In this document: positions 1 through 64,000 of the stretch, piece after piece | Position numbering within the stretch: the first letter of the stretch is position 1 | How the letters are laid out: each line of letters starts with the position of its first letter | Source of the DNA: Pollutimonas subterranea | GTDB taxonomy: Bacteria; Pseudomonadota; Gammaproteobacteria; Burkholderiales; Burkholderiaceae_B | Assembly: GCF_002849655.1 (NCBI RefSeq) | Contig: NZ_PDNW01000007.1 | Span: 1 to 64,000 of the forward strand | Length of the DNA stretch: 64,000 nucleotides | Reading direction: 5' to 3' | The notes under the pieces: model-generated | What the model was told of the DNA's origin: nothing | The model's input: only the letters and a program-made list of their open reading frames with translations | Databases searched by the model: none | Position numbers and translations under genes: made by a program

Positions 1-84
1 GGCCAGCTTGGAAGAGCCTCGCACCAACAAGCTGGCACCCATGACCAGCAAGAAAAGCCCGCCGAGAAATAGAAGGATGTTCAT
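1..84 (-). CDS. Na+/Ca2+ exchanger (CaCA family), N-terminal part only
   Basis: The reverse strand from position 84 encodes MNILLFLGGLF followed by a hydrophobic helix and the segment LLVRGSSKLA. This matches the first helix of YrbG-type calcium/sodium antiporters and resembles the start of the complete exchanger at 15965-17059 (LLVRGAARLA). Only 28 residues lie inside the window and the gene runs off the left edge. It lies 118 nt downstream of the LysR-like gene on the same strand. A second exchanger on one element suggests that Na+/Ca2+ handling matters to the host, but whether this copy belongs to the ICE or the chromosome cannot be told from here. Confidence 0.7.
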   Translation of the reverse strand, partial: MNILLFLGGLFLLVMGASLLVRGSSKLA

Positions 85-201
85 GACTGAGAACTGTAGC
101 TAAGAATCAAGTGGCACAGCTTACCAGAGAGCCTCCATGCATGCCATAGCTCGCCATAAGTCCTCCTTATCGAGCGTCGGCTTCTGGCCGCGTGCCGCCG
201 G

Positions 202-990
202 CTACAGGCGATGACTATGATCGTCGGGCCACGTGCTCACGTGGCCGGATGGCCTGTTCAGTAACAGTGGTATCCGCAGAGCACGACGTTGCTCAGTAGG
301 TACTTCGAGGTCCCCGGACACGCTGCGAGCACGTTGGATGAACCTCGCCATGGGTTCGGTCAGGCGCGCCAGGGGATGCAGGAGGTAAGCCATCACGACG
401 GTCGGTGCGCCAGCCAGCGGCCGCGCGGCGATGCCGCGGTTCAGGTAGCCAGCAAGCCTCGCAGACGGCGCGACGACGAGGCCGTACCCGGCTGACACGA
501 GCGTCATCGCGATGTCGAAGGAGCTGACCAGCTGCTCCCGATCCTGCAGCGCATCCCCGAGGACACGCTGCGCCACAGCGCGCCACGGCTCGCCGGCCGT
601 TGACTGCGCACGGATCAACGGCTGCTTGAGCACTTCCTGGCACGGCACTTCACGGTAGGCCAGCAAGTGGGAGCGCTTGGCCACGGCGACCGCCAGCGTG
701 TCATGCCACAGCGGTTCGCATACCCAGCCAGGCCACTGCCGGGCAACCGCAGACAAGGCGAAGTCGAAGCCGTCGCCCGGCAGCTCCGCGCCCCGACCGG
801 GATCTGTCCATCCAGCCAGGACGGCATGGGTCTCCGGCTCTTCGGCGCGCTGCAGGGCTAGCACGTCGGCGAGCTGGGGAGGCACCCATTCGCCGAGGAC
901 GGCCATGCGAATTTCGGCGGTGATGTCGCTCGATTCCACGTCCAGCTCCCCCCAGGCGGTGAATGTCGTGGCAACTGATCTCGGAGCCAT
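202..990 (-). CDS. LysR-type effector-domain protein without a DNA-binding domain
   Basis: The 262-residue product looks like the substrate-binding half of a LysR-family regulator, with segments such as LWHDTLAVAVAKRSHLL and SAGYGLVVAPSARLAGYL. LysR proteins normally begin with a winged helix-turn-helix of about 60 residues. Here the protein starts directly in the effector region, so it is either truncated or an effector-only relative. The gene is divergent from the small XRE-like gene at 1041 with only 50 nt between them, an arrangement typical of a regulator pair sharing a control region. Family is fairly sure; whether it still regulates is unknown. Confidence 0.65.
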   Translation of the reverse strand: MAPRSVATTFTAWGELDVESSDITAEIRMAVLGEWVPPQLADVLALQRAEEPETHAVLAGWTDPGRGAELPGDGFDFALSAVARQWPGWVCEPLWHDTLAVAVAKRSHLLAYREVPCQEVLKQPLIRAQSTAGEPWRAVAQRVLGDALQDREQLVSSFDIAMTLVSAGYGLVVAPSARLAGYLNRGIAARPLAGAPTVVMAYLLHPLARLTEPMARFIQRARSVSGDLEVPTEQRRALRIPLLLNRPSGHVSTWPDDHSHRL

Positions 991-1002
991 TGAATGAGTT
1001 AA

Positions 1003-1018
1003 GTTTAACGTGGTTTAA
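1003..1018. promoter_or_regulatory. GTTTAA direct repeat between divergent regulators
   Basis: Two GTTTAA hexamers, each followed closely by CGTG, start 10 bp apart (1003 and 1013), about one helical turn, in the 50-nt gap between the LysR-like gene and the XRE-like gene. The stretch is AT-rich against a GC-rich background. It may be an operator or part of overlapping promoters. This is a reading from spacing and context only. Confidence 0.35.
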
Positions 1019-1040
1019 ATCGTGACCTTGTTCGACGCTT

Positions 1041-1301
1041 TTGGCAATGCAAAAGCGTTCGATCCAAAGAGGCCGCCCCGTCGGCACTACTACCTACGAA
1101 GCGGAACCAGCCATCGCGTTTGGGGCCGCCGTGCGGGAAGAAAGAACCAACCAGGGTATCGCTCAGGAAACGCTGGCCCACTTGGCTGGCATCGAACGGT
1201 CGCACATGGGCAAGATCGCCCGCGCGCTGAAATGCAGTTCTGCTCACTTGATGACTCTGACCGAAGCCAAGCTGGCGGAGTCGGCCCCATCCGCAGATTG
1301 A
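1041..1301 (+). CDS. Small XRE-family regulator with an apparently shortened HTH domain
   Basis: The 86-residue protein has the start of a Cro/C1-type helix-turn-helix: FGAAVREERTNQGIAQETL, then AHLAGIERSHMGKI. In this family the recognition helix is normally followed by a segment of the form ERG-x3-PTL-x3-LxKIA and then a last helix. Here GKI runs straight into ARALKCSSAHLM. About 17-18 residues therefore appear missing in frame, which would be explained by recombination between two KI codon pairs (AAGATCG). The HTH is likely misfolded. The gene is one of the few on the plus strand and ends 9 nt before the relaxase stop codon. Confidence 0.6.
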   Translation: MAMQKRSIQRGRPVGTTTYEAEPAIAFGAAVREERTNQGIAQETLAHLAGIERSHMGKIARALKCSSAHLMTLTEAKLAESAPSAD

Positions 1302-1309
1302 AGCCGGCC

Positions 1310-3154
1310 TTACCCCTGATCGTCGTTGTCCTTGCCGCCAAAGGCTGAATCTTCGCGCTTTGCGGCCTCGTTGAGGAGCCGCAGGTATGGGTTGTCTGGC
1401 GGCGTCTCCTGGAACAGCGCATCCGGGCTGGCGAGCAGATAGCCGTGCAGCCGGCGCGACTTGCGCGGCCCCGTGACTTCGCAGGTCCAGATGTTCAGCC
1501 CGCTGGGCTGCTTGCGGTGCTGCCCCAGCTTCTCGAACCGCTTCTGCACCCACTGCCACCCCTCCAGCTTCTCCTGCTTGGCCAGCGCGGCGACTTGAAG
1601 GTACTCCTGTGCATAGCGCTGAAACACGCCGGGGCTGACGAGGTAGGCCGTGCCGGCGACGGTATGCACCAGAGCCTTGGCGTCGTTGATGATCAGCTTG
1701 CGCGTCTGGATGCTCTGACGCAGCCAGGCCATGAAGTGCGCCCCGGAGGGCTCCGCGCGATCCTGGGAAGGCACGAGGTTCATCTGCGGCGGTGGCACGG
1801 TCAAAGGGGCCGGCTCGGGCTCGGCAACAGGGCAACTCGGGATCTCCGGTGCTGTAGGTGCAGTGGTGTCGCCCAGCAGGTCGAGCAGCGCGGCCACGCC
1901 CGGGTCTGTGGCTGCGGATGCGATCGGCGCCGTGCTCGCGGGTGCAGCATCGATGCCTTCCGCGCGCGGCACATCGGCCACCGCCGGCGCCTGCGGCTCC
2001 GCTTGTTCCTCTTCGACCTGCACACGGCCTGCGAACGGCGCCGGCCGATCGGCGGCATCCCAGATCATCGCCGGCGAGAGTTTCAGGAAGGTGAAGGCGT
2101 GCGACCAGCCGGCGTCGCTGGTGACGGTAGCCTTCCAGATCGCCTTGCCATCCGGCGTCGGTTGCACGATGCCGTGATCCTGCAGCACGTTGAACACGGC
2201 CGTATTGCTCGCCGGGATGCCGTCGATGCCCTGCGACAGCAGATGTGCGCGCAGCTTGTCGGAGACGGTCTTGCTCACCAGCCACAAAGCCTCTTGGGTC
2301 AGCCAACCGTCCGCCGGGCCGCCCTGGTTCAACTTGAACTCTTCCTTGAGCAGGTAGCGCAAGCCGTCGAGCAATTTGCGTTGCAGCGCATGCTTGGGTG
2401 CCGCCAGCGCCTTGCTGGGATCGCCGCCGAGTTCCTGGGCGACCGATGCCTGGTCGGCCTGCACGACCAGCTCGCCGAGCGTGCCGGCGTGCTCGTACTG
2501 GCCGGCCAGCACGTACAGCAGCGCGGCCCAGAGGTCGGGATAGCCGCTGAGCCAGTCGAAGATGTCCCGATCGAGAAGGCGCGCGTAGAGCAGCCCGGTG
2601 GCGGCGCTGTGCAGGCGGTACTCACGCTCCTTTCGGTAACGAAAGCGGTAGGGCTTTCGCACCGGGCCGTGCCAGGGATGCCAGGCGCTGCCGTCGGCAT
2701 GCTCGACGTGCAGATCGACCGCTATCTTGCCGATGTCGTGCAGCAGGGCCGCGTAGGCCGTGCCTGCGGTCCAGGCTTCGGCCTGCGCCGCCTGTGCCTC
2801 TGGCGTGACGCCCGCAGGCAGCAGGTAAGACTGCCGCAATTTCAGCGCGTAGGCGACGATCTCCAGGCCGTGGTCCAGCATGCCGCCCGGATAGGCGTGG
2901 TGGTGGCTTTCGGACGCAGGGAACTGCTGGACCAGTTCGGCGTAGCGTTCCAGCGGCGCCAGGTACAGCGTGGCGAATTGCCCGCGCGACAGCGAGGTGC
3001 GCTGCCAGATGTGTTCCAGCAGCTTCTGCCGGCGCGGTGTTGCCAGCAGCGATGCGGCCGACTCGGGCCGCGTCAGCCCTTTGGGTGTCTCGGTGGAGGG
3101 AGTGGATGGTGCGCCGGAGGCCGGCAGCATCCGTTTGCGAAACAGCGAGAGCAT
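1310..3154 (-). CDS. MobH-family relaxase (TraI_2 / DUF1528)
   Basis: This 614-residue protein is the DNA-nicking enzyme that should start conjugative transfer at oriT. The N-terminal TraI_2 domain carries HHH at residues 84-86, a further His at 95 (MLDHGLE) and the metal-binding HDIGK motif at 139-143, as expected for the HD-like fold of MobH relaxases. A low-complexity Ala/Pro linker covers roughly 370-440, followed by the TraI_2_C domain to about residue 590. Length is normal for the family. A GAGG ribosome site lies 6 nt before the ATG. The 204-nt gap upstream holds a strong G-quadruplex motif and two inverted repeats. It is the last gene of the transfer region. Confidence 0.93.
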   Translation of the reverse strand: MLSLFRKRMLPASGAPSTPSTETPKGLTRPESAASLLATPRRQKLLEHIWQRTSLSRGQFATLYLAPLERYAELVQQFPASESHHHAYPGGMLDHGLEIVAYALKLRQSYLLPAGVTPEAQAAQAEAWTAGTAYAALLHDIGKIAVDLHVEHADGSAWHPWHGPVRKPYRFRYRKEREYRLHSAATGLLYARLLDRDIFDWLSGYPDLWAALLYVLAGQYEHAGTLGELVVQADQASVAQELGGDPSKALAAPKHALQRKLLDGLRYLLKEEFKLNQGGPADGWLTQEALWLVSKTVSDKLRAHLLSQGIDGIPASNTAVFNVLQDHGIVQPTPDGKAIWKATVTSDAGWSHAFTFLKLSPAMIWDAADRPAPFAGRVQVEEEQAEPQAPAVADVPRAEGIDAAPASTAPIASAATDPGVAALLDLLGDTTAPTAPEIPSCPVAEPEPAPLTVPPPQMNLVPSQDRAEPSGAHFMAWLRQSIQTRKLIINDAKALVHTVAGTAYLVSPGVFQRYAQEYLQVAALAKQEKLEGWQWVQKRFEKLGQHRKQPSGLNIWTCEVTGPRKSRRLHGYLLASPDALFQETPPDNPYLRLLNEAAKREDSAFGGKDNDDQG

Positions 3155-3215
3155 GGCGAACCTCGGATGAGAGGCTGCTCAGGGGTGCCTTTCGGCCTTT
3201 TCGGGTAGGGCCTTT

Positions 3216-3250
3216 CCCCTTGGCCCCATTCCCTTGCCCCTTCCCAGCCC
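3216..3250 (-). promoter_or_regulatory. Six-tract G-quadruplex motif in the relaxase leader
   Basis: Read on the minus strand, this 35-nt stretch holds six runs of three or four G separated by 2-4 nt loops. The matching C-runs on the plus strand are at 3216-3219, 3224-3227, 3231-3233, 3237-3240, 3243-3245 and 3248-3250. It lies 62-96 nt upstream of the relaxase ATG on the coding strand, so it would be in the mRNA leader if transcription starts upstream. Such a motif could fold into a quadruplex in RNA or in nicked single-stranded DNA. Function is inferred. Confidence 0.55.
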
Positions 3251-3298
3251 TTGCGGCCTTTTTGGAAGCCTTTGGGTATAGGGGCAGCGCGTGTCGCG

Positions 3299-3340
3299 TG
3301 CCGCAATCAATGCGGCATGGGGCAACCCCGGCAAGCCGGG
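3299..3340. other. Two adjacent hairpins between AbiE and the relaxase
   Basis: Two perfect inverted repeats follow each other. TGCCGCA pairs with TGCGGCA around a 5-nt loop (3299-3317), and CCCGGC pairs with GCCGGG around AA (3327-3340). They lie just downstream of the abiEii stop codon at 3359 on the minus strand, so they may terminate the AbiE operon, although no T-run follows. Their position next to the relaxase gene also makes this gap a candidate for oriT. Neither reading can be settled from sequence alone. Confidence 0.4.
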
Positions 3341-3358
3341 AATACTTCTGCCGCCGCG

Positions 3359-4279
3359 TCAGATCTGGCCCAGGCCGGCATCGAGCGCAGCGGCTTGCGC
3401 GGCGAAGTCCTTGGGGCGCTTTTTGCGAAAGGTCTCCAGGTTGTTGAGCTTCCAGCGCAGTGCCGGCAGTTGCGCGGCGTGCTGGCATTGCACCAGCGAC
3501 CAGTCCGGTTCTGCGCGTACCAGGCCGCTCAGGAACCGCCTGTGCGCCTTCGTCAGCCGTTGCTGCAACTCGCTTCGCAACTGCGCGCGAGCGTCCAGCA
3601 GCGTGTCCAAGGGGCAGTCCACTTCGGCCATACCGACAAAGGCCCGTTCGTACTCGCCGGCGATGTCCTTGTCGTTGCCGAACAGCACTTCGTGGGGCGG
3701 CCGGTTGTGCCCGGCCAGGTAGACCACGAAGCACTCGACCATGCCATCGCTGATGCCGCCCGATTCGTAGAGCTGCCACACGTCGAACAGATCGCGCGGA
3801 TGCTGTCGATCCAGCGCAGCCACCAGCTTGCTGGCGTACAGCTCGTCCGGCGCCAGGATCGGCAGCTCGAACTCGACGCCGAACAGATCGCGGGTCTTGG
3901 CGCTCAGTGGTCGCCGCTCGACGGGCAGCACACTGCCACGGAACACGACATTGACCTCGATCTTCACCTGGCCGACGTCGTTCTCGACGATCAGCTTGGT
4001 GTCCCCCAGGTCCTTGGCGCGAACCAGGCGTGTCTGCACACCCAGTGGTGCAACGCGCGCGGCGATGGCGGCCAGTTCCTGGTTGATGGCTTGCAGCGCT
4101 TCGTCGCGCGGCGTCTGCCACGGGAGGTACACCACGTCGATGTCCACCGACAGGCGTGGCATGTCCTGCACGAAGAGATTGATGGCCGTGCCGCCCTTCA
4201 TAGCGAAGATGCCATTCGCGAAAACATCGGGCGCGACAGCCAGCAGCAGGCGAACGGTGTCCGCGTAGGTCTTATCCAT
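3359..4279 (-). CDS. AbiEii-type nucleotidyltransferase toxin
   Basis: This 306-residue protein is the toxin half of a type IV AbiE toxin-antitoxin / abortive-infection system, a DNA-polymerase-beta-like nucleotidyltransferase. The diagnostic GGTAINLF motif is at residues 29-36 and the metal-binding SVDID at 44-48, with a downstream LAPDELYASKLVAAL segment typical of the family. Length is normal and nothing looks broken. It overlaps the antitoxin gene by 8 nt, the usual arrangement, so the two are probably translationally coupled. It sits between conserved transfer genes, a typical ICE accessory position, and may help retain the element or block phages. Confidence 0.9.
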   Translation of the reverse strand: MDKTYADTVRLLLAVAPDVFANGIFAMKGGTAINLFVQDMPRLSVDIDVVYLPWQTPRDEALQAINQELAAIAARVAPLGVQTRLVRAKDLGDTKLIVENDVGQVKIEVNVVFRGSVLPVERRPLSAKTRDLFGVEFELPILAPDELYASKLVAALDRQHPRDLFDVWQLYESGGISDGMVECFVVYLAGHNRPPHEVLFGNDKDIAGEYERAFVGMAEVDCPLDTLLDARAQLRSELQQRLTKAHRRFLSGLVRAEPDWSLVQCQHAAQLPALRWKLNNLETFRKKRPKDFAAQAAALDAGLGQI

Positions 4280-5030
4280 GGGACTTCAGACTCAACAGGC
4301 TGCCGTCGTCGAGTCGGCTCATCCAGCGCGTGGCGCTGCCGGTGCGAACCGGGTACTGTTCCAGCAAGGCATCGACGTCCACGAGGCTTGTTTCCCGCGC
4401 CCAGGTGAGGAACAGGCGCACGGCCTTGACGCTGGTACAGCAGGACAGCAGTTGTCCGAGCATGTCCTTGCGGGGCGAGCGCAGTCCGTCGAAGACGTTG
4501 CGCGCTTCTTCGAGGCTCTGCTTGACACCGGCTTCGTACAGCAGCTCCAGAACGGCACGCTCGGGGGCTGCCACCCGCAGATCCTCGGGCAGGCCAGGCG
4601 GCGTGGACAGGGTCTTGCTGGCCAGCGCCGTGTCCGGCCAGTCGAACAGGCGGGCATGGACGTAGCGGGCCGGGAAGCGCGAGGTGAACCAGACCGGCAG
4701 CGCGTAGCGGTTGTCGCCCCACAGCACCAGCGTGTCGCGGCTGCTCAGGTTGTGCCGCACGCCCTGCAGGGCCAGGGCGCTCTTGCCGCCGACATGCAGG
4801 CCGGGCACGCGCTGCCGCAGGAACTTCAGCGCACCGTAGACCCCAAAGTCATCGTTCGGGAATGCATAGACACCCTGGGCCAGGCGCACGAGCCAGCCCC
4901 CGTCGGCGTAGTGGGCAGCGAGCTGGGGCGACACCCCGAACTGGCTCAGGGTGGCCAGATCGAACGGTGCTCCGCGGGGAAGCTCCGCCTGCAGACGCTT
5001 GATTACTTGGTGCTTGGAATTTCCATCCAT
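4272..5030 (-). CDS. AbiEi-type antitoxin / autorepressor
   Basis: The antitoxin partner of the downstream AbiEii. From the ATG at 5030 the product has 252 residues: an N-terminal winged-helix region (about 1-60, containing DLATLSQFGVSPQLAAHY and GWLVRLAQGVYAFP) and a C-terminal antitoxin domain. AbiEi proteins repress their own operon by binding inverted repeats. The frame is open up to another ATG at 5102. I chose 5030 because the recognisable family sequence begins there, but no clear ribosome site precedes either start. A short inverted repeat abuts the chosen start codon. Confidence 0.85.
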   Translation of the reverse strand: MDGNSKHQVIKRLQAELPRGAPFDLATLSQFGVSPQLAAHYADGGWLVRLAQGVYAFPNDDFGVYGALKFLRQRVPGLHVGGKSALALQGVRHNLSSRDTLVLWGDNRYALPVWFTSRFPARYVHARLFDWPDTALASKTLSTPPGLPEDLRVAAPERAVLELLYEAGVKQSLEEARNVFDGLRSPRKDMLGQLLSCCTSVKAVRLFLTWARETSLVDVDALLEQYPVRTGSATRWMSRLDDGSLLSLKSHG

Positions 5031-5044
5031 GTTATAAAAATAAC
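5031..5044. promoter_or_regulatory. Inverted repeat at the abiE start (possible autorepressor site)
   Basis: GTTAT and ATAAC flank four A residues, a perfect 5-bp inverted repeat directly against the proposed abiEi start codon. AbiEi antitoxins are known to bind inverted repeats in their own promoter, so this is a reasonable operator candidate. It also contains a TATAAC -10-like hexamer on the coding strand. If that hexamer is a real -10 box, translation must begin further downstream. Confidence 0.4.
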
Positions 5045-5255
5045 ACGAAATCCAATCACGCCCTAGCGCTGCCACAGACATTTGCACAGAAAGTAGCATC
5101 ATGTTTTACTTTTGGAGCATAATCTAATCATGATCGGCAGCCCAGGCCAATCCGACTCGCCGATCGCAACCTCGCCTTCTGGATCGCGGTCTATGCTGGA
5201 GGGCGAACGACAACGCCTCCCCCCATGAGGTGAGGCACCACTGAAACCGAGGCAC

Positions 5256-5624
5256 ATGAGCATGACCACCAACACGCACAACGGGCGCTGGAGCCACCGG
5301 CTGGGCCGGGGGGCTGGCCGCGCCTGGCGTGGCTACCTGCGTCGTGAGCAACGTGCCGCCGGCTGGCTGGTGGCGCGTGGAGTGCCTGCAGATGCGGCCA
5401 AGGCGGTGCTCTGGATCGTCAAGCTCGCCGTGTTCGGTGTCCTGCTCTACGCTGCATCCTGGCTGGCCTTGCTGCTGGTCTTTGCGGTGGCCGCCGCATG
5501 GCTTGCGCGGAACGCCGATGCGGATGATGAGAACCAGCCAGAGTGGCGTGAAGGACACTCCGGCCATGGTCTGTACGACAAGAACGAGTGGCGCCACGAC
5601 ATGGGCGACTCTGACGAGTCGTAG
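5256..5624 (+). CDS. DUF3742 family membrane protein
   Basis: A 122-residue protein of the DUF3742 family, which recurs near the end of the transfer region in this ICE class. It has a basic N-terminus (RLGRGAGRAWRGYLRREQ), one or two closely spaced membrane helices at about residues 48-86, and an acidic, His-rich tail ending in DSDES. It lies on the plus strand, convergent with the TraG-like gene, whose stop is 29 nt beyond this gene's stop. An in-frame ATG two codons downstream is an alternative start. Its role in transfer is not known. Confidence 0.8.
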   Translation: MSMTTNTHNGRWSHRLGRGAGRAWRGYLRREQRAAGWLVARGVPADAAKAVLWIVKLAVFGVLLYAASWLALLLVFAVAAAWLARNADADDENQPEWREGHSGHGLYDKNEWRHDMGDSDES

Positions 5625-5652
5625 CTGCCCCATCGGTACGAAAGGATGCGTT

Positions 5653-7185
5653 TTACTTCGCGCCGCCTTTCGATGCAGCTGTCATCGCAAGGCGAGAACC
5701 ACTACCTCCAGCCGCCTTTGCGTCGCCGGTAGCGACGGTAAGCGCACCAAGGATATTGCCTGCCCGTACACCAGCCCAGGCCAGTGCCATCACCCAGAAC
5801 GTCGGCAGCACGATGAACATCATCGCCATGACGAAGTTCAGCAGCATGTCCCCGAACGCATTGTTCAGACCGATCAAAGGATCGAAGTTGCTGTGCGGCC
5901 GGTTCGCGCCGAAGCCCCAGCCGTAGAGCGCGTCGAGGATCGTGCTGTCGATCCAGCGCGCGAGCTGGAACCAGAAGTCCACGAAGAACAGCGCGAACTT
6001 CACGCAGCTCACCGTCACCGTCGTCTTGAGGTCGTAGGTGCCCACCAAGAGCACCAACGGGATGCAGATGACGAGCGCCATCTTGAGCATCGTCAGCACC
6101 ATCGGCAGCGCCTGACGCACCACGTCCATCGCCGGGAAGAAGCCCAGCGAGCCCACGGTCAGCCCCAGGTCGCTCGCGCCGCGCGTGACGATGTTCGGCA
6201 AGGTCTTGTCGATCTGCCCGCCGTAGTCGGTGTAGACGGCGCCCTGGTTCATCTTCTGCTGTCGCGGTGAGACCACGGCGCGGATCACCGAATCATTGAC
6301 CTCGCTCTGCGACAGGAAGCCCGCCCAGCGGCCGATGCGGGTCAGCAGGTCCGGGTCGACCTGTGCCAGCAGCCGGCTGCGCAGTCCCTGGCTGCCATCG
6401 GCCCACCACTGCCGGCAGGACGGATAGCCGCCGCCACTGTCCACCTGAGCCAGCCCCGCATCGCGCGTGGCGTCATAGGGCCAGACGATGCGCGGCGTCT
6501 TGGAGCGGTAGGTGTCGTAGAAGCCCGGCGTGCTGAGGAAGTAGCTCGACCCGATCCATGTCACGTCGTTCATCTGCTCCTCGGTGAGCGTCGGCCGATT
6601 CATGAACAGCTTGGCGCGCGAAGGCCCGTAGCAGTCGTGTGTGAAGTCTGCGACCTCCTGGGCCAGCACCGGGTCGTCGGTGCGCGTGGCATCCACATCC
6701 ATCCGTATTTGCCGCAGGTCCGTGCCGCAGGGAATCGCTGCAACCGCCGCGCCCGTCACGGCTTTCGACAGCGCGTGCATGGCGAACCACCACACCGGCA
6801 CGAGCGCGCTCTGGTTGTTGAGCGTGGTGTAGGCGTTGGACCAGCCCGTGTCCTGGGGCTGCGGGACATTGACCTGGCATTGTGCGGAGCGGGTCGTGTC
6901 GAAGCGGATGATACTGAGGTCGACCGGAACGAACGGGATGCCGGCGAACAGGATCACCACGATGGCCACCCACACACGGTTCTCGATGCGCAGCGAGGAC
7001 AGCACGCCCTTGTTGCCTTCGTCCGCGCCCTCGCTGCGCGCCCGGAGCCATTCGTGGATGACGATGACAACGAACGGCAGCGCGAACACGCCGCTGGCCA
7101 CCAGCAGGTTCCAGATGCCGTTGTTGACGATCCAGCCCACCAGCGTGAGGTAGTACTCCAGATAGTCCGTCGTGTAGAGCGTCAT
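5653..7185 (-). CDS. TraG N-terminal-type conjugal transfer membrane protein
   Basis: A 510-residue inner-membrane protein of the mating system, related to the N-terminal domain of F TraG. Membrane segments are visible near residues 25-45 and 72-90 and as a cluster around 345-470 (for example ALVICIPLVLLVGTY and FVMAMMFIVLPTFWVMAL). A periplasmic region between them holds paired cysteines (DCYGPSR, PSCRQWW). TraG-type proteins help mating-pair stabilisation and channel assembly. It follows the 117-residue membrane protein by 15 nt and is probably in one transcript with the genes up to TIGR03757. Length is normal for the family and no defect is visible. Confidence 0.85.
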   Translation of the reverse strand: MTLYTTDYLEYYLTLVGWIVNNGIWNLLVASGVFALPFVVIVIHEWLRARSEGADEGNKGVLSSLRIENRVWVAIVVILFAGIPFVPVDLSIIRFDTTRSAQCQVNVPQPQDTGWSNAYTTLNNQSALVPVWWFAMHALSKAVTGAAVAAIPCGTDLRQIRMDVDATRTDDPVLAQEVADFTHDCYGPSRAKLFMNRPTLTEEQMNDVTWIGSSYFLSTPGFYDTYRSKTPRIVWPYDATRDAGLAQVDSGGGYPSCRQWWADGSQGLRSRLLAQVDPDLLTRIGRWAGFLSQSEVNDSVIRAVVSPRQQKMNQGAVYTDYGGQIDKTLPNIVTRGASDLGLTVGSLGFFPAMDVVRQALPMVLTMLKMALVICIPLVLLVGTYDLKTTVTVSCVKFALFFVDFWFQLARWIDSTILDALYGWGFGANRPHSNFDPLIGLNNAFGDMLLNFVMAMMFIVLPTFWVMALAWAGVRAGNILGALTVATGDAKAAGGSGSRLAMTAASKGGAK

Positions 7186-7200
7186 GCCCGTCTCCCGGTC

Positions 7201-7554
7201 TCAGCCGTGCCGCAGCAACTGACTGCCTTCCAGCAGCACGAGGGCTGTCACGGCCGCGATCTCCGTGCGCCGCAGGCGCTGATGCGCCTCGGCCGACGGT
7301 TCACGTTGCCGCAGGCGCCCGCGCATCCACCACCAGCCGTAGGCTGTTGCTGCGTAGAGCAGAAGCCGCCACAGGAAGAAGTGGCCCGCATGCGCCCTCA
7401 ACCAGTTCTCCCAGCCATCGACGCCGCCGACCACGTGGATGCCCGCGATGTTCACCGCCACCGCGGCGGCGACCACCAGCAAGGTCCACAGCAGCGCCAC
7501 GCCAACGCGGCGGTTGAACAGCCACGGCAGCCGCAGCCAGGCCAGCCGGCTCAT
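7201..7554 (-). CDS. Small integral membrane protein of the ICE transfer region
   Basis: A 117-residue protein with likely membrane helices at about 18-38, 58-76 and 95-112, and several Trp and Arg residues at helix ends. I recognise it only by position: this gene class sits between the TIGR03755 and TraG-like genes in PFGI-1-type elements. Its start overlaps the upstream stop codon by 4 nt, implying translational coupling. Function is unknown; a part in the transfer channel is inferred from the operon. Confidence 0.65.
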   Translation of the reverse strand: MSRLAWLRLPWLFNRRVGVALLWTLLVVAAAVAVNIAGIHVVGGVDGWENWLRAHAGHFFLWRLLLYAATAYGWWWMRGRLRQREPSAEAHQRLRRTEIAAVTALVLLEGSQLLRHG

Positions 7555-8957
7555 GGCGTACCGCTCCGCGGCTTCTCGATCTCCCGCAGCCGGTCGCGTG
7601 TGGTGTCGCCCTCGAAGACACCGCGCGAGCCGGCGGCGCGGGTGCTGTGGCGCTGGATGATCGCCATCGCCGAGTTGCCGGCCAACGTGCGCCGCAGCTC
7701 CAGCTCGGTCTTGAGGTTGTTGATCTCTTGCTCCAGCGCGGCGTTCTCCTGATCGACCGCCTGCACGGCCAGCTCGTTGGCTGCGACGTTGGGCTCCTTC
7801 TTGCCCGTCAGCAGCGTGCGCTGCAGCAGCAAGGCTTTTTCCAGCACGCTCGACAGTGCGGCCTCGGATGCGAGACGCCGGCCCAGCACGTCCTGATCGG
7901 GCTCGTCGCGTAGCGCTTCGATCACGCCACGGGTGATCGGCAGCGAGCTGCTGCCGGCGGCTTCGAGATGGGCCGGCGTCGTCGGCCGCGCCCCTGTCAC
8001 CAGCTCTTGCAGCGACTGCAGCTTGGTTTCGTACTCTTCCTGGATCATCGGCGTGAGCCCGACGCCTGGGGTGGTCTGCGTCTTGGTGCAGCTCTCGCAG
8101 GTGCGCTGCTCACGCTCGCCCAGCACGCGGATCGCCCAGGCCGAGGCCGCCTGCGGCGATGGCCAAGTCTGGCAGGTCAGGCGGTTGCCGCAGGCGCTGG
8201 ACGCAATCGGCGACGCATCGCCGACGCTGCGGCCGTTGAGCAGGTTGTAGCCCGCACGCGTCACGTCGCCCACCACCTTGATCGAGCTTTGGCCGTTGCC
8301 GCCGGCATTGCTGCCGCCAACCCAGGGCACGCCGTTGTTGCCCCGGTTGGTCTCGGCCTGCTCGATGGCGGACACGGCATCGGTGCTGGCGACCGCATCG
8401 CGCAGCGCCAGGCCCTCGGCGAGCTGGTTCCAGCCGGCTTGACCGCCAGCCATGTCGGCCATCCGCTCGGCGATCGCACGGCAGGTCATCTTGGAGCGGT
8501 CGAAGTCCAGCCGCGCCTGCAAGATGCCGTTGGTGAGCAGGTTGTAGAGCCCGGGATCTGCGCGCTGGATGATCAGCGCCGGCAGCGACGCCACCGCGGC
8601 AGTAGCGTTCTGGATCACGTTCGACATGATCGTCTGGAAGCCATTGGTGAGGCCGTTCAACTGGTTCTGCAGCGTCGTGGTGATGCTCATGTCGCCGCAG
8701 ATGAGGTTGCTGTTCCAGCCGATGCCGACACCGATGCTCTGCATGTTCCCCGCACCGCCCATGGACACGGCGCGGCCACCGCCGATGCTGTAGAGCACGT
8801 CGTCGCCGATCACGCTGCCGCTGACATTCACGCCATTGGGGTCGATGCGGGTCTGCGCCCAGGCGGCGCCGACGGCCAGCGTGATGGCCGCCACGAGCAG
8901 CGTGGCCCGCAGGTGCGACTTCGCGCGGCGCAGGAAGTCAGGGAGGGAGGCGTTCAT
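7551..8957 (-). CDS. TIGR03755 (PFL_4711-like) ICE transfer protein
   Basis: A 468-residue exported protein of the mating apparatus. I chose the ATG at 8957 because it gives a clean signal peptide (ATLLVAAITLAVGAAWA, cleavage near residue 35) and upstream in-frame sequence is low quality. The mature part is rich in Gly, Ser and Asn, with paired cysteines (ERTCESC) and a C-terminal coiled-coil region (ENAALEQEINNLKTELELRR). The family is related to TraH/TrbI-type periplasmic assembly proteins in position but its biochemical role is not defined. It follows TIGR03756 by 10 nt. Confidence 0.85.
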   Translation of the reverse strand: MNASLPDFLRRAKSHLRATLLVAAITLAVGAAWAQTRIDPNGVNVSGSVIGDDVLYSIGGGRAVSMGGAGNMQSIGVGIGWNSNLICGDMSITTTLQNQLNGLTNGFQTIMSNVIQNATAAVASLPALIIQRADPGLYNLLTNGILQARLDFDRSKMTCRAIAERMADMAGGQAGWNQLAEGLALRDAVASTDAVSAIEQAETNRGNNGVPWVGGSNAGGNGQSSIKVVGDVTRAGYNLLNGRSVGDASPIASSACGNRLTCQTWPSPQAASAWAIRVLGEREQRTCESCTKTQTTPGVGLTPMIQEEYETKLQSLQELVTGARPTTPAHLEAAGSSSLPITRGVIEALRDEPDQDVLGRRLASEAALSSVLEKALLLQRTLLTGKKEPNVAANELAVQAVDQENAALEQEINNLKTELELRRTLAGNSAMAIIQRHSTRAAGSRGVFEGDTTRDRLREIEKPRSGTP

Positions 8958-8967
8958 CGTGGGTTCC

Positions 8968-9912
8968 TCACATGAAATCGACGCTGCCGAGGAAGACCTG
9001 GCCACGGCGCCGGCAGCAGGAGTACGGCCGCCACAAGGCCCAGGCGTAGTCGCCTTGCTGGGCCTGCACGCGGGTGCGGCTGTGCGGGAAGACCACGCAA
9101 CTGTTCGAGAGCGTGGGCGTCAGCTCCTGCCACTTGCCCGTCGAGGCGTCGGTCTCCATCAGCGCGCCGGCCGGCCAGTAGCCGTCGCGGGCGTTGGCCA
9201 GCAGCGGCTGGTACACGTGGATCTGGCCGCGGCGCGTCACGATGTCACCCGCACGCTGCGCGACCACGGCACCGCTCTTGTAGTCGTCGGTCTGGTGCAG
9301 GAAACCGCCACGCGGATAGACGTTGCCCCACAGGTTCAGGCCGGCGCGCGTGCCGATCTCGCGCCGTCCGGGAATCAGAGCTTCGGGGTAGAACGCTTCG
9401 GGGATGTTGTAGCGCCAGGCGATGGTATCGAGCGTGCTCAGCAGGTAGGGCATGAAGGCCGTGCCCGCACCCTCGCAGGAGTAGCCGGAGGTGGCGGCGA
9501 ACTGGCTGAACACCAGGCCGGCGGGGTGGCCGATCACGTCAGCGTTCTTGAACTTCGCCAGGTTGTTCTCGTTGTCGTGGTTGGTGGTGCCGTCGCCGCC
9601 GGCCTTGGCGGTCGGATTCGGCATGCTCATCGCCCGCACTTCCAGCCAGGGGTTCTCACCCGTGTTGCTGTAGCTCGACACGACGGCATCGGGCACGTAG
9701 TGGCGTACCTTCACCGAGGTGCGCACCGAGCAGCCGAACGGCGTGCAGTACAGCCAGTAGCAGATGCCGACGACACGGTACTCCAGGCAGTCGGGCGACA
9801 ACGCCGAAGAGACGATGGTGGCGGTGTTCAGGGCGAACGCCGAGGTGGCCGCGCCCAGCATCAGCGAGGCGACGATGGCGCGCAGGCGCCGGGAAGTCAT
9901 CAGGCGGCTCAT
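8968..9912 (-). CDS. TIGR03756 (PFL_4710-like, TraU-type) ICE protein
   Basis: A 314-residue exported protein with a signal peptide ending near AATSAFA (residue 27). Many cysteines follow (CLEYRVVGICYWLYCTPFGC at about 42-61, and CC near the C-terminus), typical of the TraU-like proteins of F- and G-type mating systems that act in the periplasm and need disulfide formation. The DsbA-like protein encoded at 29635-30375 is a plausible partner. It overlaps the upstream TIGR03757 gene by 4 nt and is close to TIGR03755, forming a conserved trio. Confidence 0.88.
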   Translation of the reverse strand: MSRLMTSRRLRAIVASLMLGAATSAFALNTATIVSSALSPDCLEYRVVGICYWLYCTPFGCSVRTSVKVRHYVPDAVVSSYSNTGENPWLEVRAMSMPNPTAKAGGDGTTNHDNENNLAKFKNADVIGHPAGLVFSQFAATSGYSCEGAGTAFMPYLLSTLDTIAWRYNIPEAFYPEALIPGRREIGTRAGLNLWGNVYPRGGFLHQTDDYKSGAVVAQRAGDIVTRRGQIHVYQPLLANARDGYWPAGALMETDASTGKWQELTPTLSNSCVVFPHSRTRVQAQQGDYAWALWRPYSCCRRRGQVFLGSVDFM

Positions 9913-10355
9913 GGGCGTGCGCTCCGGTAGGCGTCGATGCGCGCGACGGCGCGGGCCACGTCGGGCTCGCCGTAGACCACGTAGCGCCGATCGACCACCA
10001 CAGCAGGGATCTTGACGATGCCCAGTCCCCAGGCATCGGCGACGCCCTGGTAGGCCTGGCCGATTCGGCGCTGCAGGTCGGCGCCGCCATCGAGCAGCCG
10101 CTGCCGTACCAGGGCCTCCGCCTGGGCTGGGTCAGCGGGCAGGTGCGCCGTGAGTTCGGCCTCGATGTGCGCCGGCTGGTCCAGCTCGATGACACGCACG
10201 CCGGCCAGGGCCTGCACCGGATGACGGCTGTCGGTGACGACGAGCACGTCCGCCGCCACCGCAGCCTGGCTGAACATGAACAGAACTGCCCACAGTCCGG
10301 GGGCAATGCTGATGATCAGCAGCTGGGGCGAAGCCCTGAAGAAGGGGGCCGGCAT
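9909..10355 (-). CDS. TIGR03757 (PFL_4709-like, TrbC-type) ICE protein
   Basis: A 148-residue exported protein with an N-terminal hydrophobic segment (LLIISIAPGLWAVLFMF) and an Ala-rich cleavage region near residue 35, followed by a thioredoxin-like TrbC domain with the typical end VKIPAVVVDRRYVVYGE. It has no CxxC pair in the mature part. It is the first gene of the TIGR03757-56-55 trio. The large 18-kb cargo begins immediately upstream, which is the usual insertion spot between radC and this gene in the family. Confidence 0.85.
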   Translation of the reverse strand: MPAPFFRASPQLLIISIAPGLWAVLFMFSQAAVAADVLVVTDSRHPVQALAGVRVIELDQPAHIEAELTAHLPADPAQAEALVRQRLLDGGADLQRRIGQAYQGVADAWGLGIVKIPAVVVDRRYVVYGEPDVARAVARIDAYRSARP

Positions 10356-10497
10356 ATCGGGTGTCCTTGAAATCGATCAAGGTCGCAGTCGACTTCAAGT
10401 GCCGATGTGGCGCGACAAAGAAACCGCAGTCGGGCCCTGCCGGTTTCATGCCTATGCCGTTGTGAGCATTGCGTTTGCCTCCTGTAGGAGGCGGAGG

Positions 10498-12252
<1,755 letters not shown>

Positions 12253-12305
12253 CGGCAGCCTGTGCCAGGGCGGCTCCCATCGCTCGAGTCAGATCTGTCA
12301 TGGCT

Positions 12306-13979
<1,674 letters not shown>

Positions 13980-14065
13980 GATTTATCTCCTGATATGAGC
14001 CGTGCCCAAAGCGCCGTGACCGGGGACATTGGGTGTGGAATCTTGCAAACGAATGCCTTACGAGT

Positions 14066-15109
14066 TCACTCTGCCAACCGCCACGCAATCGTTTCCCCGG
14101 CGCGCAGCGGCACGCCTGTTTCCTTTCCGAAACGCAGCTCCTCGGGCACGGTCCAGTCCTGGCGCTCCAGTGTGATGCGCCCCGTATTGCGCGGCAGCCC
14201 ATAGAAATCGGGGCCGTGGAAACTGGCGAACGCCTCCAGCCGGTCGAGCGCGCCGGCCTGCTCGAAGGCCTCTGCATACAGTTCGATGGCGGCGTGCGCG
14301 GTGTAGATGCCGGCGCAACCGCAGGCCGACTCCTTGGCGCGGCGCAGGTGCGGGGCGCTGTCGGTGCCGAGGAAGAATTTCGGGTTGCCGCTGGTGGCGG
14401 CGGCAATCAGCACCTGGCGGTGCGGCTCGCGCTTCAATACCGGCAGGCAGTAGGCATGCGGGCGGATGCCGCCGGCGAACATCGCGTTGCGATTCAGCAA
14501 TAAATGGTGCGCAGTGATGGTGGCGGCCACGTTGGGGCCGGCCCGCTCGACGAACGTGACCACCTCGCGCGTGGTGATGTGTTCCAGTACCACCTTGAGG
14601 CGCGGAAAACGCTCGATGATGCGCTGCAGATGTCGCTCGATGAACACCGCCTCGCGGTCGAACACGTCGATCTCGGGATCGGTCACCTCGCCATGCAGCA
14701 GCAGCGGCAGACCGGTCTCCTCCATGGCCGCGAACACCGCGTCGCAGCGCGCGAAATCGGTGACGCCAAATGAAGAGTTGGTTGTTGCGCCAACGAGAAA
14801 GGCTTCACCCACCGCGTGCACGAAACCGCTCGCCCTGGCCCGCAGGATCTCTTCGGGCGTGGTGTGGTCGGTGAGATAGAGCGTCATCAACGGCTCGAAG
14901 GCCATGCCCGCCGGCAGCGCTGCCAGGATGCGCGCGCGGTAGGCGCGGGCCTCGTCCACCGTGCGCACGGGTGGATCGAGATTGGGCATGACCATGGCGC
15001 GCGCAAACCGCCGCGCGGTGTCGGGCAGGACCGCGGCCAGTGCATCACCGTCGCGCAGGTGCAGGTGCCAGTCGTCGGGACGGGTGAGGGTCAGGCGTGC
15101 TGTGGCCAT
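14066..15109 (-). CDS. pyrC: Dihydroorotase, homodimeric type, with altered active-site segment
   Basis: PyrC closes carbamoyl-aspartate to dihydroorotate in pyrimidine synthesis. The 347-residue sequence closely follows the E. coli-type enzyme: [11 protein letters not shown] at 11-21 (metal His 15 and 17), HGEVTD at 139-144, [15 protein letters not shown] and FLGTDSAPH. However, the segment that reads AKLYPANATTNSSHGV in E. coli, and holds the carboxylated, metal-bridging lysine, reads [17 protein letters not shown] here (residues 100-116). The lysine is absent and one residue is added. The enzyme may be inactive or altered. It lies just downstream of the DUF6671 gene. Confidence 0.88.
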
Positions 15110-15119
15110 TGATGGGATC

Positions 15120-15968
15120 TCATGGATTGCAGTAATCGCAGCGCCCCGGATCGGCGTACTGCGGCTCGGGGCGCTCGCGCGTTTCGCGATGCGCGCACTT
15201 CAGGCAGCCGTACACCTCGGCGCGGGTCTCGCGGGTCGGGGCGCCGCAGTCGCCACAGAGCAGGCCCGCAATGCGCTCGACGAGCCAGAACCCCGGCGCG
15301 CCGCAGGCCGGACAGGGCGAGCCGAGCTTGGCGACCAGGTCCTCGGCCGCAAGCCGGATCATCTCCATGCGCGTGGGGTTGGCGTGGGCCCGCAGGTCGG
15401 TCTCCAGGAACACCTGGCCGCTCGCCGATTGCGCCTGCGCCCAGGCGAACGCGGCTTTAAGCTCCTCCCAGGCGGCGATCCCCTTGCGCAGGCGCGGGTC
15501 GTTCTCGCCCTCGGGGCGCACGACCAGATGGTGCGCGGGAAACGCCGCCTGCCGGGCGAAGGCCTCGGCCGCCGTCCAGTCGCCGGTCAGAAGATGCGCG
15601 TGGATCGCCTTGCCCTGCGCGACGCCGACGATCTCGAGCCCCTGCTCGTCGTCGATGAAGATGAGGAACTCCACGTTCCAGGGGAACATCCCCACCATCG
15701 GGTCCGGCCCGAACGAGCCCTCGCTGGCGAGCCCGAGCGAAAGTCCGGACATCTCCATGCCGAGGCGCGCCTTCTTGCGCGCCGCCTCGAGCTGCTTGCC
15801 GGCGCGCGGGATCTCGCGGGTGAAGGTGCCGAGGAGATCGGTGTCGTAGCCGCCGACCCGTTCCACCTGGCAGCCGAGCGCTGTGTCGAGCACCGAGGCA
15901 ATCACGCGCTCCTTGCCGTGCTGGGTGAGCAGGGCGATGCGTGTTCCGGCGTAGACAACGCGGGTCAT
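15120..15968 (-). CDS. DUF6671 family protein with C-terminal zinc-ribbon-like cysteines
   Basis: A 282-residue protein starting [20 protein letters not shown]. The C-terminal 70 residues contain three Cys pairs (CPACG, CGDCG, CLKC) followed by CDYC, which look like rubredoxin- or zinc-ribbon-type metal sites. I believe this is the DUF6671 family; its function is unknown. The ATG overlaps the stop of the exchanger gene by 4 nt (ATGA), so it is translationally coupled to it, and it ends 10 nt before pyrC. It therefore links the ion-transport block with the biosynthetic block. Confidence 0.65.
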
Positions 15969-17059
15969 GGCGCCGCAGCGGTCGGCAGCGTCCGATGGCG
16001 CGCCAGCAGCACAATCAGCGTGATGACTGTGAGCGGCAGCACGAAGCCCAGCATGGTGGCGCTGTACGCCGGCAGTGCCATGTGCTGCGTGGCCGCAAGA
16101 ATCAGGTACGACACATAGACGGCGTAATAGCCGAGGAACAGCGCCCCCTCCCAGCGCGCGATCCGGTGGCCGGTGGCGAAGATGGGCAGGCACGCGAGCG
16201 CCACCGCGATCATCACCGGCAGATCGAAGCGGACCAGCGCGGCGGCCACGTCGAGCCCGCCGGGCGTGACCAAGGCGGCGATGCCGGCGATTGCCAGGAG
16301 ATTGAACAGGCTGCTGCCGATCACGTTGCCCACGGCGATGTCGCGCTCGCCGCGCAGCGCGGCCACCAGGGAAGTGGCCAGCTCGGGCAGGCTGGTGCCG
16401 ACGGCGACGATGGTCAGGCCGATGACGATCTCGCTCACCCCGAAGGCGTGCGCGATCGCCACCGCGCTGTCGACCAGCCAGGTGGCGCCGAGCACGAGCA
16501 GCGCCAGGCCCGCGGCGATGAAGACGATCTGGACCGGCAACCGGTCGATCCATGCGCTCGCGCCGCCGTCGAACTCCCGCGCATATTCGGCCTGTATTTC
16601 CGGGCTTTCCTGGCGACTCTGGCGGATAGCGAAGACCGTATAAGCCACGATGCCGGCCGTGAGCAGCAGACCATCGAACAGGCCGATGCGGCCATCGAGC
16701 GCCATGACCCAAAACAGCACCGACACACCGATCACCAGCGGCACGTCGAAGCGGACGAGCTGCTGCTGAACCACCAGCGGCGCGATGAGCGCAGAAAGCC
16801 CGAGCACCACCAGCACGTTGAAGATGTTGCTGCCAACGATGTTGCCGACGGCGATGTCTGCCTGTCCCGAAAGACCGGACTGAACGCTGACCGCCAGCTC
16901 CGGCGAACTGGTGCCGAAGGCGACCACGGTGAGTCCGATCACCAGCGGCGAAATCCCGAAACGGGCCGCGAGGCGCGCGGCGCCGCGCACCAGCAACTCG
17001 GCGCCAGCCACCAGCAGCACCAGGCCCAGCACCAGAAAAACAACAACCGTAAGCGTCAT
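15965..17059 (-). CDS. Calcium/sodium antiporter (CaCA, YrbG-like)
   Basis: A 364-residue inner-membrane exchanger expected to move Ca2+ out against Na+. The two inverted repeats of the family are clear: GxxxVAFGTSSPELAVSV at about 44-61 and GLTIVAVGTSLPELATSL in the second half, each with the ion-binding G-T-S-x-P-E-L motif. About ten membrane helices are visible, separated by a cytoplasmic loop around 150-190. Length is normal. It is coupled to the DUF6671 gene by a 4-nt overlap. A second exchanger starts at the left edge of the window. Confidence 0.9.
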   Translation of the reverse strand: MTLTVVVFLVLGLVLLVAGAELLVRGAARLAARFGISPLVIGLTVVAFGTSSPELAVSVQSGLSGQADIAVGNIVGSNIFNVLVVLGLSALIAPLVVQQQLVRFDVPLVIGVSVLFWVMALDGRIGLFDGLLLTAGIVAYTVFAIRQSRQESPEIQAEYAREFDGGASAWIDRLPVQIVFIAAGLALLVLGATWLVDSAVAIAHAFGVSEIVIGLTIVAVGTSLPELATSLVAALRGERDIAVGNVIGSSLFNLLAIAGIAALVTPGGLDVAAALVRFDLPVMIAVALACLPIFATGHRIARWEGALFLGYYAVYVSYLILAATQHMALPAYSATMLGFVLPLTVITLIVLLARHRTLPTAAAP

Positions 17060-17125
17060 GAAATCAAAGCCTCAAGAAGTCTGACCAAAAGATGCGCGCA
17101 CTGTGGGGAAAACCCGCATCGCCGA

Positions 17126-18124
17126 TCACCGCCCGCGCACCATGGCCATGACCCGCCCCATATCGAGCGTTGCAGCCTGTTGCTGGATCTGGGGCAGGTA
17201 TTGCGTTTGCATCTGCTTGGCGGGGCCGAGCAGGTTCTGGAACGTATCCTTAAGCATCACCGTATTCATCACCCGGCCGCCGGCGTAATAGCGTTTGGCG
17301 AGCTGCCCCAGGGCGTAGGTGGTGGCGAAGGAGAACGCCATGCCGGTGGCCGCGCTTCCCACCTTGCCGAAGGTCCTGCCCGCTGCCTTGCCGAGCAGGC
17401 CGCCCAGCAGCTTGCGGCCGAACTGCTCCAGATATTGCGAGGTGAGGCCGACCCCGGCGGCGGCGATGAATTCCTTGATGTGGCCCTGGTCGAGCTGGAC
17501 GCCGTGGGCGCTGCCGATGCCGTAGACCATCTTGATCTGCAGCGGGATGATGGCCATCGATGCCCAGGACTGCGGCAGTAGTTCCAGCGCACCGTTCATC
17601 AAGGCGTAGTTGAGGATGGACTTGTCGAGTTCCGCCTCGGACACGTTCGGCTGCGCCGCCACCACCGGCCCGGGCGCGGCGGCTACAGCGGCGGCGCCTG
17701 CCGCGGCTACGGGGGCCGCGGCCTCGCTGAGCTCGACAATGGCGTCGGCCTCGCGCTCGAAGGCGGCGGTCTGCCCCGCATCGAGCTTCAACAGGGCTTT
17801 CAGCTCGTTCAGGAAGCGCTGCTCGGCCTCGCTCTGGCGACCGTCGGCGTCGCACACGCACACCGCCATTTCATAGGCCAGCTGGCGTTCATGCCCTTCA
17901 GGGTGCTCGCCGGGGTCTTGCAACGCGGTAACGGCGGCATCCAGGCTGATGCGCTTGAGCAGCACGTCCTGATAGAGGCGGGCGAGATCAGGCGCGCCCG
18001 CTTCGCCGCCCAGCGACTCGGCGATGCGGCGGATTTCCTCGCGCTCGCGGTCGTGCTTGGCGCCGTCGGCGAAGGCGGCGTGGAGGGCGATGGCGAGGAT
18101 GGCTTTCTGCTGTTCGGGGTTCAT
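17126..18124 (-). CDS. TerB-like / YcjF-like (DUF697) stress protein
   Basis: A 332-residue protein beginning MNPEQQKAILAIALHAAFADG. Residues 1-135 look like a TerB-type helical domain (acidic HDREREEIRRIAESLGG and CVCDADGRQSEAEQRFL). An Ala/Pro linker runs at about 140-165. The rest resembles the DUF697/YcjF membrane-associated domain with small-residue-rich helices (GLTSQYLEQFGRKLLGGLLG). TerB proteins belong to tellurite and metal-stress modules. Its ATG overlaps the upstream amphi-Trp stop by 4 nt. The role is not established; a link to ion or envelope stress is inferred from neighbours. Confidence 0.6.
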   Translation of the reverse strand: MNPEQQKAILAIALHAAFADGAKHDREREEIRRIAESLGGEAGAPDLARLYQDVLLKRISLDAAVTALQDPGEHPEGHERQLAYEMAVCVCDADGRQSEAEQRFLNELKALLKLDAGQTAAFEREADAIVELSEAAAPVAAAGAAAVAAAPGPVVAAQPNVSEAELDKSILNYALMNGALELLPQSWASMAIIPLQIKMVYGIGSAHGVQLDQGHIKEFIAAAGVGLTSQYLEQFGRKLLGGLLGKAAGRTFGKVGSAATGMAFSFATTYALGQLAKRYYAGGRVMNTVMLKDTFQNLLGPAKQMQTQYLPQIQQQAATLDMGRVMAMVRGR

Positions 18125-18348
18125 TGCGGGTTCTTCCATCTGATCTGGAATTCGATTTCTTCCGACTCGCCTTCCCGTTCGTGTTCGATGTTGCAGACCG
18201 CCCGCACCGGCACCGAGATTCTTTCGCCCGCGATCTGGATTTCAAAGCGTTCGCCCTGTTCGAGCGCATCGGCCAGGCGCCGCAATTTCGCAATGAACTC
18301 CGGCAGGGGGTAGGTTTTTTCCACATCGCGTTCAGGTTTGCTGTTCAT
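18121..18348 (-). CDS. Amphi-Trp domain protein
   Basis: A 75-residue protein that ends with the hallmark pattern of alternating hydrophobic residues and a terminal Trp (EEIEFQIRW). The body has a helical segment LPEFIAKLRRLADALEQG and then beta-like stretches FEIQIAGERISVPV. Function of the family is unknown. The gene overlaps its neighbours by 4 nt on each side, so it is part of one tightly packed operon from the P-type ATPase to the exchanger. Confidence 0.75.
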   Translation of the reverse strand: MNSKPERDVEKTYPLPEFIAKLRRLADALEQGERFEIQIAGERISVPVRAVCNIEHEREGESEEIEFQIRWKNPQ

Positions 18349-19094
18349 GCGTGTCCTTTCAGTGCTTCGGTGAGTTTCAGTCCGGCCAACTCGCGGAGGG
18401 AGCGCGCCAGGAAATAGAGCGCGGCCATCATGATCAACATGGAGGGCAGCGCGATCATGGGATAGCTAAACAGGGTGAGCCGCCCCAGCTCTTCGTTGAA
18501 GGCGGGGGAGCCGGATGGACTGGTGACGATCCAGGTGGCGAGAAAGTAGTTCATGACGGAGGAAAAAAAGAACGAGCCGGCCAGCATCCAGGTGGCGGCC
18601 CGCAGGCGCGTCTTGAAGGCGGCACGCTTGCCGCGTTCGTCCAGGCCGCGCTGAATCCGCTCGACATCCATCAGCGCCGGCGTGAACAGCAGCACCCGCA
18701 CCAGCGGGTAGCGGCTATGGGCGGAAATGGCCACGGCCAGACCGATCAGGCCGGGAATGGCGGCTTCCTTGATGGCCAGCCACCGCGTGTCCAGTTGCAG
18801 CAGGCCGATCCCGCCGGTAAGCAGGATGCTGACCAGACCGAGCACGGCGAACAGGTTGAGCTTGCGCCGGGTAAGCAAATCCCGCGCGCCCCAGGCCAGC
18901 GGGAAAGCCAGCGCCAGCAGCAGCGCGTTGACGGCGCCCAGGTCTTCCGGGCCGCTCAGCTTCATCAGGATCAGAGAGGGAATGACGATAGCGATCAGCA
19001 GTTCGATCAGTGGGTTGTTTTTCCCGGATGCCGAAGAAGGTGCAGTGGAATGGCACGCCGCCCCCCGGCGCGCCCCGTGCTTGATTTCAGCCAC
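18345..19094 (-). CDS. VC0807-like multi-pass membrane protein
   Basis: A 249-residue membrane protein with about six or seven helices, including LIELLIAIVIPSLILMKL near the start and MLIMMAALYFLARSL near the end. It resembles the VC0807 group of intracellular-septation-like membrane proteins of unknown role. The chosen start is GTG at 19094, inside the end of the ATPase gene (8-nt overlap). No better start codon with a ribosome site was seen. The tight packing suggests co-translation with the ATPase. Confidence 0.55.
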   Translation of the reverse strand: MAEIKHGARRGAACHSTAPSSASGKNNPLIELLIAIVIPSLILMKLSGPEDLGAVNALLLALAFPLAWGARDLLTRRKLNLFAVLGLVSILLTGGIGLLQLDTRWLAIKEAAIPGLIGLAVAISAHSRYPLVRVLLFTPALMDVERIQRGLDERGKRAAFKTRLRAATWMLAGSFFFSSVMNYFLATWIVTSPSGSPAFNEELGRLTLFSYPMIALPSMLIMMAALYFLARSLRELAGLKLTEALKGHA

Positions 19095-21990
19095 GATTTC
19101 GCCACCACTTCTCGAGACCGATCACCGGCAGGATGAGGGCGCCGACAACGATGCTCAAAAGCACGTCGCCAGCGGAGAGGGGCGCGGACGCGAAGATCTC
19201 GTGCATGAACGGGGCGTAGACGAACAGCGCCTGCAGCACGAGGATCGCCGCGATCCCGACGAACACGGTCTTGTTGCTGAACACCCCGATCTTCAGCATC
19301 GAGTCACGCAGCGAGCGGCAGTTGAGCAGGTAGAAGATCTGGAACATGATCACCGTGGTGACGGCCATCGTTTGCGCCTTGGCGAGCGCTGCGGGTCCGC
19401 TGTCTCCCGCGGCTCGGAACTCGTAGAGGAAGAGCCCGAGCGCCCCGGCGGTCATCAGGATCGCCACCACGAAGGTGCGCATGACGACGAACCCGCTCAG
19501 CACTGGCGCGGCCGGGTTGCGCGGTGGGCGCCTCATGACGTTGGGCTCTTTCGCCTCGAACGCGAGCGGCAGCGCCAGCGCCACCGCCGCTACCAGATTG
19601 ATCCATAGCAACTGCGCCGGCGTCATCGGCATCAGCAGCTCGCGCATCGTATGGGCGACGCCGTCGATGACGTGCGTGACATCGGCGAACGGGAAAAAGG
19701 CTACCGCCCACATCAGGATCAGCGCCAGCCCGAGGTTGGTCGGCAGCACGAAGGCGAGCGACTTGATGAGGTTGTCGTAGACGCGCCGCCCTTCCTCGAC
19801 CGCCGCGGCGATGGAAGCGAAGTTGTCGTCGGCGAGCACGATCCCCGCCGCCTCCTTGGAGACGCTGGTCCCGGTGATCCCCATCGCCACGCCGATATTC
19901 GCCTGCTTGAGCGCGGGCGCATCGTTGACGCCGTCGCCGGTCATCGCGACCACTTCGTTGCGGCTCTGCAGGGCACGCACCAGGCCGAGCTTGTGCTCCG
20001 GCGCGACGCGCGCAAAGACGTTGCACGCGCCCGCCGCATCACGCAGCTGCACTTCGGACATCTGCGCGAGCTGGGCCCCGGCGATCGCCTTGGGTGCTGC
20101 GGGATTCTTAGGGAGGATGTTGAGCTGGTCCGCGATCGCCTGCGCCGTGCCCTGGTGGTCGCCGGTGATCATCTTCACGGTAATCCCGGCCTGATGGCAG
20201 AGCGCGATCGCCGCGATTGCCTCGGGACGCGGCGGGTCGATCATGCCCTGGAGCCCGAGGAAGGTGAACCCGCTTTGCGTGTCGTGCATCTCGATGCCAG
20301 TCTGCCCGCGCGCGGGCTGGGCGGCGAACGCCAGCACCCGCATCCCCTTGGCGGCCAGCTTTTCGACCTCGCGTAGCACCGCCTCCATATCGAGCACACG
20401 GCCGCCCGGCGTCGTGGCGCAACGCTTTAGCACGGCCTCCGGCGCACCCTTGAGCAGGATGCGTCCGCCGTCCTGCGCGTGGAGTGTGGCCATGAACTGG
20501 TTCTCGGACTCGAACGGAATCGTATCCAGGCGCTTGTGTTGCGCCCGCGCTTTCTCCACGTCCAGCGCGACCTTTTCCGCGGCGACAACGAGCGCGCCCT
20601 CCGTCGGATCGCCATGGATCTTCCACTGCCCCTCCTCGTTCGCGAGCGAGGCGTCGTTGCACAGCACCCCGGCGAGCAGCAGATCAGTCAGGTCCGCAGG
20701 CGCCGTCTTGACGAGCGTTCCCTCGCGCTGCAGTTGCCCCTTGGGCGCGTAGCCGACGCCCGACACGGCAAAGGCGCCGGAGGCGGGCGTCCAGAGCTCC
20801 TGCACGGTCATCTCGTTGCGGGTAAGGGTCCCGGTCTTGTCAGAGCAGATGACGGTGGTCGAGCCGAGGGTCTCGACGGCGGGGAGCTTGCGCACCACGG
20901 CACGGCGCGTCGCCATGCGCTGCACGCCGATCGCCAGCGCGATGGTCACGATCGCCGGCAGCCCCTCGGGGATGGCGCCCACCGCCAGCGCGATGGCGAA
21001 GATGACCGTCTCGCGCAGGGCCGGAAGCCACTCGACCCCGGTCTCGGCCATGGTTCGCCAGGTCCCGAGCAAGAGGATTCCGATCGCGATGACAACGATC
21101 GCGATGGTGATGTACCAGCCGATTTTGGCCAGCGCCTTGGTGAGCGGAGTCTGCAGATCGGTCGTTTCCCTCAGCATGGTGGAGATGCGGCCGAGCTCGG
21201 TCCTGGCGCCGGTCTCGACCACCACCGCGGTCCCCGTCCCGTAGGTGACCAGCGTGCCGCCAAAGACCATGCAGGTTCGGTCGCCGATGCCCGCCTCGGA
21301 TGCCACCGGGGCGAGCCGTTTCTCCGTCGGCACCGACTCGCCGGTGAGCGCCGCCTCCTCGATCTGCAGGTTGCGCAACTGGATCAGGCGCATGTCCGCG
21401 GGCACCTTGTCTCCGCTGGCGAGCAGGACCATGTCGCCGGGGACGAGATCCGCTGCCGGGAGGGTGAGTTTGCGGCCCTCGCGCAAGGCGGAAACATTCT
21501 CCGGCACCATGCGGCTGAGCGCCTCGATCGCCTTGCCGGCCTTGAACTCCTGCACGAAGCCGATGATCGTGTTGAGCACCACCACCGCCAGGATCACCAG
21601 CCCGTTCTTGACCCCGCCGGTGGGGTCGACAGCCATCGCCACCAGCGCCGACACGATCAGCACCCAGATCAAGGGGTTGTTGACCTGCCGCCAGATCAGG
21701 TCGAGGGCGGTGTCCCCTTTGCCCCGGGGGATCACATTGGACCCGTAGGTCTTCAGACGCTGCACGGCTTCCGCGTTGGTGAGGCCATCCGGACGCGTCT
21801 CCATACGCGCGACCGTCTCGTCCACGCCCAGTGCGTGCCACGGCTGCCGATCCGGCATGCCCGCAGCGCCGCTGGAACCACCATTCATAGCAGACGCGTT
21901 GCTCGTGATGGCTTGTTGCGCCGTTGCTTTCATGCTCAGCTTGTGCACGCGTTCTTCTTGGTTGCCAGGGAGTCGACTCATGGCAATCAT
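19087..21990 (-). CDS. P-type ATPase of the P2A (Ca2+-pump-like) group
   Basis: A 967-residue cation pump. Features in order: N-terminal cytosolic part (about 45-95), membrane pair, actuator motif TGES at 216-219, the P2A signature PEGLP at 341-345 in helix M4, the phosphorylated Asp 384 in [21 protein letters not shown] in the nucleotide domain, [13 protein letters not shown] in the hinge, and six C-terminal helices. The Glu in PEGL and the overall order fit bacterial Ca2+ (or mixed cation) ATPases rather than heavy-metal pumps. It overlaps uspA by an ATGA. With the exchanger in the same operon it suggests a Ca2+/Na+ homeostasis unit. Confidence 0.9.
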
Positions 21991-22496
21991 TCGGCGGCTG
22001 CAAAGAACAACGATGCCAAGCCCGTGCCGACGCCGGCTGGAATGCCGTAGCGTTCCAGCGGGGACACCGGGTCTCCTGCCACAACCTTGACCGGGACGGT
22101 CGTCAGCTCAATCACCTTGTTGATCGTCGAGTTCTCGACCATCCGGATCAGCGAGCTCTTGCGTGCGGCACCCACCACGATATGGTCGCAGTGGAGGCGG
22201 CGCGCCGCGTCGGTAATGACGTATGCCTTTTCCCCAAGTTCCATGTGCGCTTCATAGGGCACCCCGAACCTGTCTAGCATCTGTCTGCTTGGCAGCAGCG
22301 CCAACTCGGCCTGATCGCGATGGAAATCGTGGCGATCTCTTCTGCTCACGAATCGTGAAACGTATTGGGAAAATGGCGTCTGAACATTCAATAGATGAAT
22401 TTCCAACGCCGCGTTCTTCCTGAATTCATTGACGACGTGCAGCACCGCATGGAGCGAGTTGCTTGAGCCGTCGACCGGAACGAGTATTTTCAACAT
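21987..22496 (-). CDS. Universal stress protein, UspA family
   Basis: A 169-residue cytoplasmic protein. It starts MLKILVPVDGSSNS and has the nucleotide-binding region VVGAARKSSLIRMVENSTINKVI, a variant of the G-2x-G-9x-G-S/T motif in which the second Gly is replaced, so ATP binding is uncertain. The C-terminus carries an unusual tail of about 20 residues ([20 protein letters not shown]) that looks hydrophobic. The gene is translationally coupled to the P-type ATPase downstream (4-nt overlap), an association often seen in stress regulons. Confidence 0.88.
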   Translation of the reverse strand: MLKILVPVDGSSNSLHAVLHVVNEFRKNAALEIHLLNVQTPFSQYVSRFVSRRDRHDFHRDQAELALLPSRQMLDRFGVPYEAHMELGEKAYVITDAARRLHCDHIVVGAARKSSLIRMVENSTINKVIELTTVPVKVVAGDPVSPLERYGIPAGVGTGLASLFFAAAE

Positions 22497-22609
22497 GGCG
22501 CGGGTTCCTTTCCAATGGCCAGCTATAGTCGGGAAATCAGATCGAACGGCAGTAGGACTCAGACCACCACCGCGCCCAGCAACAGGCGGGCTGCAAGCCG
22601 CGTGCGCAT

Positions 22610-23485
22610 TCATTGCGCTGCCTTGAGCGCCGCGATGCGTTTGGTCAGCGGCGGGTGGGTCATGAACAGGCGCTTGAGACCCGACGCACCTCCGCCGGCG
22701 ATGCCGAAGGCCGTCATCTTGTCGGGCAGGGACGCAGGCTGCAGCGCACTGAGCCGCTCCAACGCTGCAATCATGGCGCCGCGCCCGGCCAGTGACGCGC
22801 CGCCCGCGTCGGCGCGGAACTCCCGTTGGCGCGAGAACCACATGACGATGAGGGAGGCCAGGATGCCCAGCACCAAGTCGGCGATGATGACCGTCACCCA
22901 GAATGCCGGGCCGTGCCCGTTCTCGCTCTTGAAGATTATCCGGTCCACCGTGTGGCCGATCACCCGCGAGAGGAACAGCACGAAGGTGTTCACCACGCCC
23001 TGGATCAGCGCCAGCGTCACCATGTCGCCATTGGCGGCGTGCGCGACTTCATGGCCCAGCACGGCTTCTGCCTCCTCGCGCGTCATCTGCTGCAAGAGGC
23101 CGGTGGAGACGGCGATCAGCGCCTTGTTCCTGCTCATCCCGGTGGCGAAGGCGTTGACGTCGGGCGCGTCGTAAATGCCTACCTCGGGCATGCCTATGCC
23201 CGCCTGCCGCGCGTACTTGCGAACCGTATCTACCAGCCAGGCTTCGGTCGTATTCGATGGCGCCTTGATCACCCGCACGCCCATCATCTTCTTGGCCATC
23301 CACTTGGAGACGGCCAGCGAGATGAGCGATCCGCCGAAGCCCATCACCGCGGCGAAGATCAGCAGCGCCGTCAAGTTCAGTCCCTGTTCGTTCAGCCATG
23401 GCTCCACCCCCAGCAGGCGCATGCTGACCGAGAGCACCAGCAAAATGGCCAGGTTGGTGGCGAGAAACAGGACGATGCGCTTCAT
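22610..23485 (-). CDS. htpX: Membrane zinc metalloprotease HtpX
   Basis: HtpX degrades misfolded membrane proteins. The 291-residue sequence has two N-terminal helices (about 4-24 and 38-60), the catalytic HEVAH at 145-149, two further helices (160-185 and 195-217) and the third zinc ligand Glu 222 in SRQREFRAD. The C-terminal [13 protein letters not shown] is typical. Length is normal and all key residues are present. It lies in the stress block, 113 nt upstream of uspA and downstream of the SbtA operon, and may be read from the same promoter. Confidence 0.95.
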
Positions 23486-23501
23486 GCTCGGCTCCCTGGC
23501 A

Positions 23502-24113
23502 TCATTGCCGTGAGGAATGTTGCAAACGAACTTCGATCAAACCGCCCGGGCGGCGCATCAGCGCGAACTCGATGGACTCCTGACTATGTCGAAACCGGTG
23601 CCTTTCCTCCTCTGGCATGGCGGAAATCACCTCCTGGACGAACCCGGCGTCGGCGAAGCCCCGGACATAGTGCGCCAGCGCCGCGTCGAAACCCGCGCGG
23701 CCGGCGTAACGCACTTCGGTCGTCTCGCCATCGCGCGCGTAATGACTGCGCACCAGGCCTGGGAAGCGCGGGACCGGGCCGAGGTCGGTGCCGCTGACAT
23801 CGCGCGCGGGCGGCGCTTCGCCGAGGCCCGGCAGCCACCGGTCCGCCTGCTCCTGAATGCCCGGCAGCCAGCGCTCCGCCTGCTCTTTGAGACCGGGCGC
23901 TGCCTGTTCAACCGTTGCCGCCGCCTCGTCGGCCAAACGCTTGCCGGTCTCCGTCGCCACCGGCGCCTGCGCCCACAGCCAGGACAACAGCGCGATGCCG
24001 GCCCAGACGAGCAGGCCGACGATGGCGAAGGCGAGCCCGCCCAGGATCAGCCAGGTGCGCGCCCGAATATTTCCCAGCCACGATGCGGCCTGCGCCAAGT
24101 TTCTTTTTGCCAT
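23502..24113 (-). CDS. Single-span membrane protein of unknown function with a short tandem repeat
   Basis: A 203-residue protein starting [14 protein letters not shown], with one membrane helix at about 20-46. After it comes a helical stalk carrying two copies of EQAxRWLPG at 77-85 and 88-96, then a soluble C-terminal domain (about 110-203) with [16 protein letters not shown]. Start chosen because the ATG overlaps the PII-like gene's stop by one base and starts the plausible reading frame. I do not recognise the family. Its place directly after the PII-like gene suggests a role linked to the SbtA operon. Confidence 0.55.
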
Positions 24114-24415
24114 CAGAACTTCTCCGGCCGCAGCACCGCGACGTCGGACACGAACAGGATCATGGCGTAGTTCTCGTAGTAGCGGGCCTGCAGATGTGCG
24201 GCGATGGCCTCGGCGGTCGCCGCATCGCATACGACCTCGATGCGGATGTTGCTGCTCGCATCCCACGCGGAGCTGCGCACGCCCCGGCTGCCCTTGCCGC
24301 GGGCGTCGGTAATGGTGTAGCCCCGGACTCCCAGGCGTTCGAGGTCCTTGATCAAGACGCTCTCCAGGGCGGCCTCGGTGATGATGGTCAGCAGTTTGCG
24401 CATCGAACTGTTCAT
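24113..24415 (-). CDS. PII-like protein (SbtB-type) next to SbtA
   Basis: A 100-residue protein with the ferredoxin-like PII pattern: KLLTIITEAALESVLIKDLERLG, then GYTITDARGKGSRG, then RIEVVCDAATAEAIAAHL and a short C-terminal strand. The long T-loop of classical GlnB is reduced. SbtB proteins bind adenine nucleotides and control the bicarbonate transporter SbtA; here the gene follows sbtA by 4 nt, strongly supporting that pairing. The C-terminal Cys pair seen in some cyanobacterial SbtB proteins is absent. Confidence 0.82.
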   Translation of the reverse strand: MNSSMRKLLTIITEAALESVLIKDLERLGVRGYTITDARGKGSRGVRSSAWDASSNIRIEVVCDAATAEAIAAHLQARYYENYAMILFVSDVAVLRPEKF

Positions 24416-24419
24416 GAAC

Positions 24420-25370
24420 CTAGCCTCCGGTCAGGGCGAATGCTTGCGTCGCCATGGCGTGATAGAGCGGAATGCCGACCAGGACGTTGAACGGGAAAGT
24501 GACGCCCAAGGAAGCGGCCAGCGACAGCGTCGGGTTGGCCTCCGGCACCGAAATGCGCATGGCGGCGGGCACGGCGATGTAGGACGCACTCGCTGCCAGG
24601 ATGGCCAGCATGGCCGTGCCCCCCAGCGACAGCCCGAGTCCGTAACCCAGCGCGATGCCCACCACGGAGGAGAACAGCGGCATGCCGATGCCGAACAGCA
24701 CGAGGAACAGGCCGTGCCGCCGCAGGCTGCCGAACTGGGCGGCCGTGATCAGCCCCATTTCCAGGAGGAACAGGGCAAGGATTCCCTTGAACAGATCGAA
24801 GAACAGCGGCTTGACGGAAGTCAGTCCCTCCGGGCCGGCGGCCCAGCCGATCAGCAGCCCGCCGACGAGCAGCACGATGCCCTTGCCCAGAAACACCTCA
24901 TGCGCGACCGTGCCGATCCGCATGTCACGGGAGAACCCGCGGGCCAGCAGGATCCCCACCAGGATGGCCGGGATCTCCAGCACGGCGAGCAGGAACGGCA
25001 TGTGCGACTCGAACTCGATCTGCCGGCTGGCGAAATAGGTGGTGGCGACGGCATAGGTGCCGACGCTCACCGAGCCATAGTGGGCGGCAACGGATGCCGC
25101 GTCCGCACGGGGGAAACGCCCCATGAACCGCAGCACCGGAAAGGCGACCAGCGGCAACAGTACGCCCATCGCCATGACCGCGAGGGCTTGCAGCGCGAGG
25201 TCACCGAAGGGTTGCCTGGCGAGTTCGATGCCGCCCTTGAGGCCGATGGCGAGCAGCAGCAGCATGCTCACCAGTTCATAGACGGCCGCGGGCAGTCGCA
25301 GCTCCGAGCGCAGCAGGCCAGCGGCCAAGCCGAGCAGGAAGAACAGCAGGACGGGGTCGAGGGTGCTCAA
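24420..25370 (-). CDS. sbtA: Sodium-dependent bicarbonate transporter, SbtA family
   Basis: A 316-residue inner-membrane permease of the Sbt_1 family (formerly DUF897). The N-terminal FFLLGLAAGLLRSELRLP and LLLLAIGLKGGIEL are diagnostic, and about ten helices form two inverted halves. SbtA co-transports Na+ and bicarbonate in cyanobacteria and some autotrophic bacteria. The sequence is somewhat shorter than cyanobacterial SbtA, as usual for proteobacterial members. The start overlaps the upstream unknown gene by 4 nt and the PII-like gene follows directly. A divergent NhaR-like regulator lies upstream of the operon. Confidence 0.88.
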   Translation of the reverse strand: MSTLDPVLLFFLLGLAAGLLRSELRLPAAVYELVSMLLLLAIGLKGGIELARQPFGDLALQALAVMAMGVLLPLVAFPVLRFMGRFPRADAASVAAHYGSVSVGTYAVATTYFASRQIEFESHMPFLLAVLEIPAILVGILLARGFSRDMRIGTVAHEVFLGKGIVLLVGGLLIGWAAGPEGLTSVKPLFFDLFKGILALFLLEMGLITAAQFGSLRRHGLFLVLFGIGMPLFSSVVGIALGYGLGLSLGGTAMLAILAASASYIAVPAAMRISVPEANPTLSLAASLGVTFPFNVLVGIPLYHAMATQAFALTGG

Positions 25371-25897
25371 GATGGCGTTCCTTCATCGTGCGGCTGCGCC
25401 GATGGCAGGACCAGGCTGCCGCCGGCGTCCTGGTAGATCGGCGGCAGCACGAGTTCCGGGTAGCGTGCTTCGAGCACCTGCAGCTCCGCGCTCACGCTGG
25501 AGTCGGGCGCATTGCCTGCGAAGACCGGGATGAAGCGTGCGGCGAGCGTGGTCGCGTCTTCATGGCCGAAGCAGTCCAACAGCGCCGCCACCAGGTCGAC
25601 GCGGGAGACGGCGCTTGCCGCCGTCTCGAGCCAGCACAGCATCCAGATCCCGTTGATCCCTGTTGTCTCCAGGATACGGACGGTTCGCCGCGCGCCGGCC
25701 GCATCCGGCAGAACCAGCGCGCACGGCAAGTTCGCCACGCCTTCTTCGTCGATCCAGATGCCTTGCACGGTTTCAACGTCGCTGGCGGGCAACCGGCGGC
25801 GCAGAATCGACAGGTAAGCGGCCAGATCTTCGCTGGCGCGCTCCAGATCCCCATCGCTGCGCACGAGCAAGAAGGCGCTTCTGGACTCGGTCGGCAT
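25367..25897 (-). CDS. Unknown cytoplasmic protein leading the sbtA operon
   Basis: A 176-residue soluble protein beginning MPTESRSAFLLVRSDGDLERA. I chose the ATG at 25897; another in-frame ATG lies ten codons upstream but its residues look non-conserved. No signal peptide or membrane helix is seen. It has an N-terminal helical part, a middle alpha/beta region (TVRILETTGINGIWMLCWL) and a proline-rich tail. I do not recognise the family. Its 4-nt overlap with sbtA suggests it works with the transporter. Confidence 0.55.
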   Translation of the reverse strand: MPTESRSAFLLVRSDGDLERASEDLAAYLSILRRRLPASDVETVQGIWIDEEGVANLPCALVLPDAAGARRTVRILETTGINGIWMLCWLETAASAVSRVDLVAALLDCFGHEDATTLAARFIPVFAGNAPDSSVSAELQVLEARYPELVLPPIYQDAGGSLVLPSAQPHDEGTPS

Positions 25898-25987
25898 GTC
25901 TTCATCCCCTGCGTAGGTGGCGGGCACTGGACGCTTCTCACCACGAGCGCCTGAGGCGCGAAAGGCCGTGCAGGACCCGTCCTGTTG

Positions 25988-26004
25988 TTACCCGGAAGGT
26001 AACC
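25988..26004. promoter_or_regulatory. LysR-type box between nhaR-like gene and sbtA operon
   Basis: GTTACC and GGTAAC form a perfect inverted repeat around CGGAA. The inner 15 bp, TTACC-N5-GGTAA, fit the T-N11-A pattern of LysR-family binding sites. The site lies about midway between the divergent gene starts (91 nt from 25897, 85 nt from 26089), so one bound regulator could control both directions. A TATAAT hexamer near 26046 may be the -10 box of the regulator gene. Confidence 0.6.
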
Positions 26005-26088
26005 TGGTGAATTTTGACGGTCTGGATGATTCATGTAAAGTCGAATATAATTCACAGACACTTCGTAAAAAGTTGCGAATAGCAGATA

Positions 26089-27009
26089 ATGAATCTCAAA
26101 CACCTGCGCTACTTCTGGGCGGTGGCCCACGCCGGGAGTGTGGCGGCGGCGTCCAATAAGTTGCATCTGACGCCGCAAACCGTCAGCGCCCAAATCAAGC
26201 TGCTCGAGGACGACCTCGGAACGGCCTTGTTCAAGCCTGCCGGACGCGGACTCGAACTCACCGAGGCGGGGCGCGTTGCGCTGTCCTACGCCGACGAGAT
26301 CTTCGCGCTGGGTCACGAGATGGTCTCCTCGCTGCGGGCGAACGCAATCCCGGAGCAGACGATGGCTACGTTTCGCGTCGGTATTTCCGATGCGATCCCC
26401 AAGTCGCTGACACACCGGTTGCTGGCTTCGCTGAAGAGGGTGGAGAAGCCGATACGGCTGGTGTGCCACGAGGGCACGATCGACTGGTTGCTCGGGGAAT
26501 TGGCACTGCACCGGCTGGAGATGGTGCTGGCCGATCGCCCGATGCCGGCAGGGTTGGCGGTCCGCGGCCACAGCCGCAAGCTGGGTGAAAGTGCCGTCGC
26601 CTTTTTTGCCGCGCCCGAGCTGGCGCGGCGCGGCGCGGCTTTTCCAGCCTGTCTGAACGGGGCGCCACTGCTGCTGCCCGGTCAGAACGCGGCGGTACGG
26701 GGCGAGATCGACCTCTGGCTGGGCGAGTCACGCCTGTACCCACGGGTCATCGGGGAGTTCGATGACAGCGCCCTGATGAAGGTCTTTGCACAGGCGGGTG
26801 AAGGCTATTTCCCCGCGCCCGCGATCCTCTCGGACGAGATCTGCGCGCGCTACGGCGTCAGCGAGGTGGGGCGGCTGGAGGAGGTGCGCGAGGCATTCTG
26901 GCTGATCAGCACGGAACGGCGCATCCAGCATCCGGAGGTTCGCGCCGTCCTGGAAGCCGCCCGCGGCGCGGTCTTCGTTCCGCAGGGCGACGGCCAAATG
27001 GCGCGGTAA
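26089..27009 (+). CDS. NhaR-like LysR-family regulator
   Basis: A 306-residue LysR regulator. The N-terminal winged helix-turn-helix (about 1-62) reads MNLKHLRYFWAVAHAGSV then LTPQTVSAQIKLLEDDLG, and is followed by LFKPAGRGLELTEAG. This is close to NhaR, the Na+-responsive activator, rather than CbbR. The effector domain follows to residue 300. It is divergent from the SbtA operon with a LysR-type palindrome between them. NhaR-like control of a Na+-driven bicarbonate importer is a reasonable inference. It is followed 18 nt later by the Sua5 gene on the same strand. Confidence 0.85.
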   Translation: MNLKHLRYFWAVAHAGSVAAASNKLHLTPQTVSAQIKLLEDDLGTALFKPAGRGLELTEAGRVALSYADEIFALGHEMVSSLRANAIPEQTMATFRVGISDAIPKSLTHRLLASLKRVEKPIRLVCHEGTIDWLLGELALHRLEMVLADRPMPAGLAVRGHSRKLGESAVAFFAAPELARRGAAFPACLNGAPLLLPGQNAAVRGEIDLWLGESRLYPRVIGEFDDSALMKVFAQAGEGYFPAPAILSDEICARYGVSEVGRLEEVREAFWLISTERRIQHPEVRAVLEAARGAVFVPQGDGQMAR

Positions 27010-27026
27010 ATGCGGGAGTCCTGATC

Positions 27027-27992
27027 ATGTTGCAACTTACTTCCCACCCGGACGATCTGTCCACCGCCGTGAACCTGCTGCGGGCGGGGGAACTCGTGGC
27101 GCTGCCTTTCGAGACCGTTTATGGGTTGGCCGCCGATGCGACCAACCCCGATGCCTTGCGCGCGATCTTTCGCGCCAAAGGCCGCCCGGCCGATCACCCG
27201 CTGATCGTGCATCTCGCCGCCACCGAGCAACTGTCGGACTGGGTCACCGAGGTACCGGAGGTGGTCTGGCGGCTGGCTTCGGCCTTTTGGCCAGGTCCGC
27301 TCACCCTGGTGCTGCCTGCCGCGCGAACGGTTTCGCCGCTGGTGACCGGCGGCCAAACGACCGTCGCGCTACGCGTGCCGGCACATCCGGTACCGCAGGC
27401 CGTCTTGCGACAGTTCGGTCGGGGCCTGGCCGCGCCATCCGCGAATCCTTTTGGTCAAATCAGTCCGACCACGGCGGCGCATGTGCGGCGACACCTGGCC
27501 GGAAAGATCGCGGCGGTGGTCGATGGCGGCCCCTGCCTGGTCGGCATCGAGTCGACCATCGTCGATCTCAGTCGTGAACATCCGCGCATTCTGCGTCCCG
27601 GCGCCATCACCACCGATATGCTCGCGCGCCACCTGTTTCTTGCGGGCACCGTTGCTGCGGCAGCGCCTCGCGTGCCAGGCGCCCTGGCCTCGCATTACGC
27701 GCCGCGCACGCCGTGCTACCGGATCCCGGCCGGGCTGGCCCCGGCCGGGCTGGCCGAGGCGCCGTTTCCAGGCCGGCGTACCGGGCTGCTTGCGCAGCGC
27801 CCCGCAAATTGGCCGGTGGCGAAGTTCTGGCCGATGCCCTCGCAGTCCGAAGACTATGCGCGCGCGCTTTACGCGGCTTTGCACGAGGCCGATGCCACCA
27901 GTTGCGAGGTCTTGCTGATTGCGCTGCCGCCGGACGAACCGGCATGGGCGGCCATACACGACCGCTTGCGCCGTGCGACCCGATCTCTTTAG
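27027..27992 (+). CDS. Threonylcarbamoyl-AMP synthase, Sua5 type
   Basis: Sua5 makes threonylcarbamoyl-AMP for the t6A modification of tRNAs. The 321-residue protein has the YrdC domain in its first 200 residues (LPFETVYGLAADA, FRAKGRPADHPLI, ALRVPAHP, APSANPFG, GIESTIVDL) and a C-terminal Sua5 domain after the SHYAPRTP linker. A GGAG ribosome site precedes the ATG. The gene is in tandem with the NhaR-like gene, perhaps co-transcribed. It is a housekeeping-type gene, and its presence on an ICE suggests it was carried in with the neighbouring chromosomal segment. Confidence 0.92.
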   Translation: MLQLTSHPDDLSTAVNLLRAGELVALPFETVYGLAADATNPDALRAIFRAKGRPADHPLIVHLAATEQLSDWVTEVPEVVWRLASAFWPGPLTLVLPAARTVSPLVTGGQTTVALRVPAHPVPQAVLRQFGRGLAAPSANPFGQISPTTAAHVRRHLAGKIAAVVDGGPCLVGIESTIVDLSREHPRILRPGAITTDMLARHLFLAGTVAAAAPRVPGALASHYAPRTPCYRIPAGLAPAGLAEAPFPGRRTGLLAQRPANWPVAKFWPMPSQSEDYARALYAALHEADATSCEVLLIALPPDEPAWAAIHDRLRRATRSL

Positions 27993-28069
27993 CGGACGGT
28001 GGCAGCGCAGCTTGGCGGAACGCCGCCTCAATGCGTGCGGGAGCGAGCAGTTCACGAGGGCACGCAACT

Positions 28070-28720
28070 AAAGCAGGGGCGCGCGGACGCCTGAACGCAG
28101 CGACGCAAATCGCGGCTTCGCTGATGTCCACGCCATAGACTCGCCCGTAGAGCGTCGAGCGAATCACCTCCCTCGTGGACGGCTGACCTTGCGAGCGAAG
28201 ATGAACGAAGCGCCACAACGCTTCGGCCTGGAAGACACCGGAGCAGCACGTCAAATCCAGCACCGCTCCCGTCCAGATAGGCCATCCATGACCTCATCGA
28301 GGATCAGCGAGACGACGACGGACAGTCGCGTGTAGTGCACGCCGTTTTGCAACGCTTCTGTGCGCTTTCCATCTGTCCACGGCTCAGCGTGCGCGAACTG
28401 CTCGTAGATCGAGCTGATGAGCTCGATCGGAATCACCTCGAACTGGTAGGGGAAGAAGCTGAGCTGCCCGCTTTCAGGATCGACAGCCGCCAGGAACTCC
28501 GCAACCCGCGTCAAGTGGTGAGCGGCCGGTGTCGTTTTCACCAAAGAAGGCGGAAACATATCGCCGTTGAGGGTCTGGGCCAGCCATGCGAACAGCTTGC
28601 TGGTCGCTGGCCGGTCGCGCAGTCCCGCCGGCAACGCCGTGCGGCCGCATACCCGCTTCAACCGCGTCGCACTAACGATCTGGCGGTCTGGCCCAGCGAG
28701 CACACTCCTATCACCCGTCG
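28070..28720 (-). pseudogene. N6-adenine DNA methyltransferase remnant
   Basis: The minus strand encodes a fragment of a large class I DNA methyltransferase. One frame covers LFAWLAQTLNGDMFPPS, IELISSIYEQFAHA, NGVHYTRLSVVVSLILDEVMDGL. At about 28263 the frame shifts and continues as VLDLTCCSGVF (SAM-binding motif I, normally DxxCGSGxF), STLYGRVYGVDISEAAICVAAF. Similarity ends near 28080. No start, catalytic NPPF/Y motif or C-terminus is present. It is a dead relic, probably of a restriction or phage-defence operon. The rest of 27993-28944 holds no gene. Confidence 0.75.
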
Positions 28721-28916
28721 GTCTTAGGCGGAGTCTCGTTAGAAAATTTGCTATTTTCTTCCACGTATGGGCGTGCTTCTCAACAGGGATAGGCCGGTTC
28801 AGCCGCCTATCCCACAAGCTTTCCAAGCATCCGAAAATTGTGACCATCAGAGCGCATCGCGAACGTGGCAACCGGAGCCTTCCAGAGCAGTTCTTGTGGA
28901 GATGGGCAAGAGGCAC

Positions 28917-28939
28917 AGGCGCCCCCGGAAGGGGCGCCT
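28917..28939 (-). terminator. Hairpin downstream of radC
   Basis: AGGCGCCCC and GGGGCGCCT form a perfect 9-bp stem around a 5-nt loop (CGGAA on the plus strand), beginning 6 nt beyond the radC stop codon. No T-run follows, so termination would need help or be weak. A similar GGGGCC hairpin lies after the helicase remnant at 50105-50122. Confidence 0.5.
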
Positions 28940-28944
28940 GCGGA

Positions 28945-29439
28945 CTACAACAAGCCGGCTTCGGCGAACGAGTACGGACTGCCCTTGCCGACGATGAAGT
29001 GATCCAGCACCCGGACATCGACGGTGGCCAGGGCGCTCTTCAGCCGCTCGGTGATCGCACGATCAGCGGCCGATGGCTCGGTGTTTCCCGAGGGGTGCTG
29101 ATGCGCCAGGATCAGCGCCGAGGCGTTGAGCGTCAGCGCACGCTGGACAACCACCCTCGGATAAACCGAAGTCTGGTCGACCGTGCCCTTGAACAGCGGC
29201 TCAAAGGCGAGCACCTGGTGCTGGCTGTCGAGAAACACGACGGCGAAGATTTCGTTCGGCTCCGCGACCAGTTTCAGGCGCAGGTAGTCGCGCACGACGG
29301 CGGGACTGCCCAGCGCTGGACCGGCCTTGAACACGCGGTTCTCCAGCAGGGAGATGGCCTGCCGGATGATCCAGTCTTCGTGCTGGGCGGCGATCAGGGT
29401 GAGCGACTCCGGGCGGGAGTCGGCGATGACAAAAGACAT
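28945..29439 (-). CDS. RadC/JAB-domain protein of the ICE
   Basis: A 164-residue protein with the MPN/JAB metalloprotease-like fold. The JAMM motif [14 protein letters not shown] is at 113-126, and a conserved Glu lies at 63. Chromosomal RadC carries an extra N-terminal helix-hairpin-helix that is missing here, as is normal for ICE-encoded versions. Start chosen at the ATG at 29439. The 195-nt leader upstream holds a near-perfect hairpin at 29476-29501 and a conserved element shared with the operon at 53 kb. Its function in ICE biology is not known. Confidence 0.85.
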
Positions 29440-29475
29440 GACGAACCTCCAATGGATGAGATCGGAGGGCGCCTG

Positions 29476-29501
29476 CCCCTGGAGGGCAAACCCTCCTGGG
29501 G
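29476..29501 (-). other. Hairpin in the radC leader
   Basis: CCCCTGGAGGG and CCCTCCTGGGG pair around CAAA with one internal mismatch, giving a stem of 11 positions about 37 nt upstream of the radC ATG. On the mRNA strand one arm includes AGGAGGG, a perfect ribosome-binding sequence that the stem would hide. No reading frame follows it at the right distance, so its purpose is unclear. Confidence 0.4.
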
Positions 29502-29570
29502 ACGATGGGGATGAAACAGGTGACGAGCGGGCATCCACCACCGCGGACGCAGTGGCTGTTCGCGTCAAGG

Positions 29571-29647
29571 GATGCGATGCGAACGGGTTTCGATCAACGC
29601 GGACAAGCCGCGCCGTAGCCTTGAAGATCGATGGCTACCTGGGCATG
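29571..29647 (-). promoter_or_regulatory. Conserved leader element, copy A (upstream of radC)
   Basis: This stretch closely matches 53248-53325. Read on the minus strand both contain CATGCCCAGG, then TCTTCAAGGCT, then CGCGG and CCGCG arms of a small hairpin whose loop differs between copies, then CGCATCG. The element ends 132 nt before the radC start codon and overlaps the end of the DsbA-like gene. Same strand and similar spacing to the next gene in both places suggest a shared regulatory leader. See the paired entry. Confidence 0.55.
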
Positions 29648-30375
29648 TCACCGGCAACGCCGGCGGGCATGTCTGGGGAGTGGGCGGGTTCGGCTACGGT
29701 CGTGTTGCCGGCGGCGAGCAGGTCGATGGCCGACAGCAAAGCATCGCCTTCGACGGGGCCGTGCAGCAGAATGGACTTGCCGGACTCGCGATCGCGCAGT
29801 TGCAAGGCCGGCGTGGCCGCGATGCCCTGCTGCGCTGCTTCCACCGCCTGGGCGCGGATCACGGCATCGGGGCGATCGCTGTCGAGACAACCCAGCATGG
29901 TTGGCGTGAGGTCGGGATAGCGCAGGCCCTCCGGCAGGCCCTGGCCGTCGCCACGGGTGTTCGAGTAGAGCCACGCCACCGCCTGCCAGAACGCGGCATG
30001 CCCGCCCACCTCGCCCGCGCACTCGGCCAGGCGTGCCCCGGCGGTCGCGGCAGGCTCGTGCATGGACAGCGGCAGGTGATGCCACTGCCAGTTCACCTCG
30101 CGGTGGGCGTCGATCCAGCGCTGCAGCGTCGGGAAGTACGCCCGGCAGTACGGGCACTCCAGGTCGGCGTAACCGACCACCGTGAAGCGGGCATCGCTGC
30201 GGCCGTACAGCCACGGCGGCCCGGCCGGCTTCGGTGGCTCGGGCACGGTCGTGATCGGATGCATGAACTCCGGGGTCGCATCGGGCGTGCGCAGGAGTAG
30301 CCACCCGGCGGCGGCCACCGCCGCGACCAGCAGCGCGATCAGGGTATGGCGTCGAGTGAACGAAGGCAGGCGCAT
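29635..30375 (-). CDS. DsbA-like thiol-disulfide oxidoreductase of the transfer region
   Basis: A 246-residue protein with an N-terminal membrane anchor (about 10-28) and a periplasmic thioredoxin-fold domain with active site CPYC at 74-77, in the context VVGYADLECPYCRAY. The cis-Pro region ATPALQL is also present. It probably makes or reshuffles disulfides in Cys-rich mating proteins such as the TraU-type protein at 8968-9912. It follows the VirB4-type ATPase by 12 nt in the same operon. Gene intact. Confidence 0.88.
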   Translation of the reverse strand: MRLPSFTRRHTLIALLVAAVAAAGWLLLRTPDATPEFMHPITTVPEPPKPAGPPWLYGRSDARFTVVGYADLECPYCRAYFPTLQRWIDAHREVNWQWHHLPLSMHEPAATAGARLAECAGEVGGHAAFWQAVAWLYSNTRGDGQGLPEGLRYPDLTPTMLGCLDSDRPDAVIRAQAVEAAQQGIAATPALQLRDRESGKSILLHGPVEGDALLSAIDLLAAGNTTVAEPAHSPDMPAGVAGDMPR

Positions 30376-30387
30376 GCTGTTCCTCCT

Positions 30388-33270
30388 TCAGGCCAATGCA
30401 TCCAGCGCCAGCGGCTCGATGCCGCGGGCGCGGTCGATCTTCTCGGCCACGCGGAAGGCGGCATCCAGCTCGCTGATGCCGTGCTGCTGCATCAACTGGA
30501 AGCGTTCGGCCTTCTCCTCGGGCTCGGTCATCGCCATCGCCAGGTAGAGACTGGGCGGCACGGCGCGGAACAGCACTTCCATGCTCTTGGAGAGGATGAC
30601 GCCCTCCGAGAAGGCGCCGGCCTGCTTGCGCGCGGACAGCATCAGCGCCTTCTGCGAAGCGTTGAGTTCGCGGAAGCGCGCGACCTTCTCCACCTCATCC
30701 GGCGGCATCGACAGGCAGATCCACCACTCGATCATGTTGAGCATGGGCTCGGCCGCCTTGGGCAAGTCGTCGAGGTTTTGCGTGGCCAGCCAGAACCAGG
30801 CGCCGAGCTTGCGCCACATCTTGGTGATCTTGACGATGTACGGCGAGAGCAGCGGGTTCTTGGTGATGATGTGGCCTTCGTCCGTCACGTTGACGATGGG
30901 CCGGCCCAGGTACTGGTCCCGCTCGGCGATGTTGTTCACCGTGTTGATGAGCGAGATGTAGGCAATGGAGAGCTGCGCGTTGTAGCCCTCGCGGGCGAAG
31001 GTGGCGAGATCCACGATCGTGATGTCAGCCTCGGGCCACGGCGTTCCCGGACGGTCGAACATCTCACCGTCCACGCCCTGGCAGAACATATCCATCGCGT
31101 CCGCCATCTCCTGCAGCCGCGCCCGCCGCGCCTCCGGCAGCGTGGCATCGCGGCTGCGCTCGCGCAGCGCGTCGCGCACGTCGCGCGTAAGCACCGTGCG
31201 TTGCTCGGCCACGCAACGCCGCGCCGCATCGAGGATGCACTGGCGGATCAGGCTGCGGTCGGCGCGCGTCATGCGCGCTTCCTCACGCTCTTCACCGCCC
31301 GTGATCATCAGCCGCGCCGTGATCTCCAACTCGCCGAGCACGTCGCGCTGCTCGTCGCCTTCCATCGCCGCGGCAGTTTCGGCGCGGTCCTCGTCGAGCG
31401 CGTCGGCGTCGAGCGTCTGCACCTGGCCCGGCGTATCGACCAGGCGCCATGCATCGGCAAACGGGGCCAGGCTGACGCCCGAGCCTGGTGCGAGCTTCAC
31501 GCGGTTGACTCCGAGCCCAAGGCGCGCGGCGAAGTCGCCGAACAGCCCGAACGAGTTGCCCGCCTCGACGATGAACAGCCGCGGCCGGTAGATGGCGGTG
31601 ACCTGGTTGAGCAGGTTGTTGAGGGTCGCGGATTTGCCCGAACCCGTGGGACCGAACAAGAACAGATGCGCATTCATCTGCCGGTCGAGCCGGTTCAGTG
31701 GGTCGAAGCTGATCGTGCCGCCGCCGCGGTTGAAGAAGGTGATGCCGGGGTGGCCTGTGCCCTGGCTGCGGCCCCAGACCGGCGCCAGGTTCGCGGCGTG
31801 CTGCGCGAACATGAGCTGCGTGTACCACCCGCGCTTGTCGGCGGCCGGGTCGTAAACGCAGGGCAGCCAGCGCAGGTAGCTGTTCAGTGGCGCCACCTCG
31901 TCTTCCTCGCGCACCGGCTGCAGGCCCGCGTTGAGCATCACGTTGACGAGTTGCAGGCCGCGCGCGTCGAGCTGGGCCTGATCTCGACCACGCAGGTAGA
32001 ACGCCAGCGCGCCGCGGTAGAGCTTGTGCGCGCTGCCTATCAGGCCGCGGGCCTGCTGCACATCCGCGCGCGTCTGTTCGGAGGCCAGGGTTTCGCCGAC
32101 GGCCTTCTTGGCGAGGTGATTGAGATGGCTTTCCAGCACGTCCTGCGGTGTCGCCACCACGGTCAGGCACATCACCGTGTCTTCCGGCATCTGGTCGAAC
32201 AGCGCGTTCATGGCGTCGCCGCCCTTGCGCGTCTCGCCCGTCAGGTGTCCGGTCGCCGGCGGCGTGCGCAGGCGATCCATCACGATGACGCGATGCGGGA
32301 GCCCATCGAAGAACCACAGGCCCTGCTCGACATCCGAGCGCGGCGGGCCGAAGAACAGCCGCTGCGCGAAGTCGGTGCCGCTGGAGAGTTCGACTTCGCC
32401 CTCCTCGGGCTCGTCGGGGTAGCGGGTCAGCGCATAGAAGCGCTCGCGGTCTTCGGCGTTCGGGCCGAGCAGGGTCGGATGTGGATTGAACCAGCGCAGC
32501 AGCCAGGCGTGGATGTCCGCCGCGCCGAGGCGCCGGGCCTTCACCCCGGCATTCGCCAGCCCGCCCACCAGGCGGTCGCAGATCGTGGTCAGCGCCTGCT
32601 CGGGCGACTGGCCGCGCCGCGTGGCCGCGGCCGTGGGCGTGCGGCGGTAGACCACCATGCGCACGCGCCGCACCTGGCCGCGCCACGGCAGACGGGTGAC
32701 GGTGGTGTCCTCGAACAACCCGCCCGGCTTGGCGATGGCGCGCAGGTGGTGGGCAAAGAAGCGCAGGTAGAACTCGCTGAACGCGCTGCCCTGCGCACGC
32801 GGCTGCACGTAGCCCGCCAAGTTGCTCAGGTAGTGGTTCCAATCGGCTTCGTCCTGGGCGTAGAGCTGCACCACCCAGGGGTTCTCATCGAGTTCGTCGA
32901 AGGAGTCCTGCAGGGCGTTCTCCAGCGCATCGCGGGCCTGCCACAGCCAGGCCAGCTCGCGGCCTTCAGTGCCCACCGGCAGCAGCTCGAAGAACGCGGC
33001 CACCGACTGCCCGTCTTCGAGCAGCATGATCTTCGAGCCCGGCAGGTACTCGACCCACGGCAGCATGTCCGCGAACGACGGCGCGACGGTGTAGAGCGCG
33101 TCGTGGTCGGCCTGGGTCGCGGGCCGGCGCTGGCCGGCGAGCGCGCCGCCGGGCTCGGGTATGCCCTGTGCGGCCAGCGTCGACAAATGCCGTTCCCAGG
33201 CGTCGGCTGCACGAGCCCCTGCGGCGGGCGACGGGGCCGCCTTCCGCGGCCATGGCAGCGACCAGGCCAT
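30388..33270 (-). CDS. VirB4/TraC-type conjugative transfer ATPase (TIGR03744, PFL_4706-like)
   Basis: A 960-residue cytoplasmic or membrane-associated ATPase that powers pilus assembly and the secretion channel. The N-terminal half is the VirB4-specific domain. The Walker A motif LFGPTGSGKSATLNN is near residue 537 and is followed by a long C-terminal ATPase domain with Walker B (TIVDLA, NVTDEGH) regions and FWLATQNLDDL. The ATG at 33270 forms a TGATG junction with the lipoprotein stop. Length matches the family and no damage is visible, so this core part should be functional. Confidence 0.92.
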   Translation of the reverse strand: MAWSLPWPRKAAPSPAAGARAADAWERHLSTLAAQGIPEPGGALAGQRRPATQADHDALYTVAPSFADMLPWVEYLPGSKIMLLEDGQSVAAFFELLPVGTEGRELAWLWQARDALENALQDSFDELDENPWVVQLYAQDEADWNHYLSNLAGYVQPRAQGSAFSEFYLRFFAHHLRAIAKPGGLFEDTTVTRLPWRGQVRRVRMVVYRRTPTAAATRRGQSPEQALTTICDRLVGGLANAGVKARRLGAADIHAWLLRWFNPHPTLLGPNAEDRERFYALTRYPDEPEEGEVELSSGTDFAQRLFFGPPRSDVEQGLWFFDGLPHRVIVMDRLRTPPATGHLTGETRKGGDAMNALFDQMPEDTVMCLTVVATPQDVLESHLNHLAKKAVGETLASEQTRADVQQARGLIGSAHKLYRGALAFYLRGRDQAQLDARGLQLVNVMLNAGLQPVREEDEVAPLNSYLRWLPCVYDPAADKRGWYTQLMFAQHAANLAPVWGRSQGTGHPGITFFNRGGGTISFDPLNRLDRQMNAHLFLFGPTGSGKSATLNNLLNQVTAIYRPRLFIVEAGNSFGLFGDFAARLGLGVNRVKLAPGSGVSLAPFADAWRLVDTPGQVQTLDADALDEDRAETAAAMEGDEQRDVLGELEITARLMITGGEEREEARMTRADRSLIRQCILDAARRCVAEQRTVLTRDVRDALRERSRDATLPEARRARLQEMADAMDMFCQGVDGEMFDRPGTPWPEADITIVDLATFAREGYNAQLSIAYISLINTVNNIAERDQYLGRPIVNVTDEGHIITKNPLLSPYIVKITKMWRKLGAWFWLATQNLDDLPKAAEPMLNMIEWWICLSMPPDEVEKVARFRELNASQKALMLSARKQAGAFSEGVILSKSMEVLFRAVPPSLYLAMAMTEPEEKAERFQLMQQHGISELDAAFRVAEKIDRARGIEPLALDALA

Positions 33271-33704
33271 CAATAGTCCTCCACCCGCTCGCCGGGCATT
33301 GCGTACTGCACGCGCTGGTACAACGGGAACACCGTGCTGTAGCCAGGCACCGGCACCGGGTCGGTGCCGGTCAGATGCGGGTACACGTACATCACCAGGT
33401 CGGGATTCGGCAGGCGATGAAACTGCCGGTAGATTTCGTTGCCCGCGGTGCGCGTGTAGCGCTCCTGCACGGCGGGCGCGGCCTGCACGTCGGCTTCGGT
33501 CAACGGCCGACGCAGGCTCTGGCGTGCGTCGAGCAGTTGCCGTGCGATGGGGCCGCTGCCTTCGCCGCCGCCGGTCTCCTGCTGCCAGATGTCGAGCATG
33601 GTGTTGTGGCCGTGGGGCAGCAACTTCTCCTTGCTGGTCGCGCAGCCGCCGAGCAAGGCAGCCGCCAGCAACACGGCGGCCGCGTCAATCCAGGTCCGAG
33701 GCAT
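33270..33704 (-). CDS. TIGR03751 conjugal transfer lipoprotein
   Basis: A 144-residue outer-membrane lipoprotein. The signal peptide ends in the lipobox LLGGC (lipidated Cys at residue 21). The mature part contains the family motif LPHGHNTMLDIWQQE and a C-terminal YPHLTGTDPVPVPGY. It is thought to act like VirB7/TraV in the outer-membrane part of the channel. It overlaps the TIGR03752 gene by 20 nt and the ATPase gene by one base. Confidence 0.88.
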   Translation of the reverse strand: MPRTWIDAAAVLLAAALLGGCATSKEKLLPHGHNTMLDIWQQETGGGEGSGPIARQLLDARQSLRRPLTEADVQAAPAVQERYTRTAGNEIYRQFHRLPNPDLVMYVYPHLTGTDPVPVPGYSTVFPLYQRVQYAMPGERVEDY

Positions 33705-35148
33705 GGGCTTCTCCGATGCGGTGGCTCACCCGACGCCCCTGGGCGTCGTGGTCGATGTGGAGCGGCTGCTCCAGATGTACGGCGACCCTGGCGCCGGGCT
33801 GCACGTAGACGGCCGCGAAGGCCTGGCCATACAACTTGTTGACCCAATCGGCCATGTCGCGCACGCCACCGGCCAGGATGCGGCCCATCGCTTCGTTGCC
33901 GCCGATGCCGACCGTGCCGAGCGAGCCGTTGCCGTTGGCGACCACGGCGACGCTGCCGTTGTCGGATTTGATGAGCGAGGCCGCGCCCGCGCCGGCCGCG
34001 GTGATCAGCGCCTGGCTGCCGAGGTACTGCTGCGCGTTGCTGCGCCGCTCGCCGCTGACGCAGGGAATGCCATAGGGATCGCTGATCCAGCCGAGGCCGC
34101 CTTGCGTGGCACTCGTCGTGCTGTTGGCGCTGGCTTGCCCGCCGCGCTGGTCCCGGTTGCCGTCCTCGGGCACGGTGCGGATGGTGCCGTCGTGGAACAC
34201 GAAAGTGACCGAACGGATTTGCCCGCGCACGCACGAAAGCGTCCAGTCCCCAGAGGCCGTGCCGCTGACCACGGCGCCGGCCACGTCGGGGATGTCGATG
34301 CCGTTTGCCGTCAGGTTGTCCGGGCCGATCAGCACCTTGAAGGGGTACGGGTCATTGACCGTGCCGTCGATGGGCACGCGGCCGATCAGCGCCGTCATCG
34401 CCACCGAACCCATCAGCGTTGCATTGCGCGGCACCGTGTAGAACGGCGTCGTGGTAGCACCCACGGCGCCGACCACCGCACGCCCGCCGGCGTCGGCGAC
34501 GGACTCCACGGCGGCCGACAGGGTTTTCTGCGCCGGGCCGAAGCTCAGCGGAAAGCTCGGTTCCTTGCTGCTGTTGCGGGCATCGGTCTTGGCATCGCCT
34601 GGTTCGACCCAGTGTGTGCCGTTGCCTGCGCCGCTGCCGTCATCGTTGCCGAAGCGCTTGCCGTCGCCTTCTTCCAGACCCAGCCCGACGGGCAGGTCGA
34701 TCTGGCCGCCTTTGCCTGAGAGGCCATCGAGCCGCTGCTGCAGATCCTGCAGCAACCCCTGCGTCTGCTGCTTCTCGCTCGCCACCTGCTCGCGTTCCTG
34801 CTGCAAGCGGCTGCGTTCGCTTTCGAGCGCGGTCTGGATGCGCTGGTCGATCGCGCTCTCGCGGGTGCGCAGGCGCTCGTTCTCGGTCTTCTGCTGCCGG
34901 TTGTCGCCCAGCGCGGTCTGCAGCTCGGTGCGCAACTGTTTCACCTGCGCGACCAGCGTGGCCACCGTGTCGCGCGGCGTGTCGCCCTCGATGCCCAGGG
35001 CCTTCATCTCCTCGGGCGTGAGCGGGTTGGCCGTGCCCGACAGCGCGGGCCGCTGGCCGGCGGGGCCGGAGAACAGCTTGATGCCGACGAACACCAGCAG
35101 CAGGATCACGGGGATCAGCAGCCACTTGAGCAGCGGGTTACTTTTCAT
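33685..35148 (-). CDS. TIGR03752 (TraB/VirB10-like) channel protein
   Basis: A 487-residue envelope-spanning protein. A single membrane helix lies at about 9-27 (LLIPVILLLVFVGIKLF), followed by a coiled coil at about 60-150 (QVKQLRTELQTAL, RSRLQQEREQVASEKQQTQ), a flexible region, and a C-terminal beta-rich VirB10-like domain from about 250. Start chosen at the ATG at 35148, which directly precedes MKSNPLLKW, the normal N-terminus. It is part of the conserved TIGR03746-03749-03752-03751-03744 series and overlaps both neighbours. No defect seen. Confidence 0.9.
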   Translation of the reverse strand: MKSNPLLKWLLIPVILLLVFVGIKLFSGPAGQRPALSGTANPLTPEEMKALGIEGDTPRDTVATLVAQVKQLRTELQTALGDNRQQKTENERLRTRESAIDQRIQTALESERSRLQQEREQVASEKQQTQGLLQDLQQRLDGLSGKGGQIDLPVGLGLEEGDGKRFGNDDGSGAGNGTHWVEPGDAKTDARNSSKEPSFPLSFGPAQKTLSAAVESVADAGGRAVVGAVGATTTPFYTVPRNATLMGSVAMTALIGRVPIDGTVNDPYPFKVLIGPDNLTANGIDIPDVAGAVVSGTASGDWTLSCVRGQIRSVTFVFHDGTIRTVPEDGNRDQRGGQASANSTTSATQGGLGWISDPYGIPCVSGERRSNAQQYLGSQALITAAGAGAASLIKSDNGSVAVVANGNGSLGTVGIGGNEAMGRILAGGVRDMADWVNKLYGQAFAAVYVQPGARVAVHLEQPLHIDHDAQGRRVSHRIGEAHASDLD

Positions 35149-36043
35149 AGGACGCTCCTCCTGCCGTGCCGGCGGCACCGGACGGCGGCAGATTCACGCT
35201 GGCGTCGATGGGGCTCAGCCTGGGCAGCAGCGCCTCGGCCAGACCGCGGCCGCGCGTGACCAGGTAGACCACGGTGGTGTCGGACGCGTGGCCGGCCGGC
35301 CCCAGGTTCGGGTGCTGGAAGGTGGCCGCCACGAAATTGCCCTGCAGCGCACGCGGATCGAGGTCCAGCCAGCGCGCCGCCGTGTTGGTGAGCCGCACCG
35401 CCGTCACCCACTGGTCTTCGAGCCGCCAGGCGGCCAAGGCCCGCGCCTGCACCGGCAGCGTCGGCAGCAGGGTGTCCAGCGGGAGGTCGCGGCGCAGGTT
35501 CACGCGGCCGATCCCGGCGACCGGCTCGACGGTACGCAACGGCGCGTACAGGTTCTGCGCGGCGTAACGTGTCAAAACGACCGGGACGGGTGTTTCGCGC
35601 TTGCGCACTGGCCGATCCGGCGCGGCGGCTTCCGTGGCGCTGGCCGTCTCGCCGCCGTAGCGCGTGGCGGGCGACTGCTGCGCGTCCACGATGCGCACTG
35701 GCTCCAGCAGGGGCTGTCCGTCCTGCGCTGATTCGGCAGCGATGTCGAGCAGAATCAGCGCGCCGGATTCCACGTCCTGCAACTGCAGTCGCGTCGGCGG
35801 CAGCGGCTCGCTCGCCCGCAGGTAAATCGCACCGCCGGCGCTCTGCACCCGCAGGTGCGCGGCCGCGCTGTCCGGTACGCCGACACGCACGTTGCGGTCG
35901 ATGAAGATCACGCGCTCCTGGCCGACCACCAGCGGCACCGCCAGCGGCAGGCGTTCCCAGCGCAGGATTTCTACAGCCTGAGCCGGCGCGAGCGCGAGCC
36001 ACAGCAAGACGCCGGCAAAGGCCGACAGGGCATGGCGTTTCAT
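35138..36043 (-). CDS. TIGR03749 (TraK/VirB9-like) secretin-type channel protein
   Basis: A 301-residue exported protein. The signal peptide ends near APAQA (residue 24). The N-terminal beta domain (VEILRWERLPLAVPLVVGQERVIFIDRNVRVG) and the C-terminal domain resemble TraK/VirB9 proteins, which build the outer-membrane core with the lipoprotein and the TraB-like protein. ATG at 36043 overlaps the TIGR03746 stop by 4 nt; the gene's end overlaps TIGR03752. Intact and of normal length. Confidence 0.88.
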   Translation of the reverse strand: MKRHALSAFAGVLLWLALAPAQAVEILRWERLPLAVPLVVGQERVIFIDRNVRVGVPDSAAAHLRVQSAGGAIYLRASEPLPPTRLQLQDVESGALILLDIAAESAQDGQPLLEPVRIVDAQQSPATRYGGETASATEAAAPDRPVRKRETPVPVVLTRYAAQNLYAPLRTVEPVAGIGRVNLRRDLPLDTLLPTLPVQARALAAWRLEDQWVTAVRLTNTAARWLDLDPRALQGNFVAATFQHPNLGPAGHASDTTVVYLVTRGRGLAEALLPRLSPIDASVNLPPSGAAGTAGGASYEK

Positions 36044-36714
36044 GGGGAGTCTCCCTGCGAGTGGCCGGATGCGGCGCCGGGCGTCGGCGACGTCTCGATG
36101 CGCTGAGGCGCGCTGGCATGGCAGTCCAGCGCCAGGCCGAAGGGGTTGCGCTCGGGATCGACGTCCATGCGCACAACCTTCAGGGCGTAGCGCACCAGGG
36201 CACGCTTGACCTGCTCGGAGCCGTGGTACTCGTCGGCGCTCACGTCCAGCGTGACGATCCAGTCGCGGTCGGAGACCGCCTTGACGCGCGTGCTGGGGCT
36301 GTCGCCATAGCCGCGGCCGGGAATCTCGTAGATGCCGCGCACGCGCTGCCGCAGCTCGCCGCTTGCGCGACGGTACTCGTAGTCCTGTTGCAGGAAGGCC
36401 CGGCAGCTCGGCGTCAGGTAGGCCGACAGCGCGTGCAGGTTGCGCGGGTAGTCGGTCTCGCCGTTGGTGGGCCAGCGCTGCACCTGCTGCCAGATGTAGA
36501 AGCTGAACGCGTACACGCTCTCGGGCGGCACGTCCCACCACTTGCGCACGCTGCCCGAGCGCAGGTCGGGGGGCACGTGGATGGTCAGATCGCGCGGCGC
36601 GCTCCACCAGCCGAAGCCGAGCAGCAGCGCCACCACAAACAGCGCCGCGCCGCCCAGGCGCAGCGTCTTCACGTGTGCCTGCAGGTGCGCGACCTCATTC
36701 TTGAAACGGCTCAT
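36040..36714 (-). CDS. TIGR03746 (TraE/VirB8-like) inner-membrane protein
   Basis: A 224-residue protein with a short cytoplasmic N-terminus, one membrane helix at about 21-38 (AALFVVALLLGFGWW) and a periplasmic domain with YAFSFYIWQQVQRWPTNGETDYPRNL, typical of the TraE-like family. The ATG at 36714 gives the usual N-terminus MSRFKNEVAHLQAHV. In related elements a TIGR03750 gene lies just upstream; here foreign DNA begins within about 130 nt, so this is the first intact gene after the break. Confidence 0.88.
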   Translation of the reverse strand: MSRFKNEVAHLQAHVKTLRLGGAALFVVALLLGFGWWSAPRDLTIHVPPDLRSGSVRKWWDVPPESVYAFSFYIWQQVQRWPTNGETDYPRNLHALSAYLTPSCRAFLQQDYEYRRASGELRQRVRGIYEIPGRGYGDSPSTRVKAVSDRDWIVTLDVSADEYHGSEQVKRALVRYALKVVRMDVDPERNPFGLALDCHASAPQRIETSPTPGAASGHSQGDSP

Positions 36715-36847
36715 GCCGCACCTCGGTGGGCCGTGCGCCGTGTGCTCCACCAGCCCGTGCGGATGATCAGACGGCACCCGCCCAGGTGAGCGGCGAGCAC
36801 TGGATAGCGCAAGGTCAGGCGACACGGCGACGAACACTATCACCAAG

Positions 36848-37750
36848 ATGGGCAATGACATTGCCGACACCGTGATTACGCCTCGGCTGCGCGACAGATT
36901 TCAGGAAGAGATCGTCAGGCTTGCGGCCTCGAAGGTTCGCGTCGAAATCGTGCGCTCCGGCGGCAAGTACGGCTCACCGCAGTATCAGGTGCGCCTCTTC
37001 GCAAAGCCGGATGCCAAGGTCCACGAAATCCTGAGCGAAGGGGAAAAGACCTGCGTGGCGCTGGCCGCCTTCATGACCGAGCTTGCCACCGCGATGCACC
37101 GCTCTGCTCTGGTCTTCGATGACCCGGTGTCCTCGTTGGACCATCGCTGGCGTGGGCAGGTGGCCAAGCGTCTCGTGGAAGAAGCGGAGAACCGTCAGGT
37201 CATCGTCTTCACGCATGATCTGGTGTTCGTGAACGATCTGAATGACCACGCGACGAAGACCGGGCGGGCAGTGCGGCTCACGACGCTCAGTCGTGGCGCC
37301 GCGGGAGCCGGTATGGTAGCCGACGGCCTGCCCTGGAAGGCCCAGAGCGTCGAAGATCGCATCGACAAGCTGGAGAAGGCTGCACGTGCGGCAAAGCTGC
37401 TGCATGACAACAACCAGGAAGACGAGTACGCGGTCGAGGTGGCAAAGCTCTACAACTCGCTGCGCGCCACATGGGAGCGCGGCCTGGAGGACATCGCTTT
37501 CGTCCGCGTTATTCAACGCCATAGGGACTACATCAACGCCAGGGACCTGAAGAAGGTCAGTGCGCTCACCGAGGCTGACTGCGATGCTTTTGCCGCCGGA
37601 TTCAAGAAGTGCTGCGACATTGTTGACGCACACGATCCATCCAGCGGTAGGAATGCCGTGCCGCCACCACCTGCTGATCTTTTTCAGGACATCCAGGCTT
37701 TGAAGAACTGGGCCGCGTCTCTGCGAGACAGGCAGAAGAAGATTGCTTGA
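36848..37750 (+). pseudogene. C-terminal part of an AAA-type (RloC/PtuA-like) defence ATPase
   Basis: A plus-strand open frame encodes the end of an SMC/ABC-like ATPase: ABC signature LSEGEKTCVALAAF, Walker B ALVFDDPVSSLDH, and the H-loop VIVFTHDLVF, followed by a helical tail. The frame stays open upstream of the ATG and matching-looking sequence continues (about 36830), but the N-terminal half with the Walker A loop is absent. It cannot be active. Its orientation is opposite to all the transfer genes around it, and it occupies the place where four small mating genes are expected. Confidence 0.75.
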
Positions 37751-37751
37751 G

Positions 37752-37823
37752 ATGTATTCGTTCACGCCGATGCTGGAGTACTTGACGAAGCAGAGAACCG
37801 AAACTGTGGCATCGTTCATCTGA
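37752..37823 (+). pseudogene. First codons of a gene that followed the AAA ATPase
   Basis: One base after the ATPase stop codon comes ATG and an open stretch of 23 codons beginning MYSFTPMLEYL. Tight spacing (TGA-G-ATG) is typical of a second operon gene. The frame stops just before the TIGR03747 end, where the foreign DNA joins the ICE. It looks like the N-terminus of a truncated partner gene. The family is not recognisable. Confidence 0.4.
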
Positions 37824-37841
37824 TCTGGCGCAGGGCTGCAG

Positions 37842-38591
37842 CTACAGATATTTCTTGAACGTCGCCGCCGCAATGCACACCGCCACGCCGAGCAATGCGG
37901 CGCTGGGCAGCAGGATCAGCAGCGGGTTCACGCTGACCGGCAGTGCGAGGTAAGTCACCCACGGCAGCACGGCCAGCGGGATCAGGCTGGCCCTGGCGCG
38001 GTGATAGATGAACCCCGATTCGCGGCCCGCGCCGAAGCGGCGCACATCCCGGCGCACCAGGCCGTCCACCAGCCCGACGAAGGCGGCCATCAGGAACAGC
38101 GGCAGGGTCAGGCAAAGCACCAGCAGCCGCACGAGGAAGACCAGCGTCGTGTAGGCCGCCGCGATCAGGTAGCTCTCCACGTTCACGTAGACCAGGCCGA
38201 TGTAGTAGCGGAAATCCTTGGTCGGGCGATGGCTGCCGGCGCTGGCCTGCGCCGAGGCGTCGTGTATCCAGTCCAGCAGGCCGCTTTTCACGAACAGCCA
38301 GTCGTAGCCCTCCTCGACCAGCCGGTGCGCGGTGCGCCCCGGCTCCTGCACCAGCGCGCTGCGCGTGAAATGCGTGGAGAGCTGATCCAGCTCGTAGTGC
38401 AGCATGCCCTGGGCGTGACGCCAGCCCTGATCGGGCCAGAAGAAGTGCATGCCGACGCATTCGATCAGGATGCACAGCAGCAGCGCGCCGCACAGCACGC
38501 CGAAGAAGCGGAACGGCAACGTGACCAGGCCGGCGATCAGCCCCTGCTGTCGTTGCTGCTGGCGCTGTGCCGCGACGGCCGGGTCGCTCAT
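37842..38591 (-). CDS. TIGR03747 (PFL_4697-like) ICE membrane protein
   Basis: A 249-residue inner-membrane protein with helices near residues 20-45 and a larger cluster at 140-175 and 205-245. A typical segment is FRYYIGLVYVNVESYLIAAAY. The family is found in all PFGI-1-type elements directly after the coupling-protein gene; the role is thought to be in channel or coupling-complex assembly. Its start overlaps the traD stop by 4 nt. The gene is complete even though foreign DNA begins within about 20 nt of its stop codon. Confidence 0.85.
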   Translation of the reverse strand: MSDPAVAAQRQQQRQQGLIAGLVTLPFRFFGVLCGALLLCILIECVGMHFFWPDQGWRHAQGMLHYELDQLSTHFTRSALVQEPGRTAHRLVEEGYDWLFVKSGLLDWIHDASAQASAGSHRPTKDFRYYIGLVYVNVESYLIAAAYTTLVFLVRLLVLCLTLPLFLMAAFVGLVDGLVRRDVRRFGAGRESGFIYHRARASLIPLAVLPWVTYLALPVSVNPLLILLPSAALLGVAVCIAAATFKKYL

Positions 38592-40750
38592 GCTTCCACT
38601 CCGTCAGCGGCGGTCGCCATCTGTTTGAAGTCGTCCAGCAGGTCGGCGGGCAATGCGCCGTCCTGCAGGCCCTGCATGCCTTGGTTCTCCCACCAGTCGC
38701 CGGCCTCGACGTAGTGCTGGCGCATGTAGCCGGCCAACTGCTGCAGATCCTGGGGCATGGCCTCGTCGGGGTCGGGGGCCGGCAAGGGCATGCGCACCTT
38801 CCAGAGCGTGCCGCCCTCGATCAGCGCGAAGCACTGCCCCTTGGGCAAGGCCACCACATGTGCGGGCTCGATCAGCGGCACGCTGGTCGTGCTGATGCGG
38901 TCCTGGGTGCTGGACGTGAAGGCGGTGTTGCCGAGCGGATCGGAGCTGTCGGTGGCGCCGCTCATGATCGCGGTGGCATGGACATCGACCTTGGGCAGTT
39001 GCCGCGTCAGCAGTTCCGCGGTGGCGGTCTCTCTTACCCTCAACATGAAGAGGTTGTTGAAGTTGCCGATCACCTGGCCGGCTTTGGCGCGGTTGCCGAT
39101 GCGCGCCTCGATGTCCGAGAGCGTTTGCGTGTAGGCCGTCACCTGCACGCCCGCGCCGCCGCCCTTATTGACCATCGGGATGAACTCGTCGCCCATGAGT
39201 TCGTTGAACTCGTCGGCATGGACGTTGATGGGCACCTTCACGCCAGTCGCCGATCCGGGCAGGCCGTCGTCGATGCCGAACTTGTAGATGTGCCCCGCGA
39301 CGGAAACGAGGTCGGAGAACATGGAGTTGCCCACCGCTGCGGCCACTTCGGCATCGGACAACGCATCCAGCCCCACGTAGACCACCGCGCGTTTGCGGAT
39401 GATTTGCATCCAGTCGAAGATCGGCCGCGGGTCGGACAGGTCCGAATAGTTCGGTGCGAGCAGTTGCGCGATCTTGCCGGTGGTCAGCTTCTCCAGCAGC
39501 GGCAGCAGCGAGGCGACGATCTTGTCGAAGTAGGTCCGGTCGTAACGCACGGCGCTGCGCAGGCCATCGAGCACCGGGTCGTAGACGCGCACCTGCGACA
39601 GGTACTGCTCCAGCGCCACGACGCGCTTCTCGCGCCCGATCATGTTGCGCGGGATGTTCTTGTCGTTGAGCCTGGCTTCGAGCTGGACGATGACCTCCCA
39701 GGCCTTCGGCTCGTTCTTGGCGAAGTAGTGCTGGGCGTACTCGATGAACAGCGCGTCGATGTTGATGACGTGGCGCTGGATCAGCAGGTAGTCGGGCCGC
39801 TGCCCCAGCTCCACCAGGGCGCGGGCTATGATGTTGACGAAGCGCCAGGCGAACTCGCGGAATGCGGCGCTGTTGCCTTCGCCGGAGAGCTGGCCCGCGA
39901 TGCGGGTGGCGACCTCGGAGATGCGCCCGAAGCGGCCCACCGCGTTGTAGCGCGCGCTGATGTCCGGCCAGCCCAGGTGGAAGACGTAGAACTCGCCTTC
40001 GCGCCCCGCGCGCTTGGCCTCCACGTACATGCGTTTCAAGAGGTCGGCATCGCCCTTGGGGTCGAAAACGATCACCACCTCGTACTCGCCTGCCGCATTG
40101 CGGCGGCGGATGTCCTGCGTGATGAACAGCTCGGCCAGCCGCGTCTTGCCCACGCGCGTGGTGCCGAGCACAAGCGAGTGGCCCACGCGCTCGCCCAGCG
40201 GCAGCGTCACGTCGGTCTCGTGGGGTTCGATGCCGTGCAGCCGTGGCTGTCCGCCCACCGGCGGCAGCGGCCGGGCCGGATTGAAAGGGCTGTCCCAGGC
40301 CAGGACCCGCGCAAGCTTCGATAGTGGAAACGGCGCGAATTCCAGCCGCTCCTCCATCCGCCGCGCCGCGCGGTAGATCGCGGTCGGCTCCACGAATCGG
40401 CGGAACTCCGGCCGGTAGGTCTGCATCAGCCGGTGCGTGTGCCGCTGCTCCCACTTGAAACCCCGGCCGATGAACAGCCGTTGCTGGCTCACCGGCACGT
40501 CGCGGCTGATCATCACGTAGCGCGGCAGGCGGCGGATGTTGCGCCGGTAGCGCAGAATCGCCCAGGCGTCATTAAGGCGGATGGCGCCGAAGGTCAGGAA
40601 AGCCAGCGCCGCGCCCAGGCCGAGCAGCGGATTCAGCGCGAGCGACCACGGTGCCACCAGGCACAGAATCGCGGCGCCGGTGCAGACCGCCACGGTGTAA
40701 AGCTCCACCGCTGGCCGCAGCAGAACCTCGACCGCATGCGGCTGGGCCAT
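38588..40750 (-). CDS. traD: TraD-type conjugative coupling protein
   Basis: A 720-residue type IV coupling ATPase that links the relaxase-DNA complex to the mating channel. Two N-terminal membrane helices lie at about 15-60. The Walker A motif LVLGTTRVGKTRLAEL is near residue 190, Walker B lies in NVHADEFNEL (around 505), and a QVTAYTQTLSDIEAR motif follows. The ATG at 40750 gives the usual N-terminus MAQPHAVEVLLRP. It is coupled to TIGR03747 by a 4-nt overlap. Length and motifs are normal, so the ICE keeps its coupling function. Confidence 0.93.
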   Translation of the reverse strand: MAQPHAVEVLLRPAVELYTVAVCTGAAILCLVAPWSLALNPLLGLGAALAFLTFGAIRLNDAWAILRYRRNIRRLPRYVMISRDVPVSQQRLFIGRGFKWEQRHTHRLMQTYRPEFRRFVEPTAIYRAARRMEERLEFAPFPLSKLARVLAWDSPFNPARPLPPVGGQPRLHGIEPHETDVTLPLGERVGHSLVLGTTRVGKTRLAELFITQDIRRRNAAGEYEVVIVFDPKGDADLLKRMYVEAKRAGREGEFYVFHLGWPDISARYNAVGRFGRISEVATRIAGQLSGEGNSAAFREFAWRFVNIIARALVELGQRPDYLLIQRHVINIDALFIEYAQHYFAKNEPKAWEVIVQLEARLNDKNIPRNMIGREKRVVALEQYLSQVRVYDPVLDGLRSAVRYDRTYFDKIVASLLPLLEKLTTGKIAQLLAPNYSDLSDPRPIFDWMQIIRKRAVVYVGLDALSDAEVAAAVGNSMFSDLVSVAGHIYKFGIDDGLPGSATGVKVPINVHADEFNELMGDEFIPMVNKGGGAGVQVTAYTQTLSDIEARIGNRAKAGQVIGNFNNLFMLRVRETATAELLTRQLPKVDVHATAIMSGATDSSDPLGNTAFTSSTQDRISTTSVPLIEPAHVVALPKGQCFALIEGGTLWKVRMPLPAPDPDEAMPQDLQQLAGYMRQHYVEAGDWWENQGMQGLQDGALPADLLDDFKQMATAADGVEA

Positions 40751-40758
40751 TTGCGCAC

Positions 40759-41292
40759 CTACTGCTCGACGCCGGTGGACGTGATGAGCACCGGGTAGTG
40801 GCGCAGGCCCAGGCGCTGGGCCAGGTCGTCGCCCGAGGCCGGCGCGAGGGTCAGGCCGGGCGCCAGGTGGCGCAGCTCGACCAGCGCCGCCGTCGACTCC
40901 ACGTTGACCACCAGGCCCACGGCGCCCAGCTCTCGCAACGTGGCGTGGCGCTGCCGCAGCCAAGCGCGCGAGCGTGTGTCGTCGCCGACCAGGAACAGCG
41001 GCGTCAGGCCCGGCGCGCGGATCACGCGGCGCGGCACGTCACCCGGTGACAGGTTCGCCGAGCGCACTGGCAGCATCGCGACTTCGGCCTCGGCCGAGTT
41101 GCCCACGCGCGGGCGTGGCAGCGGGGCTGGCCGCGCGGTGTCGTCCGGCTGCGGATTCAAGGGCTGGTAGTACGGCAGTGCGGACGCGCCGCCGCGGTCC
41201 TCGACCACGATCAGTGGCGCGGAGGCGGTCTGGGCGAAGACGGTGGTCGTGGACAGCAGCCCGATGGCGGCGATGAGGACAATGTGGTTCAT
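40759..41292 (-). CDS. TIGR03765 (PFL_4695-like) ICE protein
   Basis: A 177-residue exported protein with a signal peptide ending in TTTVFA (residue 20). The mature part begins QTASAPLIVVEDRGGASALPYY, the characteristic start of the family, and ends with a TrbC-like alpha/beta region (LGLRHYPVLITSTGVEQ). ATG at 41292 overlaps the transglycosylase stop by 4 nt. Role in mating is unproven; it is always found between transglycosylase and traD. Confidence 0.87.
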   Translation of the reverse strand: MNHIVLIAAIGLLSTTTVFAQTASAPLIVVEDRGGASALPYYQPLNPQPDDTARPAPLPRPRVGNSAEAEVAMLPVRSANLSPGDVPRRVIRAPGLTPLFLVGDDTRSRAWLRQRHATLRELGAVGLVVNVESTAALVELRHLAPGLTLAPASGDDLAQRLGLRHYPVLITSTGVEQ

Positions 41293-41909
41293 GGCGTGGT
41301 GCCCTGGAGGGTTGTAACGGGAGCGCCAGGGCCGAGCACGCGAGTCAGGTGCCGATGCACGCTGCGCCGGTAGCGCGCTGCGGGGGCGCCCCCGGCCGGG
41401 CGGTGGTAGCGGCCGATGGCGAGCAGCCAGTCCTCGCCCGGCGTGTGCTGCTCGCGCAGGATCTCGGTGGCGATGGCGAGGTTGCGGTAGGGGTCCAGCA
41501 GTTCGCAGGGCTGCGCATAGCGCTGCGCGTGGTAGCCGAGATTGACCTGGCCGAGCCCGGCGTCGATGCGGGTGGCAGACGTGCGCTTGAGCGCCTGGCG
41601 CAGTCCCGCGCAGGCCTCGGCGCGGGTGGCATAGCGGTACGGCTTGCCGGCGACGTTGAGCGTCCACGGCCAGGGCACCAGGCGCCCGCGCAGCCGGGTG
41701 CCGCTCTCTTGCAGGGCCACGGCGTACAGCACCGCCGCTGGTACGTCTGCACGATGCGCCGCCAGTTGATAGGCCGGCGGCGGCACTTCCCGCGCCAGGG
41801 CGGCCAACGCCCAGCCGCCGGTGGCGAGCAGCAGCACGGCGCTGGCGCAGCGGATGGCGACGCGGGATGGCCGACGCTCCCGGCCCGGAATACCTATTGC
41901 CGCTGCCAT
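41289..41909 (-). CDS. Lytic transglycosylase of the transfer system
   Basis: A 206-residue protein with an N-terminal membrane segment (about 20-38) and an SLT-type domain. The catalytic Glu is E68 in YAVALQESGTRLRG, followed by the conserved GLGQVNLGYHA. It should open peptidoglycan locally to let the mating channel cross the wall. The start at 41909 overlaps the upstream TIGR03759 gene by 16 nt. The enzyme is small but of typical size for VirB1-like proteins. Confidence 0.88.
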   Translation of the reverse strand: MAAAIGIPGRERRPSRVAIRCASAVLLLATGGWALAALAREVPPPAYQLAAHRADVPAAVLYAVALQESGTRLRGRLVPWPWTLNVAGKPYRYATRAEACAGLRQALKRTSATRIDAGLGQVNLGYHAQRYAQPCELLDPYRNLAIATEILREQHTPGEDWLLAIGRYHRPAGGAPAARYRRSVHRHLTRVLGPGAPVTTLQGTTP

Positions 41910-42610
41910 TGGCCGTTCACCTCGCGCACGACGGCCGGCAGATCGCCGGGGAGGCTGAGCGACAGCCAGCGCCCTGCATCGTGGTTGAGCGTGATGGTGC
42001 GGGCGCGCACCCTGGCCGGGTCGATGCCCGCCCGGGTGGCCCACTGCCGGATTCGCGCGTCGTCCTGACGGCTGCCGACCATGTAGAGATCGAAGGCCGT
42101 GCCGGCCGCCTGCAACTGCTGCACGCGCTGCGCGCACGGTGCGCAGTCGGCCTTGACGAAGACCGCTAGGCGCCCGGAACCGGTGTTTCCGGCGCCCTGC
42201 GCCTTGGCGCCGGGCAGGCTCACGCGCGGCTGGCCGGGAAACAGGCGCTGCCACGCCGCGTCGTAGGCCCGCTGGTAGGCCAGCGTCTTGCCGACGCGCC
42301 GGGCCTCGGCCTGCACCTGCAACTCCGCGTAGCGCCTGCGCTCCTCCTCGCTGCGGGCCTCGATGCCCAGCGCCGTGAGCGGATCGAGCTGGGGGGAATG
42401 CACGCCGAGCGGCCCCTGCATCAATTGTCGGAAGCGTGCCCACTCCTCGGGTTGCAGGCCCCAGTCCCGCGCTTGACGCTCGTCGAGCGCCGCATCGGTG
42501 TTGGGCTGTACCTGGCTGGGCACCACGCGCGCATTCGTCACCGGAGATTGCGCGGAGGCCCCCAGGGAGACGGACAGAAGAACGGCAGCAAGCATCGGCC
42601 GCAGGGTCAT
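41894..42610 (-). CDS. TIGR03759 (PFL_4693-like) ICE protein with CxxC
   Basis: A 238-residue exported protein, signal peptide ending near GASA (residue 20). The middle holds the family segment WGLQPEEWARFRQLMQGP. The C-terminal half is a thioredoxin-like domain with a CAPC motif at 156-159 (FVKADCAPC). The pair suggests redox or disulfide-isomerase activity in the periplasm. It is a conserved gene at the start of this mating block. Confidence 0.87.
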   Translation of the reverse strand: MTLRPMLAAVLLSVSLGASAQSPVTNARVVPSQVQPNTDAALDERQARDWGLQPEEWARFRQLMQGPLGVHSPQLDPLTALGIEARSEEERRRYAELQVQAEARRVGKTLAYQRAYDAAWQRLFPGQPRVSLPGAKAQGAGNTGSGRLAVFVKADCAPCAQRVQQLQAAGTAFDLYMVGSRQDDARIRQWATRAGIDPARVRARTITLNHDAGRWLSLSLPGDLPAVVREVNGQWQRQ

Positions 42611-42621
42611 GGCCCGCCCTC

Positions 42622-43269
42622 CTACGGCACGGCAAGGCGCTGCACCTGGCCGTCCACGCGGAACACGGCGGCGCGAGCCTCGATGGATTGCAGGTGCCAG
42701 CCGCTCTCCGCGTCACCCTCGCGCAGCAGCCGGACACTGCCGAGCGAGGTGGCGGCCATGGGTGCGACCGACAGGAAGCGCTCGCCGCCGCGCAGTTCCA
42801 CGCCGACCACCTGGAACGGTGGAGCCGGCAGCGCCGGCTTTGTCACCTCGGGTGCTCGACGGGCGGCGACGGCGGTAGTTTTGCGGGCTTCTTCCAGACG
42901 GGTTTCGATCCCGTGCACACGAGCCTGCAAGGTCTGCAGGTCGATGGCGAGGCTGTCCGCAGACTGTGCCGCCTCGACACGCGCGATGCGCTCGTCCAGC
43001 GCCTGTTGCGCGGTGGCGAATTCGGCCTGGCTGAGCGGCGTAGGCCGGCGCCTGTCCACCTCGGCCTGCTGTTCGAGTTCGGCCAGCCGCAGGCCCAGCG
43101 CCTGGACATGGGCGTCCTGCGCACTGGCCTCGGCCTGTTCGGTGAGACGCGACAGGCCGACACTGTTGACGACGGCCAGGGTGCTTGTGAGCAGCAGCCA
43201 GACGGTCGCGGCGATCTTGAGCCAACGCGTGCGGGAACTGCGCTCGGATGGCGCTTGGGGAAAGGTCAT
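42622..43269 (-). CDS. Membrane-anchored coiled-coil protein of the pil/transfer region
   Basis: A 215-residue protein with one membrane helix at about 17-38, a coiled coil at about 42-130 (LRLAELEQQAEVDRR, ALDERIARVEAAQ) and a C-terminal beta domain with VVGVELRGGERFLSV. I recognise it as the protein usually encoded between PilL and TIGR03759, but its function is not known. Start overlaps the PilL-like stop by 4 nt. Confidence 0.65.
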   Translation of the reverse strand: MTFPQAPSERSSRTRWLKIAATVWLLLTSTLAVVNSVGLSRLTEQAEASAQDAHVQALGLRLAELEQQAEVDRRRPTPLSQAEFATAQQALDERIARVEAAQSADSLAIDLQTLQARVHGIETRLEEARKTTAVAARRAPEVTKPALPAPPFQVVGVELRGGERFLSVAPMAATSLGSVRLLREGDAESGWHLQSIEARAAVFRVDGQVQRLAVP

Positions 43270-43814
43270 GGCTGCAGTTCCTCGGGCCGGTGGGCGTCCG
43301 GCACGGGCGTGGCGGTGCCGGGCGGGTTGGCGGAAAGGAAGGTGGGAGCACCGTGCCGGCTGAAGCAGACCTGGCGGGTCAAGTCATCGACCGACAGCTC
43401 CCAGGTGGGGCCGGCAAGGGTCAGCAAGGCATCGCGCAGCATCAGCGGACCCACGTGCAGATGTGCGGCAGGCAGCGGCAGCGCGTAAAGCGTGGCGGCC
43501 TCGGCCGCATCGCAGAGCCGGTAGCCCGAGCGCAGGAGCACATGGCGCATGGCATCGCCCACGCTGGCATCGAGCATGGGCGGAATCGAGACCACCACCG
43601 CCTGCTGCAAGAGATCACGCTGCGCGGGCTCCGGCACCAGCTCGACCAGGGTGTAGCGGCCGTAGCGGGCCACGGGCACCAGTCGCTGCTCCGAAGCTGG
43701 CTCGTCGGGCGGTGCTTCTATGTGGTCAGGGGTGGCCGGTGTCGTCGTGCAGCCGGACAGCAGGCCGCTGAGCACGGCGAAGATGCAGAGAAAACGAGGC
43801 AGAGACGGCAGCAT
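43266..43814 (-). CDS. PilL-N-domain lipoprotein (TIGR03748-like)
   Basis: A 182-residue lipoprotein, lipobox LLSGC giving a lipidated Cys near residue 21. The C-terminal part contains YTLVELVPEPAQRDLL, RHVLLRSGYRLCD and LRDALLTLAGPTW, the pattern of the PilL N-terminal domain (a secretin-associated fold). I used the ATG at 43814; a second one four codons upstream is possible. PAPI-1-type elements carry a whole pil operon next to this gene; here only this part remains and the chromate cargo follows upstream. Confidence 0.82.
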   Translation of the reverse strand: MLPSLPRFLCIFAVLSGLLSGCTTTPATPDHIEAPPDEPASEQRLVPVARYGRYTLVELVPEPAQRDLLQQAVVVSIPPMLDASVGDAMRHVLLRSGYRLCDAAEAATLYALPLPAAHLHVGPLMLRDALLTLAGPTWELSVDDLTRQVCFSRHGAPTFLSANPPGTATPVPDAHRPEELQP

Positions 43815-43826
43815 GTGGCACCCCAT

Positions 43827-44201
43827 GGCGATGAGATGCCTTCACCATTGCAGAACCGTGCTGCGCGGGATGCCGGAAATCCGAAACGCGCGGCGCCCCG
43901 TTTCCGAGGGAAGTCAGGACGGGTTCGGGCCCGTCATTTCGCCGGTGGCGATGGCGCTCGGGTTCGCCGTTGAAGACGCCGCCCGGTCCGGCAAGTGCGG
44001 CCGCACCGGTTCGATCCGCTCGATGAACCGGCGAAGTTGCTCCGGTGACTCGGTGCTCCGACACGGCAGCTGGTCTTCGATGATCAGGATGCGCATGACG
44101 GCACCGTTCCAGACGGATGCCGTCAATCTATGGCCCGCTTCGCGACCGGTCTACTGAAGTGTTTCTGACTTTCCCATCAGGATCGGGCGCGGGGACCGGC
44201 C
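43827..44201. other. Gap between pilL-like gene and chromate cargo; a doubtful short frame only
   Basis: This 375-nt stretch marks the border of the chromate cargo. On the minus strand a 60-codon frame (44096 to 43914) begins MRILIIEDQ, like the start of a response regulator, but continues into non-matching sequence and lacks a ribosome site. It is at best a fragment. No other gene, repeat or clear insertion-sequence end is visible. Confidence 0.3.
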
Positions 44202-45416
44202 TCACGGCGTCGCCTCCCCGTGCCGTCGGAAGGCGCGCCAGAGCGCGAGGTCATAGGCAATCTTCAGCGCGCCACAGGCCACCAGCGGTGCGGCCAGCCA
44301 GCCGGCGGCGAACAGCGCGCCACCGATGGCCGGGCTCACCGCGGCCGCGAGGCTCCTGGGCACGGCGGTGAAGCTTGCCGCCGCGGCGCGCTCAGCCGGC
44401 GTGACTACCGCCATGACGAAGGCCGAGCGCGTCGGCACGTCCATCTGCGACAGGGCGCTGCGCAGGAACAGCAACGCGAGCGCCACCGGCAGACTCTCGG
44501 CGAGGGCGGCGAGGATCAGGCAGACGCTCGACGGGATGTGGGTGAACACCATCGTGTTGACGAGGCCGATGCGGCGCGCCACCCAGGGCGCTGCGAGCTG
44601 GGAGCCTGCCGAGAGCAGCCCCGCCCAGAAGAAGAACTGGCCGGCGGCGGCGAGCGAGAGGTCGAAGCGCTCGAACAGCCAGAGCGCGAGCAAGGTGTTG
44701 ACGATCAGTCCTCCGGCGAAGGCGTCGACCGAGAACAGCGCGGCCAGTTTGATCACGATGCCGCGCGAAGGCCCCAGTGGTGCGGGCGGCGCCGCCTGTG
44801 CGTGGACCGGATGGTTCGGCAGCGTGCGGTAAAGAAGGAAGATCGCGACGCCGGTCAGCCCGTAGGCGACGAACATGAGGCGCAGCGCGTCGAGCTGCAC
44901 CAGGCCCGCATTCGTCAGGGTTTGCGGAATGGCCGTCGCCAGGGAACCGGCCGCGGCGCACAAGGCGCCGACGAAGGTGTAGCGCGCGAAGAGGAAGGTG
45001 CGCGCCTCGCCCTGCGCCGACTCGGCCAAGCGGGCGTGCTCCAGCGGCAGGAAGACGCTGACGTCGCCGGAGCTGGGATTCATCGTGCCGACGAAGGCGA
45101 CGAGCAGCAGCGGCCAGAAGTCGCCAACGCCACCCAGGCCGGCCAGCAGCAGACCGGTCAGGCACATCAGTCCGGCGGCGGCGAGCAGCAGCCGGCGCTG
45201 CGGGAAGTGATGTCCCCACTGGCCTACCGCCAGGGTCGCCAGCGCCGAGCCGAGCAGTGTGGCGGTACTGATCAGCCCGACTTCCCATGTGCCCAGCCCC
45301 AAGGCCAGCAGATAGACCGGCAGCAGGATGGCGACATAACCGTCGGTGAAGGCCCGCAGCGCCCGGCCGACGAGCAGCAGGCGCGCCTCGGGCGCGGCCC
45401 CGGCGGGTAGCAGCAT
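44202..45416 (-). CDS. MFS permease of the chromate cluster
   Basis: A 404-residue major facilitator protein with about twelve helices in two halves (for example LGTWEVGLISTATLLGSALATLAVG in the first, and LPVALALLFLRSALSQMDVPTRSAF in the second). The start ATG overlaps the stop of the ChrB-C-like gene by one base, so it is translationally coupled. MFS genes of this kind recur at the end of chromate-resistance clusters; the substrate is not known. The gene is intact. Confidence 0.8.
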   Translation of the reverse strand: MLLPAGAAPEARLLLVGRALRAFTDGYVAILLPVYLLALGLGTWEVGLISTATLLGSALATLAVGQWGHHFPQRRLLLAAAGLMCLTGLLLAGLGGVGDFWPLLLVAFVGTMNPSSGDVSVFLPLEHARLAESAQGEARTFLFARYTFVGALCAAAGSLATAIPQTLTNAGLVQLDALRLMFVAYGLTGVAIFLLYRTLPNHPVHAQAAPPAPLGPSRGIVIKLAALFSVDAFAGGLIVNTLLALWLFERFDLSLAAAGQFFFWAGLLSAGSQLAAPWVARRIGLVNTMVFTHIPSSVCLILAALAESLPVALALLFLRSALSQMDVPTRSAFVMAVVTPAERAAAASFTAVPRSLAAAVSPAIGGALFAAGWLAAPLVACGALKIAYDLALWRAFRRHGEATP

Positions 45417-45871
45417 CACTTCGAGCCGAGCAGCCGCGCGACCTTCTTCAGCGGCGTATCCGCACACCAGGCGTAGAGCGCGTCGTACATCACTATGCCT
45501 GCCTTCAGCATCTCGTGGTCGTCGGCGAAGTTGAGCGACAGCCCTTTCGAGATGGCCAGCAGGCCGGCCGCTTCCTTCGCCAGTTGCGGCTGGGCGCAGT
45601 CGGCGGCGCGCACGATGATGGCCAGCTTCTGCAAGGACGGGTCCGTCAGCTGGTATTTGGCGATGAAAGCATCGAAGCTGCATTGATCGCCGTGGTGACC
45701 CAGTTCCACCCCGGAGACGTCATAGGGGGTAGCCCCAGTCTCGGCGGCGATCCTCATGACGTCGCCCGACGGCACGTAGAGAAACTCCGGGCTTTCGTCG
45801 ATGAAGCGGGCAATCAGCCAGGGACAGGCGATGCGGTCGATTTTCGGGCGTTCACGGGTAATCCATTGCAT
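45416..45871 (-). CDS. ChrB C-terminal-domain protein (stand-alone)
   Basis: A 151-residue protein corresponding to the C-terminal chromate-resistance domain of ChrB: RPKIDRIACPWLIARFIDE, then YDVSGVELGHHGDQCSFDAF. The regulator gene chrB in this same cluster carries a related domain with RARPWVDRLASAWLIRRFID. Conserved Asp, His and Cys residues could bind metal. It lacks the N-terminal DNA-binding part, so it is not a regulator by itself. Located between the DUF1259 and MFS genes. Confidence 0.85.
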   Translation of the reverse strand: MQWITRERPKIDRIACPWLIARFIDESPEFLYVPSGDVMRIAAETGATPYDVSGVELGHHGDQCSFDAFIAKYQLTDPSLQKLAIIVRAADCAQPQLAKEAAGLLAISKGLSLNFADDHEMLKAGIVMYDALYAWCADTPLKKVARLLGSK

Positions 45872-45972
45872 GACGGTCTCCTACTCTTGTTTCTGAGCGT
45901 TCGAACTGCCAGCCCTCGCCGCAATCAGGCAAGCCACGAGGCAGGGCAAAGAGCGCCAGGGGCCGGCCCGCG

Positions 45973-46875
45973 TCATTTCACGGCCTTCTGTGCGTCCAAA
46001 GTCCTTTTCAACGACTGCGCCAGCTCCGCCGCTTTGCCTTTGCCCCAGTAGTGCAGAAAGACGTAGCGCGGCTCCTCGTGCGTCATGTGGTTGTGGATCG
46101 CCACGATGTTGATTCCTTCTCGCCGCAACACCTTGAGTACGGTCTGGAGTTCCTCCTCACGCATCGCGAAGTCACCGTCCACCACGGCCCGCTCGTCGGT
46201 CCCTGCAAACGCAGCCCAGGTGTTGACGCCCATCTCATTGCCGACGGGTGTGCCGTACATCTTCGCCTCGCGCCCGAAGCTCACCTTGACCATGCCGTCC
46301 TTCACTTGCGGCTTGGCGCCGAGGATTTCCTCGATGCGCGCCGCGGTGATGCTGCTGGGCGTGGGAATGCTGCCGCCAAAGGCCTTTGCGGGTTTGGGTT
46401 GGCTTGCTCGCACCTGCGCGACCCGGTCATACACAGCCTTGACCCCTGTGGCCAGTTGCCGCGCATCGCCCATCCCGCCGATGTGCATGAAGTAAACCTT
46501 GGGCTGGTCGAAGAAGAAGTGGTTGTGCAGCGCCGTCACTTCCAGGCCGGCTTCAAGAGCGGCGCTCATGGCCGGATTGACCTCGTCCTCGAACAGCACC
46601 GTGTCGCCCATCATCATCGTGCTGCCGCCCATCGGCGTGAATGCAGCCCACGATGTCAGGCCCATGAAGGGGGGCATCGTCCAGCGATCCACGCTGATCT
46701 TCACGTCATCGCGCGGCTTGCTGACCTTGAAGACGTTCTCGGTCTTGTTGTAGTTGCCCTTGAGTCCCGTCACGGACTCGATCGTTGCCGTGTCGACCGT
46801 CGGTCCGGCCGCAACGGCCATTTGCATGCAGACTGCTGTTGCTGCGGCGAAAAGGATTCGGGTTTTACGGGTCAT
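45973..46875 (-). CDS. Exported DUF1259 (LppY/LpqO-type) protein
   Basis: A 300-residue protein with a signal peptide ending in MQMAVAA (residue 23). It contains two similar DUF1259 halves: ITALHNHFFFDQPKVYFMHI-type and NIVAIHNHMTHEEPRYVFLHYWG-type segments, each with a HNH-x-(9-11)-H pattern that could hold metal. ATG at 46875 has AGGAGG-like sequence 4-9 nt upstream. The family is often next to chrA and is linked with chromate or oxidative stress, without a known reaction. The 100-nt gap after it separates it from the ChrB-C-like gene. Confidence 0.85.
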   Translation of the reverse strand: MTRKTRILFAAATAVCMQMAVAAGPTVDTATIESVTGLKGNYNKTENVFKVSKPRDDVKISVDRWTMPPFMGLTSWAAFTPMGGSTMMMGDTVLFEDEVNPAMSAALEAGLEVTALHNHFFFDQPKVYFMHIGGMGDARQLATGVKAVYDRVAQVRASQPKPAKAFGGSIPTPSSITAARIEEILGAKPQVKDGMVKVSFGREAKMYGTPVGNEMGVNTWAAFAGTDERAVVDGDFAMREEELQTVLKVLRREGINIVAIHNHMTHEEPRYVFLHYWGKGKAAELAQSLKRTLDAQKAVK

Positions 46876-46997
46876 ATTACCTCCTGGTGGGGATAAACGA
46901 TCAACACATCGTTCCGGGCGCCTCCCTCCCGCAGCAGGATTGAACGTACTGGCGAGTTCGGATTTCGGGGTTTCGGGTTTGATGGTGCGGTCCATGT

Positions 46998-47591
46998 TCA
47001 GGCTCCCAATCGGGTGAAAGCCGCTTCGGCGGTGGTCCAGGACAGGTTTTGCATGAAGGCGTCCACGTAAGCCCCGGCCTTGGCGCCGAAGTCCATGTGG
47101 TAGCTGTGCTCGTACATGTCGAGGGCGATCAGCGGCGTGGCGCCGGGCAGGTTGTGGGCGTGGTCGGCGGCCCAGGCGTTCACGAGACGCCCCCGGCGCG
47201 GACTCCACACCAACAGGGTCCAGCCGGAGCCGCCGCCCTGGGCCTTGCCCATGGCCGTGAATTGGGCGCGCCAGGCGTCCATGGAGCCGAAATCGCGCAC
47301 GATGGCCGCCTTCAGCGTCCCGCCAGGGTCGCCTCCCGCGCCACCGAGGGAATCGAAGTACACCTCGTGCAGGATCATGGAACCGCTGGCGATCATCTCC
47401 TCGCGCTTGAGGCCGTTGATCTCGAACACCGGCGCCGCTCCCCAGTTCAATTGCGCCAGCTCTTGCTCGATGGCGTTGAGACGCTTGACAGCGCCGCCGT
47501 AGTTGTTCTCCCAATGGCTGACGATGAGTTTCTCAGACAGGCCGGTGAGTTTGGCCGGATCGCATGAAAGGGACTTCAGTTCGTAAGGCAT
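46998..47591 (-). CDS. Fe/Mn superoxide dismutase of the chromate cluster (ChrC-like)
   Basis: A 197-residue cytoplasmic enzyme that removes superoxide formed during chromate reduction. The four metal ligands are in place: H26 (VSHWENNYGG), H75 (ILHEVYFD), D158 and H162 (LDMYEHSYHMDFG). Placement directly after chrA matches ChrC of known chr operons, which is an iron-type SOD. The segment ILHEVYFDSLGG differs from classical SodB (NHxFYW), as in other ChrC-like proteins. Confidence 0.9.
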   Translation of the reverse strand: MPYELKSLSCDPAKLTGLSEKLIVSHWENNYGGAVKRLNAIEQELAQLNWGAAPVFEINGLKREEMIASGSMILHEVYFDSLGGAGGDPGGTLKAAIVRDFGSMDAWRAQFTAMGKAQGGGSGWTLLVWSPRRGRLVNAWAADHAHNLPGATPLIALDMYEHSYHMDFGAKAGAYVDAFMQNLSWTTAEAAFTRLGA

Positions 47592-47650
47592 CTTGGCTTC
47601 CTCAGCAAGGTGGATCGGAAACGGCGCGACGAAGGCTGACTCGATCAGGT

Positions 47651-48883
47651 TCAGCCTTGGCCCGGAAACACCAGCCACCCCGCCAGTCCCGCCGCGAGGA
47701 TCACGACGACGACGTTGAGCTTGTTCTTCCAGACATAAAGGAATGCCAGGGCCGCGGCGAAGATCGACATGCCCGCCGTCAGCGATGGCACGCGTTCGGC
47801 AGTGACCCGCGCCAAGTCGATTGTGGTTGCGCCGATCAGGCCGACTACCCCAGCCGCGACGCCGTCCAGAAAGGCGTGTAGCCGTTTGTTCTCCACGACC
47901 GCCTCCAGCCGGTCGTAGAAAATCAGCGAGAACGCAAAGGCCGGAAGAAACACACCCACCGTCATGGCCACCGCCCCGATCGGCCCCCCCGCCACATAGC
48001 CGACGAACGTGGCGAAGATGATGAGCGGTGCCGGCAGCACACCGGACAGCGCCAGGCCGTCCAGGAACTGCCCATCCGTCATCCACCCGCGCCCGACGGC
48101 GTCGTTGCGAACGAACGGAATCGCTGTGTAGGCGCCGCCGAAGGTGAGCAAGCCGGCCTTGAGGCCTGAGGCGAAGATGAGCAACACCGAGGCTTGGCCC
48201 CGAACGACCGTTTCCACCAGCTTTGCTGTTGGCTCAGCCCAAAATGCCATGGCCGTGGCCAGCGCCACCGCTGCCAGCGTCACTAGCAGTGCTGAGGCCC
48301 GATGCTTGAGCACGAGCAGGGCGTACACAAGCCCACCCACGGGCAGGGTGATCCAAAAGTCGACACGAACTATGGCTGCCAGCGCGCAAACGATGGCAAT
48401 GGCCCACAACCAGCGATCGAGCAGGATGTGCTCGCCGATGCGGTGCACGGCGCGCACGATCAGGGCGATCACGGCCGCCTGTACGCCAAGGAACGCAGCG
48501 CCCAGCGCGGTACCCACGATGTCAATCTGGAAGTACAACCAGGACAGCGCGAACATCAGCAAGAATCCGGGAAGCATGAACCCGAGTCCCGCCAGCATGC
48601 CACCCAGCCGCCCTTTCGCTCGGATGCCCAAATGAACGCATAATTCGTGGGCTTCGGGTCCGGGCAGCACCTGCATCACCGCAAGCAGCTTGTTGAAGCG
48701 TTTGACGGAGATCCAGCGTTCCTCGTCCACGAGCTCGCGGCGCAACATGCCGATCTGAGCCACAGGCCCGCCCCATGCGAGCAAGCCGAACTTGAGGAAG
48801 CGAACGAAGAGCTGCAGGTAGCTCATCGCTGGAGGGACGGCTTCAGTCGTGGCATCCGTCTGAGGACGGGTCAGGGTGTTCAC
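47651..48883 (-). CDS. chrA: Chromate efflux transporter ChrA
   Basis: A 410-residue inner-membrane transporter that exports chromate. Both CHR halves are present: FLKFGLLAWGGPVAQIGML with LPGPEAHELCVHLG in the first, and LLTFGGAYTAIPFVRNDAV with LALSGVLPAPLIIF in the second. I chose the GTG at 48883: it overlaps the chrB stop (GTGA) and has GAGGA 9 nt upstream. A longer version from a TTG at 48916 is less likely. It belongs to the long-chain CHR group with the PGPEAHEL variant. Confidence 0.93.
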   Translation of the reverse strand: MNTLTRPQTDATTEAVPPAMSYLQLFVRFLKFGLLAWGGPVAQIGMLRRELVDEERWISVKRFNKLLAVMQVLPGPEAHELCVHLGIRAKGRLGGMLAGLGFMLPGFLLMFALSWLYFQIDIVGTALGAAFLGVQAAVIALIVRAVHRIGEHILLDRWLWAIAIVCALAAIVRVDFWITLPVGGLVYALLVLKHRASALLVTLAAVALATAMAFWAEPTAKLVETVVRGQASVLLIFASGLKAGLLTFGGAYTAIPFVRNDAVGRGWMTDGQFLDGLALSGVLPAPLIIFATFVGYVAGGPIGAVAMTVGVFLPAFAFSLIFYDRLEAVVENKRLHAFLDGVAAGVVGLIGATTIDLARVTAERVPSLTAGMSIFAAALAFLYVWKNKLNVVVVILAAGLAGWLVFPGQG

Positions 48884-49824
48884 GTTATTTTTTCCTCGTA
48901 ACTCTTCAACAGCCAATCAAAAACTTCGCACGCGCGAACAAGCAGCGCGTCGTCGTCGGATTCGGATGCCCTCAGGCCCGCGAGCAGCTGTTCGATGCCC
49001 GGCGCTTCCGGTACCGGCAGTCCGCCCACGTCCAGGCAATGCACCACTTCGCCCAGGCGCGTCAGCGCCCGGTCGTCCTCCAGGCCAAAACTCGCCAGCA
49101 GCGTCTCGAAGGTGACCTTGGTACCGACGTGGCTGAACGTCGCACCGTCGAAATCGAAGCCGAGCCAATCGGCTTTGCAGTCGGCGGGACTCGTCAGCCA
49201 GACGATGCGGGCCTTCGGGTCGATAAACCGGCGGATCAGCCAGGCCGAGGCGAGCCGGTCGACCCACGGACGGGCCCGCGTGGCCCAGACACGGCCCCGA
49301 TAGTCGGCCCGCTCCAGTCGCGGAATGTCAGCCTGCCGAGGGGTCGGCTCGTCGGGAGAAAGCCGGCGGGTGAGCGCGTCGCGCAGGTCGTCGAGCAGGC
49401 TCAAGGTCTGCCGCTGCGCCTCGCCGGGGAAGAAGTCGATGCGCGCCACCTGCTCGAAGCGGCGCACGAGCGGCTGGAGCTTACGCGCGGCGGCTGCGCC
49501 GTCCAGGGATGCCAGGCTCCGTCCGAGCCCTTTGATCTCCTCGACGATGCCCGCGTACTCCTCGCCCCGGTCGAACAGGGCGCGCAGCGCGGCTTCCTGA
49601 GCTTCGTCACACCCCGACAGTCGATAGACCTCGCCGCTGCCCCGGGCCTCGACCGACTGCGCCGCCACTTCGTCCAGCGCCGTAGCGCTATCGGCCGAGT
49701 CGGGCAGCAGATAGACCCCATCGCGCAGCGTCGCGCAGCCCAGCGCCTTGACGGAGCGCCAGACGCGCATGCGGCCGGTCGATGCCTTGGTGGGCAGGCT
49801 GATGAACAGCGCGAGAAAGCTCAA
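48880..49824 (-). CDS. chrB: Chromate-responsive regulator ChrB
   Basis: A 314-residue protein that controls the chr operon. The N-terminal domain (MSFLALFISLPTKASTGRMRVWRSVKALG) is the winged-helix-like ChrB regulator part, followed by a helical linker and the C-terminal chromate-resistance domain from about 165 (RPWVDRLASAWLIRRFIDPKARIVWL). The start codon is TTG at 49824, supported by AGGAG 7 nt upstream; no in-frame ATG is nearby. Gene order chrB-chrA-SOD fits known chr operons. Confidence 0.9.
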   Translation of the reverse strand: MSFLALFISLPTKASTGRMRVWRSVKALGCATLRDGVYLLPDSADSATALDEVAAQSVEARGSGEVYRLSGCDEAQEAALRALFDRGEEYAGIVEEIKGLGRSLASLDGAAAARKLQPLVRRFEQVARIDFFPGEAQRQTLSLLDDLRDALTRRLSPDEPTPRQADIPRLERADYRGRVWATRARPWVDRLASAWLIRRFIDPKARIVWLTSPADCKADWLGFDFDGATFSHVGTKVTFETLLASFGLEDDRALTRLGEVVHCLDVGGLPVPEAPGIEQLLAGLRASESDDDALLVRACEVFDWLLKSYEEKIT

Positions 49825-49862
49825 GCACGGACTCCTTTATCGCCAAGGGGTGGGTAATGAGT

Positions 49863-49891
49863 TATATATCTTACTGCATGTTATAGATCAA
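49863..49891 (-). promoter_or_regulatory. Predicted sigma-70 promoter of the chr operon
   Basis: On the minus strand TTGATC (49891-49886) and TATATA (49868-49863) are separated by exactly 17 bp and lie 39 nt upstream of the chrB start. TATAAC occurs twice around this region, 19 bp apart, which could be a repeat recognised by ChrB. The stretch is much more AT-rich than its surroundings. Prediction from consensus only. The remainder of 49892-50104 shows no gene. Confidence 0.6.
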
Positions 49892-50104
49892 ACGAAATCT
49901 ACGAAGTTGCGTAGCGAGTCCGTCGGATCTGATCCCAAATCGCATGGTGCCCGCCGATGCGCCGACCAGCCTTATCAAGGAACGCTGGGAGAAGCTGGTG
50001 ATGGCCGATGCTGGCATTGACCGGCACTACTACGGCCGCGCTTTTTTGTTTTCTGAAACGCTCCCCTGAAATAGCGACTGCGGCAACGACCGAAGACAAG
50101 AATT

Positions 50105-50122
50105 CGGCCCCCGAAGGGGCCG
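50105..50122 (-). terminator. Hairpin downstream of the helicase remnant
   Basis: CGGCCCC and GGGGCCG pair perfectly around CGAA, 19 nt beyond the helicase stop codon at 50141 on the minus strand. The following bases include only a weak T-run (GAATTCTTGTC). It is probably a transcription terminator for the accessory operon. Confidence 0.5.
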
Positions 50123-50140
50123 ATCAAGAGGGAAACAATC

Positions 50141-52102
50141 TCAATGCACCAACTGCCGCGCCAACGCCACCTCCACCGAGTCGCCATCCTGGTTCAGGAC
50201 ATCGAGCCCTGATTCGGGCACGTCGCCGGAGGTGGATTGCGACACCATGATCTTCTTGGCCATCAGCCCCAGGCAGGTCATCTGCGAGGAGTTGGCGTAG
50301 CCGAGGTAGATCACCTTGACCGACTGCTTCTGACCGATACGCCATGAACGGCGTGCGGCCTGCTGCAGCGAATACACGTTGTAGCCCGACTGCATGAACA
50401 CGATCGTCGGGAACTCCAACAGGTCCAGGCCGGTTTTCACCAGCTCTGGATTGGTGACGAGCACGTCGATACCGCGGTCCAGCTGCTCGGCGATCCAGTC
50501 TTCCCGGCGGGAGGCATCCACGCTCGCGCGCAGTACCGCCACCTTGAAGCCTTCCTGCTCCAGCAGCACCTTCAGGCGCGACGTGGTGTCGCGCGTGCCG
50601 GTGTAGACCGTATAGACCAGGGTCTTGCGACCTTCTGCTTTCTCCTGCTTGCAGATATCAATCAGCTCGCGCTCCTTGGGCATCACCTCCAGCTCGTTGA
50701 ACTGAGCCGGGACGAAGGCCAGGGTGTTGCGCGTGCGTGGATGCACCACCGTCTCCGACCGGAAGCAGCAATCCGGCCAGGCCAGCAGCACGTTGAGGAC
50801 CACACCCAGCAGCGTCGTGTCGCGCTTCGCCAGGGCCTGCTTCAGCTCCGCGGTCAGCCGTCCCGCCAGATCGCGATAGGCCGCGGATTGCGCCGTGTCC
50901 ATCGTGACCTCACGGAACTCCTCGTCGTAGGGCGGCAGCACGTTGCCGCCGATGTCCTTCAACTTGAGGAAGACGGTGAACGGCAGAACGCAACGCAGCA
51001 CGCCCTTCGGACCGAAGCCCGGCGCCTTGACCGTGCGCACCGATACTTTGGTGCCCTTGGCGGTCTTGTGCGCCGTGCCCGTGCTCTCGGAGTAGATGTC
51101 CTTGAGCACGCCGTGATCGCGCATGAACGCCATCGCGGCCGACGTCATGGAACCTTGCTTGGTCGGCCGGTAGCCGTCTTCGATCATCCGCCCAGGCAGG
51201 GCGCGGAACAGCAGGTGGAACAGGTCGTCGCCGTAGCCGCCCATCAGCGTGCCGGTGAGCAGCAGCGTCTTGCGCGCCTTGGCCGCCAACACCCCCATGG
51301 CCTGGCCCTGTGCGGAGCCGCCGTTCTTGTACTCGTGCGCCTCGTCGGCGATGAGCAGGTCGAACGCGCCTTGGGGAAGCTGCCTCTTGATGAACTCGGA
51401 CGGCTGGTAGCCGCCCTCGCCGAAGCCGAACTCCATGTTGGCCATCGCACGTTCCATGCGATGGGCTTGCCGGTCCGAGAAGACCAGCTCGCCGTTGCCA
51501 TCCATCAGGTTGATGAACTCGTGGATGTTGTCCCCGAGCATCGACGCGAGAAAGGCGTCACCGAACTTCTGCATCAGCTTCTGCGCGGTGACTTCGCCAA
51601 TCGTGGGAATACGCTTCAGCGCCTTGAGCACGGTCGAGGACTGGTCACTGGCGGACAAGCCCCTGGGACGGATCAGCGTCCACAGCGGTGCGGCGCAATG
51701 GCTGCACTTGCGGCGGCTCTCTTCGGCTTCGAGTTCGACCGGGTTGATGGGCTCGCCGTCGAGGTCGGTGATGATGTGGCCGCAGTCCGGGCACGCCGCC
51801 ACGTCGCCGTGGGGCGTGCGCCGCCGGGTGAAGACGGGCTTCCAGTGGAACCCCATCCGCATCCGCACGCGGCCCAGGACGAAGAACTCCTGACCCTGCG
51901 CCGGTACACCCAACTGCTCGCGCAGCTTCAGCAGCTTGACCAGCGTGTCCGGGCCGTTGAGCACCCAGACCTTGGCGCCGGCCACCGTCTCCTGGATTTC
52001 CCGCCGCCACTTGTAGACCAGATGCGGCGGAGAAAGAACCAAGGTTCGGCGGTAGCCTTCGGCGTTGAGCACGGCGGCGGTGGCAATAGCGGACGCAGCT
52101 GC
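50141..52102 (-). pseudogene. SNF2-type helicase lacking its N-terminus and Walker A loop
   Basis: The readable part (643 codons from a GTG at 52072) covers most of an SNF2-like ATPase: TLVLSPPHLVYKW (motif Ia), a Cys-rich insert (CPDCGH, CSHCAAPL), LLIADEAHEYKN (motif II), LLLTGTLMGGYGDD (motif III), and C-terminal VLVTNPELVKTGLDL and QQAARRSWRIGQ (motifs V and VI). Matching sequence extends upstream through SAIATAAVL, which should directly follow the GxGK of motif I. Instead it runs into the end of the 87-residue gene at 52103. Without motif I it cannot bind ATP normally. Deletion joint is near 52100. Confidence 0.82.
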
Positions 52103-52366
52103 TCAGCGGGCGGGCATGCCTGCTACCGGTGTGTCCGATGGGGGATAGATCACGGTCAGGAACTGCCTGCCGTTGTGATCGCGGAAGCACGTGCCGTCCG
52201 GTACGGCAACCCAGGTGATCCAGTCATGGACCTCCAGCGTCGTGCCGCGAACGATTCGGGCTCTGAACCAGCGGCCGGGCAGTTGGCCGTCGCCGTAGAA
52301 CCCGGCGCTGGTGCGCGCGTGATGCGCGTTGAGCCGCCGGACGATTTGTCTGAGCGTCAGGGACAT
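52103..52366 (-). CDS. Small protein of unknown function, tail possibly altered by a deletion
   Basis: An 87-residue protein from the ATG at 52366, which has AGGAG 7 nt upstream. It starts with a helix (LTLRQIVRRLNAHHARTS) and continues with beta-like segments (WFRARIVRGTTLEVHDWITWVAV). No motif is recognised. Its stop codon lies exactly where helicase-homologous sequence begins, so its last residues (about DTPVAGMPAR) may come from the deletion joint. A 16-bp perfect palindrome lies 41 nt upstream of the start. Confidence 0.55.
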   Translation of the reverse strand: MSLTLRQIVRRLNAHHARTSAGFYGDGQLPGRWFRARIVRGTTLEVHDWITWVAVPDGTCFRDHNGRQFLTVIYPPSDTPVAGMPAR

Positions 52367-52406
52367 GTGCCACTCCTGAGATGAAGAGGAGGAACACGGC
52401 CCCGGC

Positions 52407-52422
52407 AGGGACACGTGTCCCT
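52407..52422. promoter_or_regulatory. 16-bp perfect palindrome upstream of the 87-residue gene
   Basis: AGGGACACGTGTCCCT is a perfect palindrome in the 99-nt gap between two small genes, 41 nt before the start codon at 52366. A palindrome with no loop is more like a dimeric protein-binding site than a terminator. No other copy was noticed in the window. Confidence 0.45.
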
Positions 52423-52465
52423 CGTAGGGTTGGAGAAAAGGTGCGAGTGCGACGGCGAGGCAGGC

Positions 52466-52858
52466 TCACCAACCGTTGTAGTTGAGGACCAAGTCGGCGA
52501 TGACCTTGCGCCGCTCCAGATCGAGGCCGCCGAAGTCGGACAGCCCCTCGAAGCCGCAACGCTTGAGCATCGCGCCGCCTTCGCGGGCGTTGTAGAAGCT
52601 CACCATCGCGGACAGGAACATCCGCTGGCCACTGCTCAGGACACCCAGGGCGTCGTTGAGCATCAGCATGTTGGGCCGCAGCTCCCACTTGGTCGTGGCA
52701 CGCTGCAAGCCTTCGCGGGTGCCGTCGCCGAACCACTCGGCGCCGGCGATCTCGGCACCGCGCTTCCAGGCCTGGAAGAACGCGGACGGGGCCTGGGTGA
52801 AATGCGCATCTTCCCGCGCGATCTGATCGAACACTTCTTGAGTCAATGACAAGCTCAT
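52466..52858 (-). CDS. Conserved ICE protein of unknown function
   Basis: A 130-residue soluble protein starting MSLSLTQEVFDQIAREDAHF. It is mostly helical, with TKWELRPNMLMLNDALGVL and MFLSAMVSFYNAREGGAMLKRCGF, and ends DLERRKVIADLVLNYNGW. No catalytic motif is recognised. Start chosen at 52858. I know it only as a gene that tends to accompany the helicase in this ICE class. The gene appears intact. Confidence 0.6.
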   Translation of the reverse strand: MSLSLTQEVFDQIAREDAHFTQAPSAFFQAWKRGAEIAGAEWFGDGTREGLQRATTKWELRPNMLMLNDALGVLSSGQRMFLSAMVSFYNAREGGAMLKRCGFEGLSDFGGLDLERRKVIADLVLNYNGW

Positions 52859-52886
52859 GAGGAATCTCCTTGGATGGCAGGGGCAA

Positions 52887-53141
52887 TCACGGGTGCGAGC
52901 GCTGTGTCCACGCGCCTGTCGCCAGGGCTTTGGCTGCGGCGTCGCGGCTGGGGAAGTACTCGAAGGACTCGCGGGAGCAAGGTCCGTCGTGGTCATCGAA
53001 CGCGCCGATGTAGTAACCAGCGGCACTGCGAAGAACCTGCAGAGGCAGGCGCTTGCCGACAAAGGTCAGGGCCAGGTAGCCGATGGAATCGGCTCGGGCC
53101 GCCTGTGCCGTGATGGGTGGCGAAGTGGAAGCAAGGGACAT
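52887..53141 (-). CDS. Small conserved ICE protein of unknown function
   Basis: An 84-residue protein from the ATG at 53141 (GGAGA 5 nt upstream; an ATG four codons earlier is possible). It has the segment SIGYLALTFVGKRLPLQVLRS followed by AAGYYIGAFDDHDGPCSRESFEYF, suggesting a small alpha/beta domain. It is the first gene of an operon of small genes that leads to the helicase remnant. A long untranslated region containing the conserved leader element lies upstream. No function is known. Confidence 0.6.
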   Translation of the reverse strand: MSLASTSPPITAQAARADSIGYLALTFVGKRLPLQVLRSAAGYYIGAFDDHDGPCSRESFEYFPSRDAAAKALATGAWTQRSHP

Positions 53142-53247
53142 GGGGCTCTCCATGGGGAAAATGGAAAGCTCAATCCCGACGGGATGAAGGAACTTCCCGT
53201 GAGGTGGATCGAAGCATCGACGCCAGGTATCGGCGGCGTCCGCGCGG

Positions 53248-53325
53248 GCGATGCGAAGCGGACTGGTTCGGTCTACGCGGAAGGTTCCGCGGCGCAGCCT
53301 TGAAGACCGGAGCTGCCTGGGCATG
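53248..53325 (-). promoter_or_regulatory. Conserved leader element, copy B
   Basis: Matches 29571-29647 on the same strand. Shared blocks, read on the minus strand, are CATGCCCAGG, GTCTTCAAGGCT, CGCGG, CCGCG and CGCATCG, and the CGCGG/CCGCG arms keep pairing while the loop differs. The element ends 107 nt before the start of the 84-residue gene. Copy A ends 132 nt before radC. Repeat of position, strand and structure argues for a common regulator or RNA function. Confidence 0.55.
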
Positions 53326-53552
53326 GCGCTGACGGAGTCAGCAACGCATGGGCTTAGCTTCGGAGAGCAGTGCGAGCTTGTCGTGCAACAAATCGAAGCT
53401 GCGCGGTTCCTGATTTCCAAGCGCTGGATAGCGCTGTCGCCATTTAGCAGCGCACACGAAAAGGCCCCGCAGTGCGGAGCCGGTTGTGAAACAGGGAGCA
53501 GAGGTTGTCGGCCGTGCGGCCGGCGTGTTTCAGGACAAGGAAAGACCAAGGT

Positions 53553-53808
53553 GCCGAAGGCTGGAGGCCTTCGGCTGGATGACAAAGGAGTGCCACCCGT
53601 GGGCTGCTACAGGCGTGGGGCCGTCGTCAAAGCCGCCGCTGCACCAGCAATCGCACTCGACCGGTATCGTGGCTGGGGTCGATATCCTCTGGCACGCATC
53701 CGCGCACAAAGGGCGCCCGTTTTTTCACCGGCGGGCACCGGCACCGAATACCGTCGACCCCGAAGAGTCTCCTGGCGGCTCGCGAGACGAGGCGCCAGGA
53801 GACTCTTC
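53553..53808. repeat. Structured noncoding region with two perfect inverted repeats
   Basis: Within the 873-nt gap 53142-54014 no gene is convincing. Two strong inverted repeats are present: GCCGAAGG / CCTTCGGC around a 7-nt loop (53553-53575), and GAAGAGTCTCCTGGCG / CGCCAGGAGACTCTTC, 16 bp perfect, around a 15-nt loop (53762-53808). The second is unusually long for a terminator and no T-run follows. They could be ends of a small mobile element, an RNA structure, or protein sites. 53809-54014 shows nothing further. Confidence 0.5.
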
Positions 53809-54014
53809 TGAGTGAACGGAAGAACCGCGGATCAAGGGAATCGCGTGGGGCGCCATTCGCGGACCAACTGCCTTCTCGCCCTGTGGCCACACGTGCCAGG
53901 CAGGACGCGCACACCGTCGCAGAAGGGATCGCGTGCTGGGGAGGCCCCGCAACGCGCGGGGCGCATGCCTCGCCGCCGGGGGAGCGGCAGGCGCGGCAGA
54001 CGTGTTTTCAGGCT

Positions 54015-56030
54015 TCAGGACGCCTTGGGTGACGCGCGCCGCTTGCGCGGCGCCGGGCGTTTGCCCGTCGAAGATTCGACAGGCAGTGTGCCCTTGCAGT
54101 CTGGGTAGCGGCTGCACGACCAAAAGATGCCGCTCTTGCCGGTGCGCTGGCGCATCGGCGACGTGCACAACGGGCAGGCCGGCGTCGGCGGCAGCTTGAG
54201 GGACAACCTGGTGCCGCGGTGCTGCTGGACCAACTGCGTGATCCAGGCCGACTGCTTCTCGATAAAGGTGTCCAGCGTCATCTGGCCGGCCTCGATCATG
54301 TCCAGCGCCTGCTCCCAGATCGCCGTGGTGCCCGGATCGGCAATCGCCACCGGCACCGCATCGATCAGCGTGAAGGCCGCATCCGACGCGCGGATGGCGC
54401 GGCCTTTCTTCAGCAGATAGCTACGGCCCAGCAGGCCGTTGATGATGCTGGCGCGCGTGGCTTCGGTGCCGATACCCGTCGTTTCCTTGAGCTTCTGCTT
54501 CAGTCGCGGGTCGGTCACCAACTTGGCAACACCCTTCATGGCCTTGATCAGTTCGCCCTGGGTGTAGGGCTTGGGTGGCAAGGTCTTCAGCGCCTTCATC
54601 TCAACTTGCTCGACGCCGCACTGCATGCCGCTGGTCAGCGGCGGCAGGATCTGACCGCGCTGCGCCGGCTCATCATCCGACTTCTCCGGACCAGCATTGA
54701 CCAACGCCAGGCGCCAGCCAGGCACGACCACCTGCTTGCCGGTCGCCTGCAGTGGCTGGCCACCGCTGGTCAACACCGCTGTGGTCCGATCGAACTCATG
54801 GTGCGGCAGGAACTGCGCCAGGTAGTGGGACCGGATCAGGCCGTACACCGCCTGTTCCTTCTCCGACATGGCTGAAAGCCGGGTGGGTTCCAGCGTCGGG
54901 ATGATGCCGTGGTGAGCCGTCACCTTGTCGTCATTCCACGCGCGTGAACGTTGGCTGCGGTCCAGCTTATCGATTAGCGGTCGCAGGCCGGGATCGGTGG
55001 CGAGCAAGGCACCGAGGACGGCCGGCACTTCGGCCAGCATGCTTTCGGGCAGGTAGCCCGAGTCGGAGCGTGGATAGGTCGTCGCCTTGTGCGTTTCGTA
55101 CAGCGCCTGGGCAATGTCCAGCGTCTCCTGCACATCGAGGCCGAGCTGGCGCGAACACACTTCCTGCAAGGTACCCAGGTCGAACGGCAGCGGTGCGGCT
55201 TCCCGCACGCGCTCGGTCTCGACCGACACCACCCGCGCCTCGCGGTCGGCGCGGATACGATCGGCTGCGTGCTGCGCCACCGGCTGCTGGAGGCAGCGTC
55301 CCGCCGCATCGGAGGTGCTGTCGGGCGGCAGCCAATGGGCGCCGAAGGAGTGGCCCGACTGAGCCAGCAAGACCTCGACCGTCCAGTACGGCACGGATAC
55401 GAACCTAGCGATCTCGCGGTCGCGGTCGACCACCAGGCGCAGCGTGGGGGTCTGTACCCGACCGACCGACAGCACGCCCGAGTAGCCGGCTTGGCGTCCG
55501 AGCACGGTGAACAGCCGACTCAGGTTCATGCCGATCAGCCAGTCGGCACGCGAGCGGGCCAGGGCCGAGTAGTACAACGACAGCGTCTCGGCCGAAGGCT
55601 TCAACGCGCCCAGCGCTTTGCGGATCGATGCATCGTTGAGCGCCGACAGCCACAGCCGCTGGATTGGGCCGCGGTAGCTGCACAGGTCGAGGATTTCGCG
55701 GGCGATCATTTCGCCTTCGCGATCGGCGTCGGTGGCGATCACCAACTCGCTCGCTTGGGCGACGAGGTGCTTGACCACCTTGAATTGCGCTGCGACCGAA
55801 GCCTTGACCTCGACGCGCCAGCGCTCGGGAATGATAGGTAGTTGCTCGATGGACCAGCGCTTGTACTGCTCGCCGTAGCCTTCGGGCGGAACCGCTTCGA
55901 TCAGATGGCCGATGCACCAGGTCACGACGGTACCCGAACCGCTGTAGCAGCCGGAACCTCGCTGGCCGGCGCCCAGCACGCGGGCGATGTCCTTGCCTTG
56001 CGAAGGCTTCTCGCACAGGAACACGCGCAT
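54015..56030 (-). CDS. topB: DNA topoisomerase III of the ICE
   Basis: A 671-residue type IA topoisomerase that resolves single-stranded DNA links during replication or transfer. The Toprim domain starts MRVFLCEKPSQGKDIA and has ATDADREGEMIAREI (about 100-114). The catalytic Tyr lies in TTYPRSDSGYL near residue 320. A C-terminal Cys4 zinc ribbon is present (CPLCTSPM ... CSRYPDC, about 615-645), followed by a basic tail. ATG at 56030 chosen as the family N-terminus. A palindrome shared with two other intergenic sites lies 213 nt upstream. Gene intact. Confidence 0.93.
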   Translation of the reverse strand: MRVFLCEKPSQGKDIARVLGAGQRGSGCYSGSGTVVTWCIGHLIEAVPPEGYGEQYKRWSIEQLPIIPERWRVEVKASVAAQFKVVKHLVAQASELVIATDADREGEMIAREILDLCSYRGPIQRLWLSALNDASIRKALGALKPSAETLSLYYSALARSRADWLIGMNLSRLFTVLGRQAGYSGVLSVGRVQTPTLRLVVDRDREIARFVSVPYWTVEVLLAQSGHSFGAHWLPPDSTSDAAGRCLQQPVAQHAADRIRADREARVVSVETERVREAAPLPFDLGTLQEVCSRQLGLDVQETLDIAQALYETHKATTYPRSDSGYLPESMLAEVPAVLGALLATDPGLRPLIDKLDRSQRSRAWNDDKVTAHHGIIPTLEPTRLSAMSEKEQAVYGLIRSHYLAQFLPHHEFDRTTAVLTSGGQPLQATGKQVVVPGWRLALVNAGPEKSDDEPAQRGQILPPLTSGMQCGVEQVEMKALKTLPPKPYTQGELIKAMKGVAKLVTDPRLKQKLKETTGIGTEATRASIINGLLGRSYLLKKGRAIRASDAAFTLIDAVPVAIADPGTTAIWEQALDMIEAGQMTLDTFIEKQSAWITQLVQQHRGTRLSLKLPPTPACPLCTSPMRQRTGKSGIFWSCSRYPDCKGTLPVESSTGKRPAPRKRRASPKAS

Positions 56031-56242
56031 GGAGCCTCCTCGGATACGTGCTGTTGATCGGATGGACGACAGCATGTCCGCGCAGGGAGAACTCGACAGC
56101 AAGGAAGCGGAACGGGATGGACACCGATTTGTGTGGACGACAGGAAAACGCCGCCCGCAGCGGTGTGGGCAGGTCGCTGCGGAAGGCGTTACGGAAGCGT
56201 CGTGTCGGGAGGGCGACTGGAAGCCGATGGACGTCGATGACG

Positions 56243-56259
56243 CTATCCCCAGGGGATAA
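56243..56259. repeat. Palindrome copy 1 of 3 (topB-ssb gap)
   Basis: CTATCCCC-A-GGGGATAA, with the inner TATCCCCAGGGGATA perfectly palindromic. It is in the 280-nt gap between ssb and topB, 213 nt before the topB start. Nearly identical sequences lie at 58235-58251 and 59270-59286. The rest of the gap 56031-56310 shows no gene. Confidence 0.7.
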
Positions 56260-56310
56260 CTGGTGCATGGCGGGCGGTTGACGGTTGCTACAGCCGCCCT
56301 CGAAGGACAT

Positions 56311-56694
56311 CTATTGGCCGGCGGCCGGCTTGGTGCCGAGCACCACCGCCTCGACGCGATACGGCAGGATGCCCACACGCCTGGCCTCGATCTTGAACGT
56401 GACCCGTTCGTTCTCGTCGGCATCCTCCCACTCGTCGCGCACCGTGCGGCCATCGACCAGTACGCGCATGCCTTTCTGGTAGAGACTGGCCCAGTGCTCG
56501 GCATCGCGATGCCACAGTTCCACCGGCGCCCAAAAGCCGCCGCGGTCCTCGTATTCACCGTCCTTCTTCGGCACCGGGTTGTCGAAGTAGACGTTCAGGC
56601 GCAGCAGACGCCGCGGTTCGTCGTTGCCGTTGGTGAACTCGCGGTACTCGGGCGCAGAACCGATGTTGCCTTCGCCGCTGAAATGCGTGCTCAT
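56311..56694 (-). CDS. ssb: Single-stranded DNA-binding protein of the ICE
   Basis: A 127-residue OB-fold protein, MSTHFSGEGNIGSAPEYREF, then RLLRLNVYFDNPVPKK and FWAPVELWHRDAEHWASLYQKGMRVLVDGRTV. It should coat single-stranded DNA during rolling-circle replication and transfer. It lacks the acidic C-terminal tail of chromosomal SSB and ends GTKPAAGQ, as seen in other ICE versions, so interaction with host replication proteins may differ. ATG at 56694 overlaps the DUF3158 stop by 4 nt. Confidence 0.87.
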   Translation of the reverse strand: MSTHFSGEGNIGSAPEYREFTNGNDEPRRLLRLNVYFDNPVPKKDGEYEDRGGFWAPVELWHRDAEHWASLYQKGMRVLVDGRTVRDEWEDADENERVTFKIEARRVGILPYRVEAVVLGTKPAAGQ

Positions 56695-57258
56695 GGTGCC
56701 TCCTGTCGCGTGGTGGGTTGGATCGAAACGCCGTGCCCGTGGTGGACACGGCGCAGGTAGACCGCCTCGGCCTGGGACATCTTGTCGGCGCATTCCAGGG
56801 CCTGGCGGGCAATGCTGTGAGTCAGGCTGATCTGCATGTTCAGCGCGATGCGCTGCAGCTCCATCGCGTAGAGATCGTCGACCAGGCGATCGGGCGTGGA
56901 CGGGCTGGCGATGAGGTGCTGCCACAGCGTCACACCCATGCTGGACCGGTCGAGGTTGCGCCAGCGCAGGAAGGTCGTGCCTGCGCCAGTGGTCTGCTGA
57001 GCCAGTGGTCTGCTGAGCCAGTTGCGAGCCGAGCAGGTTGAAGGGGTAGGTGCGTGCCTGCGGCAGCACTCGTCTCATCGCCAGCGCGATCAAGTCGTCG
57101 CGCAGCGCCATGCATTGGCTGGCCCAGGCCTCCAGACTTCCCTTACCTTTAAAAGGCTTCAAAAGGCCTTTTAGGTAGGCGGCGTGTTCCAGTCGCTGGA
57201 AGTCGGGCTGTTCCAGCGGCATGAAGTGTCGAGGCGCCGCGGAGGATTGCGCCGTCAT
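56691..57258 (-). pseudogene. DUF3158 protein gene, frameshifted by a 16-bp tandem duplication
   Basis: From ATG 57258 the frame encodes MTAQSSAAPRHFMPLEQPDF ... NLLGSQLAQQTTG, the N-terminal half of a DUF3158 protein. A second frame, from about 56985 to 56691, gives the C-terminal half (MGVTLWQHLIASPSTPDRL ... QAEAVYLRRV). Between them a 16-bp unit occurs twice in tandem (56985-57000, 57001-57016). Removing one copy restores a single frame of about 180 codons reading AQQTTGAGTTFLRWRN. The gene is therefore freshly broken, unless the population also contains the single-copy form. Confidence 0.85.
56985..57016. repeat. 16-bp tandem duplication in DUF3158
   Basis: GCCAGTGGTCTGCTGA occurs twice back to back with no mismatch. 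A third partial start (GCCAGT) follows. It looks like replication slippage. Sixteen bases shift the frame by one, splitting the DUF3158 gene. Reversal by slippage would restore it. Confidence 0.9.
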
Positions 57259-58112
57259 GCTGGTGCATCCCCATCGGTGGATTCGGTCGCCTTGGCGGAC
57301 TTCCTCGACCTCTTGGGTTTGTCGGGCTTGGCGGTGTCCTCGTCCGTCGCAACGGCTTCGGCCTCGTCCGCGGTTGCCGCCGGTGTGCTGGCCCTGGCCT
57401 CGGCAGGTTCGCGCTGCATGGCGGTCAGTGGAGTGCGGCGCACCAAGGGCGGCGCGAAGCGCGAGCGGTGTGTGCCTTCGAGCACCTCCTGCGGCAGCGG
57501 CCCGTATTTCTCCAGTGCGACACGCGCCGCGGCGTTGTTCGCAGCGAAGTCATCGCGCTGGGTGCCGGAATAGCGGTACTGCTGGGCCAGCGAGAACAGG
57601 CTGCGCAAGGCGTGCGCGCCATCGTTGAGCCAGCGCTCCAAGGTGCTGCGGTCGATCAGCGCCGTGTGGTGGGCCAGGATCAGCTTGCGGGCCAGGTCGT
57701 CGTAGTCGGCCAGCAGGTAGACCGCCATGAAGCCGAGCTGTGCATTCACGAACAGCGGCAGCTTCACCGGCTGCACGTTCATGTTCTCGCCCAGCGACAG
57801 CGCTGGCGGCACGTCGGCCAGGGCCTGATCCACCTGTTCGCGCAGGGTCTGCAGGCGGGTCTTGGTGTCGGCGAGCTTGTCTTCGATCCGCAACATCCAC
57901 CAGTCCGAGTACGGGTCGTCCTGCTCGGCGCCGCGCTTCATCTTGTTCATGGCGCCGATGAAGCCGTTGAGTCCGATGATGCCGGGGCGCCCCTCGGTCG
58001 GCGCACGGCCGTGCCAGATGCGCGAAGCGTGGTGCGTGTGCAGCGTCAGCGACATCGCGCTGCGCAGCGATCCGAGATTCAGTTGCAGGGGTTCTGTGCG
58101 TTCGTTGGCCAT
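57255..58112 (-). CDS. TIGR03761 (PFL_4669-like) ICE protein
   Basis: A 285-residue cytoplasmic protein with the family segments SLTLHTHHASRIWHGRAP, GIIGLNGFIGAMNKMKRGAEQDDPYSDWWMLRIE and FVNAQLGFMAVYLLADYDDLARK. A long, low-complexity acidic and basic C-terminal tail (from about 235, KPDKPKRSRKSAK) may contact DNA. The family is found in the maintenance region of PFGI-1-type elements; the exact role is not known. Its start overlaps nothing upstream; a palindrome copy lies 123 nt before it. DUF3158 follows with a 4-nt overlap. Confidence 0.87.
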   Translation of the reverse strand: MANERTEPLQLNLGSLRSAMSLTLHTHHASRIWHGRAPTEGRPGIIGLNGFIGAMNKMKRGAEQDDPYSDWWMLRIEDKLADTKTRLQTLREQVDQALADVPPALSLGENMNVQPVKLPLFVNAQLGFMAVYLLADYDDLARKLILAHHTALIDRSTLERWLNDGAHALRSLFSLAQQYRYSGTQRDDFAANNAAARVALEKYGPLPQEVLEGTHRSRFAPPLVRRTPLTAMQREPAEARASTPAATADEAEAVATDEDTAKPDKPKRSRKSAKATESTDGDAPA

Positions 58113-58234
58113 GGGAGCGACTCGCGGTGAAGGGGCGAGTCGCCAGCATCGGCATCGGCCGGAAGGCTGTCAGTCAACAAACCGCAGCCCATGCGCGCCC
58201 GGTTTTGTTCCGCACGGAAGGCTGTGAGTGCCGG

Positions 58235-58251
58235 CTATCCCCTGGGGATAG
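58235..58251. repeat. Palindrome copy 2 of 3 (TIGR03761-LOTUS gap)
   Basis: CTATCCCC-T-GGGGATAG, a perfect 8-bp inverted repeat around one base, located 123 nt before the TIGR03761 start in the 189-nt gap after the LOTUS gene. About 20 bp to its left is GGAAGGCTGTGAGTGCCGG, resembling GGAAGGGTGTCTGTTCCAG beside copy 3, so similarity reaches beyond the palindrome. Confidence 0.75.
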
Positions 58252-58301
58252 CTAGGCGAAGTTGTTCGCGGCTCGCGCGGAGGTGAGACCGCGTTGCGGG
58301 G

Positions 58302-59162
58302 CTATGCCTCGCGAGGTCTGTACCAGGCGGCCCGTTGCCCCTCCACCTCACGGTAGCGAAGCTCGAACAGGCGGCACTCGTGCACCACCTGCCGCCAACT
58401 GCTGCAGCCGTACTTGGCTGGAAGCTGCTCGGGATGCCGGTCCGCGATCCAGCGGCCAGCGGCGACGATGGGTGTCCAGCCCTCGACGGCCAACTGCGCG
58501 GCGGCCTCGCGCAGCGCGCGAACGATGCCGGCGGCCGGCCAGTCCACCGTGCCGTCCGGCGCGATGCCATTGACCACCAGGTCGTGGAACACATCCGACT
58601 GGACGAACTCCGCTGCCAGGCGCCGCGCCTGATCCATGTGCTCGGCCCAGCCGCGCAGCTGCTCGAAGTGTTGATCGATGCGCGTGTAGGCGGAACCGAG
58701 TTCGTCCTGTGCAGCGCGGCACCCGTCCACGGTCCATAGATCGTGCTGGTCGATGAAGTGGTGCACCAAGGTGTTGCGCAGCGAGACCAGGTCTTTGAGG
58801 TCGGCCTGGGTCTTGGCGTAGTCCTGCGCAGACAGGCTCAGTTGCACGCGCGTGCGAAAGGAAATCACGTCGCCGGGAAGATCGTCGTCGCGTTCCTTGC
58901 CACCATTTCCATCGGTGACGACATACGAACCAAACAGTTGTCCGACCAACGTGCCCAGGGTCTTGGTCGCGGCATCTTCGATCCGCGCTGCGCGAATGGC
59001 CTCCTGCGAATGCGCCGGGCCTGAAATCTCGTGGTGCGCCACGATGGCTTTCATGAGGCGCTCGTATTGTTGAAGGCGCAACAGGCACCTGCCCAGCAAG
59101 CGCTGAACGTCTCGCTGTAGTGGTTGCAGTGCGTTTGTGACGGGGGAAGTCGTCATGTCCAT
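58302..59162 (-). CDS. LOTUS (OST-HTH) domain protein
   Basis: A 286-residue protein. The N-terminal two thirds is helical (LLGRCLLRLQQYERLMKAIVAHHEI, then RNTLVHHFIDQHDLWT) with no recognised enzyme motif. The C-terminal 60 residues form a LOTUS domain: EGWTPIVAAGRWIADRHPEQLPAKYGCSSWRQVVHE. LOTUS domains bind RNA, in several studied cases G-rich and G-quadruplex RNA. Start chosen at 59162; a second ATG two codons later is possible. The gene stands alone between two copies of the shared palindrome. Confidence 0.82.
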   Translation of the reverse strand: MDMTTSPVTNALQPLQRDVQRLLGRCLLRLQQYERLMKAIVAHHEISGPAHSQEAIRAARIEDAATKTLGTLVGQLFGSYVVTDGNGGKERDDDLPGDVISFRTRVQLSLSAQDYAKTQADLKDLVSLRNTLVHHFIDQHDLWTVDGCRAAQDELGSAYTRIDQHFEQLRGWAEHMDQARRLAAEFVQSDVFHDLVVNGIAPDGTVDWPAAGIVRALREAAAQLAVEGWTPIVAAGRWIADRHPEQLPAKYGCSSWRQVVHECRLFELRYREVEGQRAAWYRPREA

Positions 59163-59269
59163 CGTCGGCCGGGCTCGTGCGTGGCTGTCCTCGTCTGATT
59201 CACAGGCGACAGTTTCGCCTGTCGTTCGGCGGGCGGCAATCGAGCACGGCGGAAGGGTGTCTGTTCCAG

Positions 59270-59286
59270 CTATCCCCTGGGGATAG
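59270..59286. repeat. Palindrome copy 3 of 3 (LOTUS-STY4528 gap)
   Basis: CTATCCCC-T-GGGGATAG, identical to copy 2, located 108 nt upstream of the LOTUS gene start and 7 nt beyond the STY4528 stop codon. Another small hairpin, CAGGCG / CGCCTG around 7 nt, lies close by at about 59200-59218. Confidence 0.75.
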
Positions 59287-59292
59287 TCAACA

Positions 59293-60486
59293 TCAGCGTT
59301 CACGCAAGGCTTCTCGGAGCTGTGCCAGGTAGGCACGTGCCACCTCGGGGTCAGCCACACGGGATGCCGGCGGTGACGATGGCGCAGGTGGCGGGGGCGC
59401 TGGCGGCGCCGATGCACTTTCTCCGGCCCAGGCCTTGAACTCCCCGCGGATCGCCTTCTGGATGATGCCAAACAGGTAGCCGGCCGGGTTGCGTACCGCG
59501 CTGTTGCGGCAGCGTGCCGCCCACTCGTCGAGAACGGCCTGCCGCTGCGCCTCGTCCACCTGCTGCAGCGCCACCAGCGCGCCGGCCTGCTGTTCGTCCT
59601 TCAAGCGCAGGAAACGCTCGGGCAGCCGCAGGTTCTGCAAGACCCTCGCGCGCGGTACTGTACGTACTTCATTTATACGATCATTACGTACTGTACGGTC
59701 CTCCTTCGGAATCCGAAGAGAGCCGTCCAGCGCGGGTTTCGGCCCTGCTTCGGATTCCGAAGACGGGCGCGCGCCATTCCGAAGCAGGGCTTCCTGGCCT
59801 TCTTCGGATTCGTGGTCCGCACCCTCCTGTGGATAACTCCCCGTCGTCCAGCCATGCCGCGCCATGCGCTGTGCCAGCACCTGCAAGCGCGTCGGCAGCG
59901 TGCGCCCGCTGAGCAGCGGGTCTTCGGCGATCTCCCGCAGGGTGTTCATGCCCACGACCTGCACCGCCTTCGCCGCGTGCGTGAGCGCCTGGCTCACCAG
60001 GCCCAGGTAGTCGGGGTCGAGTTGCATCGCCTCGAAGGGCGACAGCGGTTCGTCGTGCAGCACGTAGAGGTTGCCTTGGATACGGCCGGTCTTGGGATCG
60101 CGCCGCCGCCGCACCAGGCTGAGCCAGCGCGTCAGCCGCAGCAGCGTCAAGGCGCGCGCCACGGTCTCGTGCGAGGCTTGCGCCGCGCAGGGCATGGACG
60201 CCAGATAGGGGCGGAGCTGGTCGTAGGTGGGAAAGGCAGTCACGCCGTCGTCGTTGAGCTGCAAGCGGAACACCTGCCAGGCGTTTCGCTCCAGCGGCGT
60301 CAGGCGCCGGTCGAGGAACAGCGCGCGCGGGACGCTCTCGTGCCGGTTGCCGCTGTAGAGAAAGCCGTCCTGGCTCGGCGCCGTGCCCTGCGCCGGTTCC
60401 TTCGGCTCAAGGTGCCGCAGCGCCTCGTCGAACAACATCGACAGCGCAACCGGGCCATCGCGCCGTGGTGCGCTGCCCGTGGTCAT
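59293..60486 (-). CDS. STY4528-family pathogenicity-island replication protein
   Basis: A 397-residue protein that likely initiates replication of the excised element. The N-terminal half has a winged-helix-type segment (LTPLERNAWQVFRLQLNDDG, TYDQLRPYLASMPCAAQAS HETVARALTLLRLTRWLSL). A Glu/Ser-rich linker covers about 225-270, and the C-terminal part (RNSAVRNPAGYLFGIIQKAIRGEF) is well conserved in the family. It lies 2 nt from DUF2857 and is part of the parA-to-rep operon. Function is by family assignment only. Confidence 0.8.
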   Translation of the reverse strand: MTTGSAPRRDGPVALSMLFDEALRHLEPKEPAQGTAPSQDGFLYSGNRHESVPRALFLDRRLTPLERNAWQVFRLQLNDDGVTAFPTYDQLRPYLASMPCAAQASHETVARALTLLRLTRWLSLVRRRRDPKTGRIQGNLYVLHDEPLSPFEAMQLDPDYLGLVSQALTHAAKAVQVVGMNTLREIAEDPLLSGRTLPTRLQVLAQRMARHGWTTGSYPQEGADHESEEGQEALLRNGARPSSESEAGPKPALDGSLRIPKEDRTVRNDRINEVRTVPRARVLQNLRLPERFLRLKDEQQAGALVALQQVDEAQRQAVLDEWAARCRNSAVRNPAGYLFGIIQKAIRGEFKAWAGESASAPPAPPPPAPSSPPASRVADPEVARAYLAQLREALRER

Positions 60487-60488
60487 GG

Positions 60489-61049
60489 CTACACCAGCCC
60501 CTGGTCGATCCAGTTCCGTATCGCCGACCAGATCACCGACATGGGCAGGGTCATGGCCTCGGCCAGGTCCATGGTCAGCGCCAGCATCGCCATGTCGTCG
60601 GTCAGGGCGATATGGCGCTCGGCGACGCCGGCCTTCCAGCGCTCCCACAAGGCCACGTCCTGCGCCTCGTCGAGCACCGGATGCCGGCCCTTGCGCTTGG
60701 GCAGCCCGAGGATGTCGCGGCGCAGCGCCACTTCCTGATGCGTGAGGCCGTAGAACTTGCTGACCATCTCCGTGCTCGCCCCCAGGCGCAGCATGCGGTC
60801 CACCGTGGCGATCTCCCGCTCCACGTCGTGCACCTGGCTCAGCAGCCGCTTCAACACTTCCCGGTTCACCGACACCGAGCACCACGACACCGTGGCATTC
60901 ACCAGCATGCTCACGAGTTCGGGGTGCTTCAGCGCATCCAGCTCCTCCTCGCCGAAGCCCATGGCCTTGCAGCGGCGCAACTGGCCGTTGCGCAGGTCAT
61001 GCAGGGCCTGGGCGATCACGGCCTGGTTGAGCGGGTGCGGTGCCGACAT
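60489..61049 (-). CDS. DUF2857 family protein
   Basis: A 186-residue protein starting MSAPHPLNQAVIAQALHDLRNGQL. It contains a likely helix-turn-helix (LGASTEMVSKFYGLTHQEVALRRDILGL, about 113-140) and ends with an all-helical domain (MAMLALTMDLAEAMTLPMSVIW). DUF2857 proteins lie between ParB-like and replication genes in this ICE class and are presumed DNA-binding. The gene follows ParB by 17 nt. Intact. Confidence 0.82.
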   Translation of the reverse strand: MSAPHPLNQAVIAQALHDLRNGQLRRCKAMGFGEEELDALKHPELVSMLVNATVSWCSVSVNREVLKRLLSQVHDVEREIATVDRMLRLGASTEMVSKFYGLTHQEVALRRDILGLPKRKGRHPVLDEAQDVALWERWKAGVAERHIALTDDMAMLALTMDLAEAMTLPMSVIWSAIRNWIDQGLV

Positions 61050-61066
61050 ACGGGAGCCTCCTGCGC

Positions 61067-62725
61067 TCAGGATTCCTGGCCCGCTACGCCGGCTTCCTGG
61101 TCCAGCAGCCGGCGCGCCAGACGCAGCAGACGGAACAGCTTCACCAGTGCAGCATCGCTCAGGCGTGTGGCCGAGCCGCCGTGGCCATGCAGCAGCGCCG
61201 CCAGCTCGTCGGCCAGCCGCGCGCGGTCCAATCCGTTCGCGGAGGGCGGAGCCGCACTCAGCGCATGCAGCAGGGTCAGCACCGCCCGCGCGAACGCCGG
61301 CAGCGCCTTCGCCTGGCCCACAACTGGCGCCACGCAGACGAAGCCGATGCCGCCGTCGCTGGCCTCGATGTGATCGGCTACCGCCGCTTCCCCGGCGATC
61401 TCGCGCGCGAACTGCGCGATGTGCACGCGCAGGCGATCCGGTACGTCCAGCCCCGGCTCGACGTACCAAACGTCCGAGATGGGATAGAGCCCGCCGACCT
61501 GCACGGGGATCGCGCGCAGCGCATCGGCCTCGAAGTCGGGCAGCTTGTCGCCGAGCTGGTCCGCGACCATCCGCTGGATGGACTGCAGGCGGTCGGTGGT
61601 CGGTGCCGGTGTCACGATGTGCCCTTGCAGGCGCTCGTCGCGTTGCCCGTGTTGGTCCTCCGGCGCTTCGGGCGATGCAGGCGGTGTCGCTGCTGGCGCC
61701 GCAGGCGCGACCGGCGTGGTGTCGCGCGGCACAGACGAGACGGGTGGCTGCTGAGACGCGGAGACCTGCGGGGGAGGAGCAGCAGGCACGACAGGCGCTG
61801 CAGGTGGCGTCGGCGCCGCCGGTTCGCTGGTCAGCGCACGCTGGCGGCTTTCGCTGTCGTTGATCTCCAGCGCCAGCGTGTCGTAGTCCGCCTCCAGCAA
61901 CTCGGCCATCTGGCCCACCAGCTCGTCCTGCACTCGCTGCGGCGAGAAGTCGTCCGGCTGTGTGTCGAACTGCGTCAGCACGTCCTGAAACAAGGTGGCG
62001 AAGTCCACGGCCACGGTGCGGCCCAGCGCACGCCGCTCCCAGGTGCGCTCGCACGCCTTGCGCAGCACCGCGAGCCGGTCCACCTGATGCCGGCCCAATC
62101 CGCCGTACAACAGCGTCGGGATCGCCGGCAGCAGATAGCGCACCGCATCGTTCATGCGGCTGATGTGTGACTGCGGCACCGGATAGCCGTCGGCAGTCAG
62201 CCGCCGCGCGAGTTCGCTCTGCGACAGCGCCTGGCCGCTTTCCTGCTCGTAGAACTCGCGCGCCTTCTCGATGCCCAAGGCCCGCTCGATGAAGGTCAGC
62301 CCGCCGCGCAGCTCGTTCTCGGCCAGATGTCCGGTCAGCGCCACGATTTCGCCGCGCGCCGGCCACGGGCGGAACAGGCACGCAATGCGGAAGAAGCGTT
62401 CCTCCTTGGTCTCGCTCCACAACTCGCGCAGGATCGCCAGCCGCGTATTGCCGCCGTTGCGAATGATGTAGTGCGCCTCGCCCGGCCTGCGCGTGATCGC
62501 GGGGGGCGCGTCGAGCCCGCGTTCGCGGATGGACGCCTTGATCTCCGCATAGGCCGGGTTGCGCGTCACGCGCGGGTCGTGGTCGTAGGGCCGCAACTGG
62601 TCCAGCGTCACCGCCATCGGCGTGTCGGCGATGGGGTCGCTCAAGGTCGCGGCCGAAGGGCCGCTGCGCTCGAAACCGGTGGCCAGCAGCTTGGCAGCCA
62701 TGTCCTGCGGCGTCAGCTCAGCCAC
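61067..62725 (-). CDS. ParB-like protein of PFGI-1-type ICEs (TIGR03764-like)
   Basis: A 552-residue protein in the partition position. The ParB nuclease-like domain is visible in the first third (LDQLRPYDHDPRVTRNPAYAEIKASIRERG and AHYIIRNGGNTRLAIL), then a helix-turn-helix (LSQSELARRLTADGYPVPQSHISR). A Pro/Ala-rich linker spans roughly 310-375, and a family-specific C-terminal domain follows. I chose GTG at 62725: AGGAG lies 8 nt upstream, and it overlaps the HicA-like stop by 8 nt. A longer frame starts at 62788. It likely works with ParA at a centromere-like site. Confidence 0.85.
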   Translation of the reverse strand: MAELTPQDMAAKLLATGFERSGPSAATLSDPIADTPMAVTLDQLRPYDHDPRVTRNPAYAEIKASIRERGLDAPPAITRRPGEAHYIIRNGGNTRLAILRELWSETKEERFFRIACLFRPWPARGEIVALTGHLAENELRGGLTFIERALGIEKAREFYEQESGQALSQSELARRLTADGYPVPQSHISRMNDAVRYLLPAIPTLLYGGLGRHQVDRLAVLRKACERTWERRALGRTVAVDFATLFQDVLTQFDTQPDDFSPQRVQDELVGQMAELLEADYDTLALEINDSESRQRALTSEPAAPTPPAAPVVPAAPPPQVSASQQPPVSSVPRDTTPVAPAAPAATPPASPEAPEDQHGQRDERLQGHIVTPAPTTDRLQSIQRMVADQLGDKLPDFEADALRAIPVQVGGLYPISDVWYVEPGLDVPDRLRVHIAQFAREIAGEAAVADHIEASDGGIGFVCVAPVVGQAKALPAFARAVLTLLHALSAAPPSANGLDRARLADELAALLHGHGGSATRLSDAALVKLFRLLRLARRLLDQEAGVAGQES

Positions 62726-62954
62726 GGCCGTTCTCCTGCGCCTGCCGGTCGGCGCGGCGAAGTTGCGCGCGGGCATTGCGGTCGGCACGGTGGTCGCTCG
62801 CAGTCGAGCTGGTGTAGATCGACGCGTAGCCTTGTTTCGTGAACTTCAGGTGCCCGCCGGACGTGCGCACCACGCGCCAGCCTTCGCCCAGCGCGAACTC
62901 GATCAGCGCGCGCAGCCGTTCACGGCCGCGCGCCAGTTCATGCGCGCTCGCCAT
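62718..62954 (-). CDS. HicA-like small protein between ParA and ParB
   Basis: A 78-residue protein, MASAHELARGRERLRALIEFALGE then GWRVVRTSGGHLKFTKQG. The GGH-x-K-F segment with its preceding GWxxxRT matches the dsRNA-binding-like fold of HicA, and contains the catalytic-type His. No HicB antitoxin is encoded nearby. A GGGAGGGG ribosome site precedes the ATG, which sits inside the end of parA (17-nt overlap). It may be a co-opted RNA-binding regulator rather than a toxin. Confidence 0.65.
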   Translation of the reverse strand: MASAHELARGRERLRALIEFALGEGWRVVRTSGGHLKFTKQGYASIYTSSTASDHRADRNARAQLRRADRQAQENGRG

Positions 62955-63804
62955 GGCCGGCCCCTCCCGCATCGGCCCGGCCGGTGACCAGCGCGAAGCG
63001 CTCCCGCCACGCGGGGAACAGCTCGCCAGCCAGCGTGCGCATGGTGTCCAGCGCCGCGGGCGCCGTGCGCCCAGCCGGCCGCCGGTACTCCACCCGATGC
63101 ACCGGCAATCCTCGTGTCGCAGCGCGCGGATAGGCTTCGATGGCCGGCACGTCGGTGTCCAGCACCTGCACGCCGGCCTGTTCCTGGAACACCTGTCGCA
63201 GCGCCTGCTGGACCAGCCGCGCGTTCGACGACACCGGATGCACACGGTTGATGAGCAGGCGCAGCGGCGGCGGCTCGATGCCCAGGTGCCGATACGGCGC
63301 GATGTCCTCGATCAGTTGCAGCGTGCCGCGCCGCAGCTCGCGCGCCGCGAGGATTTCCGGCGTCACCGGCGACAGCGCCAGGTCGGACGCCAGCACCGCC
63401 ATCTCCAGCAGCACGCTGCGCGCGCCCTGCGTGTCGATCAACAGCAAGTCATAGTGCGTGCGGAAGACGGGAAGCAAATGGCGCAGTCGCAGGCGCCCAT
63501 CCGGTGCGTGCAGCAGCAGCGTGTTCAGTTCGCCGCGGTCGTCGTTGGAGAGCACCAGGTCCAGGCCCGCGATCGCGGTGCGCGACACCAGTTGCTCGAT
63601 GCTCCGCTCGTTGAAGGCCAGCATCTCGTAGATGCCGCCGGGCGCGCGCACGTCCAGCGTGAAGTAGCTCGACAGCGTGGGCTGCACGTCCAGGTCCAGC
63701 AGCAGCACTCGCAGCCCGGCATCGGCGATGAAGCCGCCCAGGTTGGCCGCCGTCGTGGTCTTGCCCACGCCGCCCTTGGTCGAAATGATGGACACCACCT
63801 GCAT
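62938..63804 (-). CDS. parA: ParA-family partition ATPase
   Basis: A 288-residue deviant Walker-type ATPase needed to keep and segregate the ICE. The P-loop KGGVGKTT is at residues 10-17, switch I around DLDVQPTL (38-46) and LLIDTQGA near 105-112. Start at 63804 is supported by GAGGAGA 6-12 nt upstream. The gene order AlpA-ParA-(HicA-like)-ParB is the standard start of this maintenance operon. No lesion is visible. Confidence 0.9.
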   Translation of the reverse strand: MQVVSIISTKGGVGKTTTAANLGGFIADAGLRVLLLDLDVQPTLSSYFTLDVRAPGGIYEMLAFNERSIEQLVSRTAIAGLDLVLSNDDRGELNTLLLHAPDGRLRLRHLLPVFRTHYDLLLIDTQGARSVLLEMAVLASDLALSPVTPEILAARELRRGTLQLIEDIAPYRHLGIEPPPLRLLINRVHPVSSNARLVQQALRQVFQEQAGVQVLDTDVPAIEAYPRAATRGLPVHRVEYRRPAGRTAPAALDTMRTLAGELFPAWRERFALVTGRADAGGAGHGERA

Positions 63805-63844
63805 GAGCTTCTCCTCGTCGAATGGCATGAACCGAGAAGAAGCG

Positions 63845-64000
63845 TCAGGCGCGTTCTTTGAGGCGATCGGCGATCCACTGTTCGATCTCCACCGAGTCCC
63901 AGCCCACCGCGCGCACGCCCAGACGTAGCGCCTTGGGGAACTTGCCTTCCTTCATCAGGCTGTAGATGTGCGCGCGCTTGAAGCCGGTCTTGGCTTCGAC
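63845..64000 (-). CDS. AlpA-family DNA-binding regulator (C-terminal part)
   Basis: The window end cuts this gene; 51 codons are visible on the minus strand, starting VEAKTGFKRAHIYSLMKEG and ending DRLKERA. TGFKRAHIYSLMKEGKFPK and WDSVEIEQWIADRL are typical of AlpA/excisionase-type MerR-like winged helices. In such elements AlpA controls the maintenance operon or acts as a recombination directionality factor. It lies 41 nt upstream of parA. Confidence 0.82.
   Translation of the reverse strand, partial: VEAKTGFKRAHIYSLMKEGKFPKALRLGVRAVGWDSVEIEQWIADRLKERA

Follow-up and report, generated by a model that had tools for sequence, protein, structure and literature searches.

Decayed or defective ICEs keep some modules and have lost part of their conjugation genes. 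The ICEclc/PFGI-1-class (MPF_G) ICEs carry a core that includes a MobH relaxase, TraD, VirB4 and a block of four genes, RAQPRD, TIGR03758, TIGR03745 and TIGR03750, located between TIGR03747 and TIGR03746. Defence genes also enter this region: GI-Hotspot 8, as presented in 2025 (PMC12629846), is flanked by traD and RAQPRD, the cargoes listed there including CBASS, type III RM, IetAS and Mza, and a 2023 report (PMC10732049) mentions defence genes inserted in a conjugative locus with orf67800 deleted. Given these two reports, both the site and the kind of cargo were therefore already known.

Here we describe an element of this class in the window, the whole 64,000-nucleotide stretch analysed, which forms the start of contig C66 (191,855 bp) in a 68-contig, 4.54-Mb host assembly. 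By profile search the MobH/TIGR03760 relaxase, the TIGR03754 TraD, the TIGR03744 VirB4 and the further core families tested are present, as in other MPF_G ICEs; the four-gene block between TIGR03747 and TIGR03746 is missing. Because these four core genes are absent, the element is filed as a defective MPF_G derivative, and it is very probably an ICEclc/PFGI-1-class ICE made defective by an illegitimate deletion. Like decayed ICEs generally it has lost part of its conjugation genes and kept some modules, but here both the lost genes and the cause can be specified, the latter being a deletion from a defence hotspot. Contig C66 begins within the element and its integrase end was not found; Luteimonas DNA from beyond the contig start gave just short matches of 66-80% in the host. 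Neither decayed ICEs nor this defence hotspot is new, so the case is of low interest in itself and the general gain is small.

Retained and missing mating genes

The retained mating genes with coordinates given here are all on the minus strand. The MobH relaxase lies at 1310..3154, TIGR03755 at 7551-9005 and TIGR03756 at 8968-9912, each identified by a profile match. The VirB4/TraC ATPase (30388..33273, 1465.2 bits), the TIGR03751 lipoprotein (33270..33704, 177.2 bits), TIGR03752 (33685..35178, 615.7 bits), TIGR03749 (35138..36043, 370.2 bits, with an open frame reaching 36607) and TIGR03746 (36040..36714, 319.3 bits) are intact, and the deletion junction now lies directly before the last of these. 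On the far side are the intact TIGR03747 membrane protein (37842..38591, 346.6 bits) and the TraD coupling protein (38588..40963, 1105.9 bits, start codon provisional). TIGR03759 and PilL2 (TIGR03748) were also matched by profile in the window, and TIGR03757 was recognised by reading its open frame, without a profile score; four of the ten frames in the relaxase/VirB4/PilL2 profile scan matched no family. An earlier note on this DNA had held that the other mating genes were intact and that relaxase, coupling protein and ATPase had been retained. Both points are borne out, as the mating genes tested near the junction all exceed their family cut-offs and MobH, TraD and the VirB4-type ATPase all match their profiles.

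The same note saw no further copy of the four genes in the window and suggested looking for separate copies in the host genome. Apart from a 3' remnant of TIGR03750 the window holds none, and neither TIGR03745 and TIGR03750 nor TIGR03758 and RAQPRD gave a profile match anywhere in the host assembly. That the four genes have moved to another place in the genome is rejected on these profile searches of the whole assembly. The working control for the searches was a set of related genomes, 13 with TIGR03746 out of 101 searched; 14 named control genomes matched none of these families. TIGR03745 and TIGR03750 were both found in 11 of the 13, the misses being the window genome and G098, in which a 3.2-kb contig ends inside TIGR03746. 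The same 13 genomes hold 16 full-length TIGR03746 genes, 15 of which adjoin both TIGR03745 and TIGR03750, the exception being that of the window. TIGR03758 and RAQPRD were present in eight of the nine genomes searched for them among the 13, and the window genome was the sole miss.

A second survey, of named genomes, covered the best 80 of 290 TIGR03746 loci. Among these 80, TIGR03750 was found at 80, TIGR03745 at 79, and TIGR03758 and RAQPRD at 78 each. The misses fall on two loci (L057 and L077) where the sequence ends, each of which also has a cut copy of another of the genes. The two surveys overlap, L072, L075 and L082 being, by their length, the same contigs as those of G088, G032 and G046. 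Among the matches listed in a literature search over titles and abstracts of open papers, no ICEclc-class element lacking these four genes was described.

Deletion junction and defence hotspot

The junction lies at 36817..36818, located by alignment to the element of Luteimonas aestuarii B9 (NZ_SMTF01000002.1, L047). It joins the last ~35 codons of TIGR03750, recognised by sequence comparison as a 3' remnant (36711..36817, minus strand) that shares ATGA with the start of TIGR03746, to what is left of an AAA_13/PDC-S06 ATPase gene, its C-terminal third (36818..37750, plus strand; first in-frame ATG at 36848); the P-loop part of the gene is gone. Between this fragment and the convergent TIGR03747, comparison with Luteimonas leaves a spacer (37751..37841) with no gene. 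The interval between TIGR03747 and TIGR03746 had been read in the earlier note as plus-strand DNA with the C-terminal half of an AAA/RloC-like ATPase and the first codons of a following gene. Plus-strand AAA DNA from the C-terminal part is indeed there, but it starts only at 36818, after the TIGR03750 remnant, and amounts to a third of the protein (~310 of 875 residues); the supposed first codons are the spacer, and the Luteimonas relative has no start codon at that place.

By profile the fragment is an AAA_13 C-terminus, and its best PADLOC match is PDC-S06, at profile positions 565-857 of 858 and hence less than full length. The AAA assignment stands; "RloC-like" is loose, the PrrC match being weak. 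The fragment aligns to residues 577-887 of the 887-aa protein of a related element, L021, with identities of 98.0% to L021 and 97.6% to L047, and the AAA relatives in L021 and in another element, L024, match PDC-S06 across their length (E 1e-209). No N-terminal part or other piece of the AAA gene was found in the host genome. At residue 114 of the L047 AAA protein, inside the deleted part, is what we take to be a P-loop-like motif.

Window positions 170-36825 align to L047 in one stretch at 99.0% identity, and positions 36818-52088 align to a later stretch of the same Luteimonas contig at 96.7%; close to the junction identity to Luteimonas is lower (95.9% left, 96.6% right). Relative to this element the window lacks 5,377 bases, the sole gap in co-linearity over 52 kb. 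In L047 the order is TIGR03747, an intact AAA gene (875 aa) on the opposite strand, a SNF2-helicase-type gene, an HTH gene, RAQPRD, TIGR03758, TIGR03745, TIGR03750 and TIGR03746, and Roseateles aquatilis CCUG 48205 (NZ_NIOF01000003.1, L049) has its AAA and mating genes at matching positions. The gene order in the window is identical to that of these two relatives, but they have the AAA gene whole and lack none of the four mating genes, and L047 also keeps the SNF2-helicase and HTH genes between the AAA gene and RAQPRD. Lost relative to L047 are AAA residues 1 to ~565, the SNF2-helicase-type and HTH genes, RAQPRD, TIGR03758, TIGR03745 and roughly 101 codons from the start of TIGR03750, which has 136. 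Measured against L021, whose cargo is longer, ~13 kb is missing.

In the earlier note, a fragment of a defence operon was taken to have replaced the mating genes. L047, L049, L021 and L024 all carry the AAA gene at this site as a resident, and because close relatives have it there, replacement by a foreign operon fragment is rejected; judged from these sequences, the event is a deletion and not a replacement. One event is its simplest reading. By TIGR03746, the closest loci among the best 80 of 290 are L046 (99%) and L048 (96%), and in neither does the 10 kb examined include a TIGR03747 gene or an AAA gene; for this reason the ancestral cargo and the true length of the deletion are uncertain. 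The figure of 5,377 bases applies to the comparison with the closest co-linear element, and the immediate ancestor may have differed in cargo. Microhomology was considered as well: the alignment showed an 8-base overlap, which on a base-by-base view is a near-match only, the true overlap being 0-1 base.

From the close relatives we infer an ancestor that had hotspot cargo between TIGR03747 and RAQPRD, with the AAA (PDC-S06) gene pointing to TIGR03747, followed by RAQPRD, TIGR03758, TIGR03745, TIGR03750 and TIGR03746. A near-blunt deletion, of 5,377 bases if the ancestor was Luteimonas-like and longer if its cargo was longer, then fused the AAA interior to the 3' end of TIGR03750. It removed RAQPRD and the genes classed as VirB2 pilins and VirB3, and probably cost TIGR03746 and the genes behind it their promoter and translational coupling as well.

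The assembly is a draft in 68 contigs, and a false join might have passed over DNA that the cell does contain, owing for instance to a strain mixture or dropped short contigs. We regard such an artefact as very unlikely: the four families, and with them the N-terminal part of the AAA protein, are absent from the entire assembly and not misplaced, the contig runs on to 191,855 bases, and the listed completeness and contamination are 100 and 0.16. The deletion, taken as real, was seen in the window genome only. With up to 3 mismatches allowed, the junction was found in none of the 267 other genomes among the 268 of the family examined; in a plasmid collection there were matches to three records, none of them crossing the junction or extending over more than 53% of the query. 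Spread of the deleted form was thus not seen in either set.

The borders of GI-Hotspot 8, traD with TIGR03747 on one side and RAQPRD on the other, were both found in L047, L049, L021 and L024. The window keeps the traD/TIGR03747 border, but the RAQPRD side is deleted. In the relatives the defence cargo lies between traD/TIGR03747 and RAQPRD, as described for the hotspot, and Mza, IetAS and type III RM recur in L021 and L024: beside TIGR03747, L021 has the AAA gene with MzaB-E-like genes and a cytosine-methylase gene as cargo, and L024 the AAA gene with a DrmD-like helicase, IetA, IetS and a type III restriction-modification pair. A PDC-S06-type AAA gene adjoins TIGR03747 in four elements (L021:1048-3711, L024:15748-18375, L047:3588-6215 and L049). 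Behind it the cargo varies among the three elements looked at, being Mza-like in one, a DrmD-like helicase with IetAS and RM III in another, and a SNF2-type helicase with HTH in the third; the AAA gene may be a constant anchor in the hotspot. As the hotspot directly adjoins the pilin operon, one cargo-trimming deletion can also abolish mating.

The ICE remnant on the TOL plasmid pWW0 (NC_003350.1, L018) has the same families at 84-91% DNA identity and is also broken between TIGR03747 and RAQPRD, but it is rearranged, with all four genes annotated, whereas the window element is deleted. In pWW0 (NC_003350.1:56282-64187) TIGR03749-RAQPRD has TIGR03747-TraD on its opposite flank, and the break at the hotspot is shared with the window.

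Expected effect on transfer

Published profiles class the MPF_G proteins Tfc9 and Tfc10 with VirB2 and Tfc11 with VirB3 (PMC12102498), and TIGR03745 is listed as virB2/iceB2 in a source citing Daveri et al. 2023 (PMC10425158). Gene order suggests that TIGR03758, TIGR03745 and TIGR03750 correspond to Tfc9, Tfc10 and Tfc11. For ICEclc, PMC2892462 reports transcripts 66625-67231 and 63176-66202, gives 67,610 and 66,976 as their promoter positions, and has ORFs 66202 and 66625 separated by 12 bp. TIGR03745 and TIGR03750 of L047 are likewise 12 bp apart, a spacing that fits ORFs 66202 and 66625 being these two genes; if they are, the deletion would also have taken the promoters listed for both transcripts. 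The TIGR03750 stop overlaps the TIGR03746 start (ATGA), so translational coupling has probably been lost too.

The fold model of the lost TIGR03745, an N-terminal helix and a two-helix hairpin of moderate confidence, fits a pilin but is a common shape. Foldseek returned no significant match for it, its best VIA matches were ATP-synthase c subunits with Z ~8, a value that helical models often reach, and solved pilins were absent among the listed matches of the sequence and fold searches. The TIGR03750 model is poor (mean pLDDT 54), and its profile gave weak, unrelated matches only in the PDB (best E 0.61).

Because published work places the lost genes with VirB2 pilins and VirB3, the element has probably lost self-transfer, and from this homology it is expected to build no mating pilus. 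Without a pilus or channel it would be stuck in the chromosome or need a helper of the same class. That the four genes are dispensable in some conditions, and that the element still transfers itself, would agree with a table for ICEHin1056 in which the roles of tfc8-tfc11 in pilus formation and conjugation are given as "unknown" (PMC2688673), and with the constraint on the remaining mating genes. Against this, the four genes are kept in all of the best 80 of 290 loci, contig ends excepted, and the VirB2/VirB3 classing points the other way, as does an account of Daveri et al. 2023 in which 15 ICEclc genes, a set that may include the four, are reported essential for transfer by in-frame deletion (PMC10413270). 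We hold dispensability to be extremely unlikely, and read the element as defective. Relaxase, coupling protein and VirB4 are the usual survey markers, and their presence is no proof of a working ICE.

Age of the loss, helper systems and side observations

No internal stop interrupts TIGR03746, TIGR03749, TIGR03752, TIGR03751 or VirB4. When the changes confined to a single branch are counted among the window, L046, L047 and L048 in these five genes, with sites where the three references disagree left out, the window branch has 35 synonymous and 15 non-synonymous changes (dN/dS ~0.14, on a small basis of 50 changes) and the L047 branch 39 and 23 (dN/dS ~0.20). Relaxed selection on the window branch was not seen in these small counts from five genes. 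Since these five mating genes have stayed open and under constraint, with no sign of long decay, the loss of the four genes looks recent and probably is.

The earlier note offered dependence on a second ICE in the same cell as a way for the element to move. The host assembly lends this no support: TIGR03746 has a single match in it, so it contains no second MPF_G ICE, and the two other secretion systems found are P-type. Besides the element's own VirB4 the host has two strong matches and one marginal match. One strong locus shares its 33,437-bp contig with genes of the VirB5, VirB8 and VirB10 types, and the other has TraG, TrbE, TrbL, TrbG and TrbI; these P-type conjugation systems are at G000:C20:16470-18848 and G000:C33:63315-65609 (L132, L133), and the 33-kb contig may be a plasmid. 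Movement through another conjugation system in the cell after loss of the pilin genes would agree with the open relaxase, coupling protein and VirB4, with the unrelaxed constraint and with these two loci. The constraint, however, is accounted for equally well by a recent loss, the assembly holds no same-class helper, and the junction, present in 0 of 267 other family genomes, gives no sign of spread. Helper-dependent or chimeric mobility is accordingly highly improbable, and it would be unusual, and is unlikely, for P-type systems to help an MPF_G element. That an MPF_G ICE without its own VirB2/VirB3-class genes moves by pairing its MobH relaxase and TraD to a P-type pilus and channel in the same cell, as a step from ICE to integrative mobilizable element, we think scarcely credible here. 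The preferred reading remains a probably recent deletion that is likely to have disabled the element.

Several further features of the element were noted. A nearly identical element (window 170-52088; G101:C22) occurs in Luteimonas, of the Gammaproteobacteria, and in the window host, which by its relatives is of a betaproteobacterial lineage; this near-identity points to a recent transfer across classes. Window positions 10262-28940 form ~18.7 kb of cargo between TIGR03757 and RadC, the flanks of which are almost adjacent in L046 and L048. The N-terminus of TIGR03757 (9900-10360) differs from that of L048 at the cargo border, and a signal-peptide-like stretch is still there. At the end of the stretch shared with Luteimonas, an open frame at 50141-52072 has weak similarity to SNF2-type helicases.
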